DNA from: Acidovorax sp. A1169 | GTDB lineage: Bacteria; Pseudomonadota; Gammaproteobacteria; Burkholderiales; Burkholderiaceae_C | Assembly (NCBI RefSeq): GCF_030704685.1 | Contig: NZ_JAUZDX010000008.1 | Coordinates: forward strand, 1 to 64,000 | Reading direction: 5' to 3' | Length of the DNA stretch: 64,000 nucleotides | Shown: positions 1 through 64,000 of the stretch, piece after piece | Position numbering within the stretch: the stretch's first letter is position 1 | Layout: each line of letters opens with the position of its first letter | Notes under the pieces: generated by a model | What the model was told of the DNA's origin: nothing | The model's input: only the letters and a program-made list of their open reading frames with translations | The model's database searches: none | Translations under genes and position numbers: made by a program

Positions 1-1
1 T

Positions 2-100
2 GATGTGACGCGGGCCTATGACGAAGCCACGCAGTACCCGGACCCGCGCATCTGGACAGCCGAACGCGACATCCAGATGTGGAAGTCGCTGGAAGGCTGA
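2..100 (+). CDS. C-terminal end of an unidentified protein (cut by window edge)
   Basis: An open frame runs from the window edge to a TGA at 98-100 and encodes 32 residues ending in WKSLEG. Codon use has the GC-rich third positions of the neighbouring genes, so this looks like the end of a real gene. The product cannot be recognised from so short a tail. It is followed by about 100 bp before the next gene on the same strand. Confidence 0.55.
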   Translation, partial: DVTRAYDEATQYPDPRIWTAERDIQMWKSLEG

Positions 101-207
101 GCGCCCGTCCCAGGCCGCGCCGCGTGTGCGCGGTCGGCATCCATGGCAACGCCCGTGCATCGCACGGGTGACGCCCCTTTGTAGGCGCCTGCAGGAGTCC
201 TGAGCCC

Positions 208-1128
208 ATGCCCGTGAACGACCGCCAGTCCCTGGCCGTGCAGGCCGTCCTGATCGGCGCGATGGCTGTGTGGGGCCTGAACCTCACGTCCGTGAAGTGG
301 CTGACCGCCTGGTTCGAGCCCACCATGCTGGCCTGCGTGCGCATGCTGGTGGCGTGCCTCGCGCTCACAGCCATCGTCGTGGTCAAGCACTGCGCGCGCA
401 TGCAGTTCACCGGGCGCCAGTGGGCGGCGATGGGGCTGTGCGCGGTGTTCATGGTGTATGCCAACCAGGTGCTGTTCGCCCAGGGCCTGCAGCGCTCCAC
501 GGCGACCAATGCGGCGCTGGTGATGGCCCTGAGTCCGTTGGCTTCAGCCCTGCTGGCGGCGCTGGCGTTCCGCGAGCCACTCACGCTGCAGCGCGGCTGC
601 GGCGTGCTGCTCGGCTTTGCCGGCGTGGCGGCCGTGGTGCTCAGCCACCCGGGCTCGGGCCTGTCCAGCGCGGGCGTGGGCGACCTGCTCATCATCTGCT
701 CGGTGGTGAGCTTTGCCGCCGGCGGTGCCATGGTGCAGCGCCTCGCGCGCCAGATCCATCCGCTCACCCTCTGCTGGATCAGCTACTGCATTGGCACTGT
801 GCTGCTGGTGGTGCACCTGGCGCTGGGCCCCTCGGACGTGACGGTGGCCACGCTGTTCCCGGGTTGGTGGCCATGGGCGCTGGTGCTGTTCTCGGGCATT
901 TTCGCCACGGCGCTGTGCAACGTGGTGTGGAACCAGGCCATCGCCTCTATCGGCGTGGCGCGCACCGCCGTCTTCCTCTACTGGGTGCCGGTGTTCGGCG
1001 TGCTCTTTGCCGCGCTGCTGCTGGGAGAGGCGCTTACGGTCTGGCATCTGGTGGGCTTCGTGGCCGTCATGGGCGGCACCTGGATGGGTACGCGCCGGCC
1101 CGTGCCCATGGCTCCTGCTGTGCCCTGA
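208..1128 (+). CDS. DMT-superfamily (EamA) membrane transporter
   Basis: The 306-residue protein is almost entirely hydrophobic, with about ten membrane segments in two EamA-type halves (roughly residues 8-145 and 155-295). This is the usual length and layout of drug/metabolite exporters of the inner membrane. The second half carries the typical segment with a conserved Pro before VFGVLFAALLLGE. The start at 208 is supported by an AGGAG ribosome site at about 193-197. The substrate cannot be told from sequence. It sits 30 bp upstream of a flavin oxidoreductase on the same strand, so the two may share a transcript. Confidence 0.9.
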   Translation: MPVNDRQSLAVQAVLIGAMAVWGLNLTSVKWLTAWFEPTMLACVRMLVACLALTAIVVVKHCARMQFTGRQWAAMGLCAVFMVYANQVLFAQGLQRSTATNAALVMALSPLASALLAALAFREPLTLQRGCGVLLGFAGVAAVVLSHPGSGLSSAGVGDLLIICSVVSFAAGGAMVQRLARQIHPLTLCWISYCIGTVLLVVHLALGPSDVTVATLFPGWWPWALVLFSGIFATALCNVVWNQAIASIGVARTAVFLYWVPVFGVLFAALLLGEALTVWHLVGFVAVMGGTWMGTRRPVPMAPAVP

Positions 1129-1158
1129 CGGCGCCCTGCCGCAACACTTTCTCTCACC

Positions 1159-2358
1159 ATGACCACCTCGCAACCTCCCCTGCTGTTCCAGCCCCTGACC
1201 CTGCGCGGTCTCACCCTGCGCAACCGCACCGTCATCTCGCCCATGTGCCAGCACGCAGCCGAAGGCGGACATGCCACGCCCTGGCACCTGGTGCACCTGG
1301 GCAAGTTCGCCTTGGGCGGCGCCGGCCTCATCCTGGCGGAAAGCACGGCCGTGGACCCGCGCGGGCGCATCGGCACCGCCGACCTCGGGCTGTGGAAGGA
1401 CAGCCACGTTGACGCGCTCAAGTCCGTGGTCGATTTCGTGCATGCCCACGGCTGCGCCATCGGCGTGCAGCTGGCGCATGCCGGCCGCAAGTCCGGCAGC
1501 CAGCCCTTGTGGGAGGGCGGCGCCGCACTGGCCGAGGCCACCATGGCCGCCGATGCCGAGCCCTGGCAGCGCCTGGGCCCGAGCGCCCTGCCTGCCGGGC
1601 CCGGCTGGTCCGCACCTGCTGCGCTCGATGCGGCCGGCATCGAAGACATCGTGCAGCGCTTTGCAGATGCTGCGGTGCGTGCCGATCAGGCCGGCATGGA
1701 CGTGGTCGAACTGCACTTCGGCCATGGCTACCTGGTGGCCAGCTTCCTGTCGCCCCATTCCAACCACCGCAGCGACGAATGGGGTGGCAGTTTGCAGGGG
1801 CGCATGCGCCTGGCCCTCACCGTCGCGCGCCGGGTGCGTGCCGTGTGGCCGGCCCACAAGCCGCTGTTCGCCCGCCTCTCGGTAGTGGACGGCAGCGGCG
1901 AGGGCGGCTGGGATGTGGAGGATTCGATCGTGCTGGCGCGTGAATTGGCGCAGTGCAGCGTCGACGTGATCGACTGCTCCTCCGGCGGACTGACCGAGGA
2001 GACTCGCGCCCTGCCCGTGCCGCGCGGCCTGGGTTTCCAGGTGCCGCTTTCTGCCCGCATCCGCGCCGAGGCCCAGGTGAAGACGCAGGCCGTGGGGATG
2101 ATCGTCGATGCCGCGCAGGCCGAAGACATCCTGGACCGCGGCCAGGCCGATCTGATCGCTCTGGGCCGCGAGGCTTTGCTCGACCCCTACTGGCCCCACC
2201 ATGCCGCAGCTGCCCTCGGGGCCGACCCAGGCTACGAACGCTGGCCCGTGCGCCACGGTGTCTGGCTGGCCAAGCGGGCGCCAGGCCTGGCGCGTGCGCG
2301 TGCCGATCAGGCGGACAGTACTTCCTTCACCAGTGACAACCACAAGGAGACACGATGA
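1159..2358 (+). CDS. Old Yellow Enzyme family NADH:flavin oxidoreductase (YqjM-like)
   Basis: This 399-residue protein is a TIM-barrel FMN ene-reductase. It opens with the family start (LFQPLTLRGLTLRNR, then SPMCQ) and carries QLAHAGRK at about residues 103-110 and a substrate-binding HFGHGYL segment near 188, followed by the SPHSNHRSDEWGG signature. The SPMCQ cysteine and the length place it nearer the YqjM/XenA-type thermophilic-like class than classical yeast OYE. Such enzymes reduce activated C=C bonds with NAD(P)H in the cytoplasm. Its stop overlaps the start of the next gene (ATGA), indicating translational coupling to the EthD protein. Confidence 0.92.
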   Translation: MTTSQPPLLFQPLTLRGLTLRNRTVISPMCQHAAEGGHATPWHLVHLGKFALGGAGLILAESTAVDPRGRIGTADLGLWKDSHVDALKSVVDFVHAHGCAIGVQLAHAGRKSGSQPLWEGGAALAEATMAADAEPWQRLGPSALPAGPGWSAPAALDAAGIEDIVQRFADAAVRADQAGMDVVELHFGHGYLVASFLSPHSNHRSDEWGGSLQGRMRLALTVARRVRAVWPAHKPLFARLSVVDGSGEGGWDVEDSIVLARELAQCSVDVIDCSSGGLTEETRALPVPRGLGFQVPLSARIRAEAQVKTQAVGMIVDAAQAEDILDRGQADLIALGREALLDPYWPHHAAAALGADPGYERWPVRHGVWLAKRAPGLARARADQADSTSFTSDNHKETR

Positions 2359-3074
2359 GCAGCAACCACATCCCCAGCCGTGTGAGGATGGGCCTCATCA
2401 GGAAGCAGCCCGACTGGAGCACCGAGCGCTTCGATGCCTACTGGCGTGACCACCACGGCACACTGGCGGCACGCGTCCCCGGCTTGCAGGCCTACTGGCA
2501 GAACCTGGTGACCGACCGCGTGCAGCGCGGCATCGACTATGCGCGCGGGCCTTGGGATTTCGATGGCTTCTCGCAGCTGTGGCTCGACGGGGAGCAGCGC
2601 GCAGAGGCTGTCTTCGGGCAAGGCAACCTGGCCGCCGAGCTGGTAGCGGACGAACAGCACTTCCTCTCGGGCCTGCATATCGTGACCACCGAGCAGACCG
2701 AGGTCATCGCCCTGCCCGCCGACCCTGCGGCCCGAGCCCGGCTGCTCAAGCGCATCTCCACCCTGCGCCGCCGCGCCGATATCTCCGAGGACGATTTCAG
2801 GCGCGAATGGCGCGTGCACGCCGACCTGGTGCGCACCATGCCCGGCGTGAGTGGCTACCGCCAGAACGTGGTGACCGAACGTGAGCGCGTGAAGGGCCAG
2901 CCCTGCGGCTATGGCGATCTGCCCATCGACGGCATTGTGGAGCTGTGGTTCGAAAGTCCAGAGGTACTGAGCGCTGCATTTGCGTCACCTGAGGGCCAGC
3001 GCACCATGGCCCATGCCAGGACCTTCCTGGCGGAGATCACGGCCTTTCTGGTGACCGAACGCCGCGTGGTCTGA
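2355..3074 (+). CDS. EthD-domain protein (two tandem EthD-like halves)
   Basis: The 239-residue protein has two ferredoxin-like EthD/Dabb-type halves. The first (about 8-105) begins MGLIRKQPDWSTERF and contains the DYWRDHHG-like YWRDHHGTLA segment. The second (about 128-235) repeats the pattern with FRREWRVHADLV and VVELWFESPE-like residues. EthD domains bind or isomerise small hydrophobic intermediates and usually accompany oxidoreductases. The start overlaps the oxidoreductase stop by 4 bp and has an AAGGAG site just upstream, so the two proteins are probably made together and act on one substrate, which is unknown. Confidence 0.85.
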   Translation: MSSNHIPSRVRMGLIRKQPDWSTERFDAYWRDHHGTLAARVPGLQAYWQNLVTDRVQRGIDYARGPWDFDGFSQLWLDGEQRAEAVFGQGNLAAELVADEQHFLSGLHIVTTEQTEVIALPADPAARARLLKRISTLRRRADISEDDFRREWRVHADLVRTMPGVSGYRQNVVTERERVKGQPCGYGDLPIDGIVELWFESPEVLSAAFASPEGQRTMAHARTFLAEITAFLVTERRVV

Positions 3075-3085
3075 CGGGCCGGTCG

Positions 3086-3433
3086 TCACGGTGAGCGTGG
3101 GAAGGATGTGACCTCGCCATTCACCTTGTGCTCCTGGCCGCCGGGCGCGCAAGGCTGGTCGGTGTAGACCGTGCGCCCCTCCTGGACGCACTTGCGCAGC
3201 TGGGGTGCGGGCGCGGATGCATCGCCTCGCGCGCCCGCGGCAGCGCCCTGCGCGTTCTTCTTCTCCGGGGGCAGCGAGTCGTCGCCGGGCCGCATCAGCT
3301 GGCCCCACGCCTTCTCGGCCCACGGCCTGGCCTGGGGCAACCATAGGTCTGCCTTCCACCAGGCTACGGCGGCACCAGCCGCCAGCACCACCACGGCGAT
3401 GGTCCAGGCGGTGCGTTCGCGGGCGCTGCGCAT
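3086..3433 (-). CDS. Small membrane-anchored DUF4124-like protein
   Basis: The 115-residue protein has one N-terminal membrane segment (about residues 9-26) and then a short periplasmic part. Its tail, RKCVQEGRTVYTDQPCAPGG, has the paired cysteines and the V-YTDQPC pattern of DUF4124-type proteins. It lies 9 bp downstream of topB on the same strand and is probably cotranscribed with it. No function can be assigned. Confidence 0.75.
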   Translation of the reverse strand: MRSARERTAWTIAVVVLAAGAAVAWWKADLWLPQARPWAEKAWGQLMRPGDDSLPPEKKNAQGAAAGARGDASAPAPQLRKCVQEGRTVYTDQPCAPGGQEHKVNGEVTSFPRSP

Positions 3434-3442
3434 ACTGCTGTG

Positions 3443-6361
3443 TCAGCCCAGGTGCTGGCCCAGGATGCCGGCCAGCTCGAACATGCCTGCACTGTCCTTG
3501 CCGAACACCGCGCGCAGCTTGTCGTCGGCGACGATGGTGCGCTTGTCCTTGGGGTCCTGCAGGTTGTTCGCCTTGATGTACTCCCACAGCTTCTTCACGG
3601 CTTCCGGCCGGGCCACCGGCTCGCTGCCGATCACGGCGGCCAGCGCAGCGCTGGGGGCGGCGCCAGCGGCGGCCTTGCGCGGTGCCTTGGCAGCGGCGGT
3701 CTTGGTGGCCGCGGCCTTCTTGGCAGGCGCCTTCTTCGCAGCGGCGGCCTTGGCCGGGGCTTTGGCCGCAGTCGTCTTGCCGGCAAAGGCACCGGCGGCT
3801 GGCTTGCGCGGCGGGAACTTGCTTGGCGCGAACTCGAAGTTCACCTTGCCTGCCTCCTTGTCCCAGGCCAGGAAGGCCTTGAACGCGCGGCGCGTGCGCA
3901 TCGAGACGAACTTGTCCAGCAGGTCGGTCTTGCCCGTCTCCAGCAGCTTGTGCATCTGCTCGCGCTCCACCGGCTGCTGCAGGATGATCTTGCCGCTCTT
4001 GAAGGTGCAGCTCGGCGTGGGCTGGGCAGCGGTGGGCACGGCCTTGCTGCACACGTAGTTGGCGCCGTGCTCGTGCACGCCGGCGCCGCAGATCGGGCAG
4101 GGGCCCAGGGACGCATCGGCAAACTCCACCAGCTCGCCCGATTCCTCGGCGTTCTTGTCGTCGCCGAAGTCGAACTCGAGCTTGTAGTTGTGCGCCTCGT
4201 CGTCGTACTTGATGACGATCTCGGAGGTGAAGGGCCAGCCGGCCTTGGATCGGAACCCCTCCAGTGGCCCGATCTTCTTGTCGCGCAGCAGTGCTTCGGC
4301 CTCGGCGGTCTCGAAGGTGCGGCCCGCAGGCGACTTGCCGAAGCTGAAGCCGCAGGGTTCGGTGCCGGGCTTGCCCACGCAGGCAAAGCGGCGGTAGTTT
4401 TCCTTCACCACGCCGCCGCAGTTGGGGCAGGGCGTGGTCAGCGTGGCGTAGTCGCCTGGAATGGTGTCGCGGTCGTATTCCTTGGCCTTCTTGACCATGC
4501 GCTCGGTCATGGCGGCGATGTCGGCCATGAAGGATTCGCGGCTCAGTTGCCCCTTTTCCATCTGCGAGAGCTTGAACTCCCACTCGCCCGTGAGGTCGGC
4601 GCGGCACAGTTCCTCGACTTCCAGCCCGCGCAGCAGCGTCATGAGCTGGAAGGCCTTGGCCGTGGGGATCATCTCGCGGCCTTCGCGCAGCATGTACTTC
4701 TCGGTCAACAGGCCTTCGATGATGGCCGCTCGCGTGGCGGGCGTGCCCAGGCCCTTCTCCTGCATGGCCTCGCGCAGTTCCTCGTCGTCGATCTGCTTGC
4801 CGGCGCTCTCCATGGCGCCCAGCAGCGTGGCTTCGGAATAGCGCGCCGGGGGCTTGGTCTTGAGGCCCTTGGGGTCCACCTGCTGGGTCTGCACCGTCTC
4901 GCCGGGCTTCACGGGCACCAGGTTCTGGCCCTTGTCGCCTTCCTTGCCGCCTTCCACCTCGTCGGCCGCTTCCTTGCCGTAGATGGCCAGCCAGCCGGGG
5001 CGCACCAGCACCTTGCCTTCGGTCTTGAAGCTGTGGCCCACGGCCGTGCTGATGCGGGTCGTCACCGTGTACTCGGCGCTCGGGAAGAACACCGCCATGA
5101 AACGGCGAACCACCAGGTCATAGAGCTTCTGCTCGGCTTCCGACAGGCCGCTTGGCGCCTGCAGTGTGGGGATGATGGCAAAGTGATCGCTCACCTTGCT
5201 GTTGTCGAAGATGCGCTTGGAGGGGCGCACGTAGTTGTTGGTCAGCGCCGTGCGCGCATGCGGCGCCAGGTGGCGCATGCTGCTGTCGGCCAGCATCTCG
5301 AAGGTCTGGCGCGCCACGGGCACATAGTCCTCGGGCAGCGCGCGCGAATCGGTACGCGGGTAGGTCAGGGCCTTGTGGCGTTCGTACAGGCTTTGCGCCA
5401 GCGCCAGCGTGGTCTTGGCCGAGTAGCCGAACTTGCCGTTGGCCTCGCGCTGCAGGCTGGTCAGGTCGAACAGCAGAGGCGACGCCTGGGTCGTGGGCTT
5501 GCTCTCTTCGGTCACCGTGGCCGGCTTGCCGCGCACGGCGTCGGCAATGGCCTGGGCCTCGCGCTGCGACCAGACACGGTCGGCTCGCATTTCCACGTCC
5601 TCGTTTTTCTTCCACTTCGGGTCGAACCACTTGGCGGGGTATTCGCCGGCCTCGGCCTGGAAGGCGGCATGGATTTCCCAGTAGTCGCGGCTCACGAACT
5701 TGCGGATCTTTTCCTCGCGCTCCACCACCAGCGACAGCGTGGGCGTCTGCACCCGGCCCACGGTGGTCAGGAAAAAGCCGCCGTCGCGCGAGTTGAAGGC
5801 CGTCATGGCCCGCGTGCCGTTGATGCCCACCAGCCAATCGGCCTCGCTGCGGCTGCGCGCCGCGCTGGCCAGGCCCGCCATCTGTTGCTCGCTGCGCAGG
5901 GCGTCGAAGCCATCGCGGATCGCCTGGGGCGTCATGGACTGCAGCCAAAGCCGCTTGACGGGCTTGCCCAGGGGCTTGGCGCCACCGGCGTACTGCTCGA
6001 TCAGGCGAAAGATCAGCTCCCCTTCGCGGCCCGCGTCACAGGCGTTGATGAGTTGCGTCACGTCCTTGCGCTTGGCCTGCTTGACCACCGCGTTCAGGCG
6101 CGTCTTGGTCTTGTCCACCGGCTTGAGGTCGAAGTACGGCGGGATCACCGGCAGGTGGGCAAAGCTCCACTTGCCGCGTTTCACGTCGAATTCCTCGGGC
6201 GCCTGGATCTCCACCAGGTGGCCCACGGCGCTGGTGACTACATAGCGGTCGTTCTCGAAGTGGTCATCGTGCTTGTCGAACTTGCCCGCCACGGGCGTCA
6301 GTGCGCGCACGATGTCCTGCGCCACCGAGGGTTTTTCTGCAATTACCAGGGTCTTGGTCAT
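3443..6361 (-). CDS. topB: DNA topoisomerase III with C-terminal SWIB domain
   Basis: This 972-residue type IA topoisomerase relaxes and decatenates DNA by cutting one strand. The Toprim domain shows IAEKPS at 7-12 and the metal-binding DAGREGE at 109-115. The catalytic tyrosine is Tyr334 in the ALTYPRTDSR context typical of TopB. A zinc-ribbon-like segment with CPNCGG follows near 640 and a second set of cysteines near 770. After about 840 comes an Ala/Lys-rich histone-H1-like linker, and the last ~70 residues form a SWIB/MDM2-like domain (EAVKKLWEYIKANNLQDP). E. coli TopB is about 650 residues, so roughly 300 residues are added at the C-terminus. The ATG at 6361 gives the canonical N-terminus. 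Confidence 0.96.
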   Translation of the reverse strand: MTKTLVIAEKPSVAQDIVRALTPVAGKFDKHDDHFENDRYVVTSAVGHLVEIQAPEEFDVKRGKWSFAHLPVIPPYFDLKPVDKTKTRLNAVVKQAKRKDVTQLINACDAGREGELIFRLIEQYAGGAKPLGKPVKRLWLQSMTPQAIRDGFDALRSEQQMAGLASAARSRSEADWLVGINGTRAMTAFNSRDGGFFLTTVGRVQTPTLSLVVEREEKIRKFVSRDYWEIHAAFQAEAGEYPAKWFDPKWKKNEDVEMRADRVWSQREAQAIADAVRGKPATVTEESKPTTQASPLLFDLTSLQREANGKFGYSAKTTLALAQSLYERHKALTYPRTDSRALPEDYVPVARQTFEMLADSSMRHLAPHARTALTNNYVRPSKRIFDNSKVSDHFAIIPTLQAPSGLSEAEQKLYDLVVRRFMAVFFPSAEYTVTTRISTAVGHSFKTEGKVLVRPGWLAIYGKEAADEVEGGKEGDKGQNLVPVKPGETVQTQQVDPKGLKTKPPARYSEATLLGAMESAGKQIDDEELREAMQEKGLGTPATRAAIIEGLLTEKYMLREGREMIPTAKAFQLMTLLRGLEVEELCRADLTGEWEFKLSQMEKGQLSRESFMADIAAMTERMVKKAKEYDRDTIPGDYATLTTPCPNCGGVVKENYRRFACVGKPGTEPCGFSFGKSPAGRTFETAEAEALLRDKKIGPLEGFRSKAGWPFTSEIVIKYDDEAHNYKLEFDFGDDKNAEESGELVEFADASLGPCPICGAGVHEHGANYVCSKAVPTAAQPTPSCTFKSGKIILQQPVEREQMHKLLETGKTDLLDKFVSMRTRRAFKAFLAWDKEAGKVNFEFAPSKFPPRKPAAGAFAGKTTAAKAPAKAAAAKKAPAKKAAATKTAAAKAPRKAAAGAAPSAALAAVIGSEPVARPEAVKKLWEYIKANNLQDPKDKRTIVADDKLRAVFGKDSAGMFELAGILGQHLG

Positions 6362-6480
6362 TTTTTGGTTTCTCGCCAGTCTGGCTGTCCGGCATCCGGC
6401 CGGTCGCTTCTACAATTCGTTGCCTCACGCGTACACGCGCACGCGCATGTGTGCATCTTCAAGTTAACAGAGTTTTTGCC

Positions 6481-7077
6481 ATGCCCCGCACCGCATCGCC
6501 CGCAGCCCCTTCCAACCCACCGGGCCGCCGCATCCAGACGCGGCGCTCGGGCGTGCACGGCAACGGCGTGTTTGCCGTGCAGGATATTGCAGAGGGCGAA
6601 GTCCTTGTCGAGTACACGGGCGAGGTCATCGGCTGGGAGGAGGCGCAGGACCGCCACCCTCATGATCCCCTGCAGCCCAACCATACCTTCTACTTCCATG
6701 TGGATGAAGACCGCGTGATCGACGCCAAGTTCGGCGGCAACTCCTCGCGCTGGATCAACCACAGCTGCAACCCCAACTGCTACGCCGACGAGCGGGACGG
6801 CCGCATCTTCATCACCGCCCTGCGCAACATCCACGCCGGTGAGGAACTCAACTACGACTACGGCCTGATCATCGACGAACCCTACACCAAGAAGCTCAAG
6901 GCCGAGTATCCCTGCTGGTGCGGCAGCGACAACTGCCGGGGAACCCTGCTGGCGCCTAAGCGGGGCTGGCGCCCCCCGATGCCGCCCGAGCCGGCAGCGC
7001 CCCCGCGTAAAAAAAGTAACAAAAAAAGCGAGGGCGCCGCGAAGGCCTCCAAGACCGCCCGGGATCCCCGTCCATGA
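6481..7077 (+). CDS. SET-domain protein-lysine methyltransferase
   Basis: This 198-residue protein is a compact eukaryotic-like SET methyltransferase using S-adenosylmethionine. It has a GVHGNGVFA start near 24-32, the NHSCNPN motif at 93-99, the catalytic-tyrosine segment ELNYDYG at 122-128, and a post-SET CWCGSDNC zinc cluster (Cys145, Cys147, Cys152). The tail after 160 is rich in Pro and Lys. The frame is open further upstream, but homology begins only after the ATG at 6481. It is divergent from topB (119 bp gap) and its stop overlaps birA by 4 bp. The target protein is unknown. Confidence 0.9.
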   Translation: MPRTASPAAPSNPPGRRIQTRRSGVHGNGVFAVQDIAEGEVLVEYTGEVIGWEEAQDRHPHDPLQPNHTFYFHVDEDRVIDAKFGGNSSRWINHSCNPNCYADERDGRIFITALRNIHAGEELNYDYGLIIDEPYTKKLKAEYPCWCGSDNCRGTLLAPKRGWRPPMPPEPAAPPRKKSNKKSEGAAKASKTARDPRP

Positions 7078-7922
7078 TCGCGCTCGCCATGCACTGGCCT
7101 GCCGAAGCCCTCTGGGAAGCCGTGGCGCCCCAGTTGCCGGGCTTTTCCGTCGAGGTGCTGCCCAGCATCGACTCCACCAACACCGAACTCATGCGCCGCG
7201 CGCGCGCAGGCCTGTGCGACCCCACCCTGCTCGTGGCCGAGCAGCAGACCGCAGGGCGCGGGCGCCTGGGCCGGGTCTGGCAGAGCGACGTGGGCGCCTC
7301 GCTCATGATGTCGCTCGGCCTGCCCCTGGCACCGGCCGACTGGTCGGGCCTGTCCCTGGCCGTGGGGGTGAGCGTGGCCGAGAGCCTGCAGCCGGTGCTG
7401 CCGCCTGCCGGTGAAGGCCAGCCCCCCCGCGTCGGCCTCAAGTGGCCCAACGACCTGTGGACCACCGGCGACCGCAAGCTCGGCGGCATCCTGGTCGAAA
7501 CGGCCAGCTTTGTGGCGCCGCAGGGCAGCAGTGCCATGCCGGCGGGCAGCGGCCCCCGCTACGTGGTGGTGGGCATCGGCATCAACGTGCTGCCGCGCAA
7601 CGGCGATGGCATGAGCATGCCCCCGGCCAGCCTGCAGGATGTGGAACCCGGCCTGACTGCCCCCGAGGCGCTGCGGCGTATCGTGCCGGCTCTGGTGGCC
7701 ATGCTGCAGTCGTTCGAAGGCTATGGCTTTTCCCCCATGCAGGCGCGCTTTGCGCAGCGCGACATCCTGCAGGGCCGTGCCGTCACCCTGAGCGACGGGC
7801 AGGCCGGCACCGCCCACGGCGTGGGCGAGGATGGTGCGCTGCTGGTGCACACGGCCAACGGGATGCAGGCCATCACGAGTTCGGAGATCAGCGTGCGGCC
7901 CAGCCCTGCGCTGCCGTCATGA
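7074..7922 (+). CDS. birA: Biotin--[acetyl-CoA-carboxylase] ligase
   Basis: The 282-residue enzyme activates biotin with ATP and attaches it to the carboxyl carrier protein. It shows DSTNTELMRR near 36, the biotinyl-adenylate loop GRGRLGRVW near 61-69, KWPNDLW near 123 and the RKLGGILVE segment near 134. There is no N-terminal winged helix, so it is a monofunctional ligase (class I) and not the E. coli type repressor. It overlaps the SET gene by ATGA and is followed 13 bp later by a SPOR-like gene, suggesting one operon. Confidence 0.95.
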   Translation: MIALAMHWPAEALWEAVAPQLPGFSVEVLPSIDSTNTELMRRARAGLCDPTLLVAEQQTAGRGRLGRVWQSDVGASLMMSLGLPLAPADWSGLSLAVGVSVAESLQPVLPPAGEGQPPRVGLKWPNDLWTTGDRKLGGILVETASFVAPQGSSAMPAGSGPRYVVVGIGINVLPRNGDGMSMPPASLQDVEPGLTAPEALRRIVPALVAMLQSFEGYGFSPMQARFAQRDILQGRAVTLSDGQAGTAHGVGEDGALLVHTANGMQAITSSEISVRPSPALPS

Positions 7923-7935
7923 AAGAGGGAGCTGC

Positions 7936-8604
7936 ATGCTGCGCCGTCTCATCCTGATCCTGCTGCTGGCCAATGGCGGCTACTACGCTTGGTCGCACGG
8001 GCATCTGCGCGAATGGGGCTTTGCACCGGCGCAGGAGGGCGAGCCCCAGCGCATGGGCCAGCAGTTGCGCCCTGACACCTTGCAGATCCTGCGGGCCAGA
8101 CCGACCAACCCCGCCCCGCCAGTTGCCGTGTCCGAGGCCACGCCACCCGCGGGCACCGCGGCCGAATGCCTGCAGGCCGGCGTGCTCGACGAACGGCAGG
8201 CCGAAGCCGTGCGCACGGCGGCAGCCGCTCTGCCCCAGGGCAGCTGGGTGCTCGAATCGACACCCACGCCGGCCCGCTGGATGGTCTACATGGGCCGTTT
8301 CGAAGACCAGGAGACCCTGGACAAGAAGCGCGCGGAGTTGCGTGCCCGCAAGGTCGACTTCGACCGCCCCGGCGGCACGCTGGAGATCGGCCTGTCACTG
8401 GGCCGTTTCACCACGGAGGACGCGGCCAAGCGCGAGCTGGCGTCACTGGGCGAAAAAGGCGTGCGCACCGCCCGGGTGATCCAGGAACGCACCGAAACCT
8501 CCGGCTTCACGCTGCGCCTGCCCGCCGTGACCGATGCGCTGCGCTCGCAACTCGACACGCTGCGCAGCGCGCTGGCCGGCAAGGCGCTGCGCAGTTGCAA
8601 CTGA
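7936..8604 (+). CDS. SPOR-like membrane-anchored protein
   Basis: This 222-residue protein starts with one membrane segment (RRLILILLLANGGYYAW), followed by a Pro/Ala-rich linker. Residues about 100-185 form a SPOR-like fold: WMVYMGRFEDQETLDKKRAE, then GLSLGRFTTEDAAKREL. SPOR domains bind denuded peptidoglycan at division sites. The ATG at 7936 has a GAGGGA ribosome site and places the membrane segment at the very N-terminus; the longer upstream frame overlaps birA and is not needed. It is probably the third gene of the SET-birA unit. Confidence 0.82.
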   Translation: MLRRLILILLLANGGYYAWSHGHLREWGFAPAQEGEPQRMGQQLRPDTLQILRARPTNPAPPVAVSEATPPAGTAAECLQAGVLDERQAEAVRTAAAALPQGSWVLESTPTPARWMVYMGRFEDQETLDKKRAELRARKVDFDRPGGTLEIGLSLGRFTTEDAAKRELASLGEKGVRTARVIQERTETSGFTLRLPAVTDALRSQLDTLRSALAGKALRSCN

Positions 8605-8683
8605 GCTGAGCTGCCGGCGCCTGCGGGCCATGCACGCGGTGGCGTTCGATGCCGGTCCCTTTTTTCTTTGCGAACCTGATCCC

Positions 8684-9427
8684 ATGACCGAAGAAGCCTC
8701 TTCCATCCAATGTGGCGAGCACGGACAAGCCACGCCCACCTATGTCTGCGGGCATCTGCACCGCAACCCCGCGCAGCGCTGGTTCTGCGACGCCCCCGAG
8801 GCCGACTACCCCTTCCCCGACGCCTGGTGTGCCACTTGCAATGCAGAGCTGGTGAAGGAAGGCGGCGAGTGGAACGAGCGCAACGAGGGCTGTCTGGACC
8901 TCAAGATCCTGTGCCACCACTGCTACCAGGGCTCCATGGCCCAGAGCATCGGCGCCATGCCCGAGCCGCAGCTGCACGCCTGGGAAGACGCCGTGGTCGA
9001 CGCCCACCACGCGCTGGTGCACAAGCAGCAGGCGCTCGAATCCGACCACGGCATCTCGCGCTTCGAGCGCTGGGACTACGACCAGGCGCAGGGCACGCTG
9101 ACCTTCTCGCACGCGGGGGCTCCCCGGGTCGTGGCGGACATCGAGTTCATCGGCTCGGTCTCTAAGGCCAGCGGCACCTGGCTCTGGGCCTGGGCCAACT
9201 TCAGCAACCACGCCAAGGTATCGACCCGCATCCCAGCCGTGCGCGAGTGGGGCGAGGTGCACGGCTTTCTGCCGCTGACCGTACCCCGCTGGGATGCGGA
9301 CGTGACGGACGGCTGGGAGCTTTCGGGCGTGGCCGCGCAGGTGCTCGGAGCGCGCGGCGTGTACCGGGCGCCCACGGACAATGGCTACCTTTTCATGGCG
9401 TTGATGTCGGTGCGGGCGGTGGGGTAG
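8684..9427 (+). CDS. DUF6882-type protein with N-terminal cysteine cluster
   Basis: The 247-residue cytoplasmic protein has two parts. Residues 1-90 carry many Cys/His (ECGEHG-like CGEHG, YVCGHLH, WCATCNAE, LCHHCY), consistent with one or two structural zinc sites. Residues about 120-245 match the DUF6882 pattern, including ADIEFIGSVS followed by TWLWAWAN. The role is unknown. The ATG at 8684 was chosen because the upstream frame overlaps the previous gene's C-terminus without homology. Confidence 0.75.
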   Translation: MTEEASSIQCGEHGQATPTYVCGHLHRNPAQRWFCDAPEADYPFPDAWCATCNAELVKEGGEWNERNEGCLDLKILCHHCYQGSMAQSIGAMPEPQLHAWEDAVVDAHHALVHKQQALESDHGISRFERWDYDQAQGTLTFSHAGAPRVVADIEFIGSVSKASGTWLWAWANFSNHAKVSTRIPAVREWGEVHGFLPLTVPRWDADVTDGWELSGVAAQVLGARGVYRAPTDNGYLFMALMSVRAVG

Positions 9428-9460
9428 CCATGCGATGGCGCCTGTGCCATCCCAGGGCCT

Positions 9461-10429
9461 TCAGTCCAGCACGATGCGCGCGAAGCGGCTCACACGCCGC
9501 ATCTTGTCGACTTCCTTGCGGATCTGCGCGCTGAATTCGTCGGGCAGGCTGCCGGAGCCGAAGAGCCCCTGGTCCGCCAGCTGGGTCTTGACGCTGGGTT
9601 CCTGCAGCACGGTGGCCACGGCATCGCGCCATTGCCTGGCCATGGCGGCCGGCATGCCTGCCGGCCCGACCAGGCCGAACCACGACGGGTCGTTGCTGGA
9701 AAACAGGCTCAGCTCGGCATAGGTGGGCACCGTGGGCAGCACCGCCAGCCGCTCCTTCCAGGACACGGCCAGGGCCCTCAGCCGGCCAGCCTGGATGTGC
9801 GGCAGGGAGGAGGCCACCTGGTCGAAATAGACGGGTACCTTGCCGCTCACCACGTCGGCCAGCGCCGGTGCCGCGCCCCGGTAGGGCACATGGGTCATGA
9901 AGGTGTTGGTGGTGCTCTTGAGCAGCTCGCCCCACATGTGGCCGATGGTGCCATTGCCGGGCGAGGCATAGGCCACCTTGCCCGGCTGCGCCTTCACGTA
10001 GCGGATGAACTGCGCGAAATCCCGCGCCGGCAAGTCGGGGTGCACCACCAGCACGCCGGGGGCCTTCACGATTTCGGTGATGGGCGTGAAGGCGTCGATG
10101 TTGTAGGGCAGGTGGCGGTAGACCGCAGGGTTCACGCCGTGCGTGGACAGCGTGGCGATGCCCAGGGTCAGCCCATCGGGCGCGGCGGCCGCGACCTCGG
10201 CCATGCAGGTGGCGCCGCCCGCGCCGGGGCGGTTCTCCACGGTGATGGGCCGCTGCAGCCGCTGCGACAGCGGGCCGGCGATGGCGCGTGCCGTGATGTC
10301 GGTGGCACCGCCCGCTGCAAACGGAACCAGCAGCCGCACCGGGCGCGTATCGGCCGTGGATTGGGCCCATGCGTGGCCTGCAGCCCATGCAATGGGGACG
10401 GCCCCGGTCAACAGAGTGCGTCGTTTCAT
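9461..10429 (-). CDS. Bug-family tripartite-tricarboxylate-type substrate-binding protein
   Basis: The 322-residue protein has a signal peptide with an Arg pair (MKRRTLLTGAVPIAWAAGHAWA) and then the Bug fold. Family marks include VPFAAGGATDITAR near 37-50, ENRPGAGG and the GNGTIGHMWGEL segment. Periplasmic Bug proteins capture carboxylates or other organic acids for TctAB-type transporters, or act as orphan receptors. No TctA or TctB gene is nearby. The start at 10429 was chosen because it gives a proper signal peptide. It is strikingly similar to the Bug protein at 18257-19222. Confidence 0.93.
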   Translation of the reverse strand: MKRRTLLTGAVPIAWAAGHAWAQSTADTRPVRLLVPFAAGGATDITARAIAGPLSQRLQRPITVENRPGAGGATCMAEVAAAAPDGLTLGIATLSTHGVNPAVYRHLPYNIDAFTPITEIVKAPGVLVVHPDLPARDFAQFIRYVKAQPGKVAYASPGNGTIGHMWGELLKSTTNTFMTHVPYRGAAPALADVVSGKVPVYFDQVASSLPHIQAGRLRALAVSWKERLAVLPTVPTYAELSLFSSNDPSWFGLVGPAGMPAAMARQWRDAVATVLQEPSVKTQLADQGLFGSGSLPDEFSAQIRKEVDKMRRVSRFARIVLD

Positions 10430-10549
10430 CGGGGGCCTTGTGGATGGTGAAAGGCCCATTCTGGAGAGTTCGTGCCGCCGTGGATAACGACGTTTGGCAC
10501 TCAGCATAGTCCTGGCGGGAATGTCCCGGTCATGCCATGCCTGGGATGG

Positions 10550-11566
10550 CTACTCCAACGGGATCGCCCGCGTCTCCCCGTGCCGCATCAGCCAGACACG
10601 CTCGGCCGGCACACCACGCTCGGCCAGCGCTGCGGCCAGGTCACGCGGCGGGTGGTCGAAGGCCTCCTGGGTGAGTGCAAAGGTGCCCCAGTGCACGCCC
10701 ATGGCCTGGCGCGCCTGCACGTCCAGCATCAGCTGCACGGCGTCGGCCGGGTTCACGTGCATGGGCTTCATGAAGTCGCGTGGCAGGTAGGCGCCGATCG
10801 GCAGGGCCAGGAAGTCCACGGCGCCGATGCGCTGGCGGATGGTCTTGAAGTCGTCGCTGTAGCCCGTGTCGCCCGGGAACAGGAAGCGCCAGGGCCCTGC
10901 CGCACCGGGACGGCTCCATTCGAGCAGGTAGCCACCCCACAGCGAGGCATTGGTGTCGTTCAGGCTGCGGCGGCTCCAATGCTGGGCGGGGGTGAAGTGC
11001 ACGCACACGCCAGGCGCCAGCTCCACGGACTCCCACCAATCGAGTTCGACGGTGTCCTCCATCCCGCGCTGCAAGAACCAGTCCTTGAGCCCCAGCGGCA
11101 CGATGAAGCGCGGCGACTGTCCGGCCGCGCGCAGGCGCGCCAAGGTGGCGCTGCACAGGTGGTCGTAGTGGTTGTGCGAGACCAGCACCGCGTCGATGCG
11201 CGGCAACTGCTCGGGCGCGAGCGGCGGCGGCACACGCCGCGGGGCGCCAAAGCGCCCCAGCGGACCGGCATGGCTGGCCAGCGTGGGGTCGATCAGCACG
11301 TTCAGACCCGCCACCTGCAACAGCATGGAGACATGGCCCAGCCAGGTGACCACCGGCGCCTGGTGCCTTTGCGCCAGCAGTGCATGGTCAACGGGCTGGG
11401 TCCAGTCGCTCACGAAGCGCGCGTAGCCTCCGGCGGGCTCGGAGCGGGGCTTGAAGTCGCCGCGCAACGAGCGCCAGGCCATCTCGTACCAGGGGAAGTT
11501 GCCGATCACGACCTGAGCATCGGTGTTGCGAAAGCGGCGCGGTGGCGAAGCGGGAGAAGCAGGCAT
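10550..11566 (-). CDS. NAPE-PLD-like metallo-beta-lactamase-fold hydrolase
   Basis: The 338-residue protein belongs to the MBL-fold lipase-like hydrolases related to N-acyl-phosphatidylethanolamine phospholipase D. The metal-binding HNHYDH is at 131-136. Later metal ligands include His and Asp in FTPAQHWS and LFPGDTGYSDD, and a terminal GVHWGTF histidine. There is no clear signal peptide. Bacterial members hydrolyse phosphoester-type substrates that are poorly defined. It lies 120 bp upstream of the Bug gene on the same strand. Confidence 0.88.
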   Translation of the reverse strand: MPASPASPPRRFRNTDAQVVIGNFPWYEMAWRSLRGDFKPRSEPAGGYARFVSDWTQPVDHALLAQRHQAPVVTWLGHVSMLLQVAGLNVLIDPTLASHAGPLGRFGAPRRVPPPLAPEQLPRIDAVLVSHNHYDHLCSATLARLRAAGQSPRFIVPLGLKDWFLQRGMEDTVELDWWESVELAPGVCVHFTPAQHWSRRSLNDTNASLWGGYLLEWSRPGAAGPWRFLFPGDTGYSDDFKTIRQRIGAVDFLALPIGAYLPRDFMKPMHVNPADAVQLMLDVQARQAMGVHWGTFALTQEAFDHPPRDLAAALAERGVPAERVWLMRHGETRAIPLE

Positions 11567-11645
11567 GGGGCATCCGGCAGAACGGGATTTTCATGATGCC
11601 TCAAACCGGTGTTCCCGGTAGGCGCCGCGGGCCAAGGCCCCAGGT

Positions 11646-13094
11646 TCAGGCGGGCGTGTGCTCGCTGGCCGCAAAGCGCACGCTGAAGCGCGCCCCTGGC
11701 GGCTGCATGCCGGGGTGGGCGTCTTCGAGCTGCACCTCGGCCCCGTGCTTGCGTGCGATCTCCAGCACGATGGGCAGGCCCAGGCCCGATCCGTCCGCAT
11801 CGCTGCCCAGCGCGCGGTAGAACGGCTGGAACACCAGGTCGCGCTCGGACTCGGGCACGCCCGGGCCCGAGTCCTCCACCTGCAGCAGCAGCACGCGGCC
11901 GAAGGTGTCTGCCAGCACGCGCGCGGTGACCACGCCGGGCCTGTCGGGCGCCGACGGGGTGTAGTTGAGCGCGTTGTCCACCAGGTTGCGCACCAGCTCC
12001 TTGAGCAGCGTGGGGTTGCCGTCCACCCACACACCGGGTGAGCCGGGCTCGGCGCCGTCGTAGCCCAGGTCGATGTGCTTTTCGAGCGCGCGCGGCACCG
12101 AGTCGCGCACCACCTCGATGGCCAGGCGCGCCAGGTCGCAGGGCTGGCGCGCAAAGCCCACGCCGCTGCCCTCGGCGCGTGCCAGGGCCAGCAGCTGGTT
12201 GACGGTGTGCGTGGCGCGGATACTGGAGCGCCCGATCTGCTGCAGCGAGCGCTTGAGCTCTTCGGTGCTGGTGCCTTCGCGCTGGGCCAGATCGGCCTGC
12301 ATGCGCAGGCCCGCCAGCGGTGTCTTGAGCTGGTGGGCCGCATCGGCCAGGAAGCGCTTTTGTGTGGCCAGCGAGTCGTGCAGGCGCGTCAGCAGGTCGT
12401 TCACCGAGGCGACCAGCGGCGCCACTTCCAGCGGCACGGTGCGGTCGTCCAGCGGCGAGAGGTCGTCGGGGTTGCGCGCGCGGATGCGCTGCTCCAGCTG
12501 GTTCAGCGGCTGGATGCCGCGCGCCAGCGCCAGCCAGACCAGCAGCACGGCCAGCGGCAGGATCACGAACTGCGGCAGCATCACGCCCTTGATGATCTCG
12601 GTGGCCAGCACACTGCGCTTCTCACGGGTCTCGGCCACCTGCACCAGGGCCAGGGGGGCATCCTTCAAGGGCAGGCGCACCCAGATGTAGGCCACGCGGA
12701 TGTCGATGCCGCGCAGCTCGGCATCGCGCAGGCGCACCTCGCCGGGCATGGGCACCTCATCGGAGGGCGGGGCGGGCAGCTCGCGCTCACCCGAGAGGAA
12801 CTCGCCGCCCACCCCCTTGACCTGGTAGTACACCACGTCGGAATCGTCGGCGCGCAGGATCTCGCTGGCGGGCTGGGGCAGGTTGAACTGCACCGTGCCC
12901 TTCTGCACGCCCACGAGCTGGGCCAGCGCATGCGCGTTGTATTCCAGCGCCCGGTCGAAGGGCTTGTTGGCCAGGCCCTGGGCCACCAGCCAGGTCAGCG
13001 CCAGGCTCACGGGCCACAGCAGCAGCAGCGGGGTGAGCATCCAGTCCAGGATCTCGCCAAACAGGGAGCGCTGCTCGCGCTGGAAGATTTTCAA
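11646..13094 (-). CDS. Sensor histidine kinase (TctE-like, 2CSK_N sensor domain)
   Basis: This 482-residue membrane kinase has one membrane segment at about 20-40, a periplasmic sensor part to about 170 of the two-component sensor kinase N-terminal type, and a second segment at about 172-192. A HAMP-like stretch is followed by the H-box DAAHQLKTPL with His254, then N-box DNALNYTP, the G1 motif DSGPGVP and G2 GSGLGLPI. In the TctDE family such sensors respond to organic acids such as citrate. It begins 6 bp after the stop of its response regulator, so the pair is one operon. Confidence 0.94.
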   Translation of the reverse strand: MKIFQREQRSLFGEILDWMLTPLLLLWPVSLALTWLVAQGLANKPFDRALEYNAHALAQLVGVQKGTVQFNLPQPASEILRADDSDVVYYQVKGVGGEFLSGERELPAPPSDEVPMPGEVRLRDAELRGIDIRVAYIWVRLPLKDAPLALVQVAETREKRSVLATEIIKGVMLPQFVILPLAVLLVWLALARGIQPLNQLEQRIRARNPDDLSPLDDRTVPLEVAPLVASVNDLLTRLHDSLATQKRFLADAAHQLKTPLAGLRMQADLAQREGTSTEELKRSLQQIGRSSIRATHTVNQLLALARAEGSGVGFARQPCDLARLAIEVVRDSVPRALEKHIDLGYDGAEPGSPGVWVDGNPTLLKELVRNLVDNALNYTPSAPDRPGVVTARVLADTFGRVLLLQVEDSGPGVPESERDLVFQPFYRALGSDADGSGLGLPIVLEIARKHGAEVQLEDAHPGMQPPGARFSVRFAASEHTPA

Positions 13095-13100
13095 GGTGGA

Positions 13101-13775
13101 CTAGCCCGGGATCTTTTCGAGACAGTAGCCGAGGCCGCGCACCGTGGCAATGCGGATCGGGCCGCGCTCGATCTTCTTGCGCAGGCGGTGGATATACACC
13201 TCGATGGCGTTGTTGCTCACCTCCTCGCCCCACTCGCACAGGCGTTCGACCAACTGCTCCTTGCTGACCAGGCGCCCGGCGCGCTGCAGCAGCACCTCCA
13301 GCAGGCCGAGCTCTCGCGCCGACAGCTCCACCATCTTGCCGTCGATGGTGGCCACCCGGCCCGCCTGGTCGTACACCAGCGGGCCGTGCTTGATGGCGCT
13401 GCTGGTGCCACCCATGCCGCGGCGTGTGAGTGCGCGCACGCGGGCTTCGAGCTCCTGCAGGCTGAAGGGCTTGGCCATGTAGTCGTCGGCCCCGAAATCC
13501 AGGCCCTTGACGCGCTCCTCCACGCTGTCGGCCGCAGTAAGAATCAGCACCGGCAGCGCCGAGCCGCGGCTGCGCAGCTTCTTGAGCACTTCCAGCCCAT
13601 GCATGCGCGGCAGGCCCAGGTCCAGGATCAGCAGGTCGAACTCGTTGTTGGTCATCAGCGCGGCATCGGCCTCGCTGCCGCTGGCCACATGGTCCACCAC
13701 GGCGCCGGAGCTGCGCAAGGTGCGCAGCAGGCCATCGGCCAGCACCTGGTCGTCTTCGGCAATGAGGATGCGCAT
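13101..13775 (-). CDS. OmpR-family response regulator (TctD-like)
   Basis: The 224-residue protein has a receiver domain (acidic pair at Asp8/Asp9, phospho-acceptor Asp52 in LLILDLGLP, Lys in DDYMAKPF) and a C-terminal winged helix ending in the RLRKKI and TVRGLGY segments. It regulates transcription on phosphorylation by the adjoining kinase. The ATG at 13775 follows a good AGGAG site and gives the canonical MRILIAEDD start. Its promoter region is shared with a divergent OmpR-type regulator at 13894. Confidence 0.94.
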   Translation of the reverse strand: MRILIAEDDQVLADGLLRTLRSSGAVVDHVASGSEADAALMTNNEFDLLILDLGLPRMHGLEVLKKLRSRGSALPVLILTAADSVEERVKGLDFGADDYMAKPFSLQELEARVRALTRRGMGGTSSAIKHGPLVYDQAGRVATIDGKMVELSARELGLLEVLLQRAGRLVSKEQLVERLCEWGEEVSNNAIEVYIHRLRKKIERGPIRIATVRGLGYCLEKIPG

Positions 13776-13893
13776 GGGGGTGTCTCCTGTTGGGGGGCCT
13801 GTCGGGCAGGTCTTGTGTCGGATTCTAGGGCGTGCCATCGGTTCACCCTGGCCTTTGGCTGGGTGCAAGCCTGGCGCATGGACAATGCGCGCC

Positions 13894-14550
13894 ATGCACA
13901 TCCTGCTCATCGAAGACGACCTGGACCTGGGACAGGCGCTGCTGCAGGCCCTGCAGCTCGACGGCTTCACCGTGCAGTGGCTGCGCAGCGCGGCGGCGAC
14001 GCCGCCCGTGCCCGACGCCGGCGAGGTGGCCGCCGTGCTGCTCGACCTGACCCTGCCCGATGGCCAGGGCATGGTGCTGCTGCGCCGCTGGCGCCGCGCC
14101 GGCATGGCGCTGCCCGTCATCGTGATCACGGCCCGCACAGCGCTGCAGGACCGGATCGACGGCCTGGACGGCGGCGCCGACGACTACGTGCTCAAGCCCT
14201 TCCACGTGCCCGAGTTGCTGTCGCGGCTGCATGCGCTGCTGCGCCGCAGCGCCCGGCAGACCCATGGCGAATGGGTGCTGGGCGGGCTGACCATCGCGCC
14301 GCGGCGGCACGAGGCCTGGCTGGAGGGGGCTCCACTGGCGCTGTCGCCGCGCGAGTTCAGGCTGCTGCTGGAGCTGGCGCGGGAGCCCGGCACGGTGATC
14401 GCCAAGAACGTGCTGGCCCAGCGCCTGGAACCGCTGGGTGACGCTCTGGACGCCGCCACGCTGGAGGTGCATGTCTCCAACCTGCGCAAGAAGATCGGCG
14501 GGGAGCGCATCGCCACCGTGCGGGGCGTGGGCTACCGGTTGCAGGCATGA
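13894..14550 (+). CDS. OmpR-family response regulator (QseB/PmrA-like)
   Basis: The 218-residue regulator has a receiver domain with Asp8/Asp9, phospho-acceptor Asp51 in AVLLDLTLPDG and Lys in DDYVLKPFH, and a winged-helix output domain with SNLRKKIG and TVRGVGYRL. The family start MHILLIEDD fixes the ATG at 13894; an ATG three codons upstream (13885) is also possible. It is divergent from the other regulator with a 118-bp intergenic region. Its stop overlaps the start of its kinase by 4 bp. Confidence 0.93.
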   Translation: MHILLIEDDLDLGQALLQALQLDGFTVQWLRSAAATPPVPDAGEVAAVLLDLTLPDGQGMVLLRRWRRAGMALPVIVITARTALQDRIDGLDGGADDYVLKPFHVPELLSRLHALLRRSARQTHGEWVLGGLTIAPRRHEAWLEGAPLALSPREFRLLLELAREPGTVIAKNVLAQRLEPLGDALDAATLEVHVSNLRKKIGGERIATVRGVGYRLQA

Positions 14551-15953
14551 CGGTGCCTGTGCTGCGGCAAGGTTGGTGGGGCCCCAGCCTCACGCGCCGG
14601 ATCTTGCTGGCTCTGATGGTTGCCATGGCCCTGGTGTGGCTGGTCCTGCTGGCCCAGGCTGCCTGGGCACACTACACCGCCATGGACACCAACCCGGGCG
14701 TGCGCCGGCTTGCCCTGGCCCTGGCGCAGCCCCTGAGCTCCATGGACGACCCGGTAGAGGCCCGCGCCCTTGTGCGCGGCATGGCCCAGACTCTCAATGC
14801 CTTGCGCACGGACCTGGCGCTGCTGGGGGGCGATGCGGTCCTGCTGCAATTGCAGGATGCGCATGGCCGACTGGTCCACAGCAGTGCGGTCGACATCCCG
14901 TTGGTGGCGGTGGCCGGCCCGTCGGGCCATGCGCAGTTGGTGATCGCCGGGCGGCCGCATTGGGCGGCCTGGGAGTCCCCCGGCGCCTGGCGCGTGCTGG
15001 TGGCCGAGCCGCGCGTGTCCGATGCGCGCCTGCTGGGCTTCATAGGGGAAGACCTCGCGATGTCTGTGCTGCTGGCGTTTCCGCTGGTGGGTCTTCCCCT
15101 GTGGCTGGCTGTGCGCACTGGTTTGCGCCCACTGCAGCGGCTCGGAGCCCAGATCGCCGAGCGCTCTGCCCAGGACCTGCGCCCCCTGCAAAACTTGCCA
15201 CCCGAGCGCGAACTGCGCGGGCTGGCCCAGGCATTCGACCAACTGCTGGCGCGGCTGCGGGCGCACCTGGCCCGGGAGAAGGCCCTGGTGCATGACGCAG
15301 CCCACGAGCTGCGCACACCCATGGCCGTGATTGCGGCCCAGGCCCACGTGCTGCTGCAGGCGCCAGAAGGGCCGGTGCGGGTCCAGGCCGCCGGCGCCCT
15401 GGTGCACGCCCTGCAGCGCGCCGCGCACCTGAGTGAGCAATTGCTTACCCTGGCGGCTCTGGAGCAAGCTCCCAGCCTTCGGGCGACCCCGCTGGACCTG
15501 GTGGCCTTACTGCAGGATTGCGTGGTGCAGCGCAGCGGCTGGGCCGATGGGCTCGGGGTGCAGCTGTCCCTGGAGGGGCCGGACAGCTGGGTTCTGCCGC
15601 TCGACCGCCAGTTGCTGTGGTCGGCGCTGGGCAATGTGCTGGACAACGCCCTGAGGCACGGATGCGAGCCGGGGCCCGGGGCCGGGCGCGAAGTGCTGGT
15701 ACGGTCCACGCAGGAGGGCCGGGAGGTGGTGGTCTGGATCGCCGACGACGGGCCGGGCATCGGTGCGGACGAACAGGCCCGGGTGTTCGAGCGCTTCTGG
15801 CGCTCGCCGCATGCACGCAGCAGCGGCTCGGGCCTGGGGCTGACCATTGCGCAGCAGGCCCTGGGCCACCTGGGCGGCAGCATCACGCTGGGGCAGGGCC
15901 TGCACGGGCGCGGCGTGGGCTTCACGCTGCGCTGGCCCATGGCCTTTGGCTGA
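14547..15953 (+). CDS. Sensor histidine kinase (QseC-like)
   Basis: This 468-residue membrane kinase has membrane segments at about 18-42 and 170-190 flanking a periplasmic sensor of about 125 residues. The H-box VHDAAHELRTPMA carries His253. N-box DNALRHG, G1 DDGPGIG and G2 GSGLGLTI follow. The short sensor and general layout resemble QseC/PmrB-type kinases; the signal is unknown. It is translationally coupled to the upstream regulator (ATGA overlap). Confidence 0.93.
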   Translation: MTVPVLRQGWWGPSLTRRILLALMVAMALVWLVLLAQAAWAHYTAMDTNPGVRRLALALAQPLSSMDDPVEARALVRGMAQTLNALRTDLALLGGDAVLLQLQDAHGRLVHSSAVDIPLVAVAGPSGHAQLVIAGRPHWAAWESPGAWRVLVAEPRVSDARLLGFIGEDLAMSVLLAFPLVGLPLWLAVRTGLRPLQRLGAQIAERSAQDLRPLQNLPPERELRGLAQAFDQLLARLRAHLAREKALVHDAAHELRTPMAVIAAQAHVLLQAPEGPVRVQAAGALVHALQRAAHLSEQLLTLAALEQAPSLRATPLDLVALLQDCVVQRSGWADGLGVQLSLEGPDSWVLPLDRQLLWSALGNVLDNALRHGCEPGPGAGREVLVRSTQEGREVVVWIADDGPGIGADEQARVFERFWRSPHARSSGSGLGLTIAQQALGHLGGSITLGQGLHGRGVGFTLRWPMAFG

Positions 15954-16006
15954 GCCCAAGGTTCGGCTTCCAACAATCCGGCATCTTCATTTTTGTACGA
16001 GATGCC

Positions 16007-17203
16007 ATGAACCTCCCGATTCCCCCCGCGTTGCCACATGCCGCTCTCCATCGCCGCCAGTGGCTGGCCACCGTCGGGCTGGGCGCCCTGCTCAGCGCCT
16101 GTGGCGGGGGTGGGGGTAGTGATGACCTCCTCGACCCGGAGCCGTCGCGCCTGCAGTCCCTGGCCAGCGATCTGGTGTCAGAGGGCCTGGTCGGCACGGC
16201 GGTGGGCTGGGCTGACGCCCGCGAGATCCGCACGGCAGTGGCCGGGTCGCGCCGCCTGGGGGGCGGTGCGCTGCTGGAGCCGGGCGACCTGATGGCCATC
16301 GGCTCCAACACCAAGGCCATGACGGCCTGCGTGGCCGCCAGCGTGGTCGACCAGGGGCTGCTGCGCTGGGATAGCACGCTGGCGCAGGTGCTGCCCGAAT
16401 TGGCCCGCGAGGCGCTGCCCGCCTACCGCACCATCACGCTGCGGGATCTGCTGGACCACCGTGCCGGTGTCATGGCCTTCACGGCCCCGGCGGACATCGA
16501 CTTGTTCGAGCAGCAGGCTGGGGAGCAGGTGCTGGTGGGGCTGCAGCAGCCCGCCGAGGTCGAGGCCTTCTTTCTGCGCTGGCTGCTGCAGCAGCCACCC
16601 ATCCCTGCCACAGGGGCATTGCCGGGCTATGCCTACTCCAACGCGGGCTACGCACTGGCAGCCCGCATGCTGCGCGCTGCCACGGGGCTAGTCTGGGCCG
16701 ATCTGCTGCGCCAGCGCGTTGCGCAGCCACTGGGCCTGTCCGTCTTCGTGGGTGCACCTCTGCGCCATGCCAGCAACCAGCCCCAGGGCCATGAGGCCGT
16801 GGGTGGGCGCCTGCAGCCCCAGGCCCTGCCCGAGGCGCCGGAACGCGCCTGGCAGGAGATCCTGGCCCCCGCTGGGGCTGTGAGCCTGGCGGTACGGGAC
16901 GATGCCCTGTGGCTGCAATGGCACCTGCGGGCGCTGCGGGGCGAAGCCACGCCCCTGCCCCGCAGCTATGTGCAAACGCTGCAAGGCCTGGGCCGTGCCC
17001 CGGCGGGGAGGTATGCGCTGGGCTGGGTGGCGCAGACCCAGGAAGGCGTGGGCTGGTTGGTGCACACCGGGCAGACCCTCGGATTCCAGGCCGTGTCCTT
17101 CGTGGCCCTGGACGGGTCCCGCGCGGGCCTGGCCCATTCCAACACGGCGACTGCGGACAGCCTGCCACGGCTGTTCCAGGCCGTCGCCGGGCTGCTGTCT
17201 TGA
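16007..17203 (+). CDS. Serine hydrolase lipoprotein, beta-lactamase/AmpC fold
   Basis: The 398-residue protein starts with an Arg-containing signal sequence and a lipobox LLSAC, followed by a Gly-rich spacer, so it should be a lipoprotein. The catalytic Ser-x-x-Lys is in AIGSNTKAMTA near residue 105, and the YSN motif is in GYAYSNAGYAL near 210. A HTG-type third motif appears as VHTGQTLG near 350. Proteins of this family are penicillin-binding-protein-like esterases or peptidases; a true beta-lactamase role is not shown. It ends 3 bp before the convergent amidohydrolase gene. Confidence 0.87.
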   Translation: MNLPIPPALPHAALHRRQWLATVGLGALLSACGGGGGSDDLLDPEPSRLQSLASDLVSEGLVGTAVGWADAREIRTAVAGSRRLGGGALLEPGDLMAIGSNTKAMTACVAASVVDQGLLRWDSTLAQVLPELAREALPAYRTITLRDLLDHRAGVMAFTAPADIDLFEQQAGEQVLVGLQQPAEVEAFFLRWLLQQPPIPATGALPGYAYSNAGYALAARMLRAATGLVWADLLRQRVAQPLGLSVFVGAPLRHASNQPQGHEAVGGRLQPQALPEAPERAWQEILAPAGAVSLAVRDDALWLQWHLRALRGEATPLPRSYVQTLQGLGRAPAGRYALGWVAQTQEGVGWLVHTGQTLGFQAVSFVALDGSRAGLAHSNTATADSLPRLFQAVAGLLS

Positions 17204-17206
17204 CGG

Positions 17207-18136
17207 TCAGCGCGGGTCGTGTGCCAGCAGCTTGTCCACCAGGGCGCGCAGGTCGGCGCGCAGCCGCGCCATGCCCTCGGGGTACTGGGCCAGGGTTGTC
17301 TCGTCCATGTAGAGCTTGCGGTTGATCTCCAGCTGGATGCTGTGGCGCTGGCCGGCAGGGTTGCTGTAGCGGCGCACCAGCTCCACGCCCTTGTAGGGGT
17401 GGTTGTATTCCACGCTGTAGCCGCGCTCGCGCAGGTGCTCGCACACCAGGGCCGAGAGCGCCGGGTCGGCGGTCGTGCAATCGCGGTCGCCGACCACGAA
17501 GTCGGCATGCACCAGGCCCGGGAAATCGGTGGCATGGCTGGCGGCCACGGCGGGCATGGAGTGGCAGTTGATGTGGATGCTGTAGCCATGGCGGGCGTGC
17601 GCAGCATCGATGGCTTGCTGCACGGCACCGTGGTAGGGCCGCCAGCAGCGGTCGATGCGGGCCCGCACCTCGTCCACGCCCAGCAGCCGGTTGTAGATGG
17701 GCTCGCCCTCGTCGGTGAACTTCCAGATCAGGCCCTTGCCCAGGCGCACCTTGGAGAGCACGCGGGGGTCGGTGGAGATGGGGTCGGTCCACTCACCGTC
17801 GAGCAGGGAGGTGTCGAGTTCGGTGGTGTCGCGGTTGGCATCCAGGTAGATGCGGGGAAAGTGGGCTTCCACCCACGCCACGCCCAGCGAGGGGGCGAAG
17901 TCGTAGATCTTCTCAACATGGGTGTCTTCGGCGCGGCGCAGCGTGGGCAGGTCGCAGGCGGATCCGAAGTCGTCGGGGTAGCAGGTGCCGCTGTGCGGCG
18001 AGTCCAGCACCAGGGCGGTGGTGCCGGGCAGGTAGGTGAAGGTTGCCGCAGGCGCCAGCGAGGTGCCGGGGGAGCCGGTGGCACCGGGCTGGGCCTGCTG
18101 GAATCGTCGGTTGATCAGTTTCAAAGCGGCATGCAT
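17207..18136 (-). CDS. N-formylglutamate amidohydrolase-like protein
   Basis: The 309-residue protein carries the FGase-type pattern: VLDSPHSGTCYPDDF near 42-56, a DTHVEKIYDF segment, RIYLDANRD, and HINCHSMPAV with the metal-binding His residues, then EYNHPYKG and a terminal LEINRKLYMDE. The hut family enzyme deformylates N-formylglutamate, but no other histidine-degradation genes are near, so the substrate here is unproven. The ATG at 18136 (MHAALKLINRRF) is preferred to the longer frame from 18196. Confidence 0.88.
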   Translation of the reverse strand: MHAALKLINRRFQQAQPGATGSPGTSLAPAATFTYLPGTTALVLDSPHSGTCYPDDFGSACDLPTLRRAEDTHVEKIYDFAPSLGVAWVEAHFPRIYLDANRDTTELDTSLLDGEWTDPISTDPRVLSKVRLGKGLIWKFTDEGEPIYNRLLGVDEVRARIDRCWRPYHGAVQQAIDAAHARHGYSIHINCHSMPAVAASHATDFPGLVHADFVVGDRDCTTADPALSALVCEHLRERGYSVEYNHPYKGVELVRRYSNPAGQRHSIQLEINRKLYMDETTLAQYPEGMARLRADLRALVDKLLAHDPR

Positions 18137-18256
18137 AGGCAGAGTGTGCGCAATAAGGGGCGGCTGGCCTAGCCGCCCGGACCGGTTGGAGACCATGGTT
18201 ATCCCTGAGATGGTCTCCCCAGCTGTGGCCGCCGGGCCCGCAGGCCCGGTGTGGTG

Positions 18257-19222
18257 TCAATCGAGCGCGATCTTGGCGTAGGCGGCCACGCGCTTCATCT
18301 TTTCGATCTCGCGCACCAGTTGGGCCGAGAACTCCTTGGGCGTGGTACCCGAGGGGTACAGGCCCTGGCCGGCCAGGCGTTCACGCACGGCGGGCTCCTG
18401 CAGTGCCTGTGCCACGGCCTGCTGGATGCGGTCCACGGCAGCGGCGGGCGTGCCTGCGGGGGCCACCAGGCCGAACCACGAGGGGTCGTTGTTGTTGGCA
18501 AAGCCCAGTTGGGCGTAGGTGGGGACGTCCGGCAGCACGTCCAGCCGCGTGGGCCACGAGACCGCCAGCGCCTTGAGCTTGCCCGACTTGATGTGCGGCA
18601 GCGACGAGGCCACCTGGTCGAAGTACACGGCCACCTGGCCGGCCAGCACGTCGTTGATGGCCGGGCCTGCACCACGGTAGGGGATGTGCACCATGGAGGT
18701 GCCCGTGCTGCTCTTGAACAGCTCGCCCCACATGTGGCCGATGGTGCCGTTGCCGGGCGTTGCGAACGACACCTTGCCGGGGTTGGCCTTGAGGTACTTC
18801 ACGAGGTCGGCGAAGTCCTTTACGGGCAGTGCGGCAGGGTTCACCACGACCACGCCGGGGGCCTTGACGATCTCGGTCACGCCCACGAAGTCCTTGAGCG
18901 GGTTGTAGGGCAGCTTGCTGTAGACGGCGGGGTTCACACCGTGGGTGGACAGGGTGGCCACGCCCAGCGTGAGGCCGTCGGCCGGGGCGCGCGCCACTTC
19001 GGCCATGCCGATCGAGCCGCCTGCGCCGGCGCGGTTGTCCAGCACCACGGGCTGCTTGAGGATGCGGGTGAGCGACTCCTGCAGGGCGCGCACGGTGATG
19101 TCGGTGGCGCCGCCGGGCGGGAAAGGCACCACGATGCGCAGGGGCTTGCCTTCTTGCGCGAAAGACATTCCGGGAATGAAAGATGCAGCAGCCAGGGTGG
19201 TGAGCAGGTGACGGCGTTTCAT
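18257..19222 (-). CDS. Bug-family substrate-binding protein, divergent from LysR
   Basis: The 321-residue periplasmic binding protein has a signal peptide (MKRRHLLTTLAAASFIPGMSFA, written to the Ala-x-Ala-like cut) and the Bug signatures VPFPPGGATDITV, DNRAGAGGS and GNGTIGHMWGEL. It shares long near-identical stretches with the Bug protein at 9461-10429, for example YFDQVASSLPHI and NDPSWFGLV. It is divergent from a LysR gene, which is the usual layout for an inducible carboxylate receptor. No transporter membrane genes accompany it. Confidence 0.94.
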   Translation of the reverse strand: MKRRHLLTTLAAASFIPGMSFAQEGKPLRIVVPFPPGGATDITVRALQESLTRILKQPVVLDNRAGAGGSIGMAEVARAPADGLTLGVATLSTHGVNPAVYSKLPYNPLKDFVGVTEIVKAPGVVVVNPAALPVKDFADLVKYLKANPGKVSFATPGNGTIGHMWGELFKSSTGTSMVHIPYRGAGPAINDVLAGQVAVYFDQVASSLPHIKSGKLKALAVSWPTRLDVLPDVPTYAQLGFANNNDPSWFGLVAPAGTPAAAVDRIQQAVAQALQEPAVRERLAGQGLYPSGTTPKEFSAQLVREIEKMKRVAAYAKIALD

Positions 19223-19298
19223 GTGCGGTTTTCCTATGAAGGGGGTTTGAGATTAAATGATCCGGTGCCCACTACCAAGCAATGGATGTGCCTGATAA

Positions 19299-19315
19299 CA
19301 TTCCGATATGGAATG
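19299..19315. promoter_or_regulatory. Candidate LysR operator dyad between Bug and LysR genes
   Basis: A perfect inverted repeat CATTCC-GATAT-GGAATG lies 15 bp upstream of the LysR start. It contains the T-N11-A geometry expected for LysR-family binding sites (T19301 and A19313). The position suits autorepression of the regulator and control of the divergent Bug gene. The assignment is inferred from sequence and position only. Confidence 0.6.
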
Positions 19316-19330
19316 ATTTGAGAACTTACT

Positions 19331-20254
19331 ATGTCTTCTCTTCGACGCCTCTCCCCACCCTTGCACCTTCTTCGTGCCTTTTCCACCGTAACCCGGTTCG
19401 GCGGCGTTTCGCGCGCCGCCGAGGCCTTGCACCTGACCCAGAGCGCGGTGAGCAAGCAGGTCAAGGAATTGGAGGGCTGGGTGGGTGTGCCGCTGTTCGA
19501 GCGCAGCCGCAAGCGCCTGGCGCTCACGCCCGCCGGGGAGCGCTACGAAAAGGCCGTGCGGGCCGTGCTCGCGCAGCTGGAGGCGGCCACGCTGGAGCTG
19601 ATCACCAGCGACGACGGCGGCGGCGCGCTGCACCTGTCGAGCCTGCCGACCTTTGCTGCCAAGTGGCTCATTCCGCGGCTACCGCAGTTCCAGCAGCAGC
19701 ACCCGCAGGTCACGCTGCACTTCGTGCCCTACGTGCACAGCTACAACTTCGAGCGGCCCGAGCTCGACTGCGCCATCCTCTTCGGCGATGGCCACTGGCC
19801 CGGTGCACACGCCCACTACCTCACGGGTCAGGACGTGGCGCTGATCGCACCGCGCACCCGTGTGGCGGACTGGGCCATCGACAGTCCGCGCGACGTGGCG
19901 CGCCACACCTTGCTGCGCCACGTCACGGTGCCCGAGGCCTGGCTGCGCTGGAGCGAAACGCATGGCGTGCAGGGGCTCAATCCGCTGGCCGGCCCGCAGT
20001 TCGACCAGTTCCAGTCCATGATCCGCGCGGTGATGGCCGGCATGGGCCTGGCGCTGGTGCCGCGTTGCCTGGTGCAGGACGAGATCACCAGCGGCCTGGT
20101 GCGCGAGCCTCTGCCCGGCTGCGGCTACCAGAGCGAAGTCGGCTACTGGTTCTGCTACCCCGAGGGGCGCAACCAGCTGCAGACGCTGCAGCAGTTCCGG
20201 CAGTGGCTGCTGGCCTGTGCCGAGCCTGCGGGCATGCCCGCGCCACCTGCCTGA
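19331..20254 (+). CDS. LysR-family transcriptional regulator (GcvA-like)
   Basis: The 307-residue protein has an N-terminal winged helix (LHLLRAFSTVTRFGGVSRAA, then TQSAVSKQVKELE) and a periplasmic-binding-type effector domain from about 95. The effector domain has the GcvA-like layout with FAAKWLIPRLPQF and MGLALVPRCLV. It presumably controls the divergent Bug gene 108 bp away. The inducer is unknown. Confidence 0.93.
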   Translation: MSSLRRLSPPLHLLRAFSTVTRFGGVSRAAEALHLTQSAVSKQVKELEGWVGVPLFERSRKRLALTPAGERYEKAVRAVLAQLEAATLELITSDDGGGALHLSSLPTFAAKWLIPRLPQFQQQHPQVTLHFVPYVHSYNFERPELDCAILFGDGHWPGAHAHYLTGQDVALIAPRTRVADWAIDSPRDVARHTLLRHVTVPEAWLRWSETHGVQGLNPLAGPQFDQFQSMIRAVMAGMGLALVPRCLVQDEITSGLVREPLPGCGYQSEVGYWFCYPEGRNQLQTLQQFRQWLLACAEPAGMPAPPA

Positions 20255-20270
20255 ACAGAGTTTCCTGTCC

Positions 20271-20813
20271 TCAGCCCCTGGCGCTGTCCCTGCGGCTGGC
20301 GCCGTCACCCGTCGTGTCGCCACTGGCGTAGGCTTCCAGCCCGATGGCCACCACCGTGGCCACGTCCCTGCCCACCTCGGCGCGGAACTCGGCCTCGGCC
20401 TGGGCCACCGCATCGCGAAAGGCCTGCAGCCACGCCAGGCCGGTGGGGGTGAAGCGCACGCGGCGCGCGCGGGCGTCGAGTGGGTCCGCCTCGCGCGTGA
20501 CCAAGCCCCAGGCCTCGCACTGGTCCACCAGGGTGGCCATGGCCTGCTTGGTCATGCCGGCGCGCTGGGCCAAGTCGGTCAGGCGGTCGCCCTGCAACGC
20601 CAGGTGGCGCGTGATGTGCACGTGGGCCGCGCTCACCTGGTCGCGCGCAGCCAGGTTGGACAGTGCCAGCGGCACCTCCACGTTGTGCGCCATGAGCTGC
20701 AGCACCCGGGCGTCGAAGCGGCGCATGGCGTGGCCGAGCAGGCGGCCCAGGTGGGTCTGGCGCCAGCCGTCTTCCATCGGAGTGGATGCGGCAAGAGACG
20801 AAGAATCAGGCAT
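20271..20813 (-). CDS. MarR-family transcriptional regulator
   Basis: The 180-residue protein is a MarR-type winged helix with dimerisation helices at both ends. The recognition region is LTDLAQRAGMTKQAMATLVD near 77-96, followed by the wing LVTREADPLDARARRV, the usual D-x-R-x-R pattern. It is convergent with the LysR gene and divergent from recA. A perfect dyad lies just upstream of its start. Confidence 0.92.
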   Translation of the reverse strand: MPDSSSLAASTPMEDGWRQTHLGRLLGHAMRRFDARVLQLMAHNVEVPLALSNLAARDQVSAAHVHITRHLALQGDRLTDLAQRAGMTKQAMATLVDQCEAWGLVTREADPLDARARRVRFTPTGLAWLQAFRDAVAQAEAEFRAEVGRDVATVVAIGLEAYASGDTTGDGASRRDSARG

Positions 20814-20821
20814 GCGATATT

Positions 20822-20836
20822 GTCAGGCAAACTGAC
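20822..20836. promoter_or_regulatory. Candidate MarR operator
   Basis: The inverted repeat GTCAG-GCAAA-CTGAC lies 9 bp upstream of the MarR start codon and 12 bp upstream of the putative recA -35 box. The spacing and position fit an autoregulatory MarR site. No binding data support it; the call rests on symmetry and location. Confidence 0.5.
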
Positions 20837-20847
20837 TAAATAGTGCA

Positions 20848-20893
20848 TTGATGGGATTCAATGGGTCGCATAAACTACTGTTCAAGCATCCAG
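20848..20893 (+). promoter_or_regulatory. Candidate recA promoter with LexA box
   Basis: TTGATG at 20848-20853 and TAAACT at 20871-20876 are spaced by 17 bp and fit a sigma-70 promoter. Directly over and after the -10 lies CTGTTCAAGCATCCAG at 20878-20893, a LexA-type CTGT-N8-ACAG site with one mismatch in the second half. This is the expected place for an SOS operator of recA. The start codon lies about 63 bp further on. Confidence 0.55.
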
Positions 20894-20955
20894 CCTGTAG
20901 TTAATTGCAGACAAAGTGCAAACACCCAACCCGTTGTTTCTCAAGGAGTTTTCTC

Positions 20956-22035
<1,080 letters not shown>

Positions 22036-22052
22036 TGCATTGAGCATCGCCA

Positions 22053-22077
22053 GGAAGGCGGCCGTCGGCGGCCTTCC
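22053..22077 (+). terminator. Hairpin between recA and recX
   Basis: GGAAGGC and GCCTTCC form a 7-bp stem around an 11-nt GC-rich loop, 18 bp after the recA stop. No T-run follows, so it is at most a partial attenuator. In other bacteria a leaky terminator between recA and recX keeps RecX low, which makes this position worth noting. Confidence 0.4.
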
Positions 22078-22176
22078 CCGCAGACCATGGCGGCCATCGC
22101 TCTTTCATAGGGCGGTGGCCGTTGCTGCTTGCGCCTGCGGCGTTACCCATCCCCCTGTACCAGTTGATCGGACCCC

Positions 22177-22635
22177 ATGGGCTTTGGCACCCTCTCCCTC
22201 AAAGGCCGCGCACTGCGGCTGCTGGGCCAGCGCGAGCATTCGCGGGCCGAGCTGCTGCGCAAGCTGCGCCCGCATGTGCAGGAGGGCGAGGACCTCGATG
22301 CGGTGCTGGCCGAACTGGAGGAGAAGGACTTCATCAGCGAGGAGCGCGTGGTGGCCTCGGTCGTGAACCTGCGTGCCGGCCGCATGGGCGCCGCGCGCAT
22401 CCGCCAGGAGCTGCAGGCCAAGGGCGTGGGCGGCGAGGTGGTGCAGCAGGCCCTGGCGCAATTGCAGGACACGGAACTGGCGCGCGCCCGCGAGGTGTGG
22501 CGCCGCCGTTTTGGCGAGCCCGCTGCCGACCCTCAGGCGCGGGCAAAGCAGGTGCGCTTTCTGATGGCGCGGGGCTTTTCGGGCGACGTCGTGCACCGGG
22601 TGGTGCGCGGTGTCGGGGACGACGAAGAGGTCTGA
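22177..22635 (+). CDS. recX: Regulatory protein RecX
   Basis: The 152-residue protein has the three-helix repeats of RecX: LKGRALRLLGQREHSRAEL, LAELEEKDFISEERVVASVV and RIRQELQAKGVGGEVV. RecX caps and dismantles RecA filaments. Its position directly after recA on the same strand confirms the call. Confidence 0.96.
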   Translation: MGFGTLSLKGRALRLLGQREHSRAELLRKLRPHVQEGEDLDAVLAELEEKDFISEERVVASVVNLRAGRMGAARIRQELQAKGVGGEVVQQALAQLQDTELARAREVWRRRFGEPAADPQARAKQVRFLMARGFSGDVVHRVVRGVGDDEEV

Positions 22636-22671
22636 AGTCGGGCGCGCGCCCTGGTGCGCAAGCTGGATGCG

Positions 22672-23709
22672 CTACTGGAGAACCAGCTCCACGCGCCGGT
22701 TCCTGGCGCGCCCTGCGTCGGACCCGTTGGAAGCCACGGGCGCCAGGCTGGCCACCCCATTGGCCGTGAGCCGGTCGCGGGCAATGCCGTAGTCCCTGGC
22801 CAGCGCTGCGGCCACGGCATCGGCGCGGCGGCGGCTCAGGTCGATGTTGGCAGGCAGGTTGCCGGCGTTGTCGGTGTGGCCCACCACATGGAGCTTCAGG
22901 CCCGCCTGCTGCTTGAGCAACGCGCCGATCTGGTCCAGCGAGGCCTTGCTGTCAGGCTTGATGTCCGCCTTGCCGGTGTCGAACAGGATGCCGTAGATGG
23001 CGACCTTGCCGTTGGCATCGAGCCCCTTGGCGATCTCGCTCGACGACATCGTTTCCATCTGCTGCTCGCGCGCCTTGGGTTCCACGCGTACCACGGTGAT
23101 GGTGGTGCGCTTCTGGAACTCCTTCTCGTCGCAGTAGGCCGAAGTGATGTCGGGGTTCCAGGTCATCACCGCCATGCCCACCCCGGTGGCCTTGTTGTCG
23201 AGCAGCGCGTAGCGCAGGTCGGCCAGGGTGCCCGAGGCGCAGGCGGCGGGGCTGTTGTCGCCCACCTTGCCGGCCCAGCCGCCGGGCAGCAGCGAGCGCG
23301 GCAGGCTGTAGGCAAAGATGTTGGAGCCGCCGCAGGCATCGCCTGCGCATTCGAAAGCGGTCTCGAAGCCGGCGGCCTTGAGCTCCTGCTGGTAACCGCG
23401 CAGAACTTCGAGCGAGGAGCGGCCGGCGGGTGCCACGTACTGCAGCGCGGTGCGCTGGCCGGAGCGGTCCAGGCTGCGAGGCGCCACCAGCTTGTCGTCG
23501 CTCTGGCTGACCACCTTGGCTGCAGGGAAACGCAGTTCATCGTAAGCGGCATCATCGCGGTACAGCAGCACCGCGCCGGCGTAGCGCTTGAGCCCTGCGG
23601 GGTCGGTCAGACCCTTGATGTCCTGTGCCGGCACCCGGGTCTGGGCCGAGGCGGGCCCTGCCAGTGTGGCCACCAGGGCCGCAGCCACCCACCATGGAGA
23701 TATCCTCAT
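22672..23709 (-). CDS. OmpA-family outer-membrane protein (DUF4892-like plus OmpA domain)
   Basis: The 345-residue protein starts with a signal peptide (MRISPWWVAAALVATLAGPASA). The middle resembles DUF4892-type proteins with a Cys-containing GDACGGSN region. The C-terminal OmpA-like peptidoglycan-binding domain, from about 235, shows GILFDTGKADIKPDSKASL, HVVGHTDNAGN and LSRRRADAVAAAL, and ends with RARNRRVELV. The ATG at 23709 sets the signal peptide at the start. It is convergent with recX. Confidence 0.9.
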   Translation of the reverse strand: MRISPWWVAAALVATLAGPASAQTRVPAQDIKGLTDPAGLKRYAGAVLLYRDDAAYDELRFPAAKVVSQSDDKLVAPRSLDRSGQRTALQYVAPAGRSSLEVLRGYQQELKAAGFETAFECAGDACGGSNIFAYSLPRSLLPGGWAGKVGDNSPAACASGTLADLRYALLDNKATGVGMAVMTWNPDITSAYCDEKEFQKRTTITVVRVEPKAREQQMETMSSSEIAKGLDANGKVAIYGILFDTGKADIKPDSKASLDQIGALLKQQAGLKLHVVGHTDNAGNLPANIDLSRRRADAVAAALARDYGIARDRLTANGVASLAPVASNGSDAGRARNRRVELVLQ

Positions 23710-23821
23710 GCCAGCCTCTTCGGGTACCGGGGCGAAGGCCCGGCCTTGCGCAATTATGGGTGGCAGGGCGCTGTGCACGCCATGGCGCGGGCCGTGCCTG
23801 GCCCGCCCGGCGTGCGGAAAA

Positions 23822-24754
23822 TCACAGACCCAGCATCAGCTTGAGGTTCTGCACTGCGGCGCCGCTGGCACCCTTGCCCAGGTTGTCGAGGCGCGCCACC
23901 AGCACCGCGTGGCGGTAGGTCTCGTTGGCGAACACGCGCAGCTCCAGCTTGTTGGTGTTGTTGAGCGCCAGGGCATCGAGCTTGCCGTCGGCCGTTGCGG
24001 GTAGCACGCTGACCCACTGCTCGGGGGTGTTGCTCTTGGCGTAGTGCGCGGCCAGGGCGTCGTGCAGGTCGCTCGCCTTGGGCGCGCCGGGAAGGGTGTC
24101 CAGGTGCAGCGGCAACTGCACCAGCATGCCCTGCTCGAAGTTGCCCACCGAGGGGACGAAGATGGGCCTGCGGGTGATGCCGGTGTAGTGCATGATTTCC
24201 GGCAGGTGCTTGTGCGCCAGGCCCAGGGCGTACAGCTCGAACAGCGGCGCTTCGCCCTTCTGGTAGGCCTCGATCATGGTGCGCCCGCCACCCGAATAGC
24301 CACTCACCGAGGGCAGCGCCAGGGGAAAGTCGGCGGGAACCAGCCCGGCATCGACCAGGGGGCGCAGCAGCGCGATGGCGCCGGTGGCATAGCAGCCGGG
24401 GTTGGCCACACGGGTCGCGGCGGCCACGGCCTCGGGTTGGCCGGCGGCCAGCTCGGGGAAGCCGAAGACCCAGCCGGGCGCGGTGCGGTGCGCGGTGCTC
24501 GCGTCGATGATCCTGATCTTGCGGGCGGTGGATTGCTCGATGCCGTCCACCATGGCCACGGTGTCGCGCGCGGCGTCGTCGTGCAGGCACAGAACGACCA
24601 GGTCCACGCCCGCGATCAGGTCGCGCTTGGCAGCCGGGTCCTTGCGCAATTCGGGTGCAATGCTGACCAGCTCGACCTCGGGCATGGCCTGCAGGCGTTC
24701 ACGGATCTGCAGGCCCGTGGTGCCGGCTTCGCCATCAATAAAGACTCTGGACAT
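23822..24754 (-). CDS. argC: N-acetyl-gamma-glutamyl-phosphate reductase, short form
   Basis: The 310-residue enzyme reduces N-acetylglutamyl-5-phosphate to the semialdehyde in arginine synthesis using NADPH. It starts [18 protein letters not shown], the hallmark of the short (type 2) ArgC, and has the catalytic cysteine in [10 protein letters not shown] near 117. The length is normal for this subclass, about 30 residues below the long form, so it is not truncated. The ATG at 24754 follows AGGAG. It is divergent from sucC over a 193-bp gap. Confidence 0.95.
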
Positions 24755-24947
24755 GGGGTGCTCCTGCTGGTCTGGCAGCGTGGACTGCCGGGGGTAAGAA
24801 TGGATGGACGTCAACGCTGTACGTGTTAGGCACAAAGGATGGTGCGTCGCAGCATGATACAGTCGCCGGTTGCCATGTCCCAAGCCCGCGGCCAGACAAC
24901 TGTTCATGGTAAACGGGTAACTACCACCCTTCCCTGAGAGAGACCTC

Positions 24948-26108
<1,161 letters not shown>

Positions 26109-26123
26109 GCCCGGAGAACACAC

Positions 26124-27020
26124 ATGTCGATCTACATCAACAAAGACACCAAGGTCATCACCCAGGGCATCACGGGCAAGACCGGCCAGTTCCACACTGA
26201 AAAGTGCCAGGAATACGCGAACGGCAAGAACGCCTTCGTGGCGGGCGTGAACCCCAAGAAGGCCGGCGAGTCGATCTTCAACATCCCGATCTACGCCTCC
26301 GTCAAGGAAGCCGCATCGCAGACCGGCGCCACCGTGTCGGTGATCTACGTGCCGCCCGCAGGCGCTGCTGCCGCCATCTGGGAAGCCGTCGAGGCCGACC
26401 TGGACCTGGCCATCTGCATCACCGAAGGCATCCCGGTGCGCGACATGCTCGAAGTGCGCAACAAGATGAAGGCCAAGGAAGCCGCCGGTGGCAAGCGCAC
26501 CCTGCTGCTGGGCCCCAACTGCCCCGGCCTGATCACGCCCGACGAAATCAAGATCGGCATCATGCCCGGCCACATCCACCGCAAGGGCCGCATCGGCGTC
26601 GTGAGCCGCTCCGGCACGCTGACGTACGAAGCCGTGGCCATGCTGACCGAAGTGGGCCTGGGTCAGTCGAGCGCCGTGGGCATTGGTGGCGACCCCATCA
26701 ATGGCTTGAAGCACATCGACGTGATGAAGGCTTTCAACGACGATCCTGAAACCGATGCCGTCATCATGATCGGCGAAATCGGTGGACCCGATGAAGCCGA
26801 AGCCGCCCAGTGGTGCAAGGCCAACATGAAGAAGCCCATCGTGGGCTTCATCGCCGGCGTGACGGCGCCTCCCGGCAAGCGCATGGGCCACGCAGGTGCC
26901 CTGATCTCCGGTGGTGCCGACACGGCCGATGCCAAGCTGGCCATCATGGAAGAGTCCGGCTTCATCATCACGCGCAACCCCTCGGAACTGGGCAAGCTGC
27001 TCAAGGCCCAGCTGAAGTAA
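26124..27020 (+). CDS. sucD: Succinyl-CoA synthetase alpha subunit
   Basis: The 298-residue subunit has the CoA-binding Rossmann domain ([14 protein letters not shown] near 13-26) and the phosphohistidine loop [13 protein letters not shown] with the phosphorylated His at about 256. It pairs with SucC encoded 15 bp upstream. The SRSGTLTYE segment near 155 is also typical. Two stable hairpins follow the stop. Confidence 0.98.
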
Positions 27021-27052
27021 GCACACCAGTCTGTAAGCACAATTACGGACGC

Positions 27053-27072
27053 ATCGGGCGCAAGCGCCCGAT
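27053..27072. terminator. First hairpin downstream of sucD
   Basis: ATCGGGCG and CGCCCGAT form a perfect 8-bp stem with a CAAG loop, about 33 bp after the sucD stop. No T-run follows on the plus strand. It stands directly before a second, stronger hairpin. Confidence 0.45.
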
Positions 27073-27094
27073 ACACTGGCCGCTCCAAAAAAGA

Positions 27095-27126
27095 GAAGCG
27101 CCCGGAACCCCGGTTCCGGGCGCTTC
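27095..27126. terminator. Strong hairpin between sucD and TerC gene
   Basis: Two perfect 14-bp arms (GAAGCGCCCGGAAC and its complement) enclose a CCCG loop. The plus-strand continuation is only weakly T-rich (TTGCATTC), whereas on the minus strand the stem is followed by CTCTTTTTT. It probably ends sucCD transcripts partly and may block antisense transcription. The terC start is 29 bp further on. Confidence 0.65.
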
Positions 27127-27155
27127 TTGCATTCATAACAGTGGAGTCATTGACA

Positions 27156-27845
27156 ATGGAATTTCTGCACGGTGCCGACTTCTGGATCGGCCTGATCAAG
27201 ATCGTCTGGATCAACATCATCCTCTCGGGTGACAACGCAGTGGTGATCGCCCTGGCGGCACGCTCGCTACCCCCCGAGCAGCAGCGCAAGGCGGTGTTCT
27301 GGGGCTCCGGCGCAGCGGTGGTGCTGCGCGTGCTGCTCACGGTGGTGGCGGCCAAGCTGCTGGCGCTGTCCTTCCTGCAGGTCGTGGGCGGTTGCCTGCT
27401 GCTGTGGATCGGCTTCCAGCTGCTCAGCGAAAGCGACGAGGACGAAGGCGAATCCAAGACCTATGGCAGCCTGATGGCTGCCGTGCGTACCATCCTGATG
27501 GCCGACCTGGTCATGAGCCTGGACAATGTGATCGCCGTGGCTGCAGCGGCCCAGGGCAGCACCACGCTGCTGGTGCTTGGCCTGGCCATCAGCATTCCGC
27601 TGGTGGTGTTCGGCAGCACGATGATGATCAAGCTGATGGAGCGTTTCCCGGTGATCGTGGTGCTGGGCGCGGCCCTCATTGGCTGGGTGGCGGGCGAGAC
27701 CATCGCTGGCGATACGGCACTGCAGGGCCTAGTGGCGGCGCATCCGTCGTTGCACTACGTGGCTGCGGCGTTGGGGGCCATTCTTGTGGTGGGAGGCGGC
27801 AAACTCTGGCAACGCCGCGCCAGCCGCGCTGCCGCCTCGACCTGA
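27156..27845 (+). CDS. TerC/YjbE-family integral membrane protein
   Basis: The 229-residue protein has about seven membrane segments and the family acidic motifs SGDNAVVIALA near 23-33 and MSLDNVIAVAAAA near 120, with SIPLVVFGS further on. TerC-family proteins are linked to metal (manganese) export or metalation of exported proteins. The ATG at 27156 follows GGAG at 27143-27146. A paralogue lies at 60236-60970. Confidence 0.92.
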   Translation: MEFLHGADFWIGLIKIVWINIILSGDNAVVIALAARSLPPEQQRKAVFWGSGAAVVLRVLLTVVAAKLLALSFLQVVGGCLLLWIGFQLLSESDEDEGESKTYGSLMAAVRTILMADLVMSLDNVIAVAAAAQGSTTLLVLGLAISIPLVVFGSTMMIKLMERFPVIVVLGAALIGWVAGETIAGDTALQGLVAAHPSLHYVAAALGAILVVGGGKLWQRRASRAAAST

Positions 27846-27988
27846 CAAAAATGGCACCTACAGCGCCGAGCGTTGCGTGCCAGCGACAAGAACGGCAGGC
27901 AAGGGCCGCGACCAGGGGGTCTGGGGCGCGCCAAGGGCCGCCCGGGGCCGGGCTTGGAAATTGCTTCTAAAGGTATCTCATTACCTCC

Positions 27989-30658
<2,670 letters not shown>

Positions 30659-30677
30659 GGCCTGTGCCGCTTTATCC

Positions 30678-31466
30678 ATGAATTACGATTTTTTTGCGCG
30701 CACCGATCGGGGGCGGGTGCGCAGCAACAACGAAGACGCCGTCGCGATCGACCGGGATGCCCAGCTGGCCATCCTGGCCGATGGCATGGGAGGCTACAAC
30801 GCTGGCGAAGTCGCCAGCGGCATGGCCACGACCTTCATCCGCACGGAAATGGCCCGCTGGCTGTCCCAGGCCGGCAGTACCCCCCAGGCGACGGATGTGC
30901 GCCGGGCGCTGGAAATCTGCGTGGAAAACGCCAACCATGCCATTTTGGGGGCGTCGTTGTCGAACCCCCAGTACGCCGGCATGGGGACCACGCTGGTGGC
31001 GGGCATCTTCCAGGGTTCGCGGCTGATTCTTGGGCACATCGGCGATTCGCGCTGCTACCGCCTGCGCGGCGGGGTGCTGCAGCAGATCACGCGCGACCAT
31101 TCGTGGCTGCAGGAGCAGGTGGATGCCGGCATCCTCACACCGCACCAGGCGGCGATCTCCTCGAACCGCAACCTGGTCACCCGTGCCCTGGGCGTGGAGC
31201 CCAATGTGCTCATGGAAGTCAATGAATTCCAGGTAGCGCCGCACGACCTGTTCCTGATGTGCTCGGACGGGCTCACGGACATGGTGTCCGATGCCGATCT
31301 GGCGGAGATGGTGCGTGCATCCCTCCCGCTGGAGGAAAAAACCACATTGCTTATTGATACCGCCAATGCACACGGCGGTCGTGATAACGTTAGCGTACTG
31401 CTGGTACAGGCCGGTGCGGGGGGCAAGAAGCGCAGCCTGATGTCCCGCCTGCTGGGTGCTGCATGA
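30678..31466 (+). CDS. PP2C-family protein serine/threonine phosphatase (Stp1-like)
   Basis: The 262-residue phosphatase has the metal-binding motifs of PP2C enzymes: RSNNEDAV near 14, ADGMGGYNAGEVAS near 34-47, GHIGDSRCYR near 117, CSDGLTD near 195 and GGRDNVSVLLV near 235. Such cytoplasmic enzymes reverse Hanks-kinase phosphorylation. It lies 19 bp after the kinase gene, so the two are a kinase/phosphatase pair. Confidence 0.95.
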   Translation: MNYDFFARTDRGRVRSNNEDAVAIDRDAQLAILADGMGGYNAGEVASGMATTFIRTEMARWLSQAGSTPQATDVRRALEICVENANHAILGASLSNPQYAGMGTTLVAGIFQGSRLILGHIGDSRCYRLRGGVLQQITRDHSWLQEQVDAGILTPHQAAISSNRNLVTRALGVEPNVLMEVNEFQVAPHDLFLMCSDGLTDMVSDADLAEMVRASLPLEEKTTLLIDTANAHGGRDNVSVLLVQAGAGGKKRSLMSRLLGAA

Positions 31467-31506
31467 CGGTGCCGGCCCATAACAAATCTCAAATCAGGAG
31501 TGGATC

Positions 31507-32163
31507 ATGCCCAGAATGATCGTTTCGATCGACGGCGTCGTCATCAAGGAAGTTCAGTTGACCAAGGACCGCACCACCCTTGGTCGCAGGCCATACAACG
31601 ATATCGTGATCGACAACCTGGCGGTGAGCGGCGAGCACGCGATCTTCCACATGGTCGGGAATGATGTCGAGATCGAGGACCTGGGCAGCACCAACGGCAC
31701 CTACGTGAATGCCAAGGCCGTCAAGCGCCAGGAGCTGCGCAATGGCGATACGGTGGAAGTTGGCAAGTACAAGATCCGCTTCATGCACGAGGCCGAAGGC
31801 GAGAACTTCGAGAAGACCATGATCTTCAAGCCCGGCATGGTGCCGCCGCTGGGCGCCGTATCGCGCCCGGCCGGTCTGCCGGGTACCCCGCCCCCTGCAC
31901 CGATCACGGCGGTGATCAAGGTCATGTCCGGCGCAGCCGCAGGGCGCGAGGTCTCGCTGCTCAAGGTGGTGACCACCATCGGCAAGCCGGGCGTTGCCGT
32001 GGCCTCCATCACCAAGCGCCACCACGGCTTCGTGCTGGCACATGTGGAAGGCCCGGACATGCCGCTGCTCAACGGCTCGGCCATCGGGCTGTCGCCCGTG
32101 CCACTCAAGCACGGCGACAAGCTGGAGCTGGCCGGCACCGAGATGCAGTTCGAGCAGACCTGA
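31507..32163 (+). CDS. FHA-domain protein
   Basis: The 218-residue protein has an N-terminal FHA domain at about 20-95 with the phosphothreonine-binding GRRPYNDIVID, the SGEHAIF segment and DLGSTNGTYVNA. The second half (about 130-215) has a degenerate FHA-like fold with TKRHHGFVLAHVE and LLNGSAI. FHA proteins read phosphothreonine marks laid by Hanks kinases, here the upstream kinase. A CAGGAG site precedes the ATG. Confidence 0.93.
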   Translation: MPRMIVSIDGVVIKEVQLTKDRTTLGRRPYNDIVIDNLAVSGEHAIFHMVGNDVEIEDLGSTNGTYVNAKAVKRQELRNGDTVEVGKYKIRFMHEAEGENFEKTMIFKPGMVPPLGAVSRPAGLPGTPPPAPITAVIKVMSGAAAGREVSLLKVVTTIGKPGVAVASITKRHHGFVLAHVEGPDMPLLNGSAIGLSPVPLKHGDKLELAGTEMQFEQT

Positions 32164-32239
32164 CGGGCGCGCTGTGCCCCTTGCCTTGCTCGGCACCTTG
32201 TCCGCCAAGCGTCGGGCGCCTCCGAGCTGAGCCATTCTG

Positions 32240-34501
32240 ATGCGCCCCCGGACTGGCTCCTGGTTGGCGCGCCGCTGGCGCCGCATCGCCGTCACGCTGT
32301 TGCCACTGCTGTTCGCCCTGCTTCACGTGGGCGGGGTCCTGCATCTGCAGGTGCTTGAGCGGTTGGAAAACATCATCTACGACACCCGCCTGCGCGCCAC
32401 CATGCCGGGCACGATGGACGAGCGCATCACCATCGTCGACATCGACGAACGGAGCCTGGAACGCATCGGGCAGTGGCCCTGGGGCCGGGACAAGATGGCC
32501 CGAGTCGCACACGAGCTGCTGGAGCGCCAACAGGTTTCCGTGCTCGGCTTTGACGTGATTTTTGCCGAGCCTGACGGCAGTTCCGGGCTGGCCAGCCTGC
32601 AGCGGCTGGCGCAGGGGCCGTTGCAGGGGAATTCCGGGTTTGCCGAACAATTGGCGCAGCTGTCGCCGCAGCTGGACTACGACGCATTGTTTGCGCAGTC
32701 GTTGCAGGGCCGGCCCGTGGTACTGGGCTACTATTTCACGAGCGACCGGGACGGACAGGCCCGGGGCGTCCTGCCCGAACCTGCGCTGCCCCTGGAGCGG
32801 CTGCGCGGCAAGCCCTTGAGAGCCACGTCCTGGCAGGGCCATGGCAGCAATATCGGAGCGCTGGCACGGGCGGCGCCTGCAGCGGGTTTTTTCAATTCCA
32901 TCACCGACCCCGACGGGGTCGTGCGCTCCCTGCCTCTGCTGGCCGAGTTCCAGGGCCGTTATTACGAATCGCTGGCCTTGGCGATGCTGCGTGTGGCGAC
33001 GGGCGTGAGGGACTTGGACCCGGTCTATGCGTCGTCGGAATTCGACCATGACGTGTTGCAGGGCATCCTGCTACGCCAAGGCCAGAGCTTGATCCGGTTG
33101 CCGGTCGATCCCAATCTGGCGACGCTGGTGCCCTATCGCGGCCCTGGTGACGTTACCGGTGGTTCGTTTCGCTATATCTCCGCCGGTGATGTGCTGGAGG
33201 GGCGCTTGCCGCAAGGCAGCCTGAAGGGCCAGTTGGTGCTGGTGGGGTCCACGGCGCCAGGCTTGGTCGATCTGCGTGTGACGCCCGTGGGGCGAACTTA
33301 TCCCGGTGTGGAGACGCATGCCAATCTGCTGTCCGCCTTCCTGGACGGCGCGAATGTGCTCCAGCCAGACTACGCCACCGATTTCGATGTTCTGCAGCTC
33401 GTGGCAACGGGCTTGTTGCTGGCATTCTCATTGCCTTTGCTGACGGCGGGCTGGGCGGTGCTGCTCAGCGCCGGGGTGTTCGCCGGGCTGGTGGGGCTCA
33501 ATCTCTGGCTGTACCAGTCGCATGGTCTGGTGATGCCTCTGGCGACGGCCCTGGTGCTGGTGCTGTCCGCCTTCACGCTGAACATGGTCTACGGGTACTT
33601 TGTGGAGAGCCGTTCCAAGCGGGAGCTCGCTGCCCTGTTCGGCACCTACGTGCCCCCGGAACTGGTGGATGAGATGCTCAAGGAGCCCGAGCGCTACACC
33701 ATGGATGCCGCCAACCAGGAGCTGACGGTGATGTTCTGCGACATGCGCGGTTTCACGGCGCTGTCCGAGCGCATGGAGCCCCTTCAACTGCAGGCCCTGC
33801 TCAACGGCGTGTTCAGCCGCCTGACCCAGATCATCCGTGGCCGCCGCCAGGGCACCATCGACAAGTACATGGGAGATTGTGTGATGGCCTTCTGGGGCGC
33901 ACCCGTGGCCACCCCCGGGCACGCCGAATCGGCCGTGGCTGCGGCGCTGGACATGACCCGGGCCATCGCCCAGCTCAACGAAGAGCACCGCAGCAAGGGC
34001 TTGCCGGAGATCGGCGTGGGCATCGGCCTGAACACCGGCACCATGTGCGTGGGGGACATGGGCTCGGACATCCGGCGCAGCTACACGGTGATCGGCGATG
34101 CCGTCAACCTGGGCTCCCGGCTGGAAGGCCTGTCCAAGACCTACGGCGTGACCATGGTGGTCAGTGATACCACCCGTGCAATGGCCCCGGGATTCATCTG
34201 GCAGGAGCTGGACCGGGTGCGTGTGAAAGGCAAGGCCCAGGCAGTCACCATCTACACGCCCGTGGGCACGGCGGCCGAGCCGCTGGCGCCCGAGCGGGAG
34301 CAGCAACTGGCCCTGTGGCACCAGTTCCTCGCCACCTACCGGGCCCAGGAATGGGATGCATGTGCCCTGCTTTTGCAGAATTTGCAGGCGTTACAACCTG
34401 CGAGCATCCTGTATTCGCTGTACGCTGCCCGCATGGAGGCGCTGCGGGTGTTACCCTTCCAGCCGGACTGGGATGGTGCCACCCAATTCGATACCAAGTA
34501 G
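32240..34501 (+). CDS. CHASE2-domain class III adenylate cyclase
   Basis: The 753-residue protein has an N-terminal membrane segment, a CHASE2 sensor to about 360 (IVDIDERSLERIGQWPWGR), three membrane segments at about 375-460 and a class III cyclase domain at 490-665. Metal ligands are Asp501 in FCDMRGF and Asp546 in KYMGDCVMAFWG. The Lys before MGD and the Thr in YTVIGDAVNLGSRLE are the residues typical of adenine selection, so cAMP is the expected product. The C-terminal ~85 residues look helical. It shares the sensor type with the kinase 2 kb upstream. Confidence 0.93.
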   Translation: MRPRTGSWLARRWRRIAVTLLPLLFALLHVGGVLHLQVLERLENIIYDTRLRATMPGTMDERITIVDIDERSLERIGQWPWGRDKMARVAHELLERQQVSVLGFDVIFAEPDGSSGLASLQRLAQGPLQGNSGFAEQLAQLSPQLDYDALFAQSLQGRPVVLGYYFTSDRDGQARGVLPEPALPLERLRGKPLRATSWQGHGSNIGALARAAPAAGFFNSITDPDGVVRSLPLLAEFQGRYYESLALAMLRVATGVRDLDPVYASSEFDHDVLQGILLRQGQSLIRLPVDPNLATLVPYRGPGDVTGGSFRYISAGDVLEGRLPQGSLKGQLVLVGSTAPGLVDLRVTPVGRTYPGVETHANLLSAFLDGANVLQPDYATDFDVLQLVATGLLLAFSLPLLTAGWAVLLSAGVFAGLVGLNLWLYQSHGLVMPLATALVLVLSAFTLNMVYGYFVESRSKRELAALFGTYVPPELVDEMLKEPERYTMDAANQELTVMFCDMRGFTALSERMEPLQLQALLNGVFSRLTQIIRGRRQGTIDKYMGDCVMAFWGAPVATPGHAESAVAAALDMTRAIAQLNEEHRSKGLPEIGVGIGLNTGTMCVGDMGSDIRRSYTVIGDAVNLGSRLEGLSKTYGVTMVVSDTTRAMAPGFIWQELDRVRVKGKAQAVTIYTPVGTAAEPLAPEREQQLALWHQFLATYRAQEWDACALLLQNLQALQPASILYSLYAARMEALRVLPFQPDWDGATQFDTK

Positions 34502-34566
34502 CCGGCAGACGCAGACGAACAACAGACAGCCAGAAGAGACAGACGGAACAAACAGGACTGCATGAC

Positions 34567-35358
34567 ATGAAGGTTCGCGTACTGGGGTGCTCCGGGGCCA
34601 TCGCCAAAGATTGCCGGACCACCTCCTTCCTGGTCAACGACAACATCCTCATCGATGCAGGAACGGGGGTGGGCGACTTGGCGCTGGACGAAATGCGGCG
34701 CATCGATCATGTGTTCCTCACGCATTCCCACCTGGACCATATCGCGGCGCTGCCATTGATGCTGGATGCGGTGTCGTCGCTGCGCAGCAGCCCGGTGCAG
34801 GTGCACGCGCTGCCCGGCACCATCGCCGCCCTGCAGGCGCATGTGTTCAACAACGTCATCTGGCCGGACTTCAGCAGCATTCCCACGTCCGACCAGCCGT
34901 TTTTGCAGTACCAAACCATAGCCGTGGGCGAGCGCCTGAACGTCGAAGGGGTGGAACTGGAGGTTCTGCCTGCTGTCCACACTGTTCCCGCCGTCGGGTA
35001 CGCGGTGGCTGGTGACACGGGTTGCTGGGTGTTCAGTGGCGACACCGGACGCAATCCTGAGTTCTGGCGGCGGGTCAATGCGCTTCCTGTTGCCGTGCTG
35101 GTCATCGAGACTGCCTTCAGCAACCGCGAAACCGCCCTGGCCCAGCGCAGCCTGCACCTGTCACCCCACACCCTGGCGCAGGAACTGGCGCAATTGAACC
35201 GTGGCAAGCGATGCCCAATCTACATCACCCACACCAAGCCGTCAGAAACTGAGTTGATCATGGAGGAGATCCGCCGCTTTGACCAGAGTGGCGGGTTGCG
35301 AGGCGCCGGTTCCCATGACATTTATTGGCTCAAGGCAGGGGACGAGTTCAAGTTCTGA
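34567..35358 (+). CDS. Class II-type 3',5'-cyclic-nucleotide phosphodiesterase (MBL fold)
   Basis: The 263-residue protein begins MKVRVLGCSGAIAKDCRTTSFLV and has the metal site THSHLDHIAALP near 55-66. Further on it has VFSGDTG with a metal Asp near 155, and YITHTKPSE at 220. This is the arrangement of class II cAMP phosphodiesterases and their bacterial relatives. The gene follows the cyclase after 65 bp, which supports a role in destroying cAMP made by that cyclase. The ATG at 34567 gives the family start; the longer frame overlaps the cyclase. Confidence 0.88.
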   Translation: MKVRVLGCSGAIAKDCRTTSFLVNDNILIDAGTGVGDLALDEMRRIDHVFLTHSHLDHIAALPLMLDAVSSLRSSPVQVHALPGTIAALQAHVFNNVIWPDFSSIPTSDQPFLQYQTIAVGERLNVEGVELEVLPAVHTVPAVGYAVAGDTGCWVFSGDTGRNPEFWRRVNALPVAVLVIETAFSNRETALAQRSLHLSPHTLAQELAQLNRGKRCPIYITHTKPSETELIMEEIRRFDQSGGLRGAGSHDIYWLKAGDEFKF

Positions 35359-35391
35359 CCACTGTGTTGCAAGTGGTGACGTTTCTGCTGT

Positions 35392-35403
35392 GACAAGAAT
35401 GTC
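35392..35403. promoter_or_regulatory. Candidate upstream activator dyad for pilA
   Basis: GACA-AGAA-TGTC is a short inverted repeat about 96 bp upstream of the sigma-54 -24 element. NtrC-family activators such as PilR bind at such distances, and TGTC-type half-sites are reported for PilR. The assignment is inferred from spacing and weak motif similarity. Confidence 0.35.
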
Positions 35404-35444
35404 GCGAAAAAGCCCCCAGTGCTGGTGGGGAAACACTTCGGTGA

Positions 35445-35459
35445 CAAATGACTCATTTG
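35445..35459. promoter_or_regulatory. Perfect 15-bp palindrome upstream of pilA
   Basis: CAAATGA-C-TCATTTG is a perfect dyad 40 bp upstream of the sigma-54 -24 element. It does not resemble a terminator and sits in the correct place for a regulator or architectural protein. The factor is unknown. Confidence 0.5.
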
Positions 35460-35498
35460 GGGGGGGTGATTCAGGTGCGGTACCGTCGGTCCGACAGC

Positions 35499-35515
35499 TT
35501 GGCACGGAATCTGCT
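35499..35515 (+). promoter_or_regulatory. Sigma-54-type promoter of pilA
   Basis: TTGGCACG-GAAT-CTGCT matches the -24/-12 consensus (TGGCACG-N4-TTGCW) with one mismatch and correct spacing between GG and GC. Transcription would begin near 35525, about 60 bp before the pilin start. PilA genes of pseudomonads are sigma-54/PilR-dependent, in line with this. Confidence 0.75.
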
Positions 35516-35577
35516 GATGTTGAGGCAGCCTGGAGAATTTTCTGCAGGTTTCAATTGCAATTGACTTGACTTCCTAG

Positions 35578-36120
<543 letters not shown>

Positions 36121-36149
36121 TTTAAACAGACAACTGCTGTTGACTGTTC

Positions 36150-36180
36150 AAAAAAAGCGAGGCTGTGCCTCGCTTTTTTT
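36150..36180 (+). terminator. Rho-independent terminator of pilA
   Basis: AAAAAAAGCGAGGC-TGT-GCCTCGCTTTTTTT gives a perfect 14-bp stem with flanking A and T tracts 29 bp after the pilin stop. It should work in both directions. Confidence 0.93.
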
Positions 36181-36403
36181 AATGCACCATGGGTTTGCCG
36201 TCCTCAAGCTACCCGTCTAAAATTCGGTATTACTATCATCGGTGCAGCGGTGCATGGTACAAATGAGAATGCGAAACAAATGCAATGAAAACGAGTCGCT
36301 TGGGTTCGATAGGTGTATAAAGCATTTTTAATGTGAAATTGAACACCTCCTATCTGGGATGGAGGTAAGTTCCAATGATGGTAAATGACATAATATTTTG
36401 ACA

Positions 36404-37219
36404 ATGTTGAAGGCTAATTCAAAATCTCTTCTTCGTTTTCGATCGGCACTGCCCTGGGCATGGCGCCATTTGCTCTTCTCGCTGGGCATTGTATTTCTGG
36501 TGGGTATTCTGGTTTTCTTTGTATGGTTTCCATGGCCTCTGATGGAGATTTCGGGCGGGTGGTCACTATTGCTTTTGATTTTTGGCGTGGACGTGGTTTG
36601 TGGTCCCGCTCTCACATTGTTGTTGTTGCATCCAGGAAAATCGCGCAAGGCACTGTTGGTGGATATAGGGCTGATCCTCACCTTGCAGGCCTCGGCGTTG
36701 TCTTATGGGATATACAGTTTGGGCCAAGCGCGTCCCATCGCAGTTGTATACGAGGTAGACCGCTTTCGCGTGGTAAGTGTTGCCGATATTGATACATCCA
36801 GCCCAGAAGCGCTTCCAGAGTGGGTTGGTGCCTGGAACTTCACACCGCCCCGTATCTTGGGCGTGCGATCCGCAAAAAGTGCCGAAGAGAAAATTGAAAG
36901 CTTGAATGCTTCACTTCAAGGCCTGGAGACAGGGCAGCGGCCAAACTGGTGGCAGGATTATGAAATCAGCGTGCCCCAGGTGAAAGCGCGCGCAAAATCA
37001 CTTGAGCAGTTGTTGGCACTGAATTCAGGTTCAGTAGAAAGCATAAGAGAAAATGCCGCGCGTGCTGCTGAAAAGCCACGCGAAAACGAAGTACTTGTCC
37101 CCTCAGAGCTCTTGTGGTTGCCGGTTGTCAGTAAAAGGACCACGGGGTGGGTTGCCTTCATAGATCCGAATACTGCACGTATCAGGGGCTATGTACGTGC
37201 AGATGGTTTTGGTGAATGA
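36404..37219 (+). CDS. TfpX/TfpZ-family type IV pilin accessory protein
   Basis: The 271-residue protein has three or four N-terminal membrane segments (about 22-45, 50-75, 82-105) and a soluble C-terminal part. The FGVDVVCGPALTLLLLHPGKS stretch (written here to 20 residues or fewer: GVDVVCGPALTLLLLHPGK) is typical of the TfpX/TfpZ family. Such proteins assist assembly of particular pilin alleles in Pseudomonas. It stands between two pilin genes. The ATG at 36404 is used; a TTG two codons earlier is possible. GC content is clearly lower than in the flanking core genes. Confidence 0.82.
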   Translation: MLKANSKSLLRFRSALPWAWRHLLFSLGIVFLVGILVFFVWFPWPLMEISGGWSLLLLIFGVDVVCGPALTLLLLHPGKSRKALLVDIGLILTLQASALSYGIYSLGQARPIAVVYEVDRFRVVSVADIDTSSPEALPEWVGAWNFTPPRILGVRSAKSAEEKIESLNASLQGLETGQRPNWWQDYEISVPQVKARAKSLEQLLALNSGSVESIRENAARAAEKPRENEVLVPSELLWLPVVSKRTTGWVAFIDPNTARIRGYVRADGFGE

Positions 37220-37269
37220 AGTTCTGGTTTGCGTAAGCTGATAGAAAAACCTTCGCATAGAAATGACAT

Positions 37270-37284
37270 GGGAATGATTTTTGC
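37270..37284 (+). promoter_or_regulatory. Weak sigma-54-like promoter before the second pilin
   Basis: GGG at 37270-37272 and TTGC at 37281-37284 place GG and GC 10 bp apart, as in a -24/-12 promoter, and the RBS follows about 25 bp downstream. The CAC part of the -24 element is missing, so the call is tentative. Confidence 0.25.
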
Positions 37285-37319
37285 TTGCTTTGACATGTGA
37301 AATGCAATAGGAGTCTAAA

Positions 37320-37853
37320 ATGACGCACCGAAATCGCCCTGCCAAGGGGTTTACCCTTATTGAACTGATGATTGTCGTGGCAATTATCGGGGTTCTGGCC
37401 GCAATTGCTTTGCCCGCCTATCAGGACTATACGATTCGTGCGAAAGTGTCAGAGGGATTGGTTGCTGCTTCGGTTCCCAAAGAACTGCTGAGTGAAGCAT
37501 TCCAGGCCAATGGAATTGTCGGTATGGACGCCGCAGCCGCAGCCTACAATGCCACCCCCAATGTGGTGTTGAAAAGTAAATACATCAAGGGAATAAGCAT
37601 CGGCGCTGCAACTCCTTGGGCGATATCCATTTCCATCTTGGCAGATGGAAAAAATGGAATTCCGGCTGGCCTTGACGGGAACACAATCCTACTTTCCGCA
37701 AATGTCAACAACGCTGCTCCTGCAGGAACATCAGTAGGCCCGATGGACTGGGCATGCACGAGTGATAGTGGAAATGTGTCTTTGACCCGAGGCTTGACGA
37801 ACAGAACTCTGGGCACTTTACCCGCAAAATATGCTCCAGCTGAGTGCCGATAA
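37320..37853 (+). CDS. Type IV pilin (second copy)
   Basis: The 177-residue prepilin has the PilD site [19 protein letters not shown], Glu5 and a C-terminal disulphide loop ending APAECR. It has the same length as the first pilin and shares the [12 protein letters not shown]-like and GTLPAKYAP segments, but differs over much of the head. TAGGAG lies 5-10 bp before the ATG. It may be an alternative pilin subunit or a minor pilin expressed with the accessory gene. Confidence 0.93.
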
Positions 37854-38402
37854 AATAGCACGTTCACTCGCTCATGGGTTGCGGCCCCGATGAGGTTCTG
37901 GTGCTATTCCCAGAACCTGGCGATGAAGGTCAGAACCCCCTCCAAAAAATTGCATGCGTATTGTCTATCAGACGATCCAAGTATCGAGTGCATCTTGATC
38001 TTGCATCTTTGAGGCATAGCCAGTGCTCTGAAATGAGAGCAGTGGTAGCAGTTTGTTGATTTTATCGCAAATGCCCCGCTAGATAGACTCTGCAAATCGT
38101 GGCAGCGCACAGTGAATGATCTGCTATCTCTTTGCCTTCGGTCGAGCTTGAACGTACTTCATATAGTCGGTCAACTTGGCGAAGCCTGGCGCTGCTTTCG
38201 GTAAGAGCGAATCGGTCGGTTACCCCTTATACGCAATCGGGTGGCGCCAGACCGCTCCCCAAATGTACCCTGCACTCTTTGATCTGATCGGCCCCAGTGC
38301 CTAAGTCAGTTGGTCAAGGCCTGCTTTGATCCTGTGATCCGCTGATAGGTTGTATTGCTTCCTGGCCTACCTATTCGTGGCATTAATGCAATTGCAATTT
38401 CC
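37854..38402. other. Noncoding accessory DNA after the second pilin (left part)
   Basis: No convincing gene lies between the second pilin and the membrane/spermidine-synthase gene (37854-38933). The only structured item in this left part is a hairpin at 37893-37918. A short minus-strand frame near 38130-38210 encodes a peptide ending TDYMKYVQARPKAKR before a stop and is open for only about 30 codons. It may be a decayed gene tail, but no family is recognised. Confidence 0.5.
37893..37918 (+). terminator. Hairpin downstream of the second pilin
   Basis: AGGTTCTGG and CCAGAACCT form a 9-bp stem with an 8-nt loop, 40 bp after the pilin stop. No T-run follows, so it may act in RNA stability or as a weak terminator. 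Confidence 0.45.
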
Positions 38403-38560
38403 CTAGCAGGCTGAAGAAATACTCCATAGAGGGTACAAATTCGACCTCGGCAGGAGTATCTTTTCCTTTGCACTCATCAAAATTATCGCGTGTAAGCCAT
38501 TCTGTGAAGTCGGCATTCTTCGATCACATGCGGCGCGTAGGTATTTCTTCAGCCTGCTAG
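38403..38560. mobile_element. 158-bp MITE-like element with 20-bp perfect terminal inverted repeats
   Basis: CTAGCAGGCTGAAGAAATAC at 38403-38422 is repeated as its exact complement at 38541-38560. The 118 bp between the arms hold no complete gene. Size and structure fit a MITE or an insertion sequence collapsed to its ends. No clear target duplication is visible at the borders. It lies in low-GC noncoding DNA next to the pilin genes. Confidence 0.65.
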
Positions 38561-38933
38561 CGCGGCACGCGTTATCTTGGGTCATTGCGAAGTAGCTTGC
38601 TGACGTATGCGAAAAGCCGTGAGGGCTGGCGCCTGATAATGAAACACGATCGGTACGCACAAGTGTGTCTCAGGCTCCACTCACCGGCTGCCGACCGGCT
38701 AGTGATTCAAACAAGGGATCGAAATTCAGACAGTCTGCCCCGATTTGCCTACCGTCCGTAGCATAGGCCATGGGGGATGCACGAACAGCCAGGCGATAGC
38801 TGAACTTGCTGGACTATTGATATCAGATCGAGATAGCATTTTGTCCGCAAGTGCGTACGTAGATCGCAAACACATCTCTTGCCATCGTATGCCAGGAAGC
38901 CCCACTTCAAGCTGAGGCTTGCCTGCATTTCAC
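38561..38933. other. Noncoding accessory DNA (right part)
   Basis: This 373-bp stretch lies between the inverted-repeat element and the stop of the membrane/spermidine-synthase gene. It has no open frame with plausible codon use and no clear repeat or promoter. Its composition is lower in GC than the core genes. Confidence 0.5.
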
Positions 38934-41900
38934 TTACTTCGTGTGCTCTTTGGCCACTGCTTGCAGCAATTTGCGTTGGAATGAATAGACAGGCTCGGAG
39001 TTGGTAGAGGACCCAAATTTCGCCTCAGCCGCCTGTAAGTCACTCCACTGTTGCTCGTGCGCAAAACCCAGCAGCAACGATGAAAGCGCAAGATCTGCAT
39101 AATCACCATGTATAACCCCATCTTGTGCTGGTCGGTTGAGCCACTCACTGCTTGATTTGATTATAGGTTTCCAATCCTTTTCAGCTATCGTACCTAAAAG
39201 ATTTAGCGCGCGACTAATATCTTCGGGCATGTTTTTACAAGGCAACCAATCTCGGCGTACCCAAATACTCCGCAATATGTCACTTGGCAAAAAAGCATTG
39301 GTCAGGTTGGCGACTTCCCGCATGCGTACGGAAAACTGTCGGCTGGCGGCAGGGCTCCAGGACAGCTTGCAAGCGTGGCTGGCGGCTGCTTTGAGCAGGA
39401 TTGCTGGCGCCAATGCCCGACTGGGAATAATGTCTGGGGCCACACTTGAGCCATCCTGGCCAGCCAGTTCAGCTGCCAGTGCCCGAGCCCGCCACGTCAG
39501 AACATCCGGGGCATTATGCGGCAGCTTGGAAGGAAGAATGTGCGAGGGCAGCGGGGATCTAACTGCCATTGCTTCCAGCAAAGGTGTTTCTTGGGAGGGC
39601 AATGTCCCTATAGTTTCAGCAGTTATAGCCTTGAATCTCGTTCGTGGCGCCTGAAGCCCGAGTACCGGATAGTAATCTGAATTGGCTCCAAGATCTTTGT
39701 ATAGCTGGCCAAAGCCCCGCAGTAAGCGAGCATCTGCAAGCTTGTGAAAATCAAGATGCTCTTGTGTGGTGATTCCTATGCGCGCCAGCTCCGATTGCAG
39801 CGGTCCAGGTGTCGACAGAAGTCGAGCAATTTCGCTTTTCGGCAAAGGCCCCTTAGGACTTGCAATAATCAACATATCATTCGAAGAGGCAAGCCAGGCG
39901 GCATAATCTTCGAAATGCGGAGTCATGGCATTGAATATCGATCCCACCAATTGCTCATCAATTTCATAAAGCTGAATCCACTGAACAAACAGGCCGTTGT
40001 CATTCAGGTGCCGCGGGATAAAATTATAGAATTCTTTGGAGAATAATGATCCTACGCCACTAATCCAGGGATTGGACGGCTCGGATATTATCAAATCATA
40101 CTTCGCAGGGTTCGCTGAGAAAAATGCTTTGGCGTCTTCTATGACAATGTGGGAACGTGGATCCGTGTAAGCCCGCGCCACGCGATCTCCAAAAATTCTA
40201 GCACCCTGAACCATTGCAGGCTCAATCTCTATGGTATCGACCTGTTTGACACGGGCGTCACCCAAAAGGGTGTGCGTGGTCATGCCTGACCCAAAGCCTA
40301 TAACTCCTACGCGTTCGGGATTTTTCAGCATTGTCAACGGCATTGCCGCCAACAGAGTCATGGTTGGTTCATCGGGAGTGGGTTTGTTGCCTTCTCTGAT
40401 TGCGATTGCCGCATCGGGCTTTCCATTGGTTGCGATGCTGGCGTTTCCATCCTTTCCCGCGATCGCCGCGACACTTGAGGTCTTTCCATCCCTGTAAAAG
40501 ATAACTTTTTGCTGTTCGGCGTCGACGATTGCTCTCCCGTGTCTGAACACCCCAGAAGCGAGTTTCAACGGATCGTATGGCACGCGGAAAGCTGCAATAA
40601 GTGCAATTGCCGAGATGCCCGCTGCAAAAGCAAAGCGGGTCATGGCGCGCTTGCTGTCAGCGTTTAATCGCAAAAGGACCAAGCCGATACCGAGGTCAAT
40701 AATGGCGGCTATGCAAAGGGTGAGCTTCAACCCCACGGAGGGGATCAGCAAGTGAATCGCCGCAAACACACCAACGATAGCGCCTAATGTGTTCCAGGCA
40801 TACACGCGGCCGATTGCACGCTCACCTTGGCCTTCGCGCAGCAATGCCACAGTGAAGAGGGGAAGTGTAGTCCCGGCGAAAAAGGCTGCCGGCAACATGA
40901 TAAAAATCGATAATGTCGCCGTGCCCAGGTTGTAGAGCGTATAGCCGCCGTCCGTCTTGGCCAACGCACTGTACAGCCAGCCCACCCATGCAAATGCATT
41001 GGCATACACCGCAAGTGACGCCAGTGCTGCAATCCCCATACAAATCTGCATCCACCCGACCAATCGCAACGGTGAACTGGTGGAATCCGCATGTTTGCGC
41101 ACCCATAGCCCTCCGAGCGCAATGCCTAAAATAAAGGCGGCGAGCATCAGTTCAAACGCATGCATGGTGGAGCCCACAGCCATGCTGAGCATGCGTATCC
41201 ATACGATCTCATAGATAAATGAGGCCGCACCGGAGAGAGCCGTTCCCAAAAGTACCAGCCGCAACGTAGGGTTATGGCGCAATCTGCGCTCGGCCAGTGG
41301 TGTGCCGGCGGCTGGCTCTGGCACTATTGGTTCTGGCTCGCGTGCCAACCACCAAGCCAAGCCAGCGACGGCAAAATTCAATAGGCCCGCGGTGACCATG
41401 GCCCCTGGCAGACCCACCCATGGCAGCAATATAAAAACCGCGGCCAGTGCACCGAATGCGGCGCCGATGCTGTTGGTGAAATACAGCCCACCAAGAAGGT
41501 TTCCATCGGTACCTGGAAACCGCCGTATGAGCCCACCACTCATGAGTGGGAAAGTCATACCCAAAAGAATGGTTTGCGGGAGAATCAGCAAAGTGGCAAC
41601 GACCCATCGCGCAAGATTCACCGCCCAAGGTTCACCGATCGAAGGAATTAACCACTCGTAACTGAAGTTGGCAACCGCGCCAAATATCCAGTGGAACAAC
41701 AATCCCAAAATGCCGATGACCACTTCGATCACCGCATATCCACGTATCAGGTTGCGCCAGCGTTGACCTGCATGCGCGATCCATGCTGAGCCTGCAGCCA
41801 TGCCCCCCATAAAAATTGCCAGTACCAGTGCCTGCGCATATGCCGCATGACCCAGGAAAAGCCCCAAATAGTGAGACCAGATGGACTGATATATTAGTCC

Positions 41901-41969
41901 GGCAAAGCCTGATAAAACAAAAATGGCCAACAACCAGCTTCGAGCGCCACGGGGGGAAGAAATCGTCAA
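38934..41969 (-). CDS. Large membrane protein fused to a spermidine-synthase-like domain
   Basis: The 1011-residue protein has about 13-14 membrane segments in residues 10-500, resembling the SpeE/MFS-type fusion family. A Rossmann methyltransferase/aminopropyltransferase-like domain lies at about 545-770: VGVIGFGSGMTTHTLLG, DTIEIEPAMVQGAR, SHIVIEDAKAFFS and YDLIISEPSNPWISGV. About 240 helical residues follow. Known relatives are annotated as spermidine synthase-like but their substrate is unclear. GC is well below the core genes and long noncoding stretches lie on both sides, consistent with acquired DNA. Confidence 0.85.
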   Translation of the reverse strand: MTISSPRGARSWLLAIFVLSGFAGLIYQSIWSHYLGLFLGHAAYAQALVLAIFMGGMAAGSAWIAHAGQRWRNLIRGYAVIEVVIGILGLLFHWIFGAVANFSYEWLIPSIGEPWAVNLARWVVATLLILPQTILLGMTFPLMSGGLIRRFPGTDGNLLGGLYFTNSIGAAFGALAAVFILLPWVGLPGAMVTAGLLNFAVAGLAWWLAREPEPIVPEPAAGTPLAERRLRHNPTLRLVLLGTALSGAASFIYEIVWIRMLSMAVGSTMHAFELMLAAFILGIALGGLWVRKHADSTSSPLRLVGWMQICMGIAALASLAVYANAFAWVGWLYSALAKTDGGYTLYNLGTATLSIFIMLPAAFFAGTTLPLFTVALLREGQGERAIGRVYAWNTLGAIVGVFAAIHLLIPSVGLKLTLCIAAIIDLGIGLVLLRLNADSKRAMTRFAFAAGISAIALIAAFRVPYDPLKLASGVFRHGRAIVDAEQQKVIFYRDGKTSSVAAIAGKDGNASIATNGKPDAAIAIREGNKPTPDEPTMTLLAAMPLTMLKNPERVGVIGFGSGMTTHTLLGDARVKQVDTIEIEPAMVQGARIFGDRVARAYTDPRSHIVIEDAKAFFSANPAKYDLIISEPSNPWISGVGSLFSKEFYNFIPRHLNDNGLFVQWIQLYEIDEQLVGSIFNAMTPHFEDYAAWLASSNDMLIIASPKGPLPKSEIARLLSTPGPLQSELARIGITTQEHLDFHKLADARLLRGFGQLYKDLGANSDYYPVLGLQAPRTRFKAITAETIGTLPSQETPLLEAMAVRSPLPSHILPSKLPHNAPDVLTWRARALAAELAGQDGSSVAPDIIPSRALAPAILLKAAASHACKLSWSPAASRQFSVRMREVANLTNAFLPSDILRSIWVRRDWLPCKNMPEDISRALNLLGTIAEKDWKPIIKSSSEWLNRPAQDGVIHGDYADLALSSLLLGFAHEQQWSDLQAAEAKFGSSTNSEPVYSFQRKLLQAVAKEHTK

Positions 41970-42246
41970 TTAGTACTCCAACTTTGAGTTCTAGGGGCTA
42001 GGTGCATTGATCGAGCAAGAAAAGTGCCGTGCAGAAAATTGCCTCATTTTCACCAGCAGCACCCCACAAAGAAGACAAAATTGTCAAATTTTGCCTTGAT
42101 TTGGTGGGATGTACACGGTTTCCCAGACTTTCGCGCTTCGAAAGCGTCGGCAGCAACAGCTTTCCATTGAGTGCCAGTTTCTGTTGCATGGCTGGTTGGT
42201 GTGACCGCCAAGTCAGCAAATAGACCTAGCTGGCAGAATGTGAGAT
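41970..42246. other. Noncoding region with a small dyad
   Basis: This 277-bp AT-richer region lies between two minus-strand genes and should contain the promoter of the membrane/spermidine-synthase gene. It includes GACAA-AA-TTGTC at 42074-42085. The 11-mer CAAAATTGTCA found there recurs near 54355 in the other intergenic region of the island. No gene is seen. Confidence 0.4.
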
Positions 42247-44229
42247 CTAAGTCCCCACACTCCGGGAGTCTCTTTCGGCTGCACTCTTGTGGGTGTCCCA
42301 GGCTTGATACAACCGGGTTTCGAGCGAGCGCGTCAGGGCCAAGCCTTGCTCAACAAGGGTCGTGTCCATACGGTTGCGAAGGGACTGGCGCACGCTATCG
42401 AGCAGTGCAAGTTGTTTGCTGAAGTGCACGGCTTTTGCAACATATTCCTCCCAACTGGTCGTCGCGAATTCCGAAAAGCCAAATCCCGCCAACATCGAAG
42501 TACCGGCGCGTTCCACCGGCAAGCTGCCTCCCAGTGTCACCATGGGAACGCCCATCCACAACGCATGCAGGCTTGTGGTACCGCCGTTGTAGGGAAAGGT
42601 GTCGAGAATCAGATCGATGCGGTGGTGCATCTGCAGATAGTCGCTGAAGGGAATGGGCTCCTGAAGCAACAGTCTTTCCGGATGGATGCCTCGGGCTTCA
42701 AATTCCCGGAGCATCTGGATCTGGGGCTCCGGCCTCAGCCCGGCCATCAACAAGCGCGATGCCGGCGCGCTGCGTAGGATCTCTGACCAGGCGTCAAGCG
42801 CCGCTGGCGTAATCTTGGCTGGATTGTTGACGCTTGCAAAGGTGAAGGGTAAACCGCTTAAGGCTGGCAATCGGTTGACGCTAGGGCTCTCCGCTGCGGG
42901 CTGGAAACTGGCCGCGCCATCGATGCGCAACAGTTTCTCCGAGTGGTACGCCTCCGACATCCCGGGTGGATCCATTGATGCATCGGTGATTCGATAGTCC
43001 ATACCATGCAGGCCGGTGGTAGCCTGATAGCCTAGCCAGGTCATCTGTATAGGCGCGGGTTTGTGCGCAAAGGCCAGCAGGCGGTTGTATCCCGTGTGTC
43101 CCGACAGATCGATCAGGATGTCAATTTCGTCCTCCAGAATCTGCTGTGCCAACGCTTGGTCCGTAAGGCCAGCACAGGGACGCCAGTGATCCACGAGGGC
43201 CTGAAACCGCAAGGTCACATCGTCGATCCCTGGGAAAGCGTGATAGCAGTACACCTCGACCCGTGTTCGGTCATGGTGGCGCAGGGTGGGCTCGATGAAA
43301 AAAGCCAGGGAGTGATAGCGGAAATCTCCTGAAACATAGCCGATGCGCAGGCGCTCGTGCTCCGCTGTCCTCTGGTGGGTGGGCCATTGCGGGCGCAAGG
43401 GTGCTTCGAAGCGCTCTGCAAATGCCAGATGTTCTTCAAACAGCTCCTGTCTGCTCAGCTTTCCCTGGTATTGCAAAGTCAGCAGAAGGTTGCTGTGCCA
43501 GGATGCTTTGTCGGGTTGCAGTGCAAGAGCTTTGCGCAGATCCGATACCGCGCCGTCCATCGCCCCCAACTTGCTCTTGGACGTGGAAAGATTGGCCAAG
43601 GCCGTTGCATGCTCTGGCTCGATACCCAGCGCACATTGAAAGCAGTCCACCGCTTCTTTGTAGGTGTGCTGTTCGGCAAACAAATTTCCCCGATAGAAAT
43701 GCAACTGGGCATTGTTCGGGAATCGTTTCGTTCCCTCGGCAAGTACTTGGTGCGCCACGTCAAAACGCCCGAGTCTGAAGAGCGCAGGGCCGAGATCTAT
43801 GTAGGCGTATTCAAAGGTTGGGTCGATCTCCAACGCTACCAGCATTTCGTTGACGACTTCCTCGTCATCTCCGCGTTGCTGGGCTATATTTCCCAGCATG
43901 AACCGGGCATCAACGTTGCGCGGCTGCAGGGCTACGGCCTGGCGGAGTGCGGCCTCTGCTTCGTCAAGAGATTGCATCTGCAGCAGGGCATAACCCAGCC
44001 CGATATACCCCGCGGCATGCTGGGGCGCCACCACCGTTGCTTGCCGGTAGCATGCAACGGCCTCGTTCAGCTGCCCGCTCTGCATCAAAGCATTGCCTTG
44101 CTTCTGCAGTTCCCGCGCGCGTTGTGCTGCTTCTACTTCTGCATCGTTGGGTGCAGGTGCAGGCTTTGCCGGAGCGGTTGCCTCCTGGGAGTTTGTCCCA
44201 AAGAACTTCTTAATGAATTTCATTACCAT
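42247..44229 (-). CDS. TPR-containing SPINDLY/OGT-like protein glycosyltransferase
   Basis: The 660-residue protein has about seven TPR repeats (residues 35-270) and a C-terminal GT41-type glycosyltransferase. Marks of the catalytic part are LRIGYVSGDFRYHSLAFF near 295, DLSGHTGYNRLLAFAHKPAP near 375, MTWLGYQATTGL and the DTFPYNGGTTSLHALWMGVP motif near 560. O-GlcNAc-transferase-like bacterial members modify flagellin or adhesins from nucleotide sugars. MVMKF allows an alternative start two codons later (44223). It ends the minus-strand glycan cluster and may transfer the sugar made by the genes upstream. Confidence 0.92.
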   Translation of the reverse strand: MVMKFIKKFFGTNSQEATAPAKPAPAPNDAEVEAAQRARELQKQGNALMQSGQLNEAVACYRQATVVAPQHAAGYIGLGYALLQMQSLDEAEAALRQAVALQPRNVDARFMLGNIAQQRGDDEEVVNEMLVALEIDPTFEYAYIDLGPALFRLGRFDVAHQVLAEGTKRFPNNAQLHFYRGNLFAEQHTYKEAVDCFQCALGIEPEHATALANLSTSKSKLGAMDGAVSDLRKALALQPDKASWHSNLLLTLQYQGKLSRQELFEEHLAFAERFEAPLRPQWPTHQRTAEHERLRIGYVSGDFRYHSLAFFIEPTLRHHDRTRVEVYCYHAFPGIDDVTLRFQALVDHWRPCAGLTDQALAQQILEDEIDILIDLSGHTGYNRLLAFAHKPAPIQMTWLGYQATTGLHGMDYRITDASMDPPGMSEAYHSEKLLRIDGAASFQPAAESPSVNRLPALSGLPFTFASVNNPAKITPAALDAWSEILRSAPASRLLMAGLRPEPQIQMLREFEARGIHPERLLLQEPIPFSDYLQMHHRIDLILDTFPYNGGTTSLHALWMGVPMVTLGGSLPVERAGTSMLAGFGFSEFATTSWEEYVAKAVHFSKQLALLDSVRQSLRNRMDTTLVEQGLALTRSLETRLYQAWDTHKSAAERDSRSVGT

Positions 44230-44241
44230 GTCAAAAGCCGT

Positions 44242-44544
44242 TCAGCATCGGTGGAGTATGTAAGTCGTCAACTGGTCGACGTAGTCCGGGTCGTACTTCT
44301 TTTCCAGCAGCATCCATTTGAAGACATTGCCCAGTTGCGCCTTGGTGTAGACGTTCAGCGTGTGGGTCTTGCGGAAGGCCAGCACCTGGCGTTCCAGTTG
44401 TCCCAGCATGGCTTGGTGAATCTTCGTGAGGCGCTTTTCACTGAGCACCTTGGCGGCGGTCGGTGTCCGTTCAATGACGATCTCGGCCAAGGACGAGCCG
44501 AAAATCTTGGCCTCCTTGGCGTCAAAGTACTTCAATAGTGGCAC
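44242..44544 (-). CDS. Small conserved-looking protein of unknown function
   Basis: The 100-residue protein is mostly helical with many Lys, Leu and Tyr and has no signal or membrane segment. It contains a KYFDAKEAKIFGSSLAEI start and a YVDQLTTYILH end. It lies 12 bp before the OGT-like gene and 21 bp after the FkbM gene on the same strand, so it is part of the glycan cluster. No family is recognised; a chaperone or helper role for the glycosyltransferase is only a guess from position. Confidence 0.7.
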   Translation of the reverse strand: MPLLKYFDAKEAKIFGSSLAEIVIERTPTAAKVLSEKRLTKIHQAMLGQLERQVLAFRKTHTLNVYTKAQLGNVFKWMLLEKKYDPDYVDQLTTYILHRC

Positions 44545-44565
44545 GCAGGTTTCCTCTGTGCAGGG

Positions 44566-45741
44566 TCAAGCTGCCGCAGAGCCGGGCTCGACGCCCGATT
44601 CAGTGGAGGCGTAAAGAATAAGATCGTAGTAGTAGCTGCCGTTGTGCTGTCTGAGTCGATAGTTGTAATTGTCGACCGCTTGTTCGAGCTGCTCTACGAC
44701 ATCCAGCAGATCGTCCGCGTAGTGGTAAACGCAGGCGGCCACGCGGGGCCTGTTTTCCCGCAACAGCCGCGATGCTCCCTTCAATGCGTTCACCTCAAAG
44801 CCTTCAATGTCCATCTTCAGGAAGGTGAGCTTGTCGACTTCATCATCAAGCTTGATGGTCTCCACCTGAATATTGCCTTGATCGGATACATGGCTGGAAA
44901 TGCTGCCTGTCTCCATGAACCTCAAATGACCTGCTTGATGGGAAACCGCTTTGTTGACGCTGCGGAAATTGGCAAGAGGGACAGGCGAGACTTTCTGCAA
45001 CATCTCGAAGTTCGTGCGATCGGGTTCAAACGCCGTGATGCTTGCGTAGCGGTATTCCGTGGCGCCAAGAAACTTTGAAACGACTGGGCCCTGGAATGCC
45101 CCACAGTCGCAGTAGTGCTCGTTCTTCCCCAGCGTGAACGTGGAGGAGTGGGCGAAATTGGCAAAGTATTCGTCGCTGGGATTGGCCCACGTGGACAGCA
45201 TGGGGCTGCGATCATATGTAATGCGAAAAAGCAAATTGGCATACAGGGTTGCCCGGCTGTGGTGATCTGCAAAGCTCTCAGCCAGTCGCATGAGCTCATC
45301 CAGCCTCGCAAGGGTCTTGCTCCGGTACTCAGATACGGACTCATAGACCGAAATCAGTCCCAGCTGTGCCTGGGCAACGACGCAGTCTTGTTTTTCAATG
45401 CCTGCTTGTTGGCAAAGCACCGAGAACATGGCCCGAGCGCCATGACTCATCGAAAAATCCAGTGCGACAGCATTTTTGTAGCTCTTGGCATCGCGCAAAA
45501 ACCTTTCGCTGGTCCAGCGCGGAGCTCCGTGGATGGCCGCCTGGGAGGATTTGTCGTCAACCACCGCAACCAGTCCCTTGGCCGCTGCAGCGATGGCCGG
45601 GCCATGTACCAAGCCCAGGTGCGACTCGGGCGCGAGAAAAAACAGGGGTCTGCCTTCGAGCGAGTCGATACCAGGCGCATCCTCGTGCATAGCCGCATGA
45701 AGCAGGCGCGCTTTCAAGCGTTCCGAAAGTTCGAAGTACAT
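44566..45741 (-). CDS. FkbM-family methyltransferase
   Basis: The 391-residue protein has an unassigned N-terminal half (about 1-190) and a C-terminal FkbM SAM-dependent methyltransferase domain. The latter shows YCDCGAFQGPVVSKF near 209, ITAFEPDRTNFEML near 235, TIKLDDEVDKLTFLKMDIEG near 300 and EVNALKGASRLL. FkbM enzymes O-methylate sugars or polyketides, in keeping with a modified sugar made by this cluster. The ATG at 45741 is preferred to a TTG at 45756. Confidence 0.87.
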   Translation of the reverse strand: MYFELSERLKARLLHAAMHEDAPGIDSLEGRPLFFLAPESHLGLVHGPAIAAAAKGLVAVVDDKSSQAAIHGAPRWTSERFLRDAKSYKNAVALDFSMSHGARAMFSVLCQQAGIEKQDCVVAQAQLGLISVYESVSEYRSKTLARLDELMRLAESFADHHSRATLYANLLFRITYDRSPMLSTWANPSDEYFANFAHSSTFTLGKNEHYCDCGAFQGPVVSKFLGATEYRYASITAFEPDRTNFEMLQKVSPVPLANFRSVNKAVSHQAGHLRFMETGSISSHVSDQGNIQVETIKLDDEVDKLTFLKMDIEGFEVNALKGASRLLRENRPRVAACVYHYADDLLDVVEQLEQAVDNYNYRLRQHNGSYYYDLILYASTESGVEPGSAAA

Positions 45742-45769
45742 GCGGGGTTCCAGCAAGGAAAAAAATTGA

Positions 45770-46399
45770 CTAGATGCCGTTGTCGATCACGAACACGCCT
45801 GTCGGGAAGGCCGTGGTCACGAAGGTCTTGTCGGCAAGCGGTTTGAGCTGCATCCCCGGCCGGTCCAAAATGCACTGGCGGCCTATGGTCAGGCCTTCGC
45901 TGATCAGTACCCCGAGGCCGAGCGTTGCATTGTTGCCGATGCGTGCCGTGCTTCCGATCTGCACCCCATCAGCGATCCAGGTGGAAGAGCCGACCTGCGC
46001 ACCACTGCCAACGACGACTCCGTCACCGATGTGGCTGTTGAAACCGATCTTGCAGCCGTGGCTGATGACTGCCGCTGCCCCGATGGCGCAGTTTTCCCCT
46101 ATCGAGACACCGGGCGCAACCACCGCAGTGCGGCAGATCAGGGGGGGGAGTTTGAACCCGCGTGTCTTGAACTCGCCCATCAACTCCAGCCGCCTGAAAT
46201 TGAGGAATTGGGGTCCCCAGGCTACGAATGCAGTTGCGTCGGCGGGCGAGATGCCGTTCAACGCACTGAGGTCGAAGGTGTAGTTGCCATCCTGAACAAC
46301 GTCGAGTGGATGGAGCGTCTCCTCGGGTGCAGCCTCTGTCCATGCGGCCATCGCCCACTCCAGTAGCGCACCGGAGCCGATCACGTACTTAGAGGGCAT
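45770..46399 (-). CDS. PglD/NeuD-type left-handed beta-helix acyltransferase (copy A)
   Basis: The 209-residue protein has a short N-terminal Rossmann-like part (MPSKYVIGSGALLEWAM) and a C-terminal left-handed beta-helix of hexapeptide repeats (GVSIGENCAIGAAAVI, KIGFNSHIGDGVVV, TWIADGVQIGSTARIG). Such enzymes transfer acyl groups from CoA or ACP to an amino sugar. The start at 46399 overlaps the end of the upstream Rieske oxygenase gene by 11 bp. Together with two similar copies it alternates with two Rieske oxygenases. Confidence 0.87.
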   Translation of the reverse strand: MPSKYVIGSGALLEWAMAAWTEAAPEETLHPLDVVQDGNYTFDLSALNGISPADATAFVAWGPQFLNFRRLELMGEFKTRGFKLPPLICRTAVVAPGVSIGENCAIGAAAVISHGCKIGFNSHIGDGVVVGSGAQVGSSTWIADGVQIGSTARIGNNATLGLGVLISEGLTIGRQCILDRPGMQLKPLADKTFVTTAFPTGVFVIDNGI

Positions 46400-47540
46400 G
46401 TCGTCCGTCCATGACATCCATGTACCACCGCTCGATGGCCATGTTCGCGAACTCGAAATCCCCAAGATTCGCGCGGGGTGCGTCCAGTTGAAGCCCGGAC
46501 TGCACTTGCTCCATGATGTCGATGTCTTCGCGCAAAACACCTTCGGCCCCTTCAAGATGGGCCATCAAGACGGCGGCGGATGTTGGATAGCGGCGCTTCT
46601 TGCGGGCGGTGACGTAGTAGACCAGCAGATCTGTGCGTCCCGCAGAGATGGGCTGGTGATGCTCGATGATGAACGAGTACCCTCCCGATCCCGATGCGAT
46701 GTGCAGGTTGGGGAACAGTAGCCAATTGAGGTACCAGTCGTCCGTGCCGAACCGTTCCACGTTCTCGTGCCAGGAGAAGTGGGGCATCTTCACCAAGGGC
46801 TCGTTGAGGCCACCGCCGCTAAAGCTGCGCAGCCGTGCAAGATGCGCTTCCTCATCGAGGCTTCCCTGGGCATGGTAAGTCCTCGCGTCGGCAATGGCGG
46901 CTTCATCCATGTGCGCCTTGAACTTCACTTGCTGGTAGAGCGTGCGGGGGTGCACATACCGGGGGTGCAGGCTGTCACGCAGATTTTCGTAGGCAAGCTT
47001 CCAGTTGAAGCGGGTTTCGAGGCGCGCAATCAGCACTTCGTCGTCGAACTGCTCCGATGCAGCCCGCAGCATGTCGAGTGCTGCAGGCGAAAATTGCGCC
47101 TCGATGGGCATCGGCTTCTCGCTCAGGTTCACGAATACCAGGCTTCCGATGCGGGCCACAGCAAAGCGGCGCAGGCGCAGGCAATCGCGCTCTTGCGCAG
47201 GGAAGCGGTAAGCCTCGTCGTGGAAAGGGATGTTGTTCACATCCCCTTCGCTGGCATAGCCCCAGCCATGGTAACCGCAGACGAGCGGGCGCACCCCCTG
47301 GGGCTGTTGCTGGATCGGGTTCTGGCGATGCAGGCAGAGGTTGTCGAATGCCCGCAGTTCACCGTTGAAGTTCTGCACCACGACGTCGACGCCGCACACC
47401 TTGCGGCGCACGAACGCGTGGTGCTTGTTCAACAGCATCCCTGGCGCTACGAATTGCCACAGGGGGCGCATCAACAACTCGCGCTCGCGCCTGAACCAGC
47501 CCTCATCGGTGTAGGCCGCAGCCGGCATCAGAGATCTCAT
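46389..47540 (-). CDS. Rieske non-haem iron oxygenase, alpha subunit type (copy 1)
   Basis: The 383-residue protein has an N-terminal Rieske [2Fe-2S] domain with Cys69-x-His71 and Cys88-x-x-His91 (CLHRQ and CGYHGW). The catalytic domain has the mononuclear iron ligands Asp189, His192 and His197 in YENLRDSLHPRYVHP. Typical substrates of the family are aromatics, steroids, choline-like compounds or natural products. No ferredoxin or reductase gene is close. Its start directly follows the stop of the acyltransferase at 47541 (TGAATG). The second Rieske protein has its ligands at the same residue numbers. Confidence 0.9.
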   Translation of the reverse strand: MRSLMPAAAYTDEGWFRRERELLMRPLWQFVAPGMLLNKHHAFVRRKVCGVDVVVQNFNGELRAFDNLCLHRQNPIQQQPQGVRPLVCGYHGWGYASEGDVNNIPFHDEAYRFPAQERDCLRLRRFAVARIGSLVFVNLSEKPMPIEAQFSPAALDMLRAASEQFDDEVLIARLETRFNWKLAYENLRDSLHPRYVHPRTLYQQVKFKAHMDEAAIADARTYHAQGSLDEEAHLARLRSFSGGGLNEPLVKMPHFSWHENVERFGTDDWYLNWLLFPNLHIASGSGGYSFIIEHHQPISAGRTDLLVYYVTARKKRRYPTSAAVLMAHLEGAEGVLREDIDIMEQVQSGLQLDAPRANLGDFEFANMAIERWYMDVMDGRHAL

Positions 47541-48200
47541 TCAAGACTTTCGTTGAAAACTGTAGCCGGCACCGATGACATGCGCTGTGCTGCAGGGCAG
47601 CTCCGGCTCCAGGAAGCTGCCATCTGCAAGATCGCGGGTCCAGATGCCGCCGTGGTCGATGGTGCAATGGCGGCCGATCTGCACGCCTGCGCGCACATGC
47701 ACGTCGGCGCCGATGGCACTGTGCAGGCCGACCCGCGCACCAGCGCCGAGAGAAGCTCCTGGTCCCACCCAGCCATGTGCTGATATATGCGCTTTTTCAT
47801 CCAGGCGCACGCCTACATTCAGCAACACGTCGCTGTCGATTCGGCAGCCAGGGCTGATGCGCACACCGGGCCCCACCCAGACATTGTCAGCAAGCCGCGT
47901 GCCTGGTGCGACCCATGCAGTAGGGTGCACCAGTGTGGCCATCTTCAATCCGGCGAGTCGCGCGACTCCATACAGCTCAAGGCGTGCGTAATTCAGCGCC
48001 TGTGCATCCACCGCGATGAAGAGCCAGGTTTCCAGAGAAGAGAGCCCTGACAGCAGGGTGGACGCGGTCGATGCGAGCTGCGCTACACCCGCTGCCTTTC
48101 GGATTTCCCAATCTCCTTCAGCATATGCTTTGGGCTCTGCTGCGATGCAGTCGAATGCGCTGCCGCAGCCGACAAGACAATGGGCCAGCTCCTTGGTCAC
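47541..48200 (-). CDS. Left-handed beta-helix acyltransferase (copy B)
   Basis: The 219-residue protein has an altered Rossmann-like start (CLVGCGSAFDCIAAEP) and hexapeptide repeats from about 90 (VAPGTRLADNVWVGPGVRI, GPGASLGAGARVGLHSAIGA). The active-site His region is near RHCTIDHGGIW. It overlaps the upstream Rieske gene by 4 bp and touches the downstream one. The pairing acyltransferase-Rieske-acyltransferase-Rieske suggests duplication of a two-gene unit. Confidence 0.85.
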   Translation of the reverse strand: MTKELAHCLVGCGSAFDCIAAEPKAYAEGDWEIRKAAGVAQLASTASTLLSGLSSLETWLFIAVDAQALNYARLELYGVARLAGLKMATLVHPTAWVAPGTRLADNVWVGPGVRISPGCRIDSDVLLNVGVRLDEKAHISAHGWVGPGASLGAGARVGLHSAIGADVHVRAGVQIGRHCTIDHGGIWTRDLADGSFLEPELPCSTAHVIGAGYSFQRKS

Positions 48201-49345
48201 GCAGCGCTCTCCTGCCCCAGGAGGTCGAGATAGGCCTGCGCCGCTGACTGGAGCCGGTGTTCGTATTGCCCATGCTGCGCCCGGGGGGCACCCAGGTACA
48301 GGCGCGCCTGCAGCGCTTCCAGGTAGGCGATGTCCTCGTTCAGGACGGACGCCTCACCCTTGAGGTAGGTGCGCAGCAACGCAGGCAGGCCAGGCACGCG
48401 CCGCTTTTCCTTGGCAATCGTCAATGTCATACGCAATTGCGTCAGCCCCGGTGCCAAGGGTTCAAACTGCTGTGCGATGAAGGTCAGTCCGCCAGGGGAT
48501 ATGAAATTGACGTTAGGGAAGATCGAGAAGGTATAGAAACAATCCTGGCTGCCGTACCTTTGCACGGCATCGTGCCAGGGCCACGGATCGATGCGCATCG
48601 GCGCGCTCTGCAACAGGCTCTGCGCCAAAAGGCCTGACGCCGTGCTGTGTACTCCGGCTGGCGCCGCTGGCTCATCGCGGGGCACACGGTTCGGCTTCTC
48701 CTCCTGGGCCGTTCGACGCTCTCGGTCTCTCAAGAGGGGCTGGAAGCTCTTGGGATGGATGTAGGGGATGTGATTGGCATCCAGCACATTCTCGTAGTTG
48801 AGCTTCCAGTTGTAGCGGACGGGAATGTCCACATGAACGGACAGGGCGGCAAAATGTCCTGAAGCCTCGGCCAGTAAAGACAGAAAGTCGTCGGTGAACT
48901 GCGAGCCGATGGCCATGGGCGATGGCGCGAGATTGACGAACACCATATTGCCGACGATCTCCACCGCGTACCGTTTAAGGCACAGGGCCTCCCGCTCGGC
49001 CGGCGTGTAGGCATACAACGTGTCCTCATGCGGAATGGATTTGACCTTGCCATCATGGTCGAAGACCCAACCGTGGTATGGGCACACCATGCGCGCCTGG
49101 CCAAAGGGCTGCTGCTGAAGTGGCATCTGGCGATGCGGGCAGAGATTTTCGAAGGCGCGAATGTCTCCGTCGCAGTTCTGCAGCAGGACGGGCAAGCCCG
49201 CCATGGTCCGGGTGAGGAAGGCACCAGGCTCTGCAATGGAGGTGCGGAAACCAGCAAACAGCCACAGCCTGCGAAAAATGCGATCGCGCTCGAGATCGAA
49301 TATTCGCTGAGACAGGTAATGCTCAGATGTCAATTGGGACAGCAC
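48197..49345 (-). CDS. Rieske non-haem iron oxygenase, alpha subunit type (copy 2)
   Basis: The 382-residue protein has the Rieske cluster ligands Cys69/His71 (CPHRQ) and Cys88/His91 (CPYHGW) and the mononuclear iron ligands Asp189, His192, His197 in YENVLDANHIPYIHP. Ligand numbering is identical to copy 1, and both share NLC-HRQ-P-QQQP and KLxYEN segments, so they are paralogues. They differ in the C-terminal substrate-binding part. A 4-bp overlap couples it to acyltransferase B. Confidence 0.9.
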   Translation of the reverse strand: MLSQLTSEHYLSQRIFDLERDRIFRRLWLFAGFRTSIAEPGAFLTRTMAGLPVLLQNCDGDIRAFENLCPHRQMPLQQQPFGQARMVCPYHGWVFDHDGKVKSIPHEDTLYAYTPAEREALCLKRYAVEIVGNMVFVNLAPSPMAIGSQFTDDFLSLLAEASGHFAALSVHVDIPVRYNWKLNYENVLDANHIPYIHPKSFQPLLRDRERRTAQEEKPNRVPRDEPAAPAGVHSTASGLLAQSLLQSAPMRIDPWPWHDAVQRYGSQDCFYTFSIFPNVNFISPGGLTFIAQQFEPLAPGLTQLRMTLTIAKEKRRVPGLPALLRTYLKGEASVLNEDIAYLEALQARLYLGAPRAQHGQYEHRLQSAAQAYLDLLGQESAA

Positions 49346-49357
49346 CGGGACCTGCCG

Positions 49358-50005
49358 CTAGCGGAAATTGAAAGGCTTGGCAGGATTGCCCATAACGGTT
49401 GTCCGAGGCGGCACATGCCGTATCACGACACTACCGGCGCCCACCACGGCACCATCACCGATTTTGATCCCTGGCAGAATGGTAGCGTGTGGGTGGATCA
49501 CCACGTCGTTTCCGATTTGCGCTCCGCCCCCTATGAACACGAAGCTGCCGATCTGGCAGTAGTCCCCCACACACACGTCATAGCCGATGATGCTCGTGGA
49601 CAGGATCGTGACAAACTCGCCGATATGGACGTCGGTGCCCAGGGACACCTTGCGCTCGAAGATGCATCCTCGGGAAATATGGCAGCGCTCCCCAATGTGC
49701 ATTTCGGTTTGCAAGCTGATGAAATTGCCCCCCTGGGCGCACAGAGGCTCCGTGTAATGCCGTTTAGCCGCCGGGTCTCCCAATGCGCAAAGCAGGAGGT
49801 CTTGCGACGCTACCTGGTAGGTCATCGGGTCCCCGAGTATTGGAAGATCCGACGGCGTGGCTAGACCGGTCCGGTTGTCCAGGAAGCCCTTGACGTCCCA
49901 GTCCACGCCGCAGGCGACGTCCGATCGCGCCAGGCTGGCCACTGTACGCCCGAAGCCTCCTGCACCTATGATGACCAATTGCTGTCGAGCACGAGCTGTC
50001 TTCAT
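49358..50005 (-). CDS. PglD-type sugar O/N-acyltransferase (copy C)
   Basis: The 215-residue protein is the most complete of the three acyltransferases: Rossmann start LVIIGAGGFGRTVASLA near 10-26 and a left-handed beta-helix from about 95 (MHIGERCHISRGCIF, GTDVHIGEFVTI, AQIGNDVVIHPHATI), ending VVGAGSVVIRHVPPRTTVMG and GNPAK. This is the layout of PglD and of VioB-like acyltransferases that modify UDP- or dTDP-4-amino-6-deoxysugars. Its start overlaps the downstream end of the SDR gene by 4 bp. Confidence 0.92.
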   Translation of the reverse strand: MKTARARQQLVIIGAGGFGRTVASLARSDVACGVDWDVKGFLDNRTGLATPSDLPILGDPMTYQVASQDLLLCALGDPAAKRHYTEPLCAQGGNFISLQTEMHIGERCHISRGCIFERKVSLGTDVHIGEFVTILSTSIIGYDVCVGDYCQIGSFVFIGGGAQIGNDVVIHPHATILPGIKIGDGAVVGAGSVVIRHVPPRTTVMGNPAKPFNFR

Positions 50006-50763
50006 GTGTACTCCACGCCTCCATCAAGGCTGAAGACCGTTCCGGTCACCTTTTTGCTGGCGTCCGACAGGAAGAACAGGCAAGCCCAGGCAACGTCTTC
50101 CGTCTGCCCCACGTCCAGTGGATAGCGTTTGCGGATGGCATCGAACCAATCTGCGTCGATGGTGGTGAGGGGCGTCTGGACGATGCCTGGCGCCAGCGCA
50201 TTGGCACGGATGCCACGCTTTGACAGTTCCAGTGCCAATGGGCGCATGGTGCCAATCAAAGCTGCTTTCGATCCCGCGTAGGGACCGAGGCCAACTGTGC
50301 CTGTCAAGGCCGCTATGGACGAGAGGAAAAGGATGGAGCCACCTGCGCGGATGGCGGATCGGCTCAGCAACTGGCGCGTGAGAACCATGGGGGCGATATA
50401 GTTGGTCTCCATTACCTCGCGCAGAAAACCGTCTCCGACCATCTTCATCGGTGACAGGCCGCGGATGCCCGCACTGTGGACGACGCCATCGACGAGGCCG
50501 CAATCCACGACCAGTTGTCGTAGCGCGGACATGTCGGTCAAGTCAACTGGCAGGGCCTGGTGGCCAGTGCTAGCGAGCGAATCCACAACGGACTGTAGCC
50601 GCTGAGCATCCCGTCCCGTCAGCACCAGCTGAGCGCCAGCTTCCGCGCAACTGAGCGCCACGGCGCGCCCTATGCCCTGCGACGCACCGGTCACCAGGAT
50701 CCTCTTGCCTTCGAGTCCGTACAGGCCGCGGGCAGCTGCGGTGAATGGGTTGGAGGTGGTCAT
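50002..50763 (-). CDS. SDR-family 3-oxoacyl-ACP reductase-like oxidoreductase
   Basis: The 253-residue protein has the NAD(P)-binding TGASQGIG near 26-33, the catalytic Ser-Tyr-Lys set (LFLSSIAALTG and YAGSKAAL) and a FabG-like end SLDGGVEYT. In a cluster with an ACP and a FabH-like synthase it may reduce the 3-oxoacyl-ACP to a 3-hydroxyacyl chain. The ATG at 50763 overlaps the upstream SDR stop by 4 bp. The longer frame is not supported by homology. Confidence 0.91.
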   Translation of the reverse strand: MTTSNPFTAAARGLYGLEGKRILVTGASQGIGRAVALSCAEAGAQLVLTGRDAQRLQSVVDSLASTGHQALPVDLTDMSALRQLVVDCGLVDGVVHSAGIRGLSPMKMVGDGFLREVMETNYIAPMVLTRQLLSRSAIRAGGSILFLSSIAALTGTVGLGPYAGSKAALIGTMRPLALELSKRGIRANALAPGIVQTPLTTIDADWFDAIRKRYPLDVGQTEDVAWACLFFLSDASKKVTGTVFSLDGGVEYT

Positions 50764-51557
50764 GTTCGCATGGGGATGCCAAGGCCTCCGTCCACTGTCA
50801 GGGTCGTACGGGTGATCCAGCGGCTCGCATCGGACAAGAGGTAGCAGATGGACGAGGCGATATCGGCCGGGACAAGACGGCCCAGGGGGGTCAGGTCGAT
50901 CTTGTCGTCCATACCCGCCAGTGCCCCCAGGCCTTGCAGCATGGGGGTCTCCACATAGCCCGGTGCCACGCAATTGGAGCGAATGCGAAGTTTCGCCTGC
51001 TCGAGTGCCAAGGTGCGTGAGGCGGCTTCCAGTGCCGCCTTGGACGCTGCATAACCGGCGGCAGCCTGCGGTGCAGCGTTCGCGGACAGTGCCGTCACGT
51101 AGACAAGCGATGCTCCGTTGCGGATCCGCTTCTTGTAGAGCAACCGTTGCGTCAGCAGAATGGGCGCCAAGTAGTTGACGGACAGCATCTTTTCCAAATG
51201 CGCCTCATTAGCCATGCGCAAAGGGACAAGCGCGGCAATGCCCGCGCAGGAAGCAAGCCCGTCGTATCCAGGTGAGGCTTCCATCAGGGCCTCTCGTGTT
51301 TCCGCCCTCGAGAGATCGCCCGCAATGGCAGTGTGGTCCTTGCCGGCCAATGCAGCATGCACTGCCGACAGCCTGTCCTGATCGCGGCCATTGATCACCA
51401 GGCGTGCACCGAGTTGGGCGCATAGTTGGGCAGTCGCCGCACCGATGCCTGATGAGGCTCCGGTGACTAGAATGACCCGTCCCTCTAAGGAAAAGGCATC
51501 CGTTGAGGCAATAGGGCGATCGCGGGATGGCTTAGTCGAATCGATGGGCTGGCTCAT
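50760..51557 (-). CDS. SDR-family oxidoreductase (second copy)
   Basis: The 265-residue protein has TGASSGIGAATAQL near 34-47, the catalytic YAASKAALEAASR lysine and tyrosine, and an active-site Ser region ALSANAAPQAAAG that is altered: the usual SS before the catalytic turn reads VTALSAN, so the Ser is retained by one residue. The end shows TLTVDGGLG. It is the second of two adjacent SDRs and may act on a different acyl or sugar intermediate. ATGA overlap joins it to the FabH-like gene. Confidence 0.89.
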   Translation of the reverse strand: MSQPIDSTKPSRDRPIASTDAFSLEGRVILVTGASSGIGAATAQLCAQLGARLVINGRDQDRLSAVHAALAGKDHTAIAGDLSRAETREALMEASPGYDGLASCAGIAALVPLRMANEAHLEKMLSVNYLAPILLTQRLLYKKRIRNGASLVYVTALSANAAPQAAAGYAASKAALEAASRTLALEQAKLRIRSNCVAPGYVETPMLQGLGALAGMDDKIDLTPLGRLVPADIASSICYLLSDASRWITRTTLTVDGGLGIPMRT

Positions 51558-52591
51558 GAAATCAGCAGAGGAGGAAACTGCGCATCGGCAATGTCCAGTA
51601 TGCAGGTGCCCCACGACAGGCCTATGCCAAAGCCTGCGAGCGCCACCCGGTTCTTGCTGCTCCCTAGCGCTTCATGAATGCGCGCAGTCATCGTGACCGG
51701 AAGCGATGCCCCGCTGGTGTTGCCGAAGTCGTGCAAGGTGGAGGGGACTTTTTCCACCGGCAGACCGAGCTTCTTGCGGATTGTTTCGTTGATCATCCGG
51801 TTGGCTTGGTGGAAGATGAAGTAGTCCACGTTGTCGGGCGTCATGCCGGCATACTCGAGAACACTGCGGACGGATGGCGGCACCCGTTGCGTGGAAAAGC
51901 TTAAGACCGCTGGTCCATCAAGGATCAGGTCGGACGCCCAGTGGAGGAGACCATTCCCATCTCGCGTGGGAATGACATGGTTTGGACCGAACGGCTCGCG
52001 ATGGCCCCCCACTGGCAGCATGATGGCCTTGTGGCCGCTTCCATCGCTGTTCAGGTCGAAGTACATCGGTGCAGCATCGGGCGAAAACTCCAGTGCCGTG
52101 GCCGTTCCTGCATCGGAGAACAGAGGATCGTCGACCGTGGCGCAGCGGTCACCGACCAGGACGAGGCCCTTCTTGATTGCTCCGGATGCGATCATGCTCC
52201 CGAGGATGTGGAGCCCGAAAGGATACCCCGAACAACCCAGGTTGACATCGAATGCAATCGTGGCATGGGACAGCTTCAACCGATCCTGCAGGATGATGGC
52301 GGTCGCGGGGATCAAGTAGTCTGGTGACTGTGTCACGACTATCAGTGCATCGACCTCTTCGCGTTTCCAGTCCAGCGACTCAAGCAGTTTTTCTGTGGCC
52401 TCAAAGGCCAGATCCGAAAAGGTTTGCCAAGTGGGGCAGATGCGGCGCTGATGGATACCGATATTGCGCACCAATCGCTCGCGCTCGGAGCGCATCGAAG
52501 CAGGGCAGTCATCCAGGTTCGACAACACCCGCTTGGGGACGCAACTGGTCATGCCCGCAAAGCGGACGTTGTGGAGTGTGGAGAGGCCCAT
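51554..52591 (-). CDS. FabH-like 3-oxoacyl-ACP synthase III
   Basis: The 345-residue enzyme has the thiolase-fold triad of KAS III: Cys120 in NLGCSGYPFGL, His261 in FHQANRM and Asn291 in FGNTSGASLPV. KAS III enzymes condense a CoA-linked starter with malonyl-ACP. With the ACP encoded 6 bp upstream, a short acyl chain such as 3-oxobutanoyl could be made for attachment to an amino sugar, as in the viosamine systems of Pseudomonas. Confidence 0.93.
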   Translation of the reverse strand: MGLSTLHNVRFAGMTSCVPKRVLSNLDDCPASMRSERERLVRNIGIHQRRICPTWQTFSDLAFEATEKLLESLDWKREEVDALIVVTQSPDYLIPATAIILQDRLKLSHATIAFDVNLGCSGYPFGLHILGSMIASGAIKKGLVLVGDRCATVDDPLFSDAGTATALEFSPDAAPMYFDLNSDGSGHKAIMLPVGGHREPFGPNHVIPTRDGNGLLHWASDLILDGPAVLSFSTQRVPPSVRSVLEYAGMTPDNVDYFIFHQANRMINETIRKKLGLPVEKVPSTLHDFGNTSGASLPVTMTARIHEALGSSKNRVALAGFGIGLSWGTCILDIADAQFPPLLIS

Positions 52592-52597
52592 GGTGCT

Positions 52598-52822
52598 TCA
52601 GCCGAGCAGTTTGTACAGATCTGAGACCGTGGCGCAGTTCTTGAGGTCATCGCCCACGATAGTCTTGTTGTAGTCCACATCGAACATGACGATGATACCC
52701 AGCGCCGCCAGCGAGTCCCACTCCGGCAGGTCGCTCAACAAGGTCTCGGGCGTGATGTCGACGGGGACCTGGAAGTCTACGGCGATCAAGAAGTTTTCAA
52801 TGAATTGTTCAATGGTTGGCAT
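52598..52822 (-). CDS. Acyl carrier protein
   Basis: The 74-residue protein is acidic and has the phosphopantetheine serine at Ser37 in EWDSLAALGI, flanked by helices typical of ACPs. It differs from the primary AcpP (DSLDTVE is absent), so it is a dedicated carrier for this cluster. It lies between the aminotransferase and the FabH-like gene. Confidence 0.92.
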   Translation of the reverse strand: MPTIEQFIENFLIAVDFQVPVDITPETLLSDLPEWDSLAALGIIVMFDVDYNKTIVGDDLKNCATVSDLYKLLG

Positions 52823-52927
52823 GATTTCCCTCGTTATGTTGTGGCGCCACAGATAGGTTCTCTGGTGGCTCCGCTATCTTATTCCGTGACCCCTCTGTCA
52901 GCGCTCGGGCCTGAGAATCTTTCCATG

Positions 52928-54037
52928 TCATGGCTGTGCCGCGATGATGTGGACTATGCGCTCCACCTCGTCCGTCGTGAGCGCTGGATAGATGGGAAGA
53001 CACAACACTTTTTCTGCTGCATTGACCGCGCACGGAAGGTTGTCGAGTGCGGCAGAGGGTAGCTCCCTGTACATGGGAAAACTCGGAATGAGCGGATAAA
53101 AGTAGCGGCGGCCATGGATACCTTCATCCTTGAGCCTCTGGTAGAGCGCATCTCGGCACAACGCATATTCTGGGCCGACAAGGATCGGAAAGTATGCATA
53201 GTTCACCTGCACGTTCGGCGGACCGCGAAGACAGCGGATACCCCGAACAGACTCAAGCCCCGCGCGGTAGGCTGCATCGACCCGTTGGCGCTCAGACAAG
53301 GCCCGATCGATGTGCTGGAGCTGGAGCATCCCGAACGCGGCATTGACTTCGCTCATCTTGCCGTTGATGCCTGCAGCCACCACCGTGGTTTCATTCACGA
53401 ATCCGAAATTCTTCAGGTAGTCGATGTGCTGCTTGGTCTCGGCGTCGGGGCAGATGATGGCCCCGCCTTCAAAAGTGTTGAAGACCTTCGTGGCATGAAA
53501 GCTCACAACAGACAGGTCGCCGTGGCGCAAGATGCTACCGCCTGTGTCGCGCACGCCAAATGCATGCGCGGCATCGTAGATGACCTTGAGCCGGTGTTTA
53601 TCGGCGATCTTTTGAATGGCATCCACGTCGCAGGGATGACCATAGCAGTGAACAGGCATGATCGCCGAGGTGGACTCCGTAATGGCCGCTTCGATCTTGC
53701 CTGGATCGAGGTTGAGCGTGCCAGGATCGACATCAACGAAAACGGGGCGGATGCCATTCCAGAGAAGAGAGTGGGCAGTCGCGACAAAGGAATACGGGGT
53801 GGTGATGACCTCTCCCTGGACTCTCAACCCCTGGAGAGCTGTCATCAGCCCCAGCGTGCCATTGGAGAGCAATGCTAGATGCTTGACGCCAAGATACTTG
53901 CACAAGGCCTCTTCCAGTTGCTGATGGAAAGGGCCGCCATTGGTCAGTATCTTGTTGTCCCATATCTTTTGAAGATAGGGGATGAACTCTTCGATGGGCG
54001 GCAAAAGGGGTTGAGCAACGTAGATGCTTTTTGTCAT
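52928..54037 (-). CDS. DegT/DnrJ/EryC1/StrS nucleotide-sugar aminotransferase (VioA-like)
   Basis: The 369-residue PLP enzyme shows LLPPIEEFIPYLQKIWDNK at 11-29, TNGGPFHQQLE, the sugar aminotransferase NGTLGLMTAL turn and the PLP lysine Lys184 in SFHATKVFNTFEGG. The SFHATK-FNT-EGG form is characteristic of VioA/FdtB/QdtB-type enzymes acting on dTDP-keto-6-deoxysugars. It is the first gene of the minus-strand cluster. The long upstream in-frame extension has no homology, so the ATG at 54037 is used. No sugar nucleotidyltransferase or dehydratase gene is nearby; RmlA/RmlB products from elsewhere would be needed. Confidence 0.92.
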   Translation of the reverse strand: MTKSIYVAQPLLPPIEEFIPYLQKIWDNKILTNGGPFHQQLEEALCKYLGVKHLALLSNGTLGLMTALQGLRVQGEVITTPYSFVATAHSLLWNGIRPVFVDVDPGTLNLDPGKIEAAITESTSAIMPVHCYGHPCDVDAIQKIADKHRLKVIYDAAHAFGVRDTGGSILRHGDLSVVSFHATKVFNTFEGGAIICPDAETKQHIDYLKNFGFVNETTVVAAGINGKMSEVNAAFGMLQLQHIDRALSERQRVDAAYRAGLESVRGIRCLRGPPNVQVNYAYFPILVGPEYALCRDALYQRLKDEGIHGRRYFYPLIPSFPMYRELPSAALDNLPCAVNAAEKVLCLPIYPALTTDEVERIVHIIAAQP

Positions 54038-54931
54038 GAAAACGCCGCGTTGTCTTGTCGCCGTATCGGGTAGCCACTGGTCAGTGGAATCCAAGCCCGC
54101 TTTCGGGTCCTCGTATCTCTTTTGCGGCCGATTGCACTCCCAGAAAAATGTATCCGAGGGCTTTTCGGCAAGGCTCTCAATGTACACGACCCATCGCCTC
54201 TTGTTCCACGGCTTAGCAGAAGCAATTGGCAGGCCAGCCAGAGTATCCAGAATTGCCAGTGCATCGCAGCATGGTGGCGCGCATCTGCTGCAGTGCGTGC
54301 CTTGATTGCATGTGTCAATTTGCGCCAAACAGGCACGCGGTGCCTCAAAAAATGCAAAATTGTCAGAAAGTGGCCAAGCCTGGGAGCCAATTTGGGAGCA
54401 TATTTTTTGGAGCAATGCGTGGTCAATACGGACCAAATGCCCGTGAAGAGCGGCGCCTGCTTTGTTCCTACCACCTAGGCCTAGTGCGCAGCCCCGGTCC
54501 ACATGCCTGACACGCGCCATAGATCATCAATGGGGAAATCTGCACGGCCGTCTGAGCTTCCATCTCAACTCAGTCTGGCCAAGGGTCTCCTTCGCTGCGA
54601 TGCAGGTGATTCCCTTCGTGTGGGGAGCCGGGCGCTGGCTACCTCAAGCTCTGCCCTCACCCGCGTGAGGGCGGGGCACGGAGAATCAAATCACTGGTCC
54701 GCATTGCGACCTGGATGCCTGCAACGCACAGTTCCCCACGCCGCCCTTCTTTCATGTGCCGGCTTCGTTGATTGTCAGCGGCGCCCCCTGTTACCAGAAC
54801 TATCAGTCAAGTCCCTCAACTCTGCTCGCGTCTTTTGTATAAGCGACTACTGACCGGCACGAATTCACGGCTTTTCCAATTTGCGGCTAATAATTTAAAT
54901 TACCTTGAAAAATAGATCCATTGGAGTGCCA
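54038..54931. other. Noncoding region upstream of the glycan cluster
   Basis: This 894-bp stretch lies between the aminotransferase start and the stop of the GT-C-like gene, both on the minus strand. It must hold the promoter of the 12-gene cluster. The frames seen here look like composition-driven shadows. Structured elements are the hairpin at 54653-54672, a CTAGGCCTAG palindrome at 54475-54484 and a CAAAATTGTCA word near 54355 shared with the region at 42075. Confidence 0.5.
54653..54672. terminator. Hairpin in the intergenic region before the glycan cluster
   Basis: GCCCTCAC and GTGAGGGC form a perfect 8-bp stem with a CCGC loop. No T-run follows on either strand, so it may be a regulatory structure or a weak terminator of the GT-C-like gene transcript, 260 bp beyond its stop. 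Confidence 0.4.
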
Positions 54932-56794
54932 TCAGTGTTGCACTGCTGCAGGCCGTCTTAGCGCCAAGGGCGTTAGCAATATGCGGCATGCGGTCGAAGG
55001 TGCAGCAGCATCGAGCAATATATAGGTATAGGGATGGGATTGACTTTGCGTTAATACACACAAATTTTTCTTGAGTTCGGACGCGCTAGCGGGGTCTGTG
55101 GACTCAAACAAGATTTTGAATCTTACAGTTTGAGAATTGGAGTTGTCCAATTCAGCTTCCCTGATTATACTGGATGCGATCAGTCTCGATGGAAACCAGT
55201 TCGCCAACATAAGAACATTCCCAGGGCCCTCTGACATTATCGAGCCCGAAACCTGAAGGCGATTGCCATCAAGAACCATCTCAGGAGTGGGTCCTGTGTA
55301 TACGTCTGCCATTGGATGAGCCCCTGGCATGAGCATGCCCCTCTCGGCATGAAGTCTATTCAGCGCGGCATCACGCTCCGCTGGAGCAAGTGTCAGTAAA
55401 GGCTTGAAGCAGTGGCATTCTCGATCCCAGGCCTGTGCTACAGCGTGTTCTTCAGGCGTGCTGGGAATCGTGCGTAGAACTTCTAGCGGCTCTCCCTCCA
55501 CGTGGCCTTTTCGATGCAAGGCTTCACGGGCTGCATACGTGGCAAAGGTTAGATATACTGGGCTATTGAATTCTGCTGGTACCCAATACCTTACCCCTTC
55601 AGGGGGCTGAAGCAACATGCGGGAATGCGCGTCGAACATTGCCTCGCGCTGTTGATCGCCTTCGCGGAGGATCGTCGCTTGCCAAACCACAAAAATAACA
55701 AAAAACAGGCAGGCGATCCATTGCAGGCGCTGAAGACTTTTGCTCCAGGGCATAGCCCAAATCAGACACATGAGAAGCCAGGGTGCCCAGACGTAGCGTG
55801 CATGCAATTCCCAGGGGGGGTTGCTACTTGCTAGAAAAACTAGCGGCGTTAACGTAGCAATCAATGCTGCAGCGCAAACCATTAGCCGAACGTGAGTACC
55901 CGAAGCAAGGGTTCCCGCGAAAAATGCCAAAACAACGACGAAAAGAGGCGCTATGCTGCGCATGCCCTCCCCAAGCAAAGCACCCGGAATTGCGGCCATG
56001 CTTTGAAAAAGCCGGGCGGGCTCCCAACTACCACTCCCTCCGCCGTAATAGCCCCCAGCGTCGCCAAACAGCAGAAGGCGAGCGATCGTGTAGGCCAGCG
56101 CCACCAGCAAGACGGGGGCTGTACAAACCGCCACGTTTCGCGCGGAACGCATTAGCACCCACGAAACAACGAGCCACATCAAAACCCATGGAACATAAAT
56201 TTCCTTGCAGAGGCACGCCAAACCATAGAGCAGTGCGCCCGCGCAGCTTAGAATCAGTGTCTTGCCGCGAGAGGCTCCATAAGCTTTCACCCCACGGACT
56301 TGCATCAGCAGTCCGAGGCTTGCAAATACCAAACCATCCAGATAGTGCCCAACCATTAACTGCTGGGCCATCTGAAAAGTGGGCGCACCGATCAGCAACA
56401 AACCTGGAGCCAGCCATGCGCGGGATGCTGGAAGCCATTGCCTCAGGAGTGCATAAAGCGCTGCAGCGGCCGCCCAAAGCGATATGAGATGGTGGGCATA
56501 GTACAGCCGTGCGTCGGCACCGAAGAGCGCGCCGTTGACGTAGTAAAGGAACAGGTTCCAGGGTGCGAACTGGTTGCCTGATACCGACAGAAGGACTTCC
56601 GGGTCAAGGAATAGAGCGGTCCAGGAATACTGGGTGGTGTGCAGTAGATGCAGGCCGTCATCCCAGCGCCAGGAGCCCGACAGTGCGCTATGGTGAAGCG
56701 CAATGGTCAAAAGGGCCAGTGACGCGAGCGCGAAAAAATCGCTCCAGTAAGGCCAATCGCGTTTCACGTGCCTCCAATAAAAATTCGAAACCAT
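54932..56794 (-). CDS. Polytopic membrane protein, GT-C-glycosyltransferase-like
   Basis: The 620-residue protein has about 10-12 membrane segments to residue ~400 and a soluble C-terminal part of about 220 residues with a Cys-pair-like CHCFK near 475. After the first membrane segment comes SGSWRWDDGLHLLHTTQYSW, with a DD in the first outer loop as in GT-C lipid-linked-sugar glycosyltransferases. A role in transferring sugars at the outer face of the inner membrane is inferred. The ATG at 56794 (MVSNFYWRHVK) is chosen; 56848 is an alternative. Low GC fits the accessory region. Confidence 0.72.
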   Translation of the reverse strand: MVSNFYWRHVKRDWPYWSDFFALASLALLTIALHHSALSGSWRWDDGLHLLHTTQYSWTALFLDPEVLLSVSGNQFAPWNLFLYYVNGALFGADARLYYAHHLISLWAAAAALYALLRQWLPASRAWLAPGLLLIGAPTFQMAQQLMVGHYLDGLVFASLGLLMQVRGVKAYGASRGKTLILSCAGALLYGLACLCKEIYVPWVLMWLVVSWVLMRSARNVAVCTAPVLLVALAYTIARLLLFGDAGGYYGGGSGSWEPARLFQSMAAIPGALLGEGMRSIAPLFVVVLAFFAGTLASGTHVRLMVCAAALIATLTPLVFLASSNPPWELHARYVWAPWLLMCLIWAMPWSKSLQRLQWIACLFFVIFVVWQATILREGDQQREAMFDAHSRMLLQPPEGVRYWVPAEFNSPVYLTFATYAAREALHRKGHVEGEPLEVLRTIPSTPEEHAVAQAWDRECHCFKPLLTLAPAERDAALNRLHAERGMLMPGAHPMADVYTGPTPEMVLDGNRLQVSGSIMSEGPGNVLMLANWFPSRLIASSIIREAELDNSNSQTVRFKILFESTDPASASELKKNLCVLTQSQSHPYTYILLDAAAPSTACRILLTPLALRRPAAVQH

Positions 56795-56993
56795 TCGACA
56801 CACGAATGACAGCGTCCAGGGTGGGAGCCGGTGACAGAACCCCGGCATTCAGCGAGGGCGCCGGTCGGAAACGGACTTGCTTAGCCCCTTACGATTGTAA
56901 CTAGCGCGTTGCGCTGGGGATTGCTGCGGACGACGCAGAACTTGCACCCCGGGAGGGCGTCAATAGCCAGGATTTGCTGTAACGGCCATGGCT

Positions 56994-57509
56994 TCAATTT
57001 TCTGCGGCCACAGCAAATCTTCCTGAACGACCTCCATGCTTTTCCAGCACTCGGACCTCGTGCACAGACATTCCCCGATCCACGGCCTTGCACATGTCGT
57101 ATATGGTCAGCAAGGCGATCTGCACCGCCGTCAACGCTTCCATCTCGACGCCGGTCTGGCCGATGGTCTCCACCGTTGCCGTGCATGCGATACCTACAGT
57201 GCCAGGATACTGCATGCCAGCCACCTCAAACTCCACCGCCACCCGCGTCAACGCCAGTGGATGGCACAACGGAATCAGATCACTGGTCTTCTTCGCCGCC
57301 TGGATGCCGGCAATCCGTGCAATACCCAGCACGTCGCCCTTCTTGGCAGTGCCGGCCTCGATGATGGCCAGCGTGGCGGGCTGCATCTCGATGCGGCCCG
57401 TGGCAACCGCGATGCGGTGGGTGGCAGGCTTGGCGCCCACGTCCACCATGTGGGCTTGGCCTTGGGCGTCGAAATGGGTGAGCGTTGGCGTTGTGGTCGG
57501 GATGGACAT
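56994..57509 (-). CDS. moaC: Cyclic pyranopterin monophosphate synthase
   Basis: The 171-residue MoaC acts in molybdenum-cofactor synthesis after MoaA. It shows [21 protein letters not shown] near 9-29 (20 residues: [20 protein letters not shown]), [28 protein letters not shown] with the conserved Cys-His near 95 and [20 protein letters not shown] near 113. The ATG at 57509 is used because the longer frame needs a TTG. It marks the return to core genes after the island. Confidence 0.96.
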
Positions 57510-57612
57510 GGAGGGGGTCGCTGGAGTCGGGCTGTCGGCAGGGGGCTGCAATTTCTTGGTAACCAGTTGAATCGCTGGGGAAACACTGGAGGGTCAGGGC
57601 ATCATACGGTCC

Positions 57613-59277
57613 ATGCGGAAAATCCCAAGCGTGGCGACCCTCCCCACCCTGCCTCTTCAACCTGTTTGTGGCCCGGCAGCGGGCAACCATACTGGTGTGG
57701 CCCACACGCTGGCTTCAAGGGAAGTCCGCGTGGGGACCGGGCGCCAGGTCCCCCGGGCGCACCGCCTCTGGCGTCCGCGCGCGGTGGTGACATCCCTGGT
57801 GCTCGCCCTGGCCAGTACGGCCATTCTCCCTGTGCGTCTGGCCCATGCCCAACTCCCCACCCTGGGCGATGGCAGCGAGCTCACCACCAGCGGCGAGCGG
57901 CGCCTGGGCGACCGCATCATCCGCGAGCTGTACCGCGACCCCGACTACATCGACGATGCCGTGCTGTCCGAGTATGTCCAGAGCCTGTGGCTGCCCTTGA
58001 TGGCGGCGGCGCGCAAGCGCGGTGAACTCTCGCCGGAGCTGGACGAGCGCTTTGCGTGGGAGATTCTGCTCGGGCGCGACCGCTCGGTGAACGCCTTTGC
58101 GTTGCCGGGCGGCTACCTGGGTGTGCACTTGGGCCTGATCGGCGTGGTGACTTCGCGCGATGAACTGGCCTCGGTGCTGGCCCATGAGCTCAGCCACGTC
58201 ACACAGCGCCACATCTCGCGGCTGATCGCGCAGCAGAGCAAGCAGACACCCTTGCTGCTGGGCGCCATGATCCTCGGGGCCCTGGCTGCGAGCAAGAACC
58301 CAGGTGCCGCGCAGGCCATGGTGGTCGGGGGGCAGGCGCTGGCCATGCAGACGCAGCTCAATTTCTCGCGCGACATGGAGCGCGAGGCCGATCGCGTCGG
58401 CTACGGGCTGATGGAGCCCGCAGGATTCGCTCCCCAGGGCTTCGTGAGCATGTTCGACAAGCTGCAGCAGGCCAACCGCATCAACGACAACGGCTCCTGG
58501 CCCTACCTGCGCAGCCACCCGCTGACCACGCAGCGCATGGCCGACATGCAGTCGCGCCTGCCGCCGGGCAAGGCGCAGCAGCCCGTACCCGCCTCCACGC
58601 AGGAGCACGCCATGGCCTCCGCGCGGGCGCGGGTGCTCTCCAATCCCGGGGTGGACACCCAGCGCCAGTGGATCGCCGAACCGGCCAGCACCGGCTTTGC
58701 CGGCCAGAGCGCGGCGCGCAAGGCCGCCATCCTGTATGCCTCGGCCCTGGGCAGCAGCCAACTGCGCGATGCGAAGTCGGCACGCGCGACCTGGGCGCTG
58801 CTGGAGGCGCAGGTCCGTGGCGACCTGCCAGCCCAGCGGCTGGCGCAACTGCTCAAGGCCGAAATCGAGCTGGCCGCCGGCGATGCCGACGCGGCCATCG
58901 CTGCGCTGCCTGCAGGCGCCAGCGACCACCGGCCGGAGCTGCTGCTGCGCACCCGCGCGTTGCTCAAGCTCGGCCGCTCGGGCGAGGTCACGGGGGCGCT
59001 GCAGACCTGGATCGCCAACCACCCGCGGGACGCCACCGTGTGGCAGCTGATGGCCACGGTGTGGCAGGCCAACGGCCAGCCCCTGCGCGCTGTCCGCGCC
59101 GAGGCCGAGGCCCATGCCACGCGCTATGACTATGCCGCAGCGGTGGACCGTTTCAAGGCGGGGCAGGACCTGGCCAAGCGCAGCGGTGCGTCGGCGGACC
59201 ACTTCGAGGCGTCTATCATCGACACCCGCCTCAAGGCCATGGAATCACTTCTTCGTGAACAGGCCGCCGAGCGCTGA
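57613..59277 (+). CDS. M48-family metalloprotease (BepA/YfgC-like)
   Basis: The 554-residue periplasmic protein has a basic N-terminus and a hydrophobic signal near 58-78 (VVTSLVLALASTAIL). The zinc site is His191-Glu-Leu-Ser-His195 in LAHELSH, with the third ligand region EREADRVGYGLM near 255. The C-terminal half (about 340-550) has TPR-like helical repeats. This is the BepA/LoiP layout, which degrades or refolds outer-membrane proteins. The start at 57613 gives a long pre-signal stretch; an internal start could be correct. Confidence 0.92.
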   Translation: MRKIPSVATLPTLPLQPVCGPAAGNHTGVAHTLASREVRVGTGRQVPRAHRLWRPRAVVTSLVLALASTAILPVRLAHAQLPTLGDGSELTTSGERRLGDRIIRELYRDPDYIDDAVLSEYVQSLWLPLMAAARKRGELSPELDERFAWEILLGRDRSVNAFALPGGYLGVHLGLIGVVTSRDELASVLAHELSHVTQRHISRLIAQQSKQTPLLLGAMILGALAASKNPGAAQAMVVGGQALAMQTQLNFSRDMEREADRVGYGLMEPAGFAPQGFVSMFDKLQQANRINDNGSWPYLRSHPLTTQRMADMQSRLPPGKAQQPVPASTQEHAMASARARVLSNPGVDTQRQWIAEPASTGFAGQSAARKAAILYASALGSSQLRDAKSARATWALLEAQVRGDLPAQRLAQLLKAEIELAAGDADAAIAALPAGASDHRPELLLRTRALLKLGRSGEVTGALQTWIANHPRDATVWQLMATVWQANGQPLRAVRAEAEAHATRYDYAAAVDRFKAGQDLAKRSGASADHFEASIIDTRLKAMESLLREQAAER

Positions 59278-59601
59278 TTCGATCACCACGCCGAGCAGCG
59301 AATAGATCAGCGAGCCGATCAGCGCGGCAGCAAAGCCGGTGACCTGGAAGCCATCGAGCACGCTGGCCGCAGCCCAGAACATGAGCGCGTTGATGACAAA
59401 AAGGAACAGCCCGACCGTCACGATCGTCACGGGCAGTGTCAGCACCACGAGGATGGGGCGCAAGATTACATTGAACAGACCGATCACGAAGGCCGCGATC
59501 AGCGCCGACGGGAAGCTCTGCACCACCACACCGCTGTAGACATAGGCCACGAACAGCAGCGATGCGGCGCTGAGCAGCCATTTCAGAAGAAGTCGGATCA
59601 T
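59245..59601 (-). CDS. Phage-holin-family / YvlD-like small membrane protein
   Basis: The 118-residue protein has four membrane segments (about 5-25, 28-48, 52-72, 88-110) and the family FNVILRPILVVLTLPVTIVT segment. Members are called holin-like but occur widely in chromosomes and their function is unknown. The stop overlaps the convergent protease gene by 33 bp. The ATG at 59601 gives the family N-terminus MIRLLLKWLLS. Confidence 0.85.
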   Translation of the reverse strand: MIRLLLKWLLSAASLLFVAYVYSGVVVQSFPSALIAAFVIGLFNVILRPILVVLTLPVTIVTVGLFLFVINALMFWAAASVLDGFQVTGFAAALIGSLIYSLLGVVIESALGGLFTKK

Positions 59602-59688
59602 GGGCCACAGGATAGCATTGGCCTGTGGCAAGAGGGAGGGGGGCGCAGGCGGTCGGACCACTCCGACCACCTTCCCCTCGAAGCCTGG

Positions 59689-60150
59689 TTACTCGGTGCC
59701 CAGCACCATCAGCAAACCCACGCTGGCAAACAGGCTGCTCAGCGTGCCGGGCAGTGACCAGCGATTGCCGCTCGGCACGGTAGTGGCCGCGTCGGGTATT
59801 GCATCCAGCTTGGGGCGGCGCGCGTCCACCACCTGGGCCTTGGTGCTGCCCATGTCGGCCTGCAGCCGGTCCGTCAGCTCAGGTAGCGGGCCCTTGGCCA
59901 GCACCATGGTGACGTGGTCGGGGTGCGCCCTGAGGCCTGGCACCACCTGGGCGAACAGCTTGTCGGCCCACTTGGCGCGCCAGTTCTCGCGCGCGCTGTG
60001 GCTCACCCACTTGCTGATGCGATGGGTCATGCGTGGCGCGCACGCCACCAGCACCCAGTGCGTATTGCCAGCTGAACCGCGCGCAAACAGGGGCGCGAGG
60101 ATCTGCTGTGCATGGGCTGCGTCGTCCACGTACACGATGACTTTGTCCAT
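59689..60150 (-). CDS. Small protein with C-terminal membrane segment, universal-stress-like
   Basis: The 153-residue protein starts MDKVIVYVDDAAHAQQILAPL, which resembles the nucleotide-binding start of universal stress proteins, and ends with a short hydrophobic stretch (LSSLFASVGLLMVLG). No conserved ATP motif is obvious. A GGAG site lies 10 bp before the ATG at 60150. It follows the TerC gene on the same strand. The function is unknown. Confidence 0.72.
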   Translation of the reverse strand: MDKVIVYVDDAAHAQQILAPLFARGSAGNTHWVLVACAPRMTHRISKWVSHSARENWRAKWADKLFAQVVPGLRAHPDHVTMVLAKGPLPELTDRLQADMGSTKAQVVDARRPKLDAIPDAATTVPSGNRWSLPGTLSSLFASVGLLMVLGTE

Positions 60151-60185
60151 ATGCGTAAGCTCCCTGGTCGGGGGCTGCCGCCAAA

Positions 60186-60202
60186 GGCGCTCGGCGAGCG
60201 CC
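60186..60202. terminator. Hairpin downstream of the second TerC gene
   Basis: GGCGCTC and GAGCGCC form a perfect 7-bp stem with a GGC loop, between the TerC stop and the small gene downstream. There is no T-run, so a terminator role is uncertain. Confidence 0.35.
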
Positions 60203-60235
60203 CCGCAGTCAGCCCATGGGGTCATTGAAGTCCGC

Positions 60236-60970
60236 TCAACCGTGTTCCACGGGGGCGGCTGTGGCAGCACGGCGTGCCAGGATCATCTTGCCAAGCGCCA
60301 GCACCAGCAGGGCACCTGCCACGCTCGCACCATACCTGATCATGTCGGTCTGAGGGATCTTGAACATCCATTGCCACTTGTCAGGATTGGAGAAGACCGG
60401 GTCGGTCACCAGCATGCCACCGGCGATCCAGCCCAGCAGCATCCCGCCCAGCGTGATGATGAATGGGAAACGCTCCATCAGCTTGATCACCAGCTGGCTG
60501 CCCCAGACGATGATCGGGATCGAGATCAAGAGGCCCAGGACCACCAGCAGGAACTGGTGCTCGCCGGCGTTCTGTGCAGCGCCGGCAATGGCGATCACGT
60601 TGTCAACGCTCATCACCAGGTCGGCGACGATGATGGTCTTGATGGCGGCCAGCAGCTTGTCGCTGCCCTGCACGTCACCGTGGCCGTCTTCATCGGGCGC
60701 CAGCAGCTTGACGCCGATCCACACCAGCAGCACTGCGCCCACGAACTTGAGGAACGGCAGCGCCAGCAGCGTCATGGCGAAGGCGATCAGGATCACGCGC
60801 AGGATGATGGCGCCTGCCGTGCCCCAGATGATGCCCTTGGTACGCTGGGCGGGTGGCAGCTTGCGGCAGGCCAGGGCAATGACCACCGCATTGTCGCCAC
60901 CCAGCAGGATGTCGATGATGATGATCTGTCCCAGCGCGAGCCAGAATTCGGGCGAAGCCAAAAAGTCCAT
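60236..60970 (-). CDS. TerC-family integral membrane protein (second copy)
   Basis: The 244-residue protein has seven membrane segments and the motifs GGDNAVVIALACRKLPPAQR near 24-43 and MSVDNVIAIAGAA near 120. It is a paralogue of the protein at 27156-27845 (shared DNAVVIALA, SIPxxVxGS, LMERFPxI). It may handle manganese or metal homeostasis. The ATG at 60970 follows AGGA at a good distance. Confidence 0.92.
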   Translation of the reverse strand: MDFLASPEFWLALGQIIIIDILLGGDNAVVIALACRKLPPAQRTKGIIWGTAGAIILRVILIAFAMTLLALPFLKFVGAVLLVWIGVKLLAPDEDGHGDVQGSDKLLAAIKTIIVADLVMSVDNVIAIAGAAQNAGEHQFLLVVLGLLISIPIIVWGSQLVIKLMERFPFIITLGGMLLGWIAGGMLVTDPVFSNPDKWQWMFKIPQTDMIRYGASVAGALLVLALGKMILARRAATAAPVEHG

Positions 60971-61506
60971 AAATTCCTCAATATCGGTAGGCAAAAGGAG
61001 GGCTTGGCGCCAATGTAGCGCCAAGTCCACCTGGGGGATAGAGGGCCTGCGGTCGGAGGATCAAGGGCTCGCCCGCGTTGCGCGGAGCGTCGAATCGGGA
61101 GGGCGGCCTTGATCAGCCCACAGAGGGCCCATCAAAGGTCTTGCTCGACCCAGCGCCCTCCATGCGCGCTGGATCCGGATTGCCGGAAGCGGTGTTTCGC
61201 TTCGTACTGACGACAGATCCGATGCCACGCGCTAATTGTGCCCCGGGGGCGCAGTGCGGATGCGTGGCGGGAGCTACTCCCCTTCGAAGCCGCAATTGGA
61301 CCATCGCCCGGCCGTGAACGCAAGCCCCGCAGAACGCGGTCGGCTGGCACCCACGAGAGAACGGGCACATGCCACCGCGCATTTCGTTCGGAATTTTTTT
61401 GCCTTTACGGTGTGACAAAACCGTGACTATCATATGTTTCGCCATGCATCTGCACCACCCGCAGGCTGCATCCCCGCCTTCCCCACTGGATTGAGGACCG
61501 AGACCC
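60971..61506. other. Noncoding region between TerC and ggt
   Basis: This 536-bp region separates two divergent genes and should contain both promoters. A sigma-70-like pair and a dyad are placed near 61404-61433. The remaining sequence shows no gene; the minus-strand frames in it have no recognisable features and lack plausible starts. Confidence 0.5.
61404..61433 (+). promoter_or_regulatory. Candidate ggt promoter with overlapping dyad
   Basis: TTTACG at 61404-61409 and TATCAT at 61428-61433 are spaced by 18 bp. Between them the inverted repeat ACGGT-GTGACAAA-ACCGT occupies 61407-61424, a plausible operator position between -35 and -10. The gene starts 73 bp further on. Confidence 0.45.
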
Positions 61507-63372
61507 ATGACCATCTCCACCACCGGGCGCCGCTGGCAGCTCGCCCTGCTCAGCGCAGCCGCCGTGGCCGCACTGGCTGCCTGCGGAGGCAGCAACGACA
61601 CCCCCATCGCCGAGCCCGTGGAGCAGTACGTACCGCCCGAGCCGCCCTCGGGCTACACGCCCAAGACCATCGCCTATGCCAACAAGGACATGGTCGCTGC
61701 GGCCAACCCGCTGGCCGTGCAGACTGGCACCGCCATCCTGGCCAAGGGCGGCAGCGCCATCGATGCGGCCATCGCCGTGCAGATGGTGCTCAACCTCGTG
61801 GAGCCGCAATCGTCGGGCATCGGCGGCGGCGCCTTCATGCTGCACTTCGACAAGGGCGCCAACCGGCTGCTGGCCTATGACGGCCGCGAGACCGCGCCCA
61901 TGGCTGCCACGCCCAACCTGTTCATCGGTGCCGATGGCAACCCGCTGGCCTTCCTGACCGCGGTGGACGGCGGCCTGTCCGTCGGCACGCCCGGCGTGCT
62001 GCGCATGCTCGAAGCCGCGCACAAGGCGCATGGCAAGCTGCCCTGGAAGGACCTGTTCGACCCGGCCATCAAGCTCAGCGAAGACGGGTTTGCCATTTCC
62101 CCGCGCATGAGCGTCTCCATCGCCGGCTCGGCCGCGCGCATCAAGGCCCAGGGCGAGCCCGGCGCCAGCTACTTCCTCAAGGCCGACGGCTCGGCCAAAG
62201 ACGCAGGCACCCTGCTCAAGAACCCCGAACTGGCAGCCACCTTGCGCACCATCGCCGCTGGCGGCGCGGATGCGTTCTACAAGGGCGCCATCGCCGCCGA
62301 CATCGTGGCCAAGGTCTCGGGCCACCCCACCAACCCCGGCAAGCTGGCGCTGTCCGACCTGAACAACTACACCGCCAAGGTGCGTGAACCCGTGTGCGGC
62401 GTGTACCGCACCAAGTACCGTGTCTGCGGCATGCCCGCGCCCAGTTCGGGCGGCATCGCCGTGCTGCAGACCCTGGGCATGCTGGAGAGCTTCGACCTGG
62501 CGGCGATGAAGCCCAACACGCTCGACTCGGTGCACGTGGTCTCCGAAGCCTACCGCCTGGCCTATGCCGACCGCGCGCTGTACGTGGCCGACCCGGACTT
62601 CGTTGCCGTGCCCCAGGCCGGCATGATCAATGCCGACTACCTCAAGGGCCGTGCGCGCCTGATCGACATGCAGCGCAGCATCGGCACGCCCGTGGCCGGC
62701 ACGCCGCCCGGCGTGGTGGCAACCCGCGGTGCCGACAGCTCACTGAACCTGCCCTCCACCACCCACCTGTCCATCGTGGATGCTTCGGGCAATGCCGTGT
62801 CGATGACCACCACCATCGAGAACGGCTTCGGCAGTCTGCAGATGGTGCGCGGTTTTCTGCTGAACAACCAGCTCACCGACTTCTCGTTCACCGCCACCGA
62901 CTCCGCCGGCAAGGCCATCGCCAACAGCGTGCAGCCTGGCAAGCGGCCGCGCAGCTCGATGGCGCCGACCATCATCTTCAACGCCGCCACCGGCGACTTC
63001 GAAGGGGCCATCGGCTCGCCCGGCGGCAGCGCCATCATCCAGTACACCGCCAAGAGCATCCTGGGCATGACCGACTGGGGACTGAACGTGCAGCAGGCCA
63101 TCAACCTGCCCAACTTCGGCGCGCAGACCAACGCCACCACCTCGATCGAGAAGGGCTCGGTCATCGACACGGCGGCCATCCGCGACGGCCTCAGGGCGCG
63201 TGGCCACACCGTGGCGCAGACCGACACCTTTGCCAGCGGGCTGCACGGCGTGGTGTTCAACGGCGTGCGCGCCAACGGCAATGCCGGCCTGCTCTCGCGC
63301 AACCCCGCAGCGGGTACTTACGCCGGCGGTGCTGATCCACGGCGTGAGGGCATTGCGCTGGGCAACAACTGA
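61507..63372 (+). CDS. ggt: Gamma-glutamyltransferase, lipoprotein type
   Basis: The 621-residue precursor has a lipobox LAAC near residue 26 and is predicted to be a periplasmic lipoprotein. The heavy chain shows SSGIGGGAFMLHFD near 100. Autocleavage is expected before the catalytic Thr418 in STTHLSIVDASGNAVSMT, and the small chain has NDEMDDF-like substitutions (LNNQLTDFSF) and GSPGGSAIIQY near 505. It cleaves glutathione and transfers the gamma-glutamyl group. A hairpin terminator follows. Confidence 0.95.
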   Translation: MTISTTGRRWQLALLSAAAVAALAACGGSNDTPIAEPVEQYVPPEPPSGYTPKTIAYANKDMVAAANPLAVQTGTAILAKGGSAIDAAIAVQMVLNLVEPQSSGIGGGAFMLHFDKGANRLLAYDGRETAPMAATPNLFIGADGNPLAFLTAVDGGLSVGTPGVLRMLEAAHKAHGKLPWKDLFDPAIKLSEDGFAISPRMSVSIAGSAARIKAQGEPGASYFLKADGSAKDAGTLLKNPELAATLRTIAAGGADAFYKGAIAADIVAKVSGHPTNPGKLALSDLNNYTAKVREPVCGVYRTKYRVCGMPAPSSGGIAVLQTLGMLESFDLAAMKPNTLDSVHVVSEAYRLAYADRALYVADPDFVAVPQAGMINADYLKGRARLIDMQRSIGTPVAGTPPGVVATRGADSSLNLPSTTHLSIVDASGNAVSMTTTIENGFGSLQMVRGFLLNNQLTDFSFTATDSAGKAIANSVQPGKRPRSSMAPTIIFNAATGDFEGAIGSPGGSAIIQYTAKSILGMTDWGLNVQQAINLPNFGAQTNATTSIEKGSVIDTAAIRDGLRARGHTVAQTDTFASGLHGVVFNGVRANGNAGLLSRNPAAGTYAGGADPRREGIALGNN

Positions 63373-63384
63373 GCCGATTAACCT

Positions 63385-63407
63385 CCTTGCCCGCATGCCA
63401 GGCAAGG
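63385..63407 (+). terminator. First hairpin after ggt
   Basis: CCTTGCC and GGCAAGG form a perfect 7-bp stem with a 9-nt loop, 12 bp after the ggt stop. It stands before a T-tailed terminator. Confidence 0.45.
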
Positions 63408-63422
63408 CCGGTTATGCTCCGG

Positions 63423-63460
63423 GCCCCTGCCGGTTAGAACCTGGCGGGGGCTCTTTTTTT
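63423..63460 (+). terminator. T-tailed terminator abutting the next gene's start
   Basis: GCCCCTGCC and GGCGGGGGC pair with one G-T wobble, with an inner GGTT/AACC stem, and are followed by TCTTTTTTT that ends exactly at the ATG at 63461. The structure would end ggt transcripts. It also occupies the place of the ribosome site of the downstream gene, so it may attenuate that gene or the true start may lie further in. Confidence 0.75.
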
Positions 63461-63952
63461 ATGCCCCCCTCGTCCATCCACATCACCGACATCGAAGCCG
63501 CCATCAACCACTGGCGCGAGCGCTCCCCCTCGCCCGATGGCATGACCCTGGCGCCGGAGATCCGGGCCCTGGCCGAGGTGTATGCGCTGATGGTCTACTG
63601 GCACGAGGACGAGGCGGACGAGGCCAGCTTTCCGCCAGAGGCCATGGCTGCATGGAAGGCCTGGTACGACACGACGCCGGACACCCCGTGCATCGCCATC
63701 TGCTCCACCAGCCAGGGCGATGACCAATGCAAGGGCTGCGGCCGCAGCTTCGACGAGGTGCAGCACTGGCTCGCCTACACCGCAGCTGAAAAGCGCAGTG
63801 TGTGGCGCCGCATCACGCTGGAGCACTCGGCGTGGCGTTTCAACCGGTACTCGGAGCGCGCGGCAGAAGGGCCATCGGCGAAGCCCCCGGTGCCGCAGGC
63901 CTCTGCGGCCTCACCGGTGCCCCCGGCACGCAGCCGGCTCCGCCAGGCATAG
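63461..63952 (+). CDS. DUF3717/DUF1289-type protein
   Basis: The 163-residue protein has an N-terminal DUF3717-like helical segment (HITDIEAAINHWRER, then LAEVYALMVYWHE) and a C-terminal DUF1289-like part with the Cys set TPCIAICS and CKGCGRSFDEVQHW. The DUF1289 Cys arrangement suggests a small metal site. The ATG directly follows a T-run of a terminator, so no ribosome site is present for this start. The function is unknown. Confidence 0.82.
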   Translation: MPPSSIHITDIEAAINHWRERSPSPDGMTLAPEIRALAEVYALMVYWHEDEADEASFPPEAMAAWKAWYDTTPDTPCIAICSTSQGDDQCKGCGRSFDEVQHWLAYTAAEKRSVWRRITLEHSAWRFNRYSERAAEGPSAKPPVPQASAASPVPPARSRLRQA

Positions 63953-64000
63953 CCGCCCCTGTACGCCGCGCTTGCAAACCGGTATGGTGGGGCCATGCTG

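Follow-up and report, generated by a model that had tools for sequence, protein, structure and literature searches.

The window analysed here, a stretch of 64,000 nt from Acidovorax sp. A1169, carries a type IV pilin locus on its plus strand, with type IV pilin A (35587..36120; PF00114, E=2e-15), a TfpX/TfpZ-family pilin accessory protein (36398..37219; NF041437, E=2e-51, at 174.8 bits below the 200-bit cut-off) and type IV pilin B (37320..37853; PF00114, E=6e-10). A predicted acyl-amino-sugar cassette is located in this pilin-TfpZ-pilin locus, on the minus strand at 44566-54037, where an ORF and family scan recovered all 11 genes of the preliminary description with agreeing coordinates, order and family matches: VioA, ACP, FabH, SDR1, SDR2, AT_C, Rsk2, AT_B, Rsk1, AT_A and FkbM. 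Several neighbouring genes overlap by 4-11 nt (for example, 48197-49345 with 47541-48200), and the catalytic motifs of VioA, FabH, ACP, both SDRs and both Rieske proteins are intact. The GC content is lower across ~35 to 57 kb of the window.

The run starts with a VioA-like DegT/DnrJ sugar 4-aminotransferase of 369 aa (52928..54037, minus strand like all cassette genes; PF01041, E=2e-102, lysine motif SFHATK) and an acyl carrier protein of 74 aa (52598..52822; DSL motif, with a weak PF00550 match at E=0.006, below the cut-off). These are followed by a FabH/VioS-like 3-oxoacyl-ACP synthase III (51554..52591; PF08541 and PF08545, Cys-His-Asn motifs; best solved relative 4efi, E=7e-63), two VioR-like ketoreductases with PF13561 matches and YxxxK motifs, SDR1 (50760..51557) and SDR2 (50002..50763), and AT_C, a VioB/NeuD-like hexapeptide N-acyltransferase (49358..50005; over the TIGR03570 cut-off, VioB 7txp at E=4e-25). 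An FkbM-family methyltransferase (44566..45756; PF05050, TIGR01444 over the cut-off) closes the run. The viosamine island of Pseudomonas syringae pv. tabaci consists of vioA, acp, vioS, vioR, vioB, vioM and vioT (PMC3927599), and the parallel drawn earlier with such islands holds for the core of aminotransferase, ACP, FabH-like synthase, ketoreductase and VioB-like N-acyltransferase. In contrast to the window, the seven-gene table of that source lists no Rieske or paired hexapeptide genes, and the island has another methyltransferase, a 1173-aa VioT transferase and a product on flagellin (PMC3927599). The scanned ORFs between 38.9 and 56.8 kb included no VioT-type large glycosyltransferase; large GT2 proteins occur in loci L084 (1171 aa) and L099 (1184 aa). 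As for the sugar precursor, which had been expected to come from the general Rml pathway, an rmlB gene scoring over the cut-off was found outside the cassette, on contig C3, and would supply it.

The proposed search for orthologous clusters was carried out and showed that ACP-FabH-SDR1-SDR2-AT_C followed by two Rieske/hexapeptide pairs, the ACP-to-AT_A run, recurs with unchanged gene order in six further named genomes (Variovorax, Paracidovorax, Xenophilus, Methylomonas, Acidovorax and a Rhizobiales bacterium). Because this order repeats, the gene run is not due to chance. Syntenic ACP homologues were 51-85% identical in L001-L006, L008 and L009. The VioA gene is more variable across cassettes than the ACP-to-AT_A run: identity to the window protein was 62-75% in L001, L003 (opposite strand) and L006 and only 28-29% in L004, L008 and L044, while no close VioA-like aminotransferase was seen in the stretches of L002 and L005 examined, suggesting that the sugar may differ between cassettes. 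Tallies from the large genome searches are lower bounds, because scoring was limited to at most the top 4 to 7 candidates in each genome (thresholds 1e-60 to 1e-40). In the high-GC Lysobacterales loci, genes were listed by homology hits, since greedy gene calls there gave spurious antisense genes.

Rsk2 (48197..49345) and Rsk1 (46389..47540) both match PF00355 and PF00848, with their metal ligands present: the CxH...CxxH cluster ligands and a His-His-Asp iron site with a bridging Asp. The ligands C69, H71, C88, H91, H192, H197 and D338 were invariant in 17 of 17 Rieske rows of one alignment (A1); in a 30-row alignment (A3) the metal ligands were likewise invariant and the bridging Asp (D189) was conserved at 90% or more. 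The NCBIfam models that come nearest describe glycine betaine monooxygenase and aromatic dioxygenases, as would be expected if the Rieskes were catabolic enzymes of the aromatic or betaine type hitchhiking in the island. However, these models score far below their cut-offs, and the 30 paired Rieskes together with that of L044 form one separate clade with a support of 1.0, in a tree whose root was set arbitrarily, on a long branch of a control, and which excludes L088, L078 and L074. Furthermore, the Rieske position inside sugar cassettes is constant, and no ferredoxin, reductase or beta-subunit family was found among the cassette proteins scanned. An aromatic-degradation module accompanying the Rieske genes, which had been named as evidence against a sugar pathway, was not noticed in the flanks read, part of which was scanned with family models. 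Based on the separate clade and the low scores of catabolic models, we rejected the catabolic reading as highly improbable.

The statement in the preliminary description that Rieske oxygenases are not part of the known systems was not supported. XCV2007, in a Xanthomonas flagellar locus, is given as 'Rieske 2Fe-2S' in a published table (PMC3826837), and Rieske genes occur in similar runs in Pseudomonas-family genomes (L006, L084 and L085) and in Lysobacterales genomes. As in the window, XCV2006-XCV2013 combines an aminotransferase, ACP, 3-oxoacyl-ACP synthase, two SDRs, an acetyltransferase and a Rieske protein in one run (PMC3826837); it is probably part of the X. oryzae gigX flagellin glycosylation island, a link that we infer. 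Loci similar to the Xanthomonas cluster were found in Lysobacterales (L092, L094, L096, L098, L099, L100 and L101); unlike the window, they are flagellar and not pilin loci, and six of the seven have one Rieske gene, with two in L099. Elsewhere in at least 4 of the 10 matching genomes (best candidates scored), a further Rieske-hexapeptide pair lies on its own; the Lysobacterales loci with such a stand-alone pair are L091, L093, L095 and L097. A literature search for Rieske proteins with flagellin, pilin, glycan or sugar returned the table in PMC3826837 and, among the matches listed, no functional description.

A hexapeptide gene lies directly downstream of 34 of 43 related Rieske ORFs compared to 0 of 26 unrelated control Rieskes (22 with a downstream ORF in range and 4 without), and the motif count of the downstream protein was 4 at the highest in the controls versus 6-14 in the paired proteins. 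The 43 ORFs comprise 41 from 30 loci plus L088 and L078, both without a downstream hexapeptide gene; the nine unpaired ORFs thus include L088, which is close to Rsk2 (37%). Three pairs (L094, L096 and L098) were scored from coordinates, as their ORFs reach far upstream, and the count holds close genomes that are not independent (L091/L093/L097 and L092/L094/L098). L007 (a broken copy), L074 (cut by the contig end) and L043 (the same locus as L005) were not scored for pairing. In L007, a hexapeptide ORF follows the second piece of the broken Rieske copy. In addition, Rieske and partner distances correlated with r=0.93, a value reached by 0 of 2000 permutations, and the observed pairing ranked 2 of 512 within-locus swaps; this test of co-divergence covered 30 of the 34 pairs (all but L049, L093, L097 and L098), and L088, L078 and L074 are also absent from it. 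AT_A and AT_B are tied to their Rieskes by this pairing, from which a joint function is predicted below.

AT_B (47541..48200), paired with Rsk2, matches PF00132 and the PerB chain 4eaa (E=3.5e-13), and AT_A (45770..46399), paired with Rsk1, matches PF00132 and overlaps Rsk1 by 11 nt at its start. The preliminary description had named A, B and C as acyltransferases. For AT_C this was retained as a putative function on its TIGR03570 score, although Tyr replaces the catalytic His in the window and five relatives (6 of 25 homologues; His in 19 of 25). We did not retain it for AT_A and AT_B, which score below the TIGR03570 cut-off and have Ser and Glu, respectively, at the VioB/PerB catalytic His position, with His in only 4 of 34 homologues. 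No alignment column had His in more than 16 of the 34 Rieske-paired hexapeptide proteins, a set that differs from the 34 pairs by adding AT_A of L044 (one gene further on) and omitting L049, whose partner retains the catalytic His. Judged by these residues, A and B are unlikely to be acyltransferases of the ordinary kind. An alternative is that they are true acyltransferases whose mechanism differs or is substrate-assisted, as in QdtC, and which acylate a position made by the preceding Rieske hydroxylation. The hexapeptide fold fits this alternative, as do the top matches, PerB and 4m98 (a pilin glycosylation protein), and an N-terminal-domain Asn and Arg present in 34 of 34 partners and aligned with the N..R motif of solved family members. 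The order of one oxygenase and one transferase would also suit 'hydroxylate, then acylate', and since the NeuD-family-scoring AT_C has Tyr here and in five relatives, loss of His is not by itself proof of lost transferase activity. Another residue could be catalytic, because hexapeptide repeats align in ambiguous register. However, no His is conserved in the 34 sequences, the PglD_N domain was not detected in AT_A or AT_B by the Pfam scan, and the cassette has a single acyl-making gene set for three hexapeptide proteins. We therefore consider genuine acyltransferase activity of A and B rather unlikely.

The filament genes nearest to the cassette, on which the preliminary description did not draw, are type IV pilins. 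Flagellin is disfavoured as the target in this genome, because its flagellins are on contigs C16 and C29 and the three surrounding stretches of ~20 kb contain no cassette. PilY1 and pilins also flank the cassette in L001 and L003, while this cassette type adjoins flagellin in L002, L004, L005, L044 and L084. The last five loci are consistent with a sugar made for flagellin, LPS or another glycan, the pilin location being incidental, and a GT41 gene is also found beside the genome's own fliC on C16 (L046). We regard this reading as unlikely, as the cassette is inside the pilin locus and the fliC stretch has a GT41 and methyltransferases of its own. In addition, two genes directly downstream of the cassette point to pili: a TPR and GT41 (SPINDLY/OGT-like) glycosyltransferase (42247..44229, minus strand; PF13844, E=7e-48), a candidate sugar transferase that is 43-44% identical to the GT41 of L001 and L003, and orf100, a 100-aa ORF (44242..44544, minus strand) without a Pfam or NCBIfam match. 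A profile search for orf100 in the ORFs of all loci compared detected it only next to GT41, in the window (and its copy L111), L001 and L003, and it has one copy in its own genome; among the loci compared, orf100 and the window-type GT41 are restricted to these three pilus-linked loci. A GT41 enzyme would work on cytoplasmic pilin that has yet to be exported, an unusual arrangement for pilins.

Two further minus-strand genes flank the cassette. A membrane and spermidine-synthase-like protein (38934..41969; PF01564), possibly co-transcribed, is also found at the pilin locus of the congeners L128 and L129 (61-62%). A 638-aa multi-pass membrane protein (54932..56848), with several hydrophobic segments and without a Pfam or NCBIfam match, is possibly a GT-C type glycosyltransferase, a guess from reading its sequence; it showed no significant match to a 760-aa membrane protein of L102, and homology between the two was rejected. 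Pseudomonas pilin glycosylation loci use TfpO or TfpW. The window resembles these loci in having glycosylation genes beside pilin and a TfpX/TfpZ-type accessory gene, but it encodes its own acylated amino-sugar pathway, Rieskes and a GT41, and no recognised TfpO, PilO or PglL was found among the proteins scanned with Pfam and NCBIfam. None of 10 congener pilin loci examined (10 of the 12 with an M48 gene; only TfpZ and M48 were recognised in L134) carries the cassette, which was probably acquired horizontally. In the closest congener locus, L125, pilin-TfpZ-pilin is followed directly by orf329 and M48. The pilins, TfpZ and orf329 of L125 are only 33-65% identical to those of the window, compared to 91-99% for the outer flanks, and therefore an exchange of the entire pilin segment is possible in place of a clean insertion of the cassette.

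Taken together, these results are compatible with an acyl-amino-sugar cassette in a pilin locus in which each Rieske protein, with its pseudo-acyltransferase, oxidises an NDP-4-acylamino sugar destined for pilin, a reading whose chances we judge to be about even; the chemistry, the complex and the target of these units are predictions. The genome's RmlB would provide dTDP-4-keto-6-deoxyglucose, which VioA, judging by its family and motifs, would aminate at C4 to dTDP-viosamine. ACP, FabH and the SDRs would make a 3-oxo- or 3-hydroxyacyl-ACP, from which AT_C would N-acylate the sugar, as in the P. syringae island. Each pseudo-acyltransferase, which keeps the N..R motif and repeat fold of sugar-nucleotide enzymes without the catalytic His, may then bind the NDP-sugar and present it to the Rieske iron site, and the two units would oxidise the acyl chain or the sugar twice in succession. 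FkbM would O-methylate the product, and either the 638-aa membrane protein or the GT41 together with orf100 may attach it to pilin. The CMP-Neu5Ac hydroxylase CMAH, likewise a Rieske protein, acts on a nucleotide sugar by hydroxylating its N-acyl group; to our knowledge, it has no hexapeptide partner. Among solved structures, which may or may not include CMAH, the Rieske profile hit no CMAH chain at E<=1e-10. More tentatively, the pairs could represent a class of oxygenases made of two proteins. The hexapeptide (left-handed beta-helix) protein, a trimer derived from a sugar N-acyltransferase but lacking its catalytic His, would bind the nucleotide sugar and load it by docking symmetrically onto the Rieske trimer. 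Tandem duplicated pairs would oxidise one nucleotide sugar successively, and the cassette would be mobile between loci for flagellin and for type IV pilin; such a system is possible, but we would not yet expect it.

As judged by sequence, a Rieske protein with a His-less acyltransferase-like partner recurs in other bacteria. If the proposed function is true, it would be a new enzyme partnership, of a Rieske oxygenase and a repurposed acyltransferase, in bacterial surface-sugar chemistry. Clean genetic comparisons are available in the congeners whose pilin loci lack the cassette and in the stand-alone pairs. Flagellin glycosylation is thought to prevent the release of a plant-recognised flagellin peptide (PMC8364246), and therefore a module that changes such glycans could be tested in a plant-recognition setting. 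The proposed function would also predict that plant-associated and environmental bacteria carry oxidised acyl-amino sugars on their pili or flagella.

Every open reading frame named in the preliminary description was recovered on the minus strand between 44566 and 54037, in the order claimed and with the expected families, and the active-site motifs of the VioA aminotransferase, FabH, ACP, both SDRs and both Rieske proteins (Rsk1 and Rsk2) were intact. Downstream of FkbM and on the same strand lie orf100 (44242-44544; a 100-aa ORF without a family match), a TPR-GT41 glycosyltransferase gene and a gene for a 1011-aa spermidine-synthase-like fused membrane protein (38934-41969); upstream of vioA, a gene codes for a 638-aa membrane protein that matched no family. 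Just ahead of the cassette, the plus strand encodes two pilins and, between them, an accessory protein of the TfpX/TfpZ type (E=2e-51, under the curated cut-off). GC content per 1-kb window was 49-63% within 35-57 kb, compared to 62-73% outside, and a tRNA search of the window found none. The left flank carries recA, sucC, sucD and a CHASE2-cyclase gene; the last three, with a metallo-beta-lactamase-fold gene, form a block preceding the pilin genes (24948-35358), and most of the congeners fetched retain this block.

Among 43 Rieske ORFs related to Rsk1 or Rsk2, 34 were directly followed by a hexapeptide-repeat gene, mostly with a small overlap; in the cassette these partners are AT_A (after Rsk1) and AT_B (after Rsk2). 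None of 26 unrelated control Rieske ORFs, 22 of which had a downstream ORF in range, had a hexapeptide neighbour. The nine unpaired relatives are the third Rieske of L004, one each at L010, L044, L078, L088, L089 and L090, and two at L102; at L044, FkbM sits between the Rieske and hexapeptide genes. The Rieske at L088 (2-1303, at a contig edge; 37% identical to Rsk2) has no hexapeptide gene after it, and the same genome holds two pairs at L087. Furthermore, Rieske distances and partner distances were correlated (r=0.93 for 30 pairs; 0 of 2000 permutations), and when partners were swapped within nine two-pair loci, the observed pairing ranked second of 512, the best differing in L087 only. In a tree that included 30 paired Rieskes, these and the L044 Rieske formed one clade (support 1.0). 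Co-divergence, swap ranking and the single clade collectively indicate that the pairs were largely duplicated and moved together. In addition, four genomes of the order Lysobacterales (L091, L093, L095 and L097) have an isolated Rsk1-AT_A pair, 77% and ~55% identical to the window proteins; neighbouring genes were read for L091 and L095. In these genomes, VioA, ACP or FabH, SDR, AT_C and the other Rieske are encoded at a second locus, 1.0-1.4 Mb away.

A profile built from 31 partners hit sugar acyltransferases of solved structure, most strongly 4m98, a pilin glycosylation protein, and PerB. The position of the His that we take to be catalytic in VioB, PerB and 4m98 is His in 4 of 34 partners and otherwise Ser, Glu, Ala, Gln, Arg or others; even the best His column has His in at most 16 of 34. 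All 34 have an N-terminal-domain Asn and Arg that align with the N..R of the solved proteins. The L049 partner, which follows a more distant Rieske, retains the His, so its loss belongs to the main clade. AT_C (49358-50005) is a VioB-like candidate acyltransferase in which Tyr replaces this His; 19 of 25 homologues retain His, and the other six, the window protein among them, have Tyr.

Scanning species-representative genomes with Rsk2 yielded 26 loci. The run ACP-FabH-SDR1-SDR2-AT_C-Rsk2-AT_B-Rsk1-AT_A was found in Variovorax (L001), Paracidovorax (L002), Xenophilus (L003), Methylomonas (L004), Acidovorax (L005) and Rhizobiales (L008), and in shortened versions in P. fluorescens (L006), Zoogloeaceae (L009), L044 and others. 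VioA is less constant than the rest: it is 75% identical to that of the window and unchanged in position in L001, 72% identical on the opposite strand in L003, 62% identical in L006 and about 28-29% identical in L004, L008 and L044, and no close VioA was seen in the parts of L002 and L005 that were fetched. The cassette is rare. With the centre genome counted wherever it matched, it occurs in at least 3 of 399 genomes of the window's own family (searched with Rsk1), to which Acidovorax sp. SUPP3334 also belongs, and in at least 2 of 369 in the class, 3 of 298 in the P. fluorescens family, 5 of 398 in the phylum and 10 of 250 in Lysobacterales. Candidatus Burkholderia verschuerenii has a broken remnant (L007:2340-4091) in which Rsk2 is split in two and an AT_B-like ORF is present. 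L102 (3669-11005), also in Lysobacterales, carries two FabH-like genes besides genes resembling VioA, ACP and AT_C, together with two distant Rieske genes that both lack a directly following hexapeptide gene; a 760-aa membrane protein without a Pfam match adjoins.

Pfam confirmed flagellin beside the cassette in L002, L004, L005, L044 and L084, and PilY1 and pilin in L001 and L003, so that a sugar cassette of one kind adjoins two kinds of filament; the window is the third pilus-linked case. Among all loci examined, orf100 and its type of GT41 co-occur at the window, L001 and L003 only; seven more GT41 genes were found elsewhere, and these lack orf100. Possibly, orf100 serves as an adaptor when pilin or a different pilus protein is glycosylated. 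The window genome has flagellins on contigs C16 and C29, and its fliC stretch on C16 (L046:230-8133) holds no cassette; its own 736-aa GT41 and several methyltransferases suggest that flagellin glycosylation is separate in this genome.

The M48 protease gene right of the cassette occurs in 13 of the 21 genomes searched, namely the window genome and 12 congeners, and none of the 10 congener neighbourhoods fetched contains the cassette. In L125, the outer flanking proteins are 91-99% identical to those of the window, and ~75 bases separate pilin-TfpZ-pilin from the orf329 and M48 that follow it; the window carries ~19 kb more at this point. Because its pilins, TfpZ and orf329 are just 33-65% identical to those of the window, the pilin segment, itself variable, may have been exchanged whole. 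L128 and L129, congeners without the cassette, have the spermidine-synthase-like gene in the equivalent position.

The P. syringae viosamine core makes N-(3-hydroxybutyryl)-2-O-methyl-viosamine for flagellin, according to PMC3927599, and we infer the same core here. Since neither Rieske protein lacks a ligand, two putative oxidations are expected. As the partners keep features of sugar-nucleotide enzymes and have lost the transferase base, each would present the NDP-sugar to its Rieske. Our guess is a trimer-on-trimer arrangement, from symmetries that we presume for both families. The argument rests on the Rieske-partner link, and the incomplete pairing count (34/43), the variable VioA and the diverged L125 pilins soften it only slightly.

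The preliminary description regarded Rieske oxygenases as foreign to such islands; one is already annotated in a Xanthomonas flagellar locus (PMC3826837). According to PMC8657755, gigX1-10 of X. oryzae are related to flagellin glycosylation, and we infer that the two islands are the same. A limited literature search returned no functional account of these Rieske genes and no mention of paired hexapeptide genes. As far as that search shows, it is new that the Rieskes are paired and co-diverge with their partners, that some pairs stand alone, that the His is missing and that such a cassette lies in a pilin locus.
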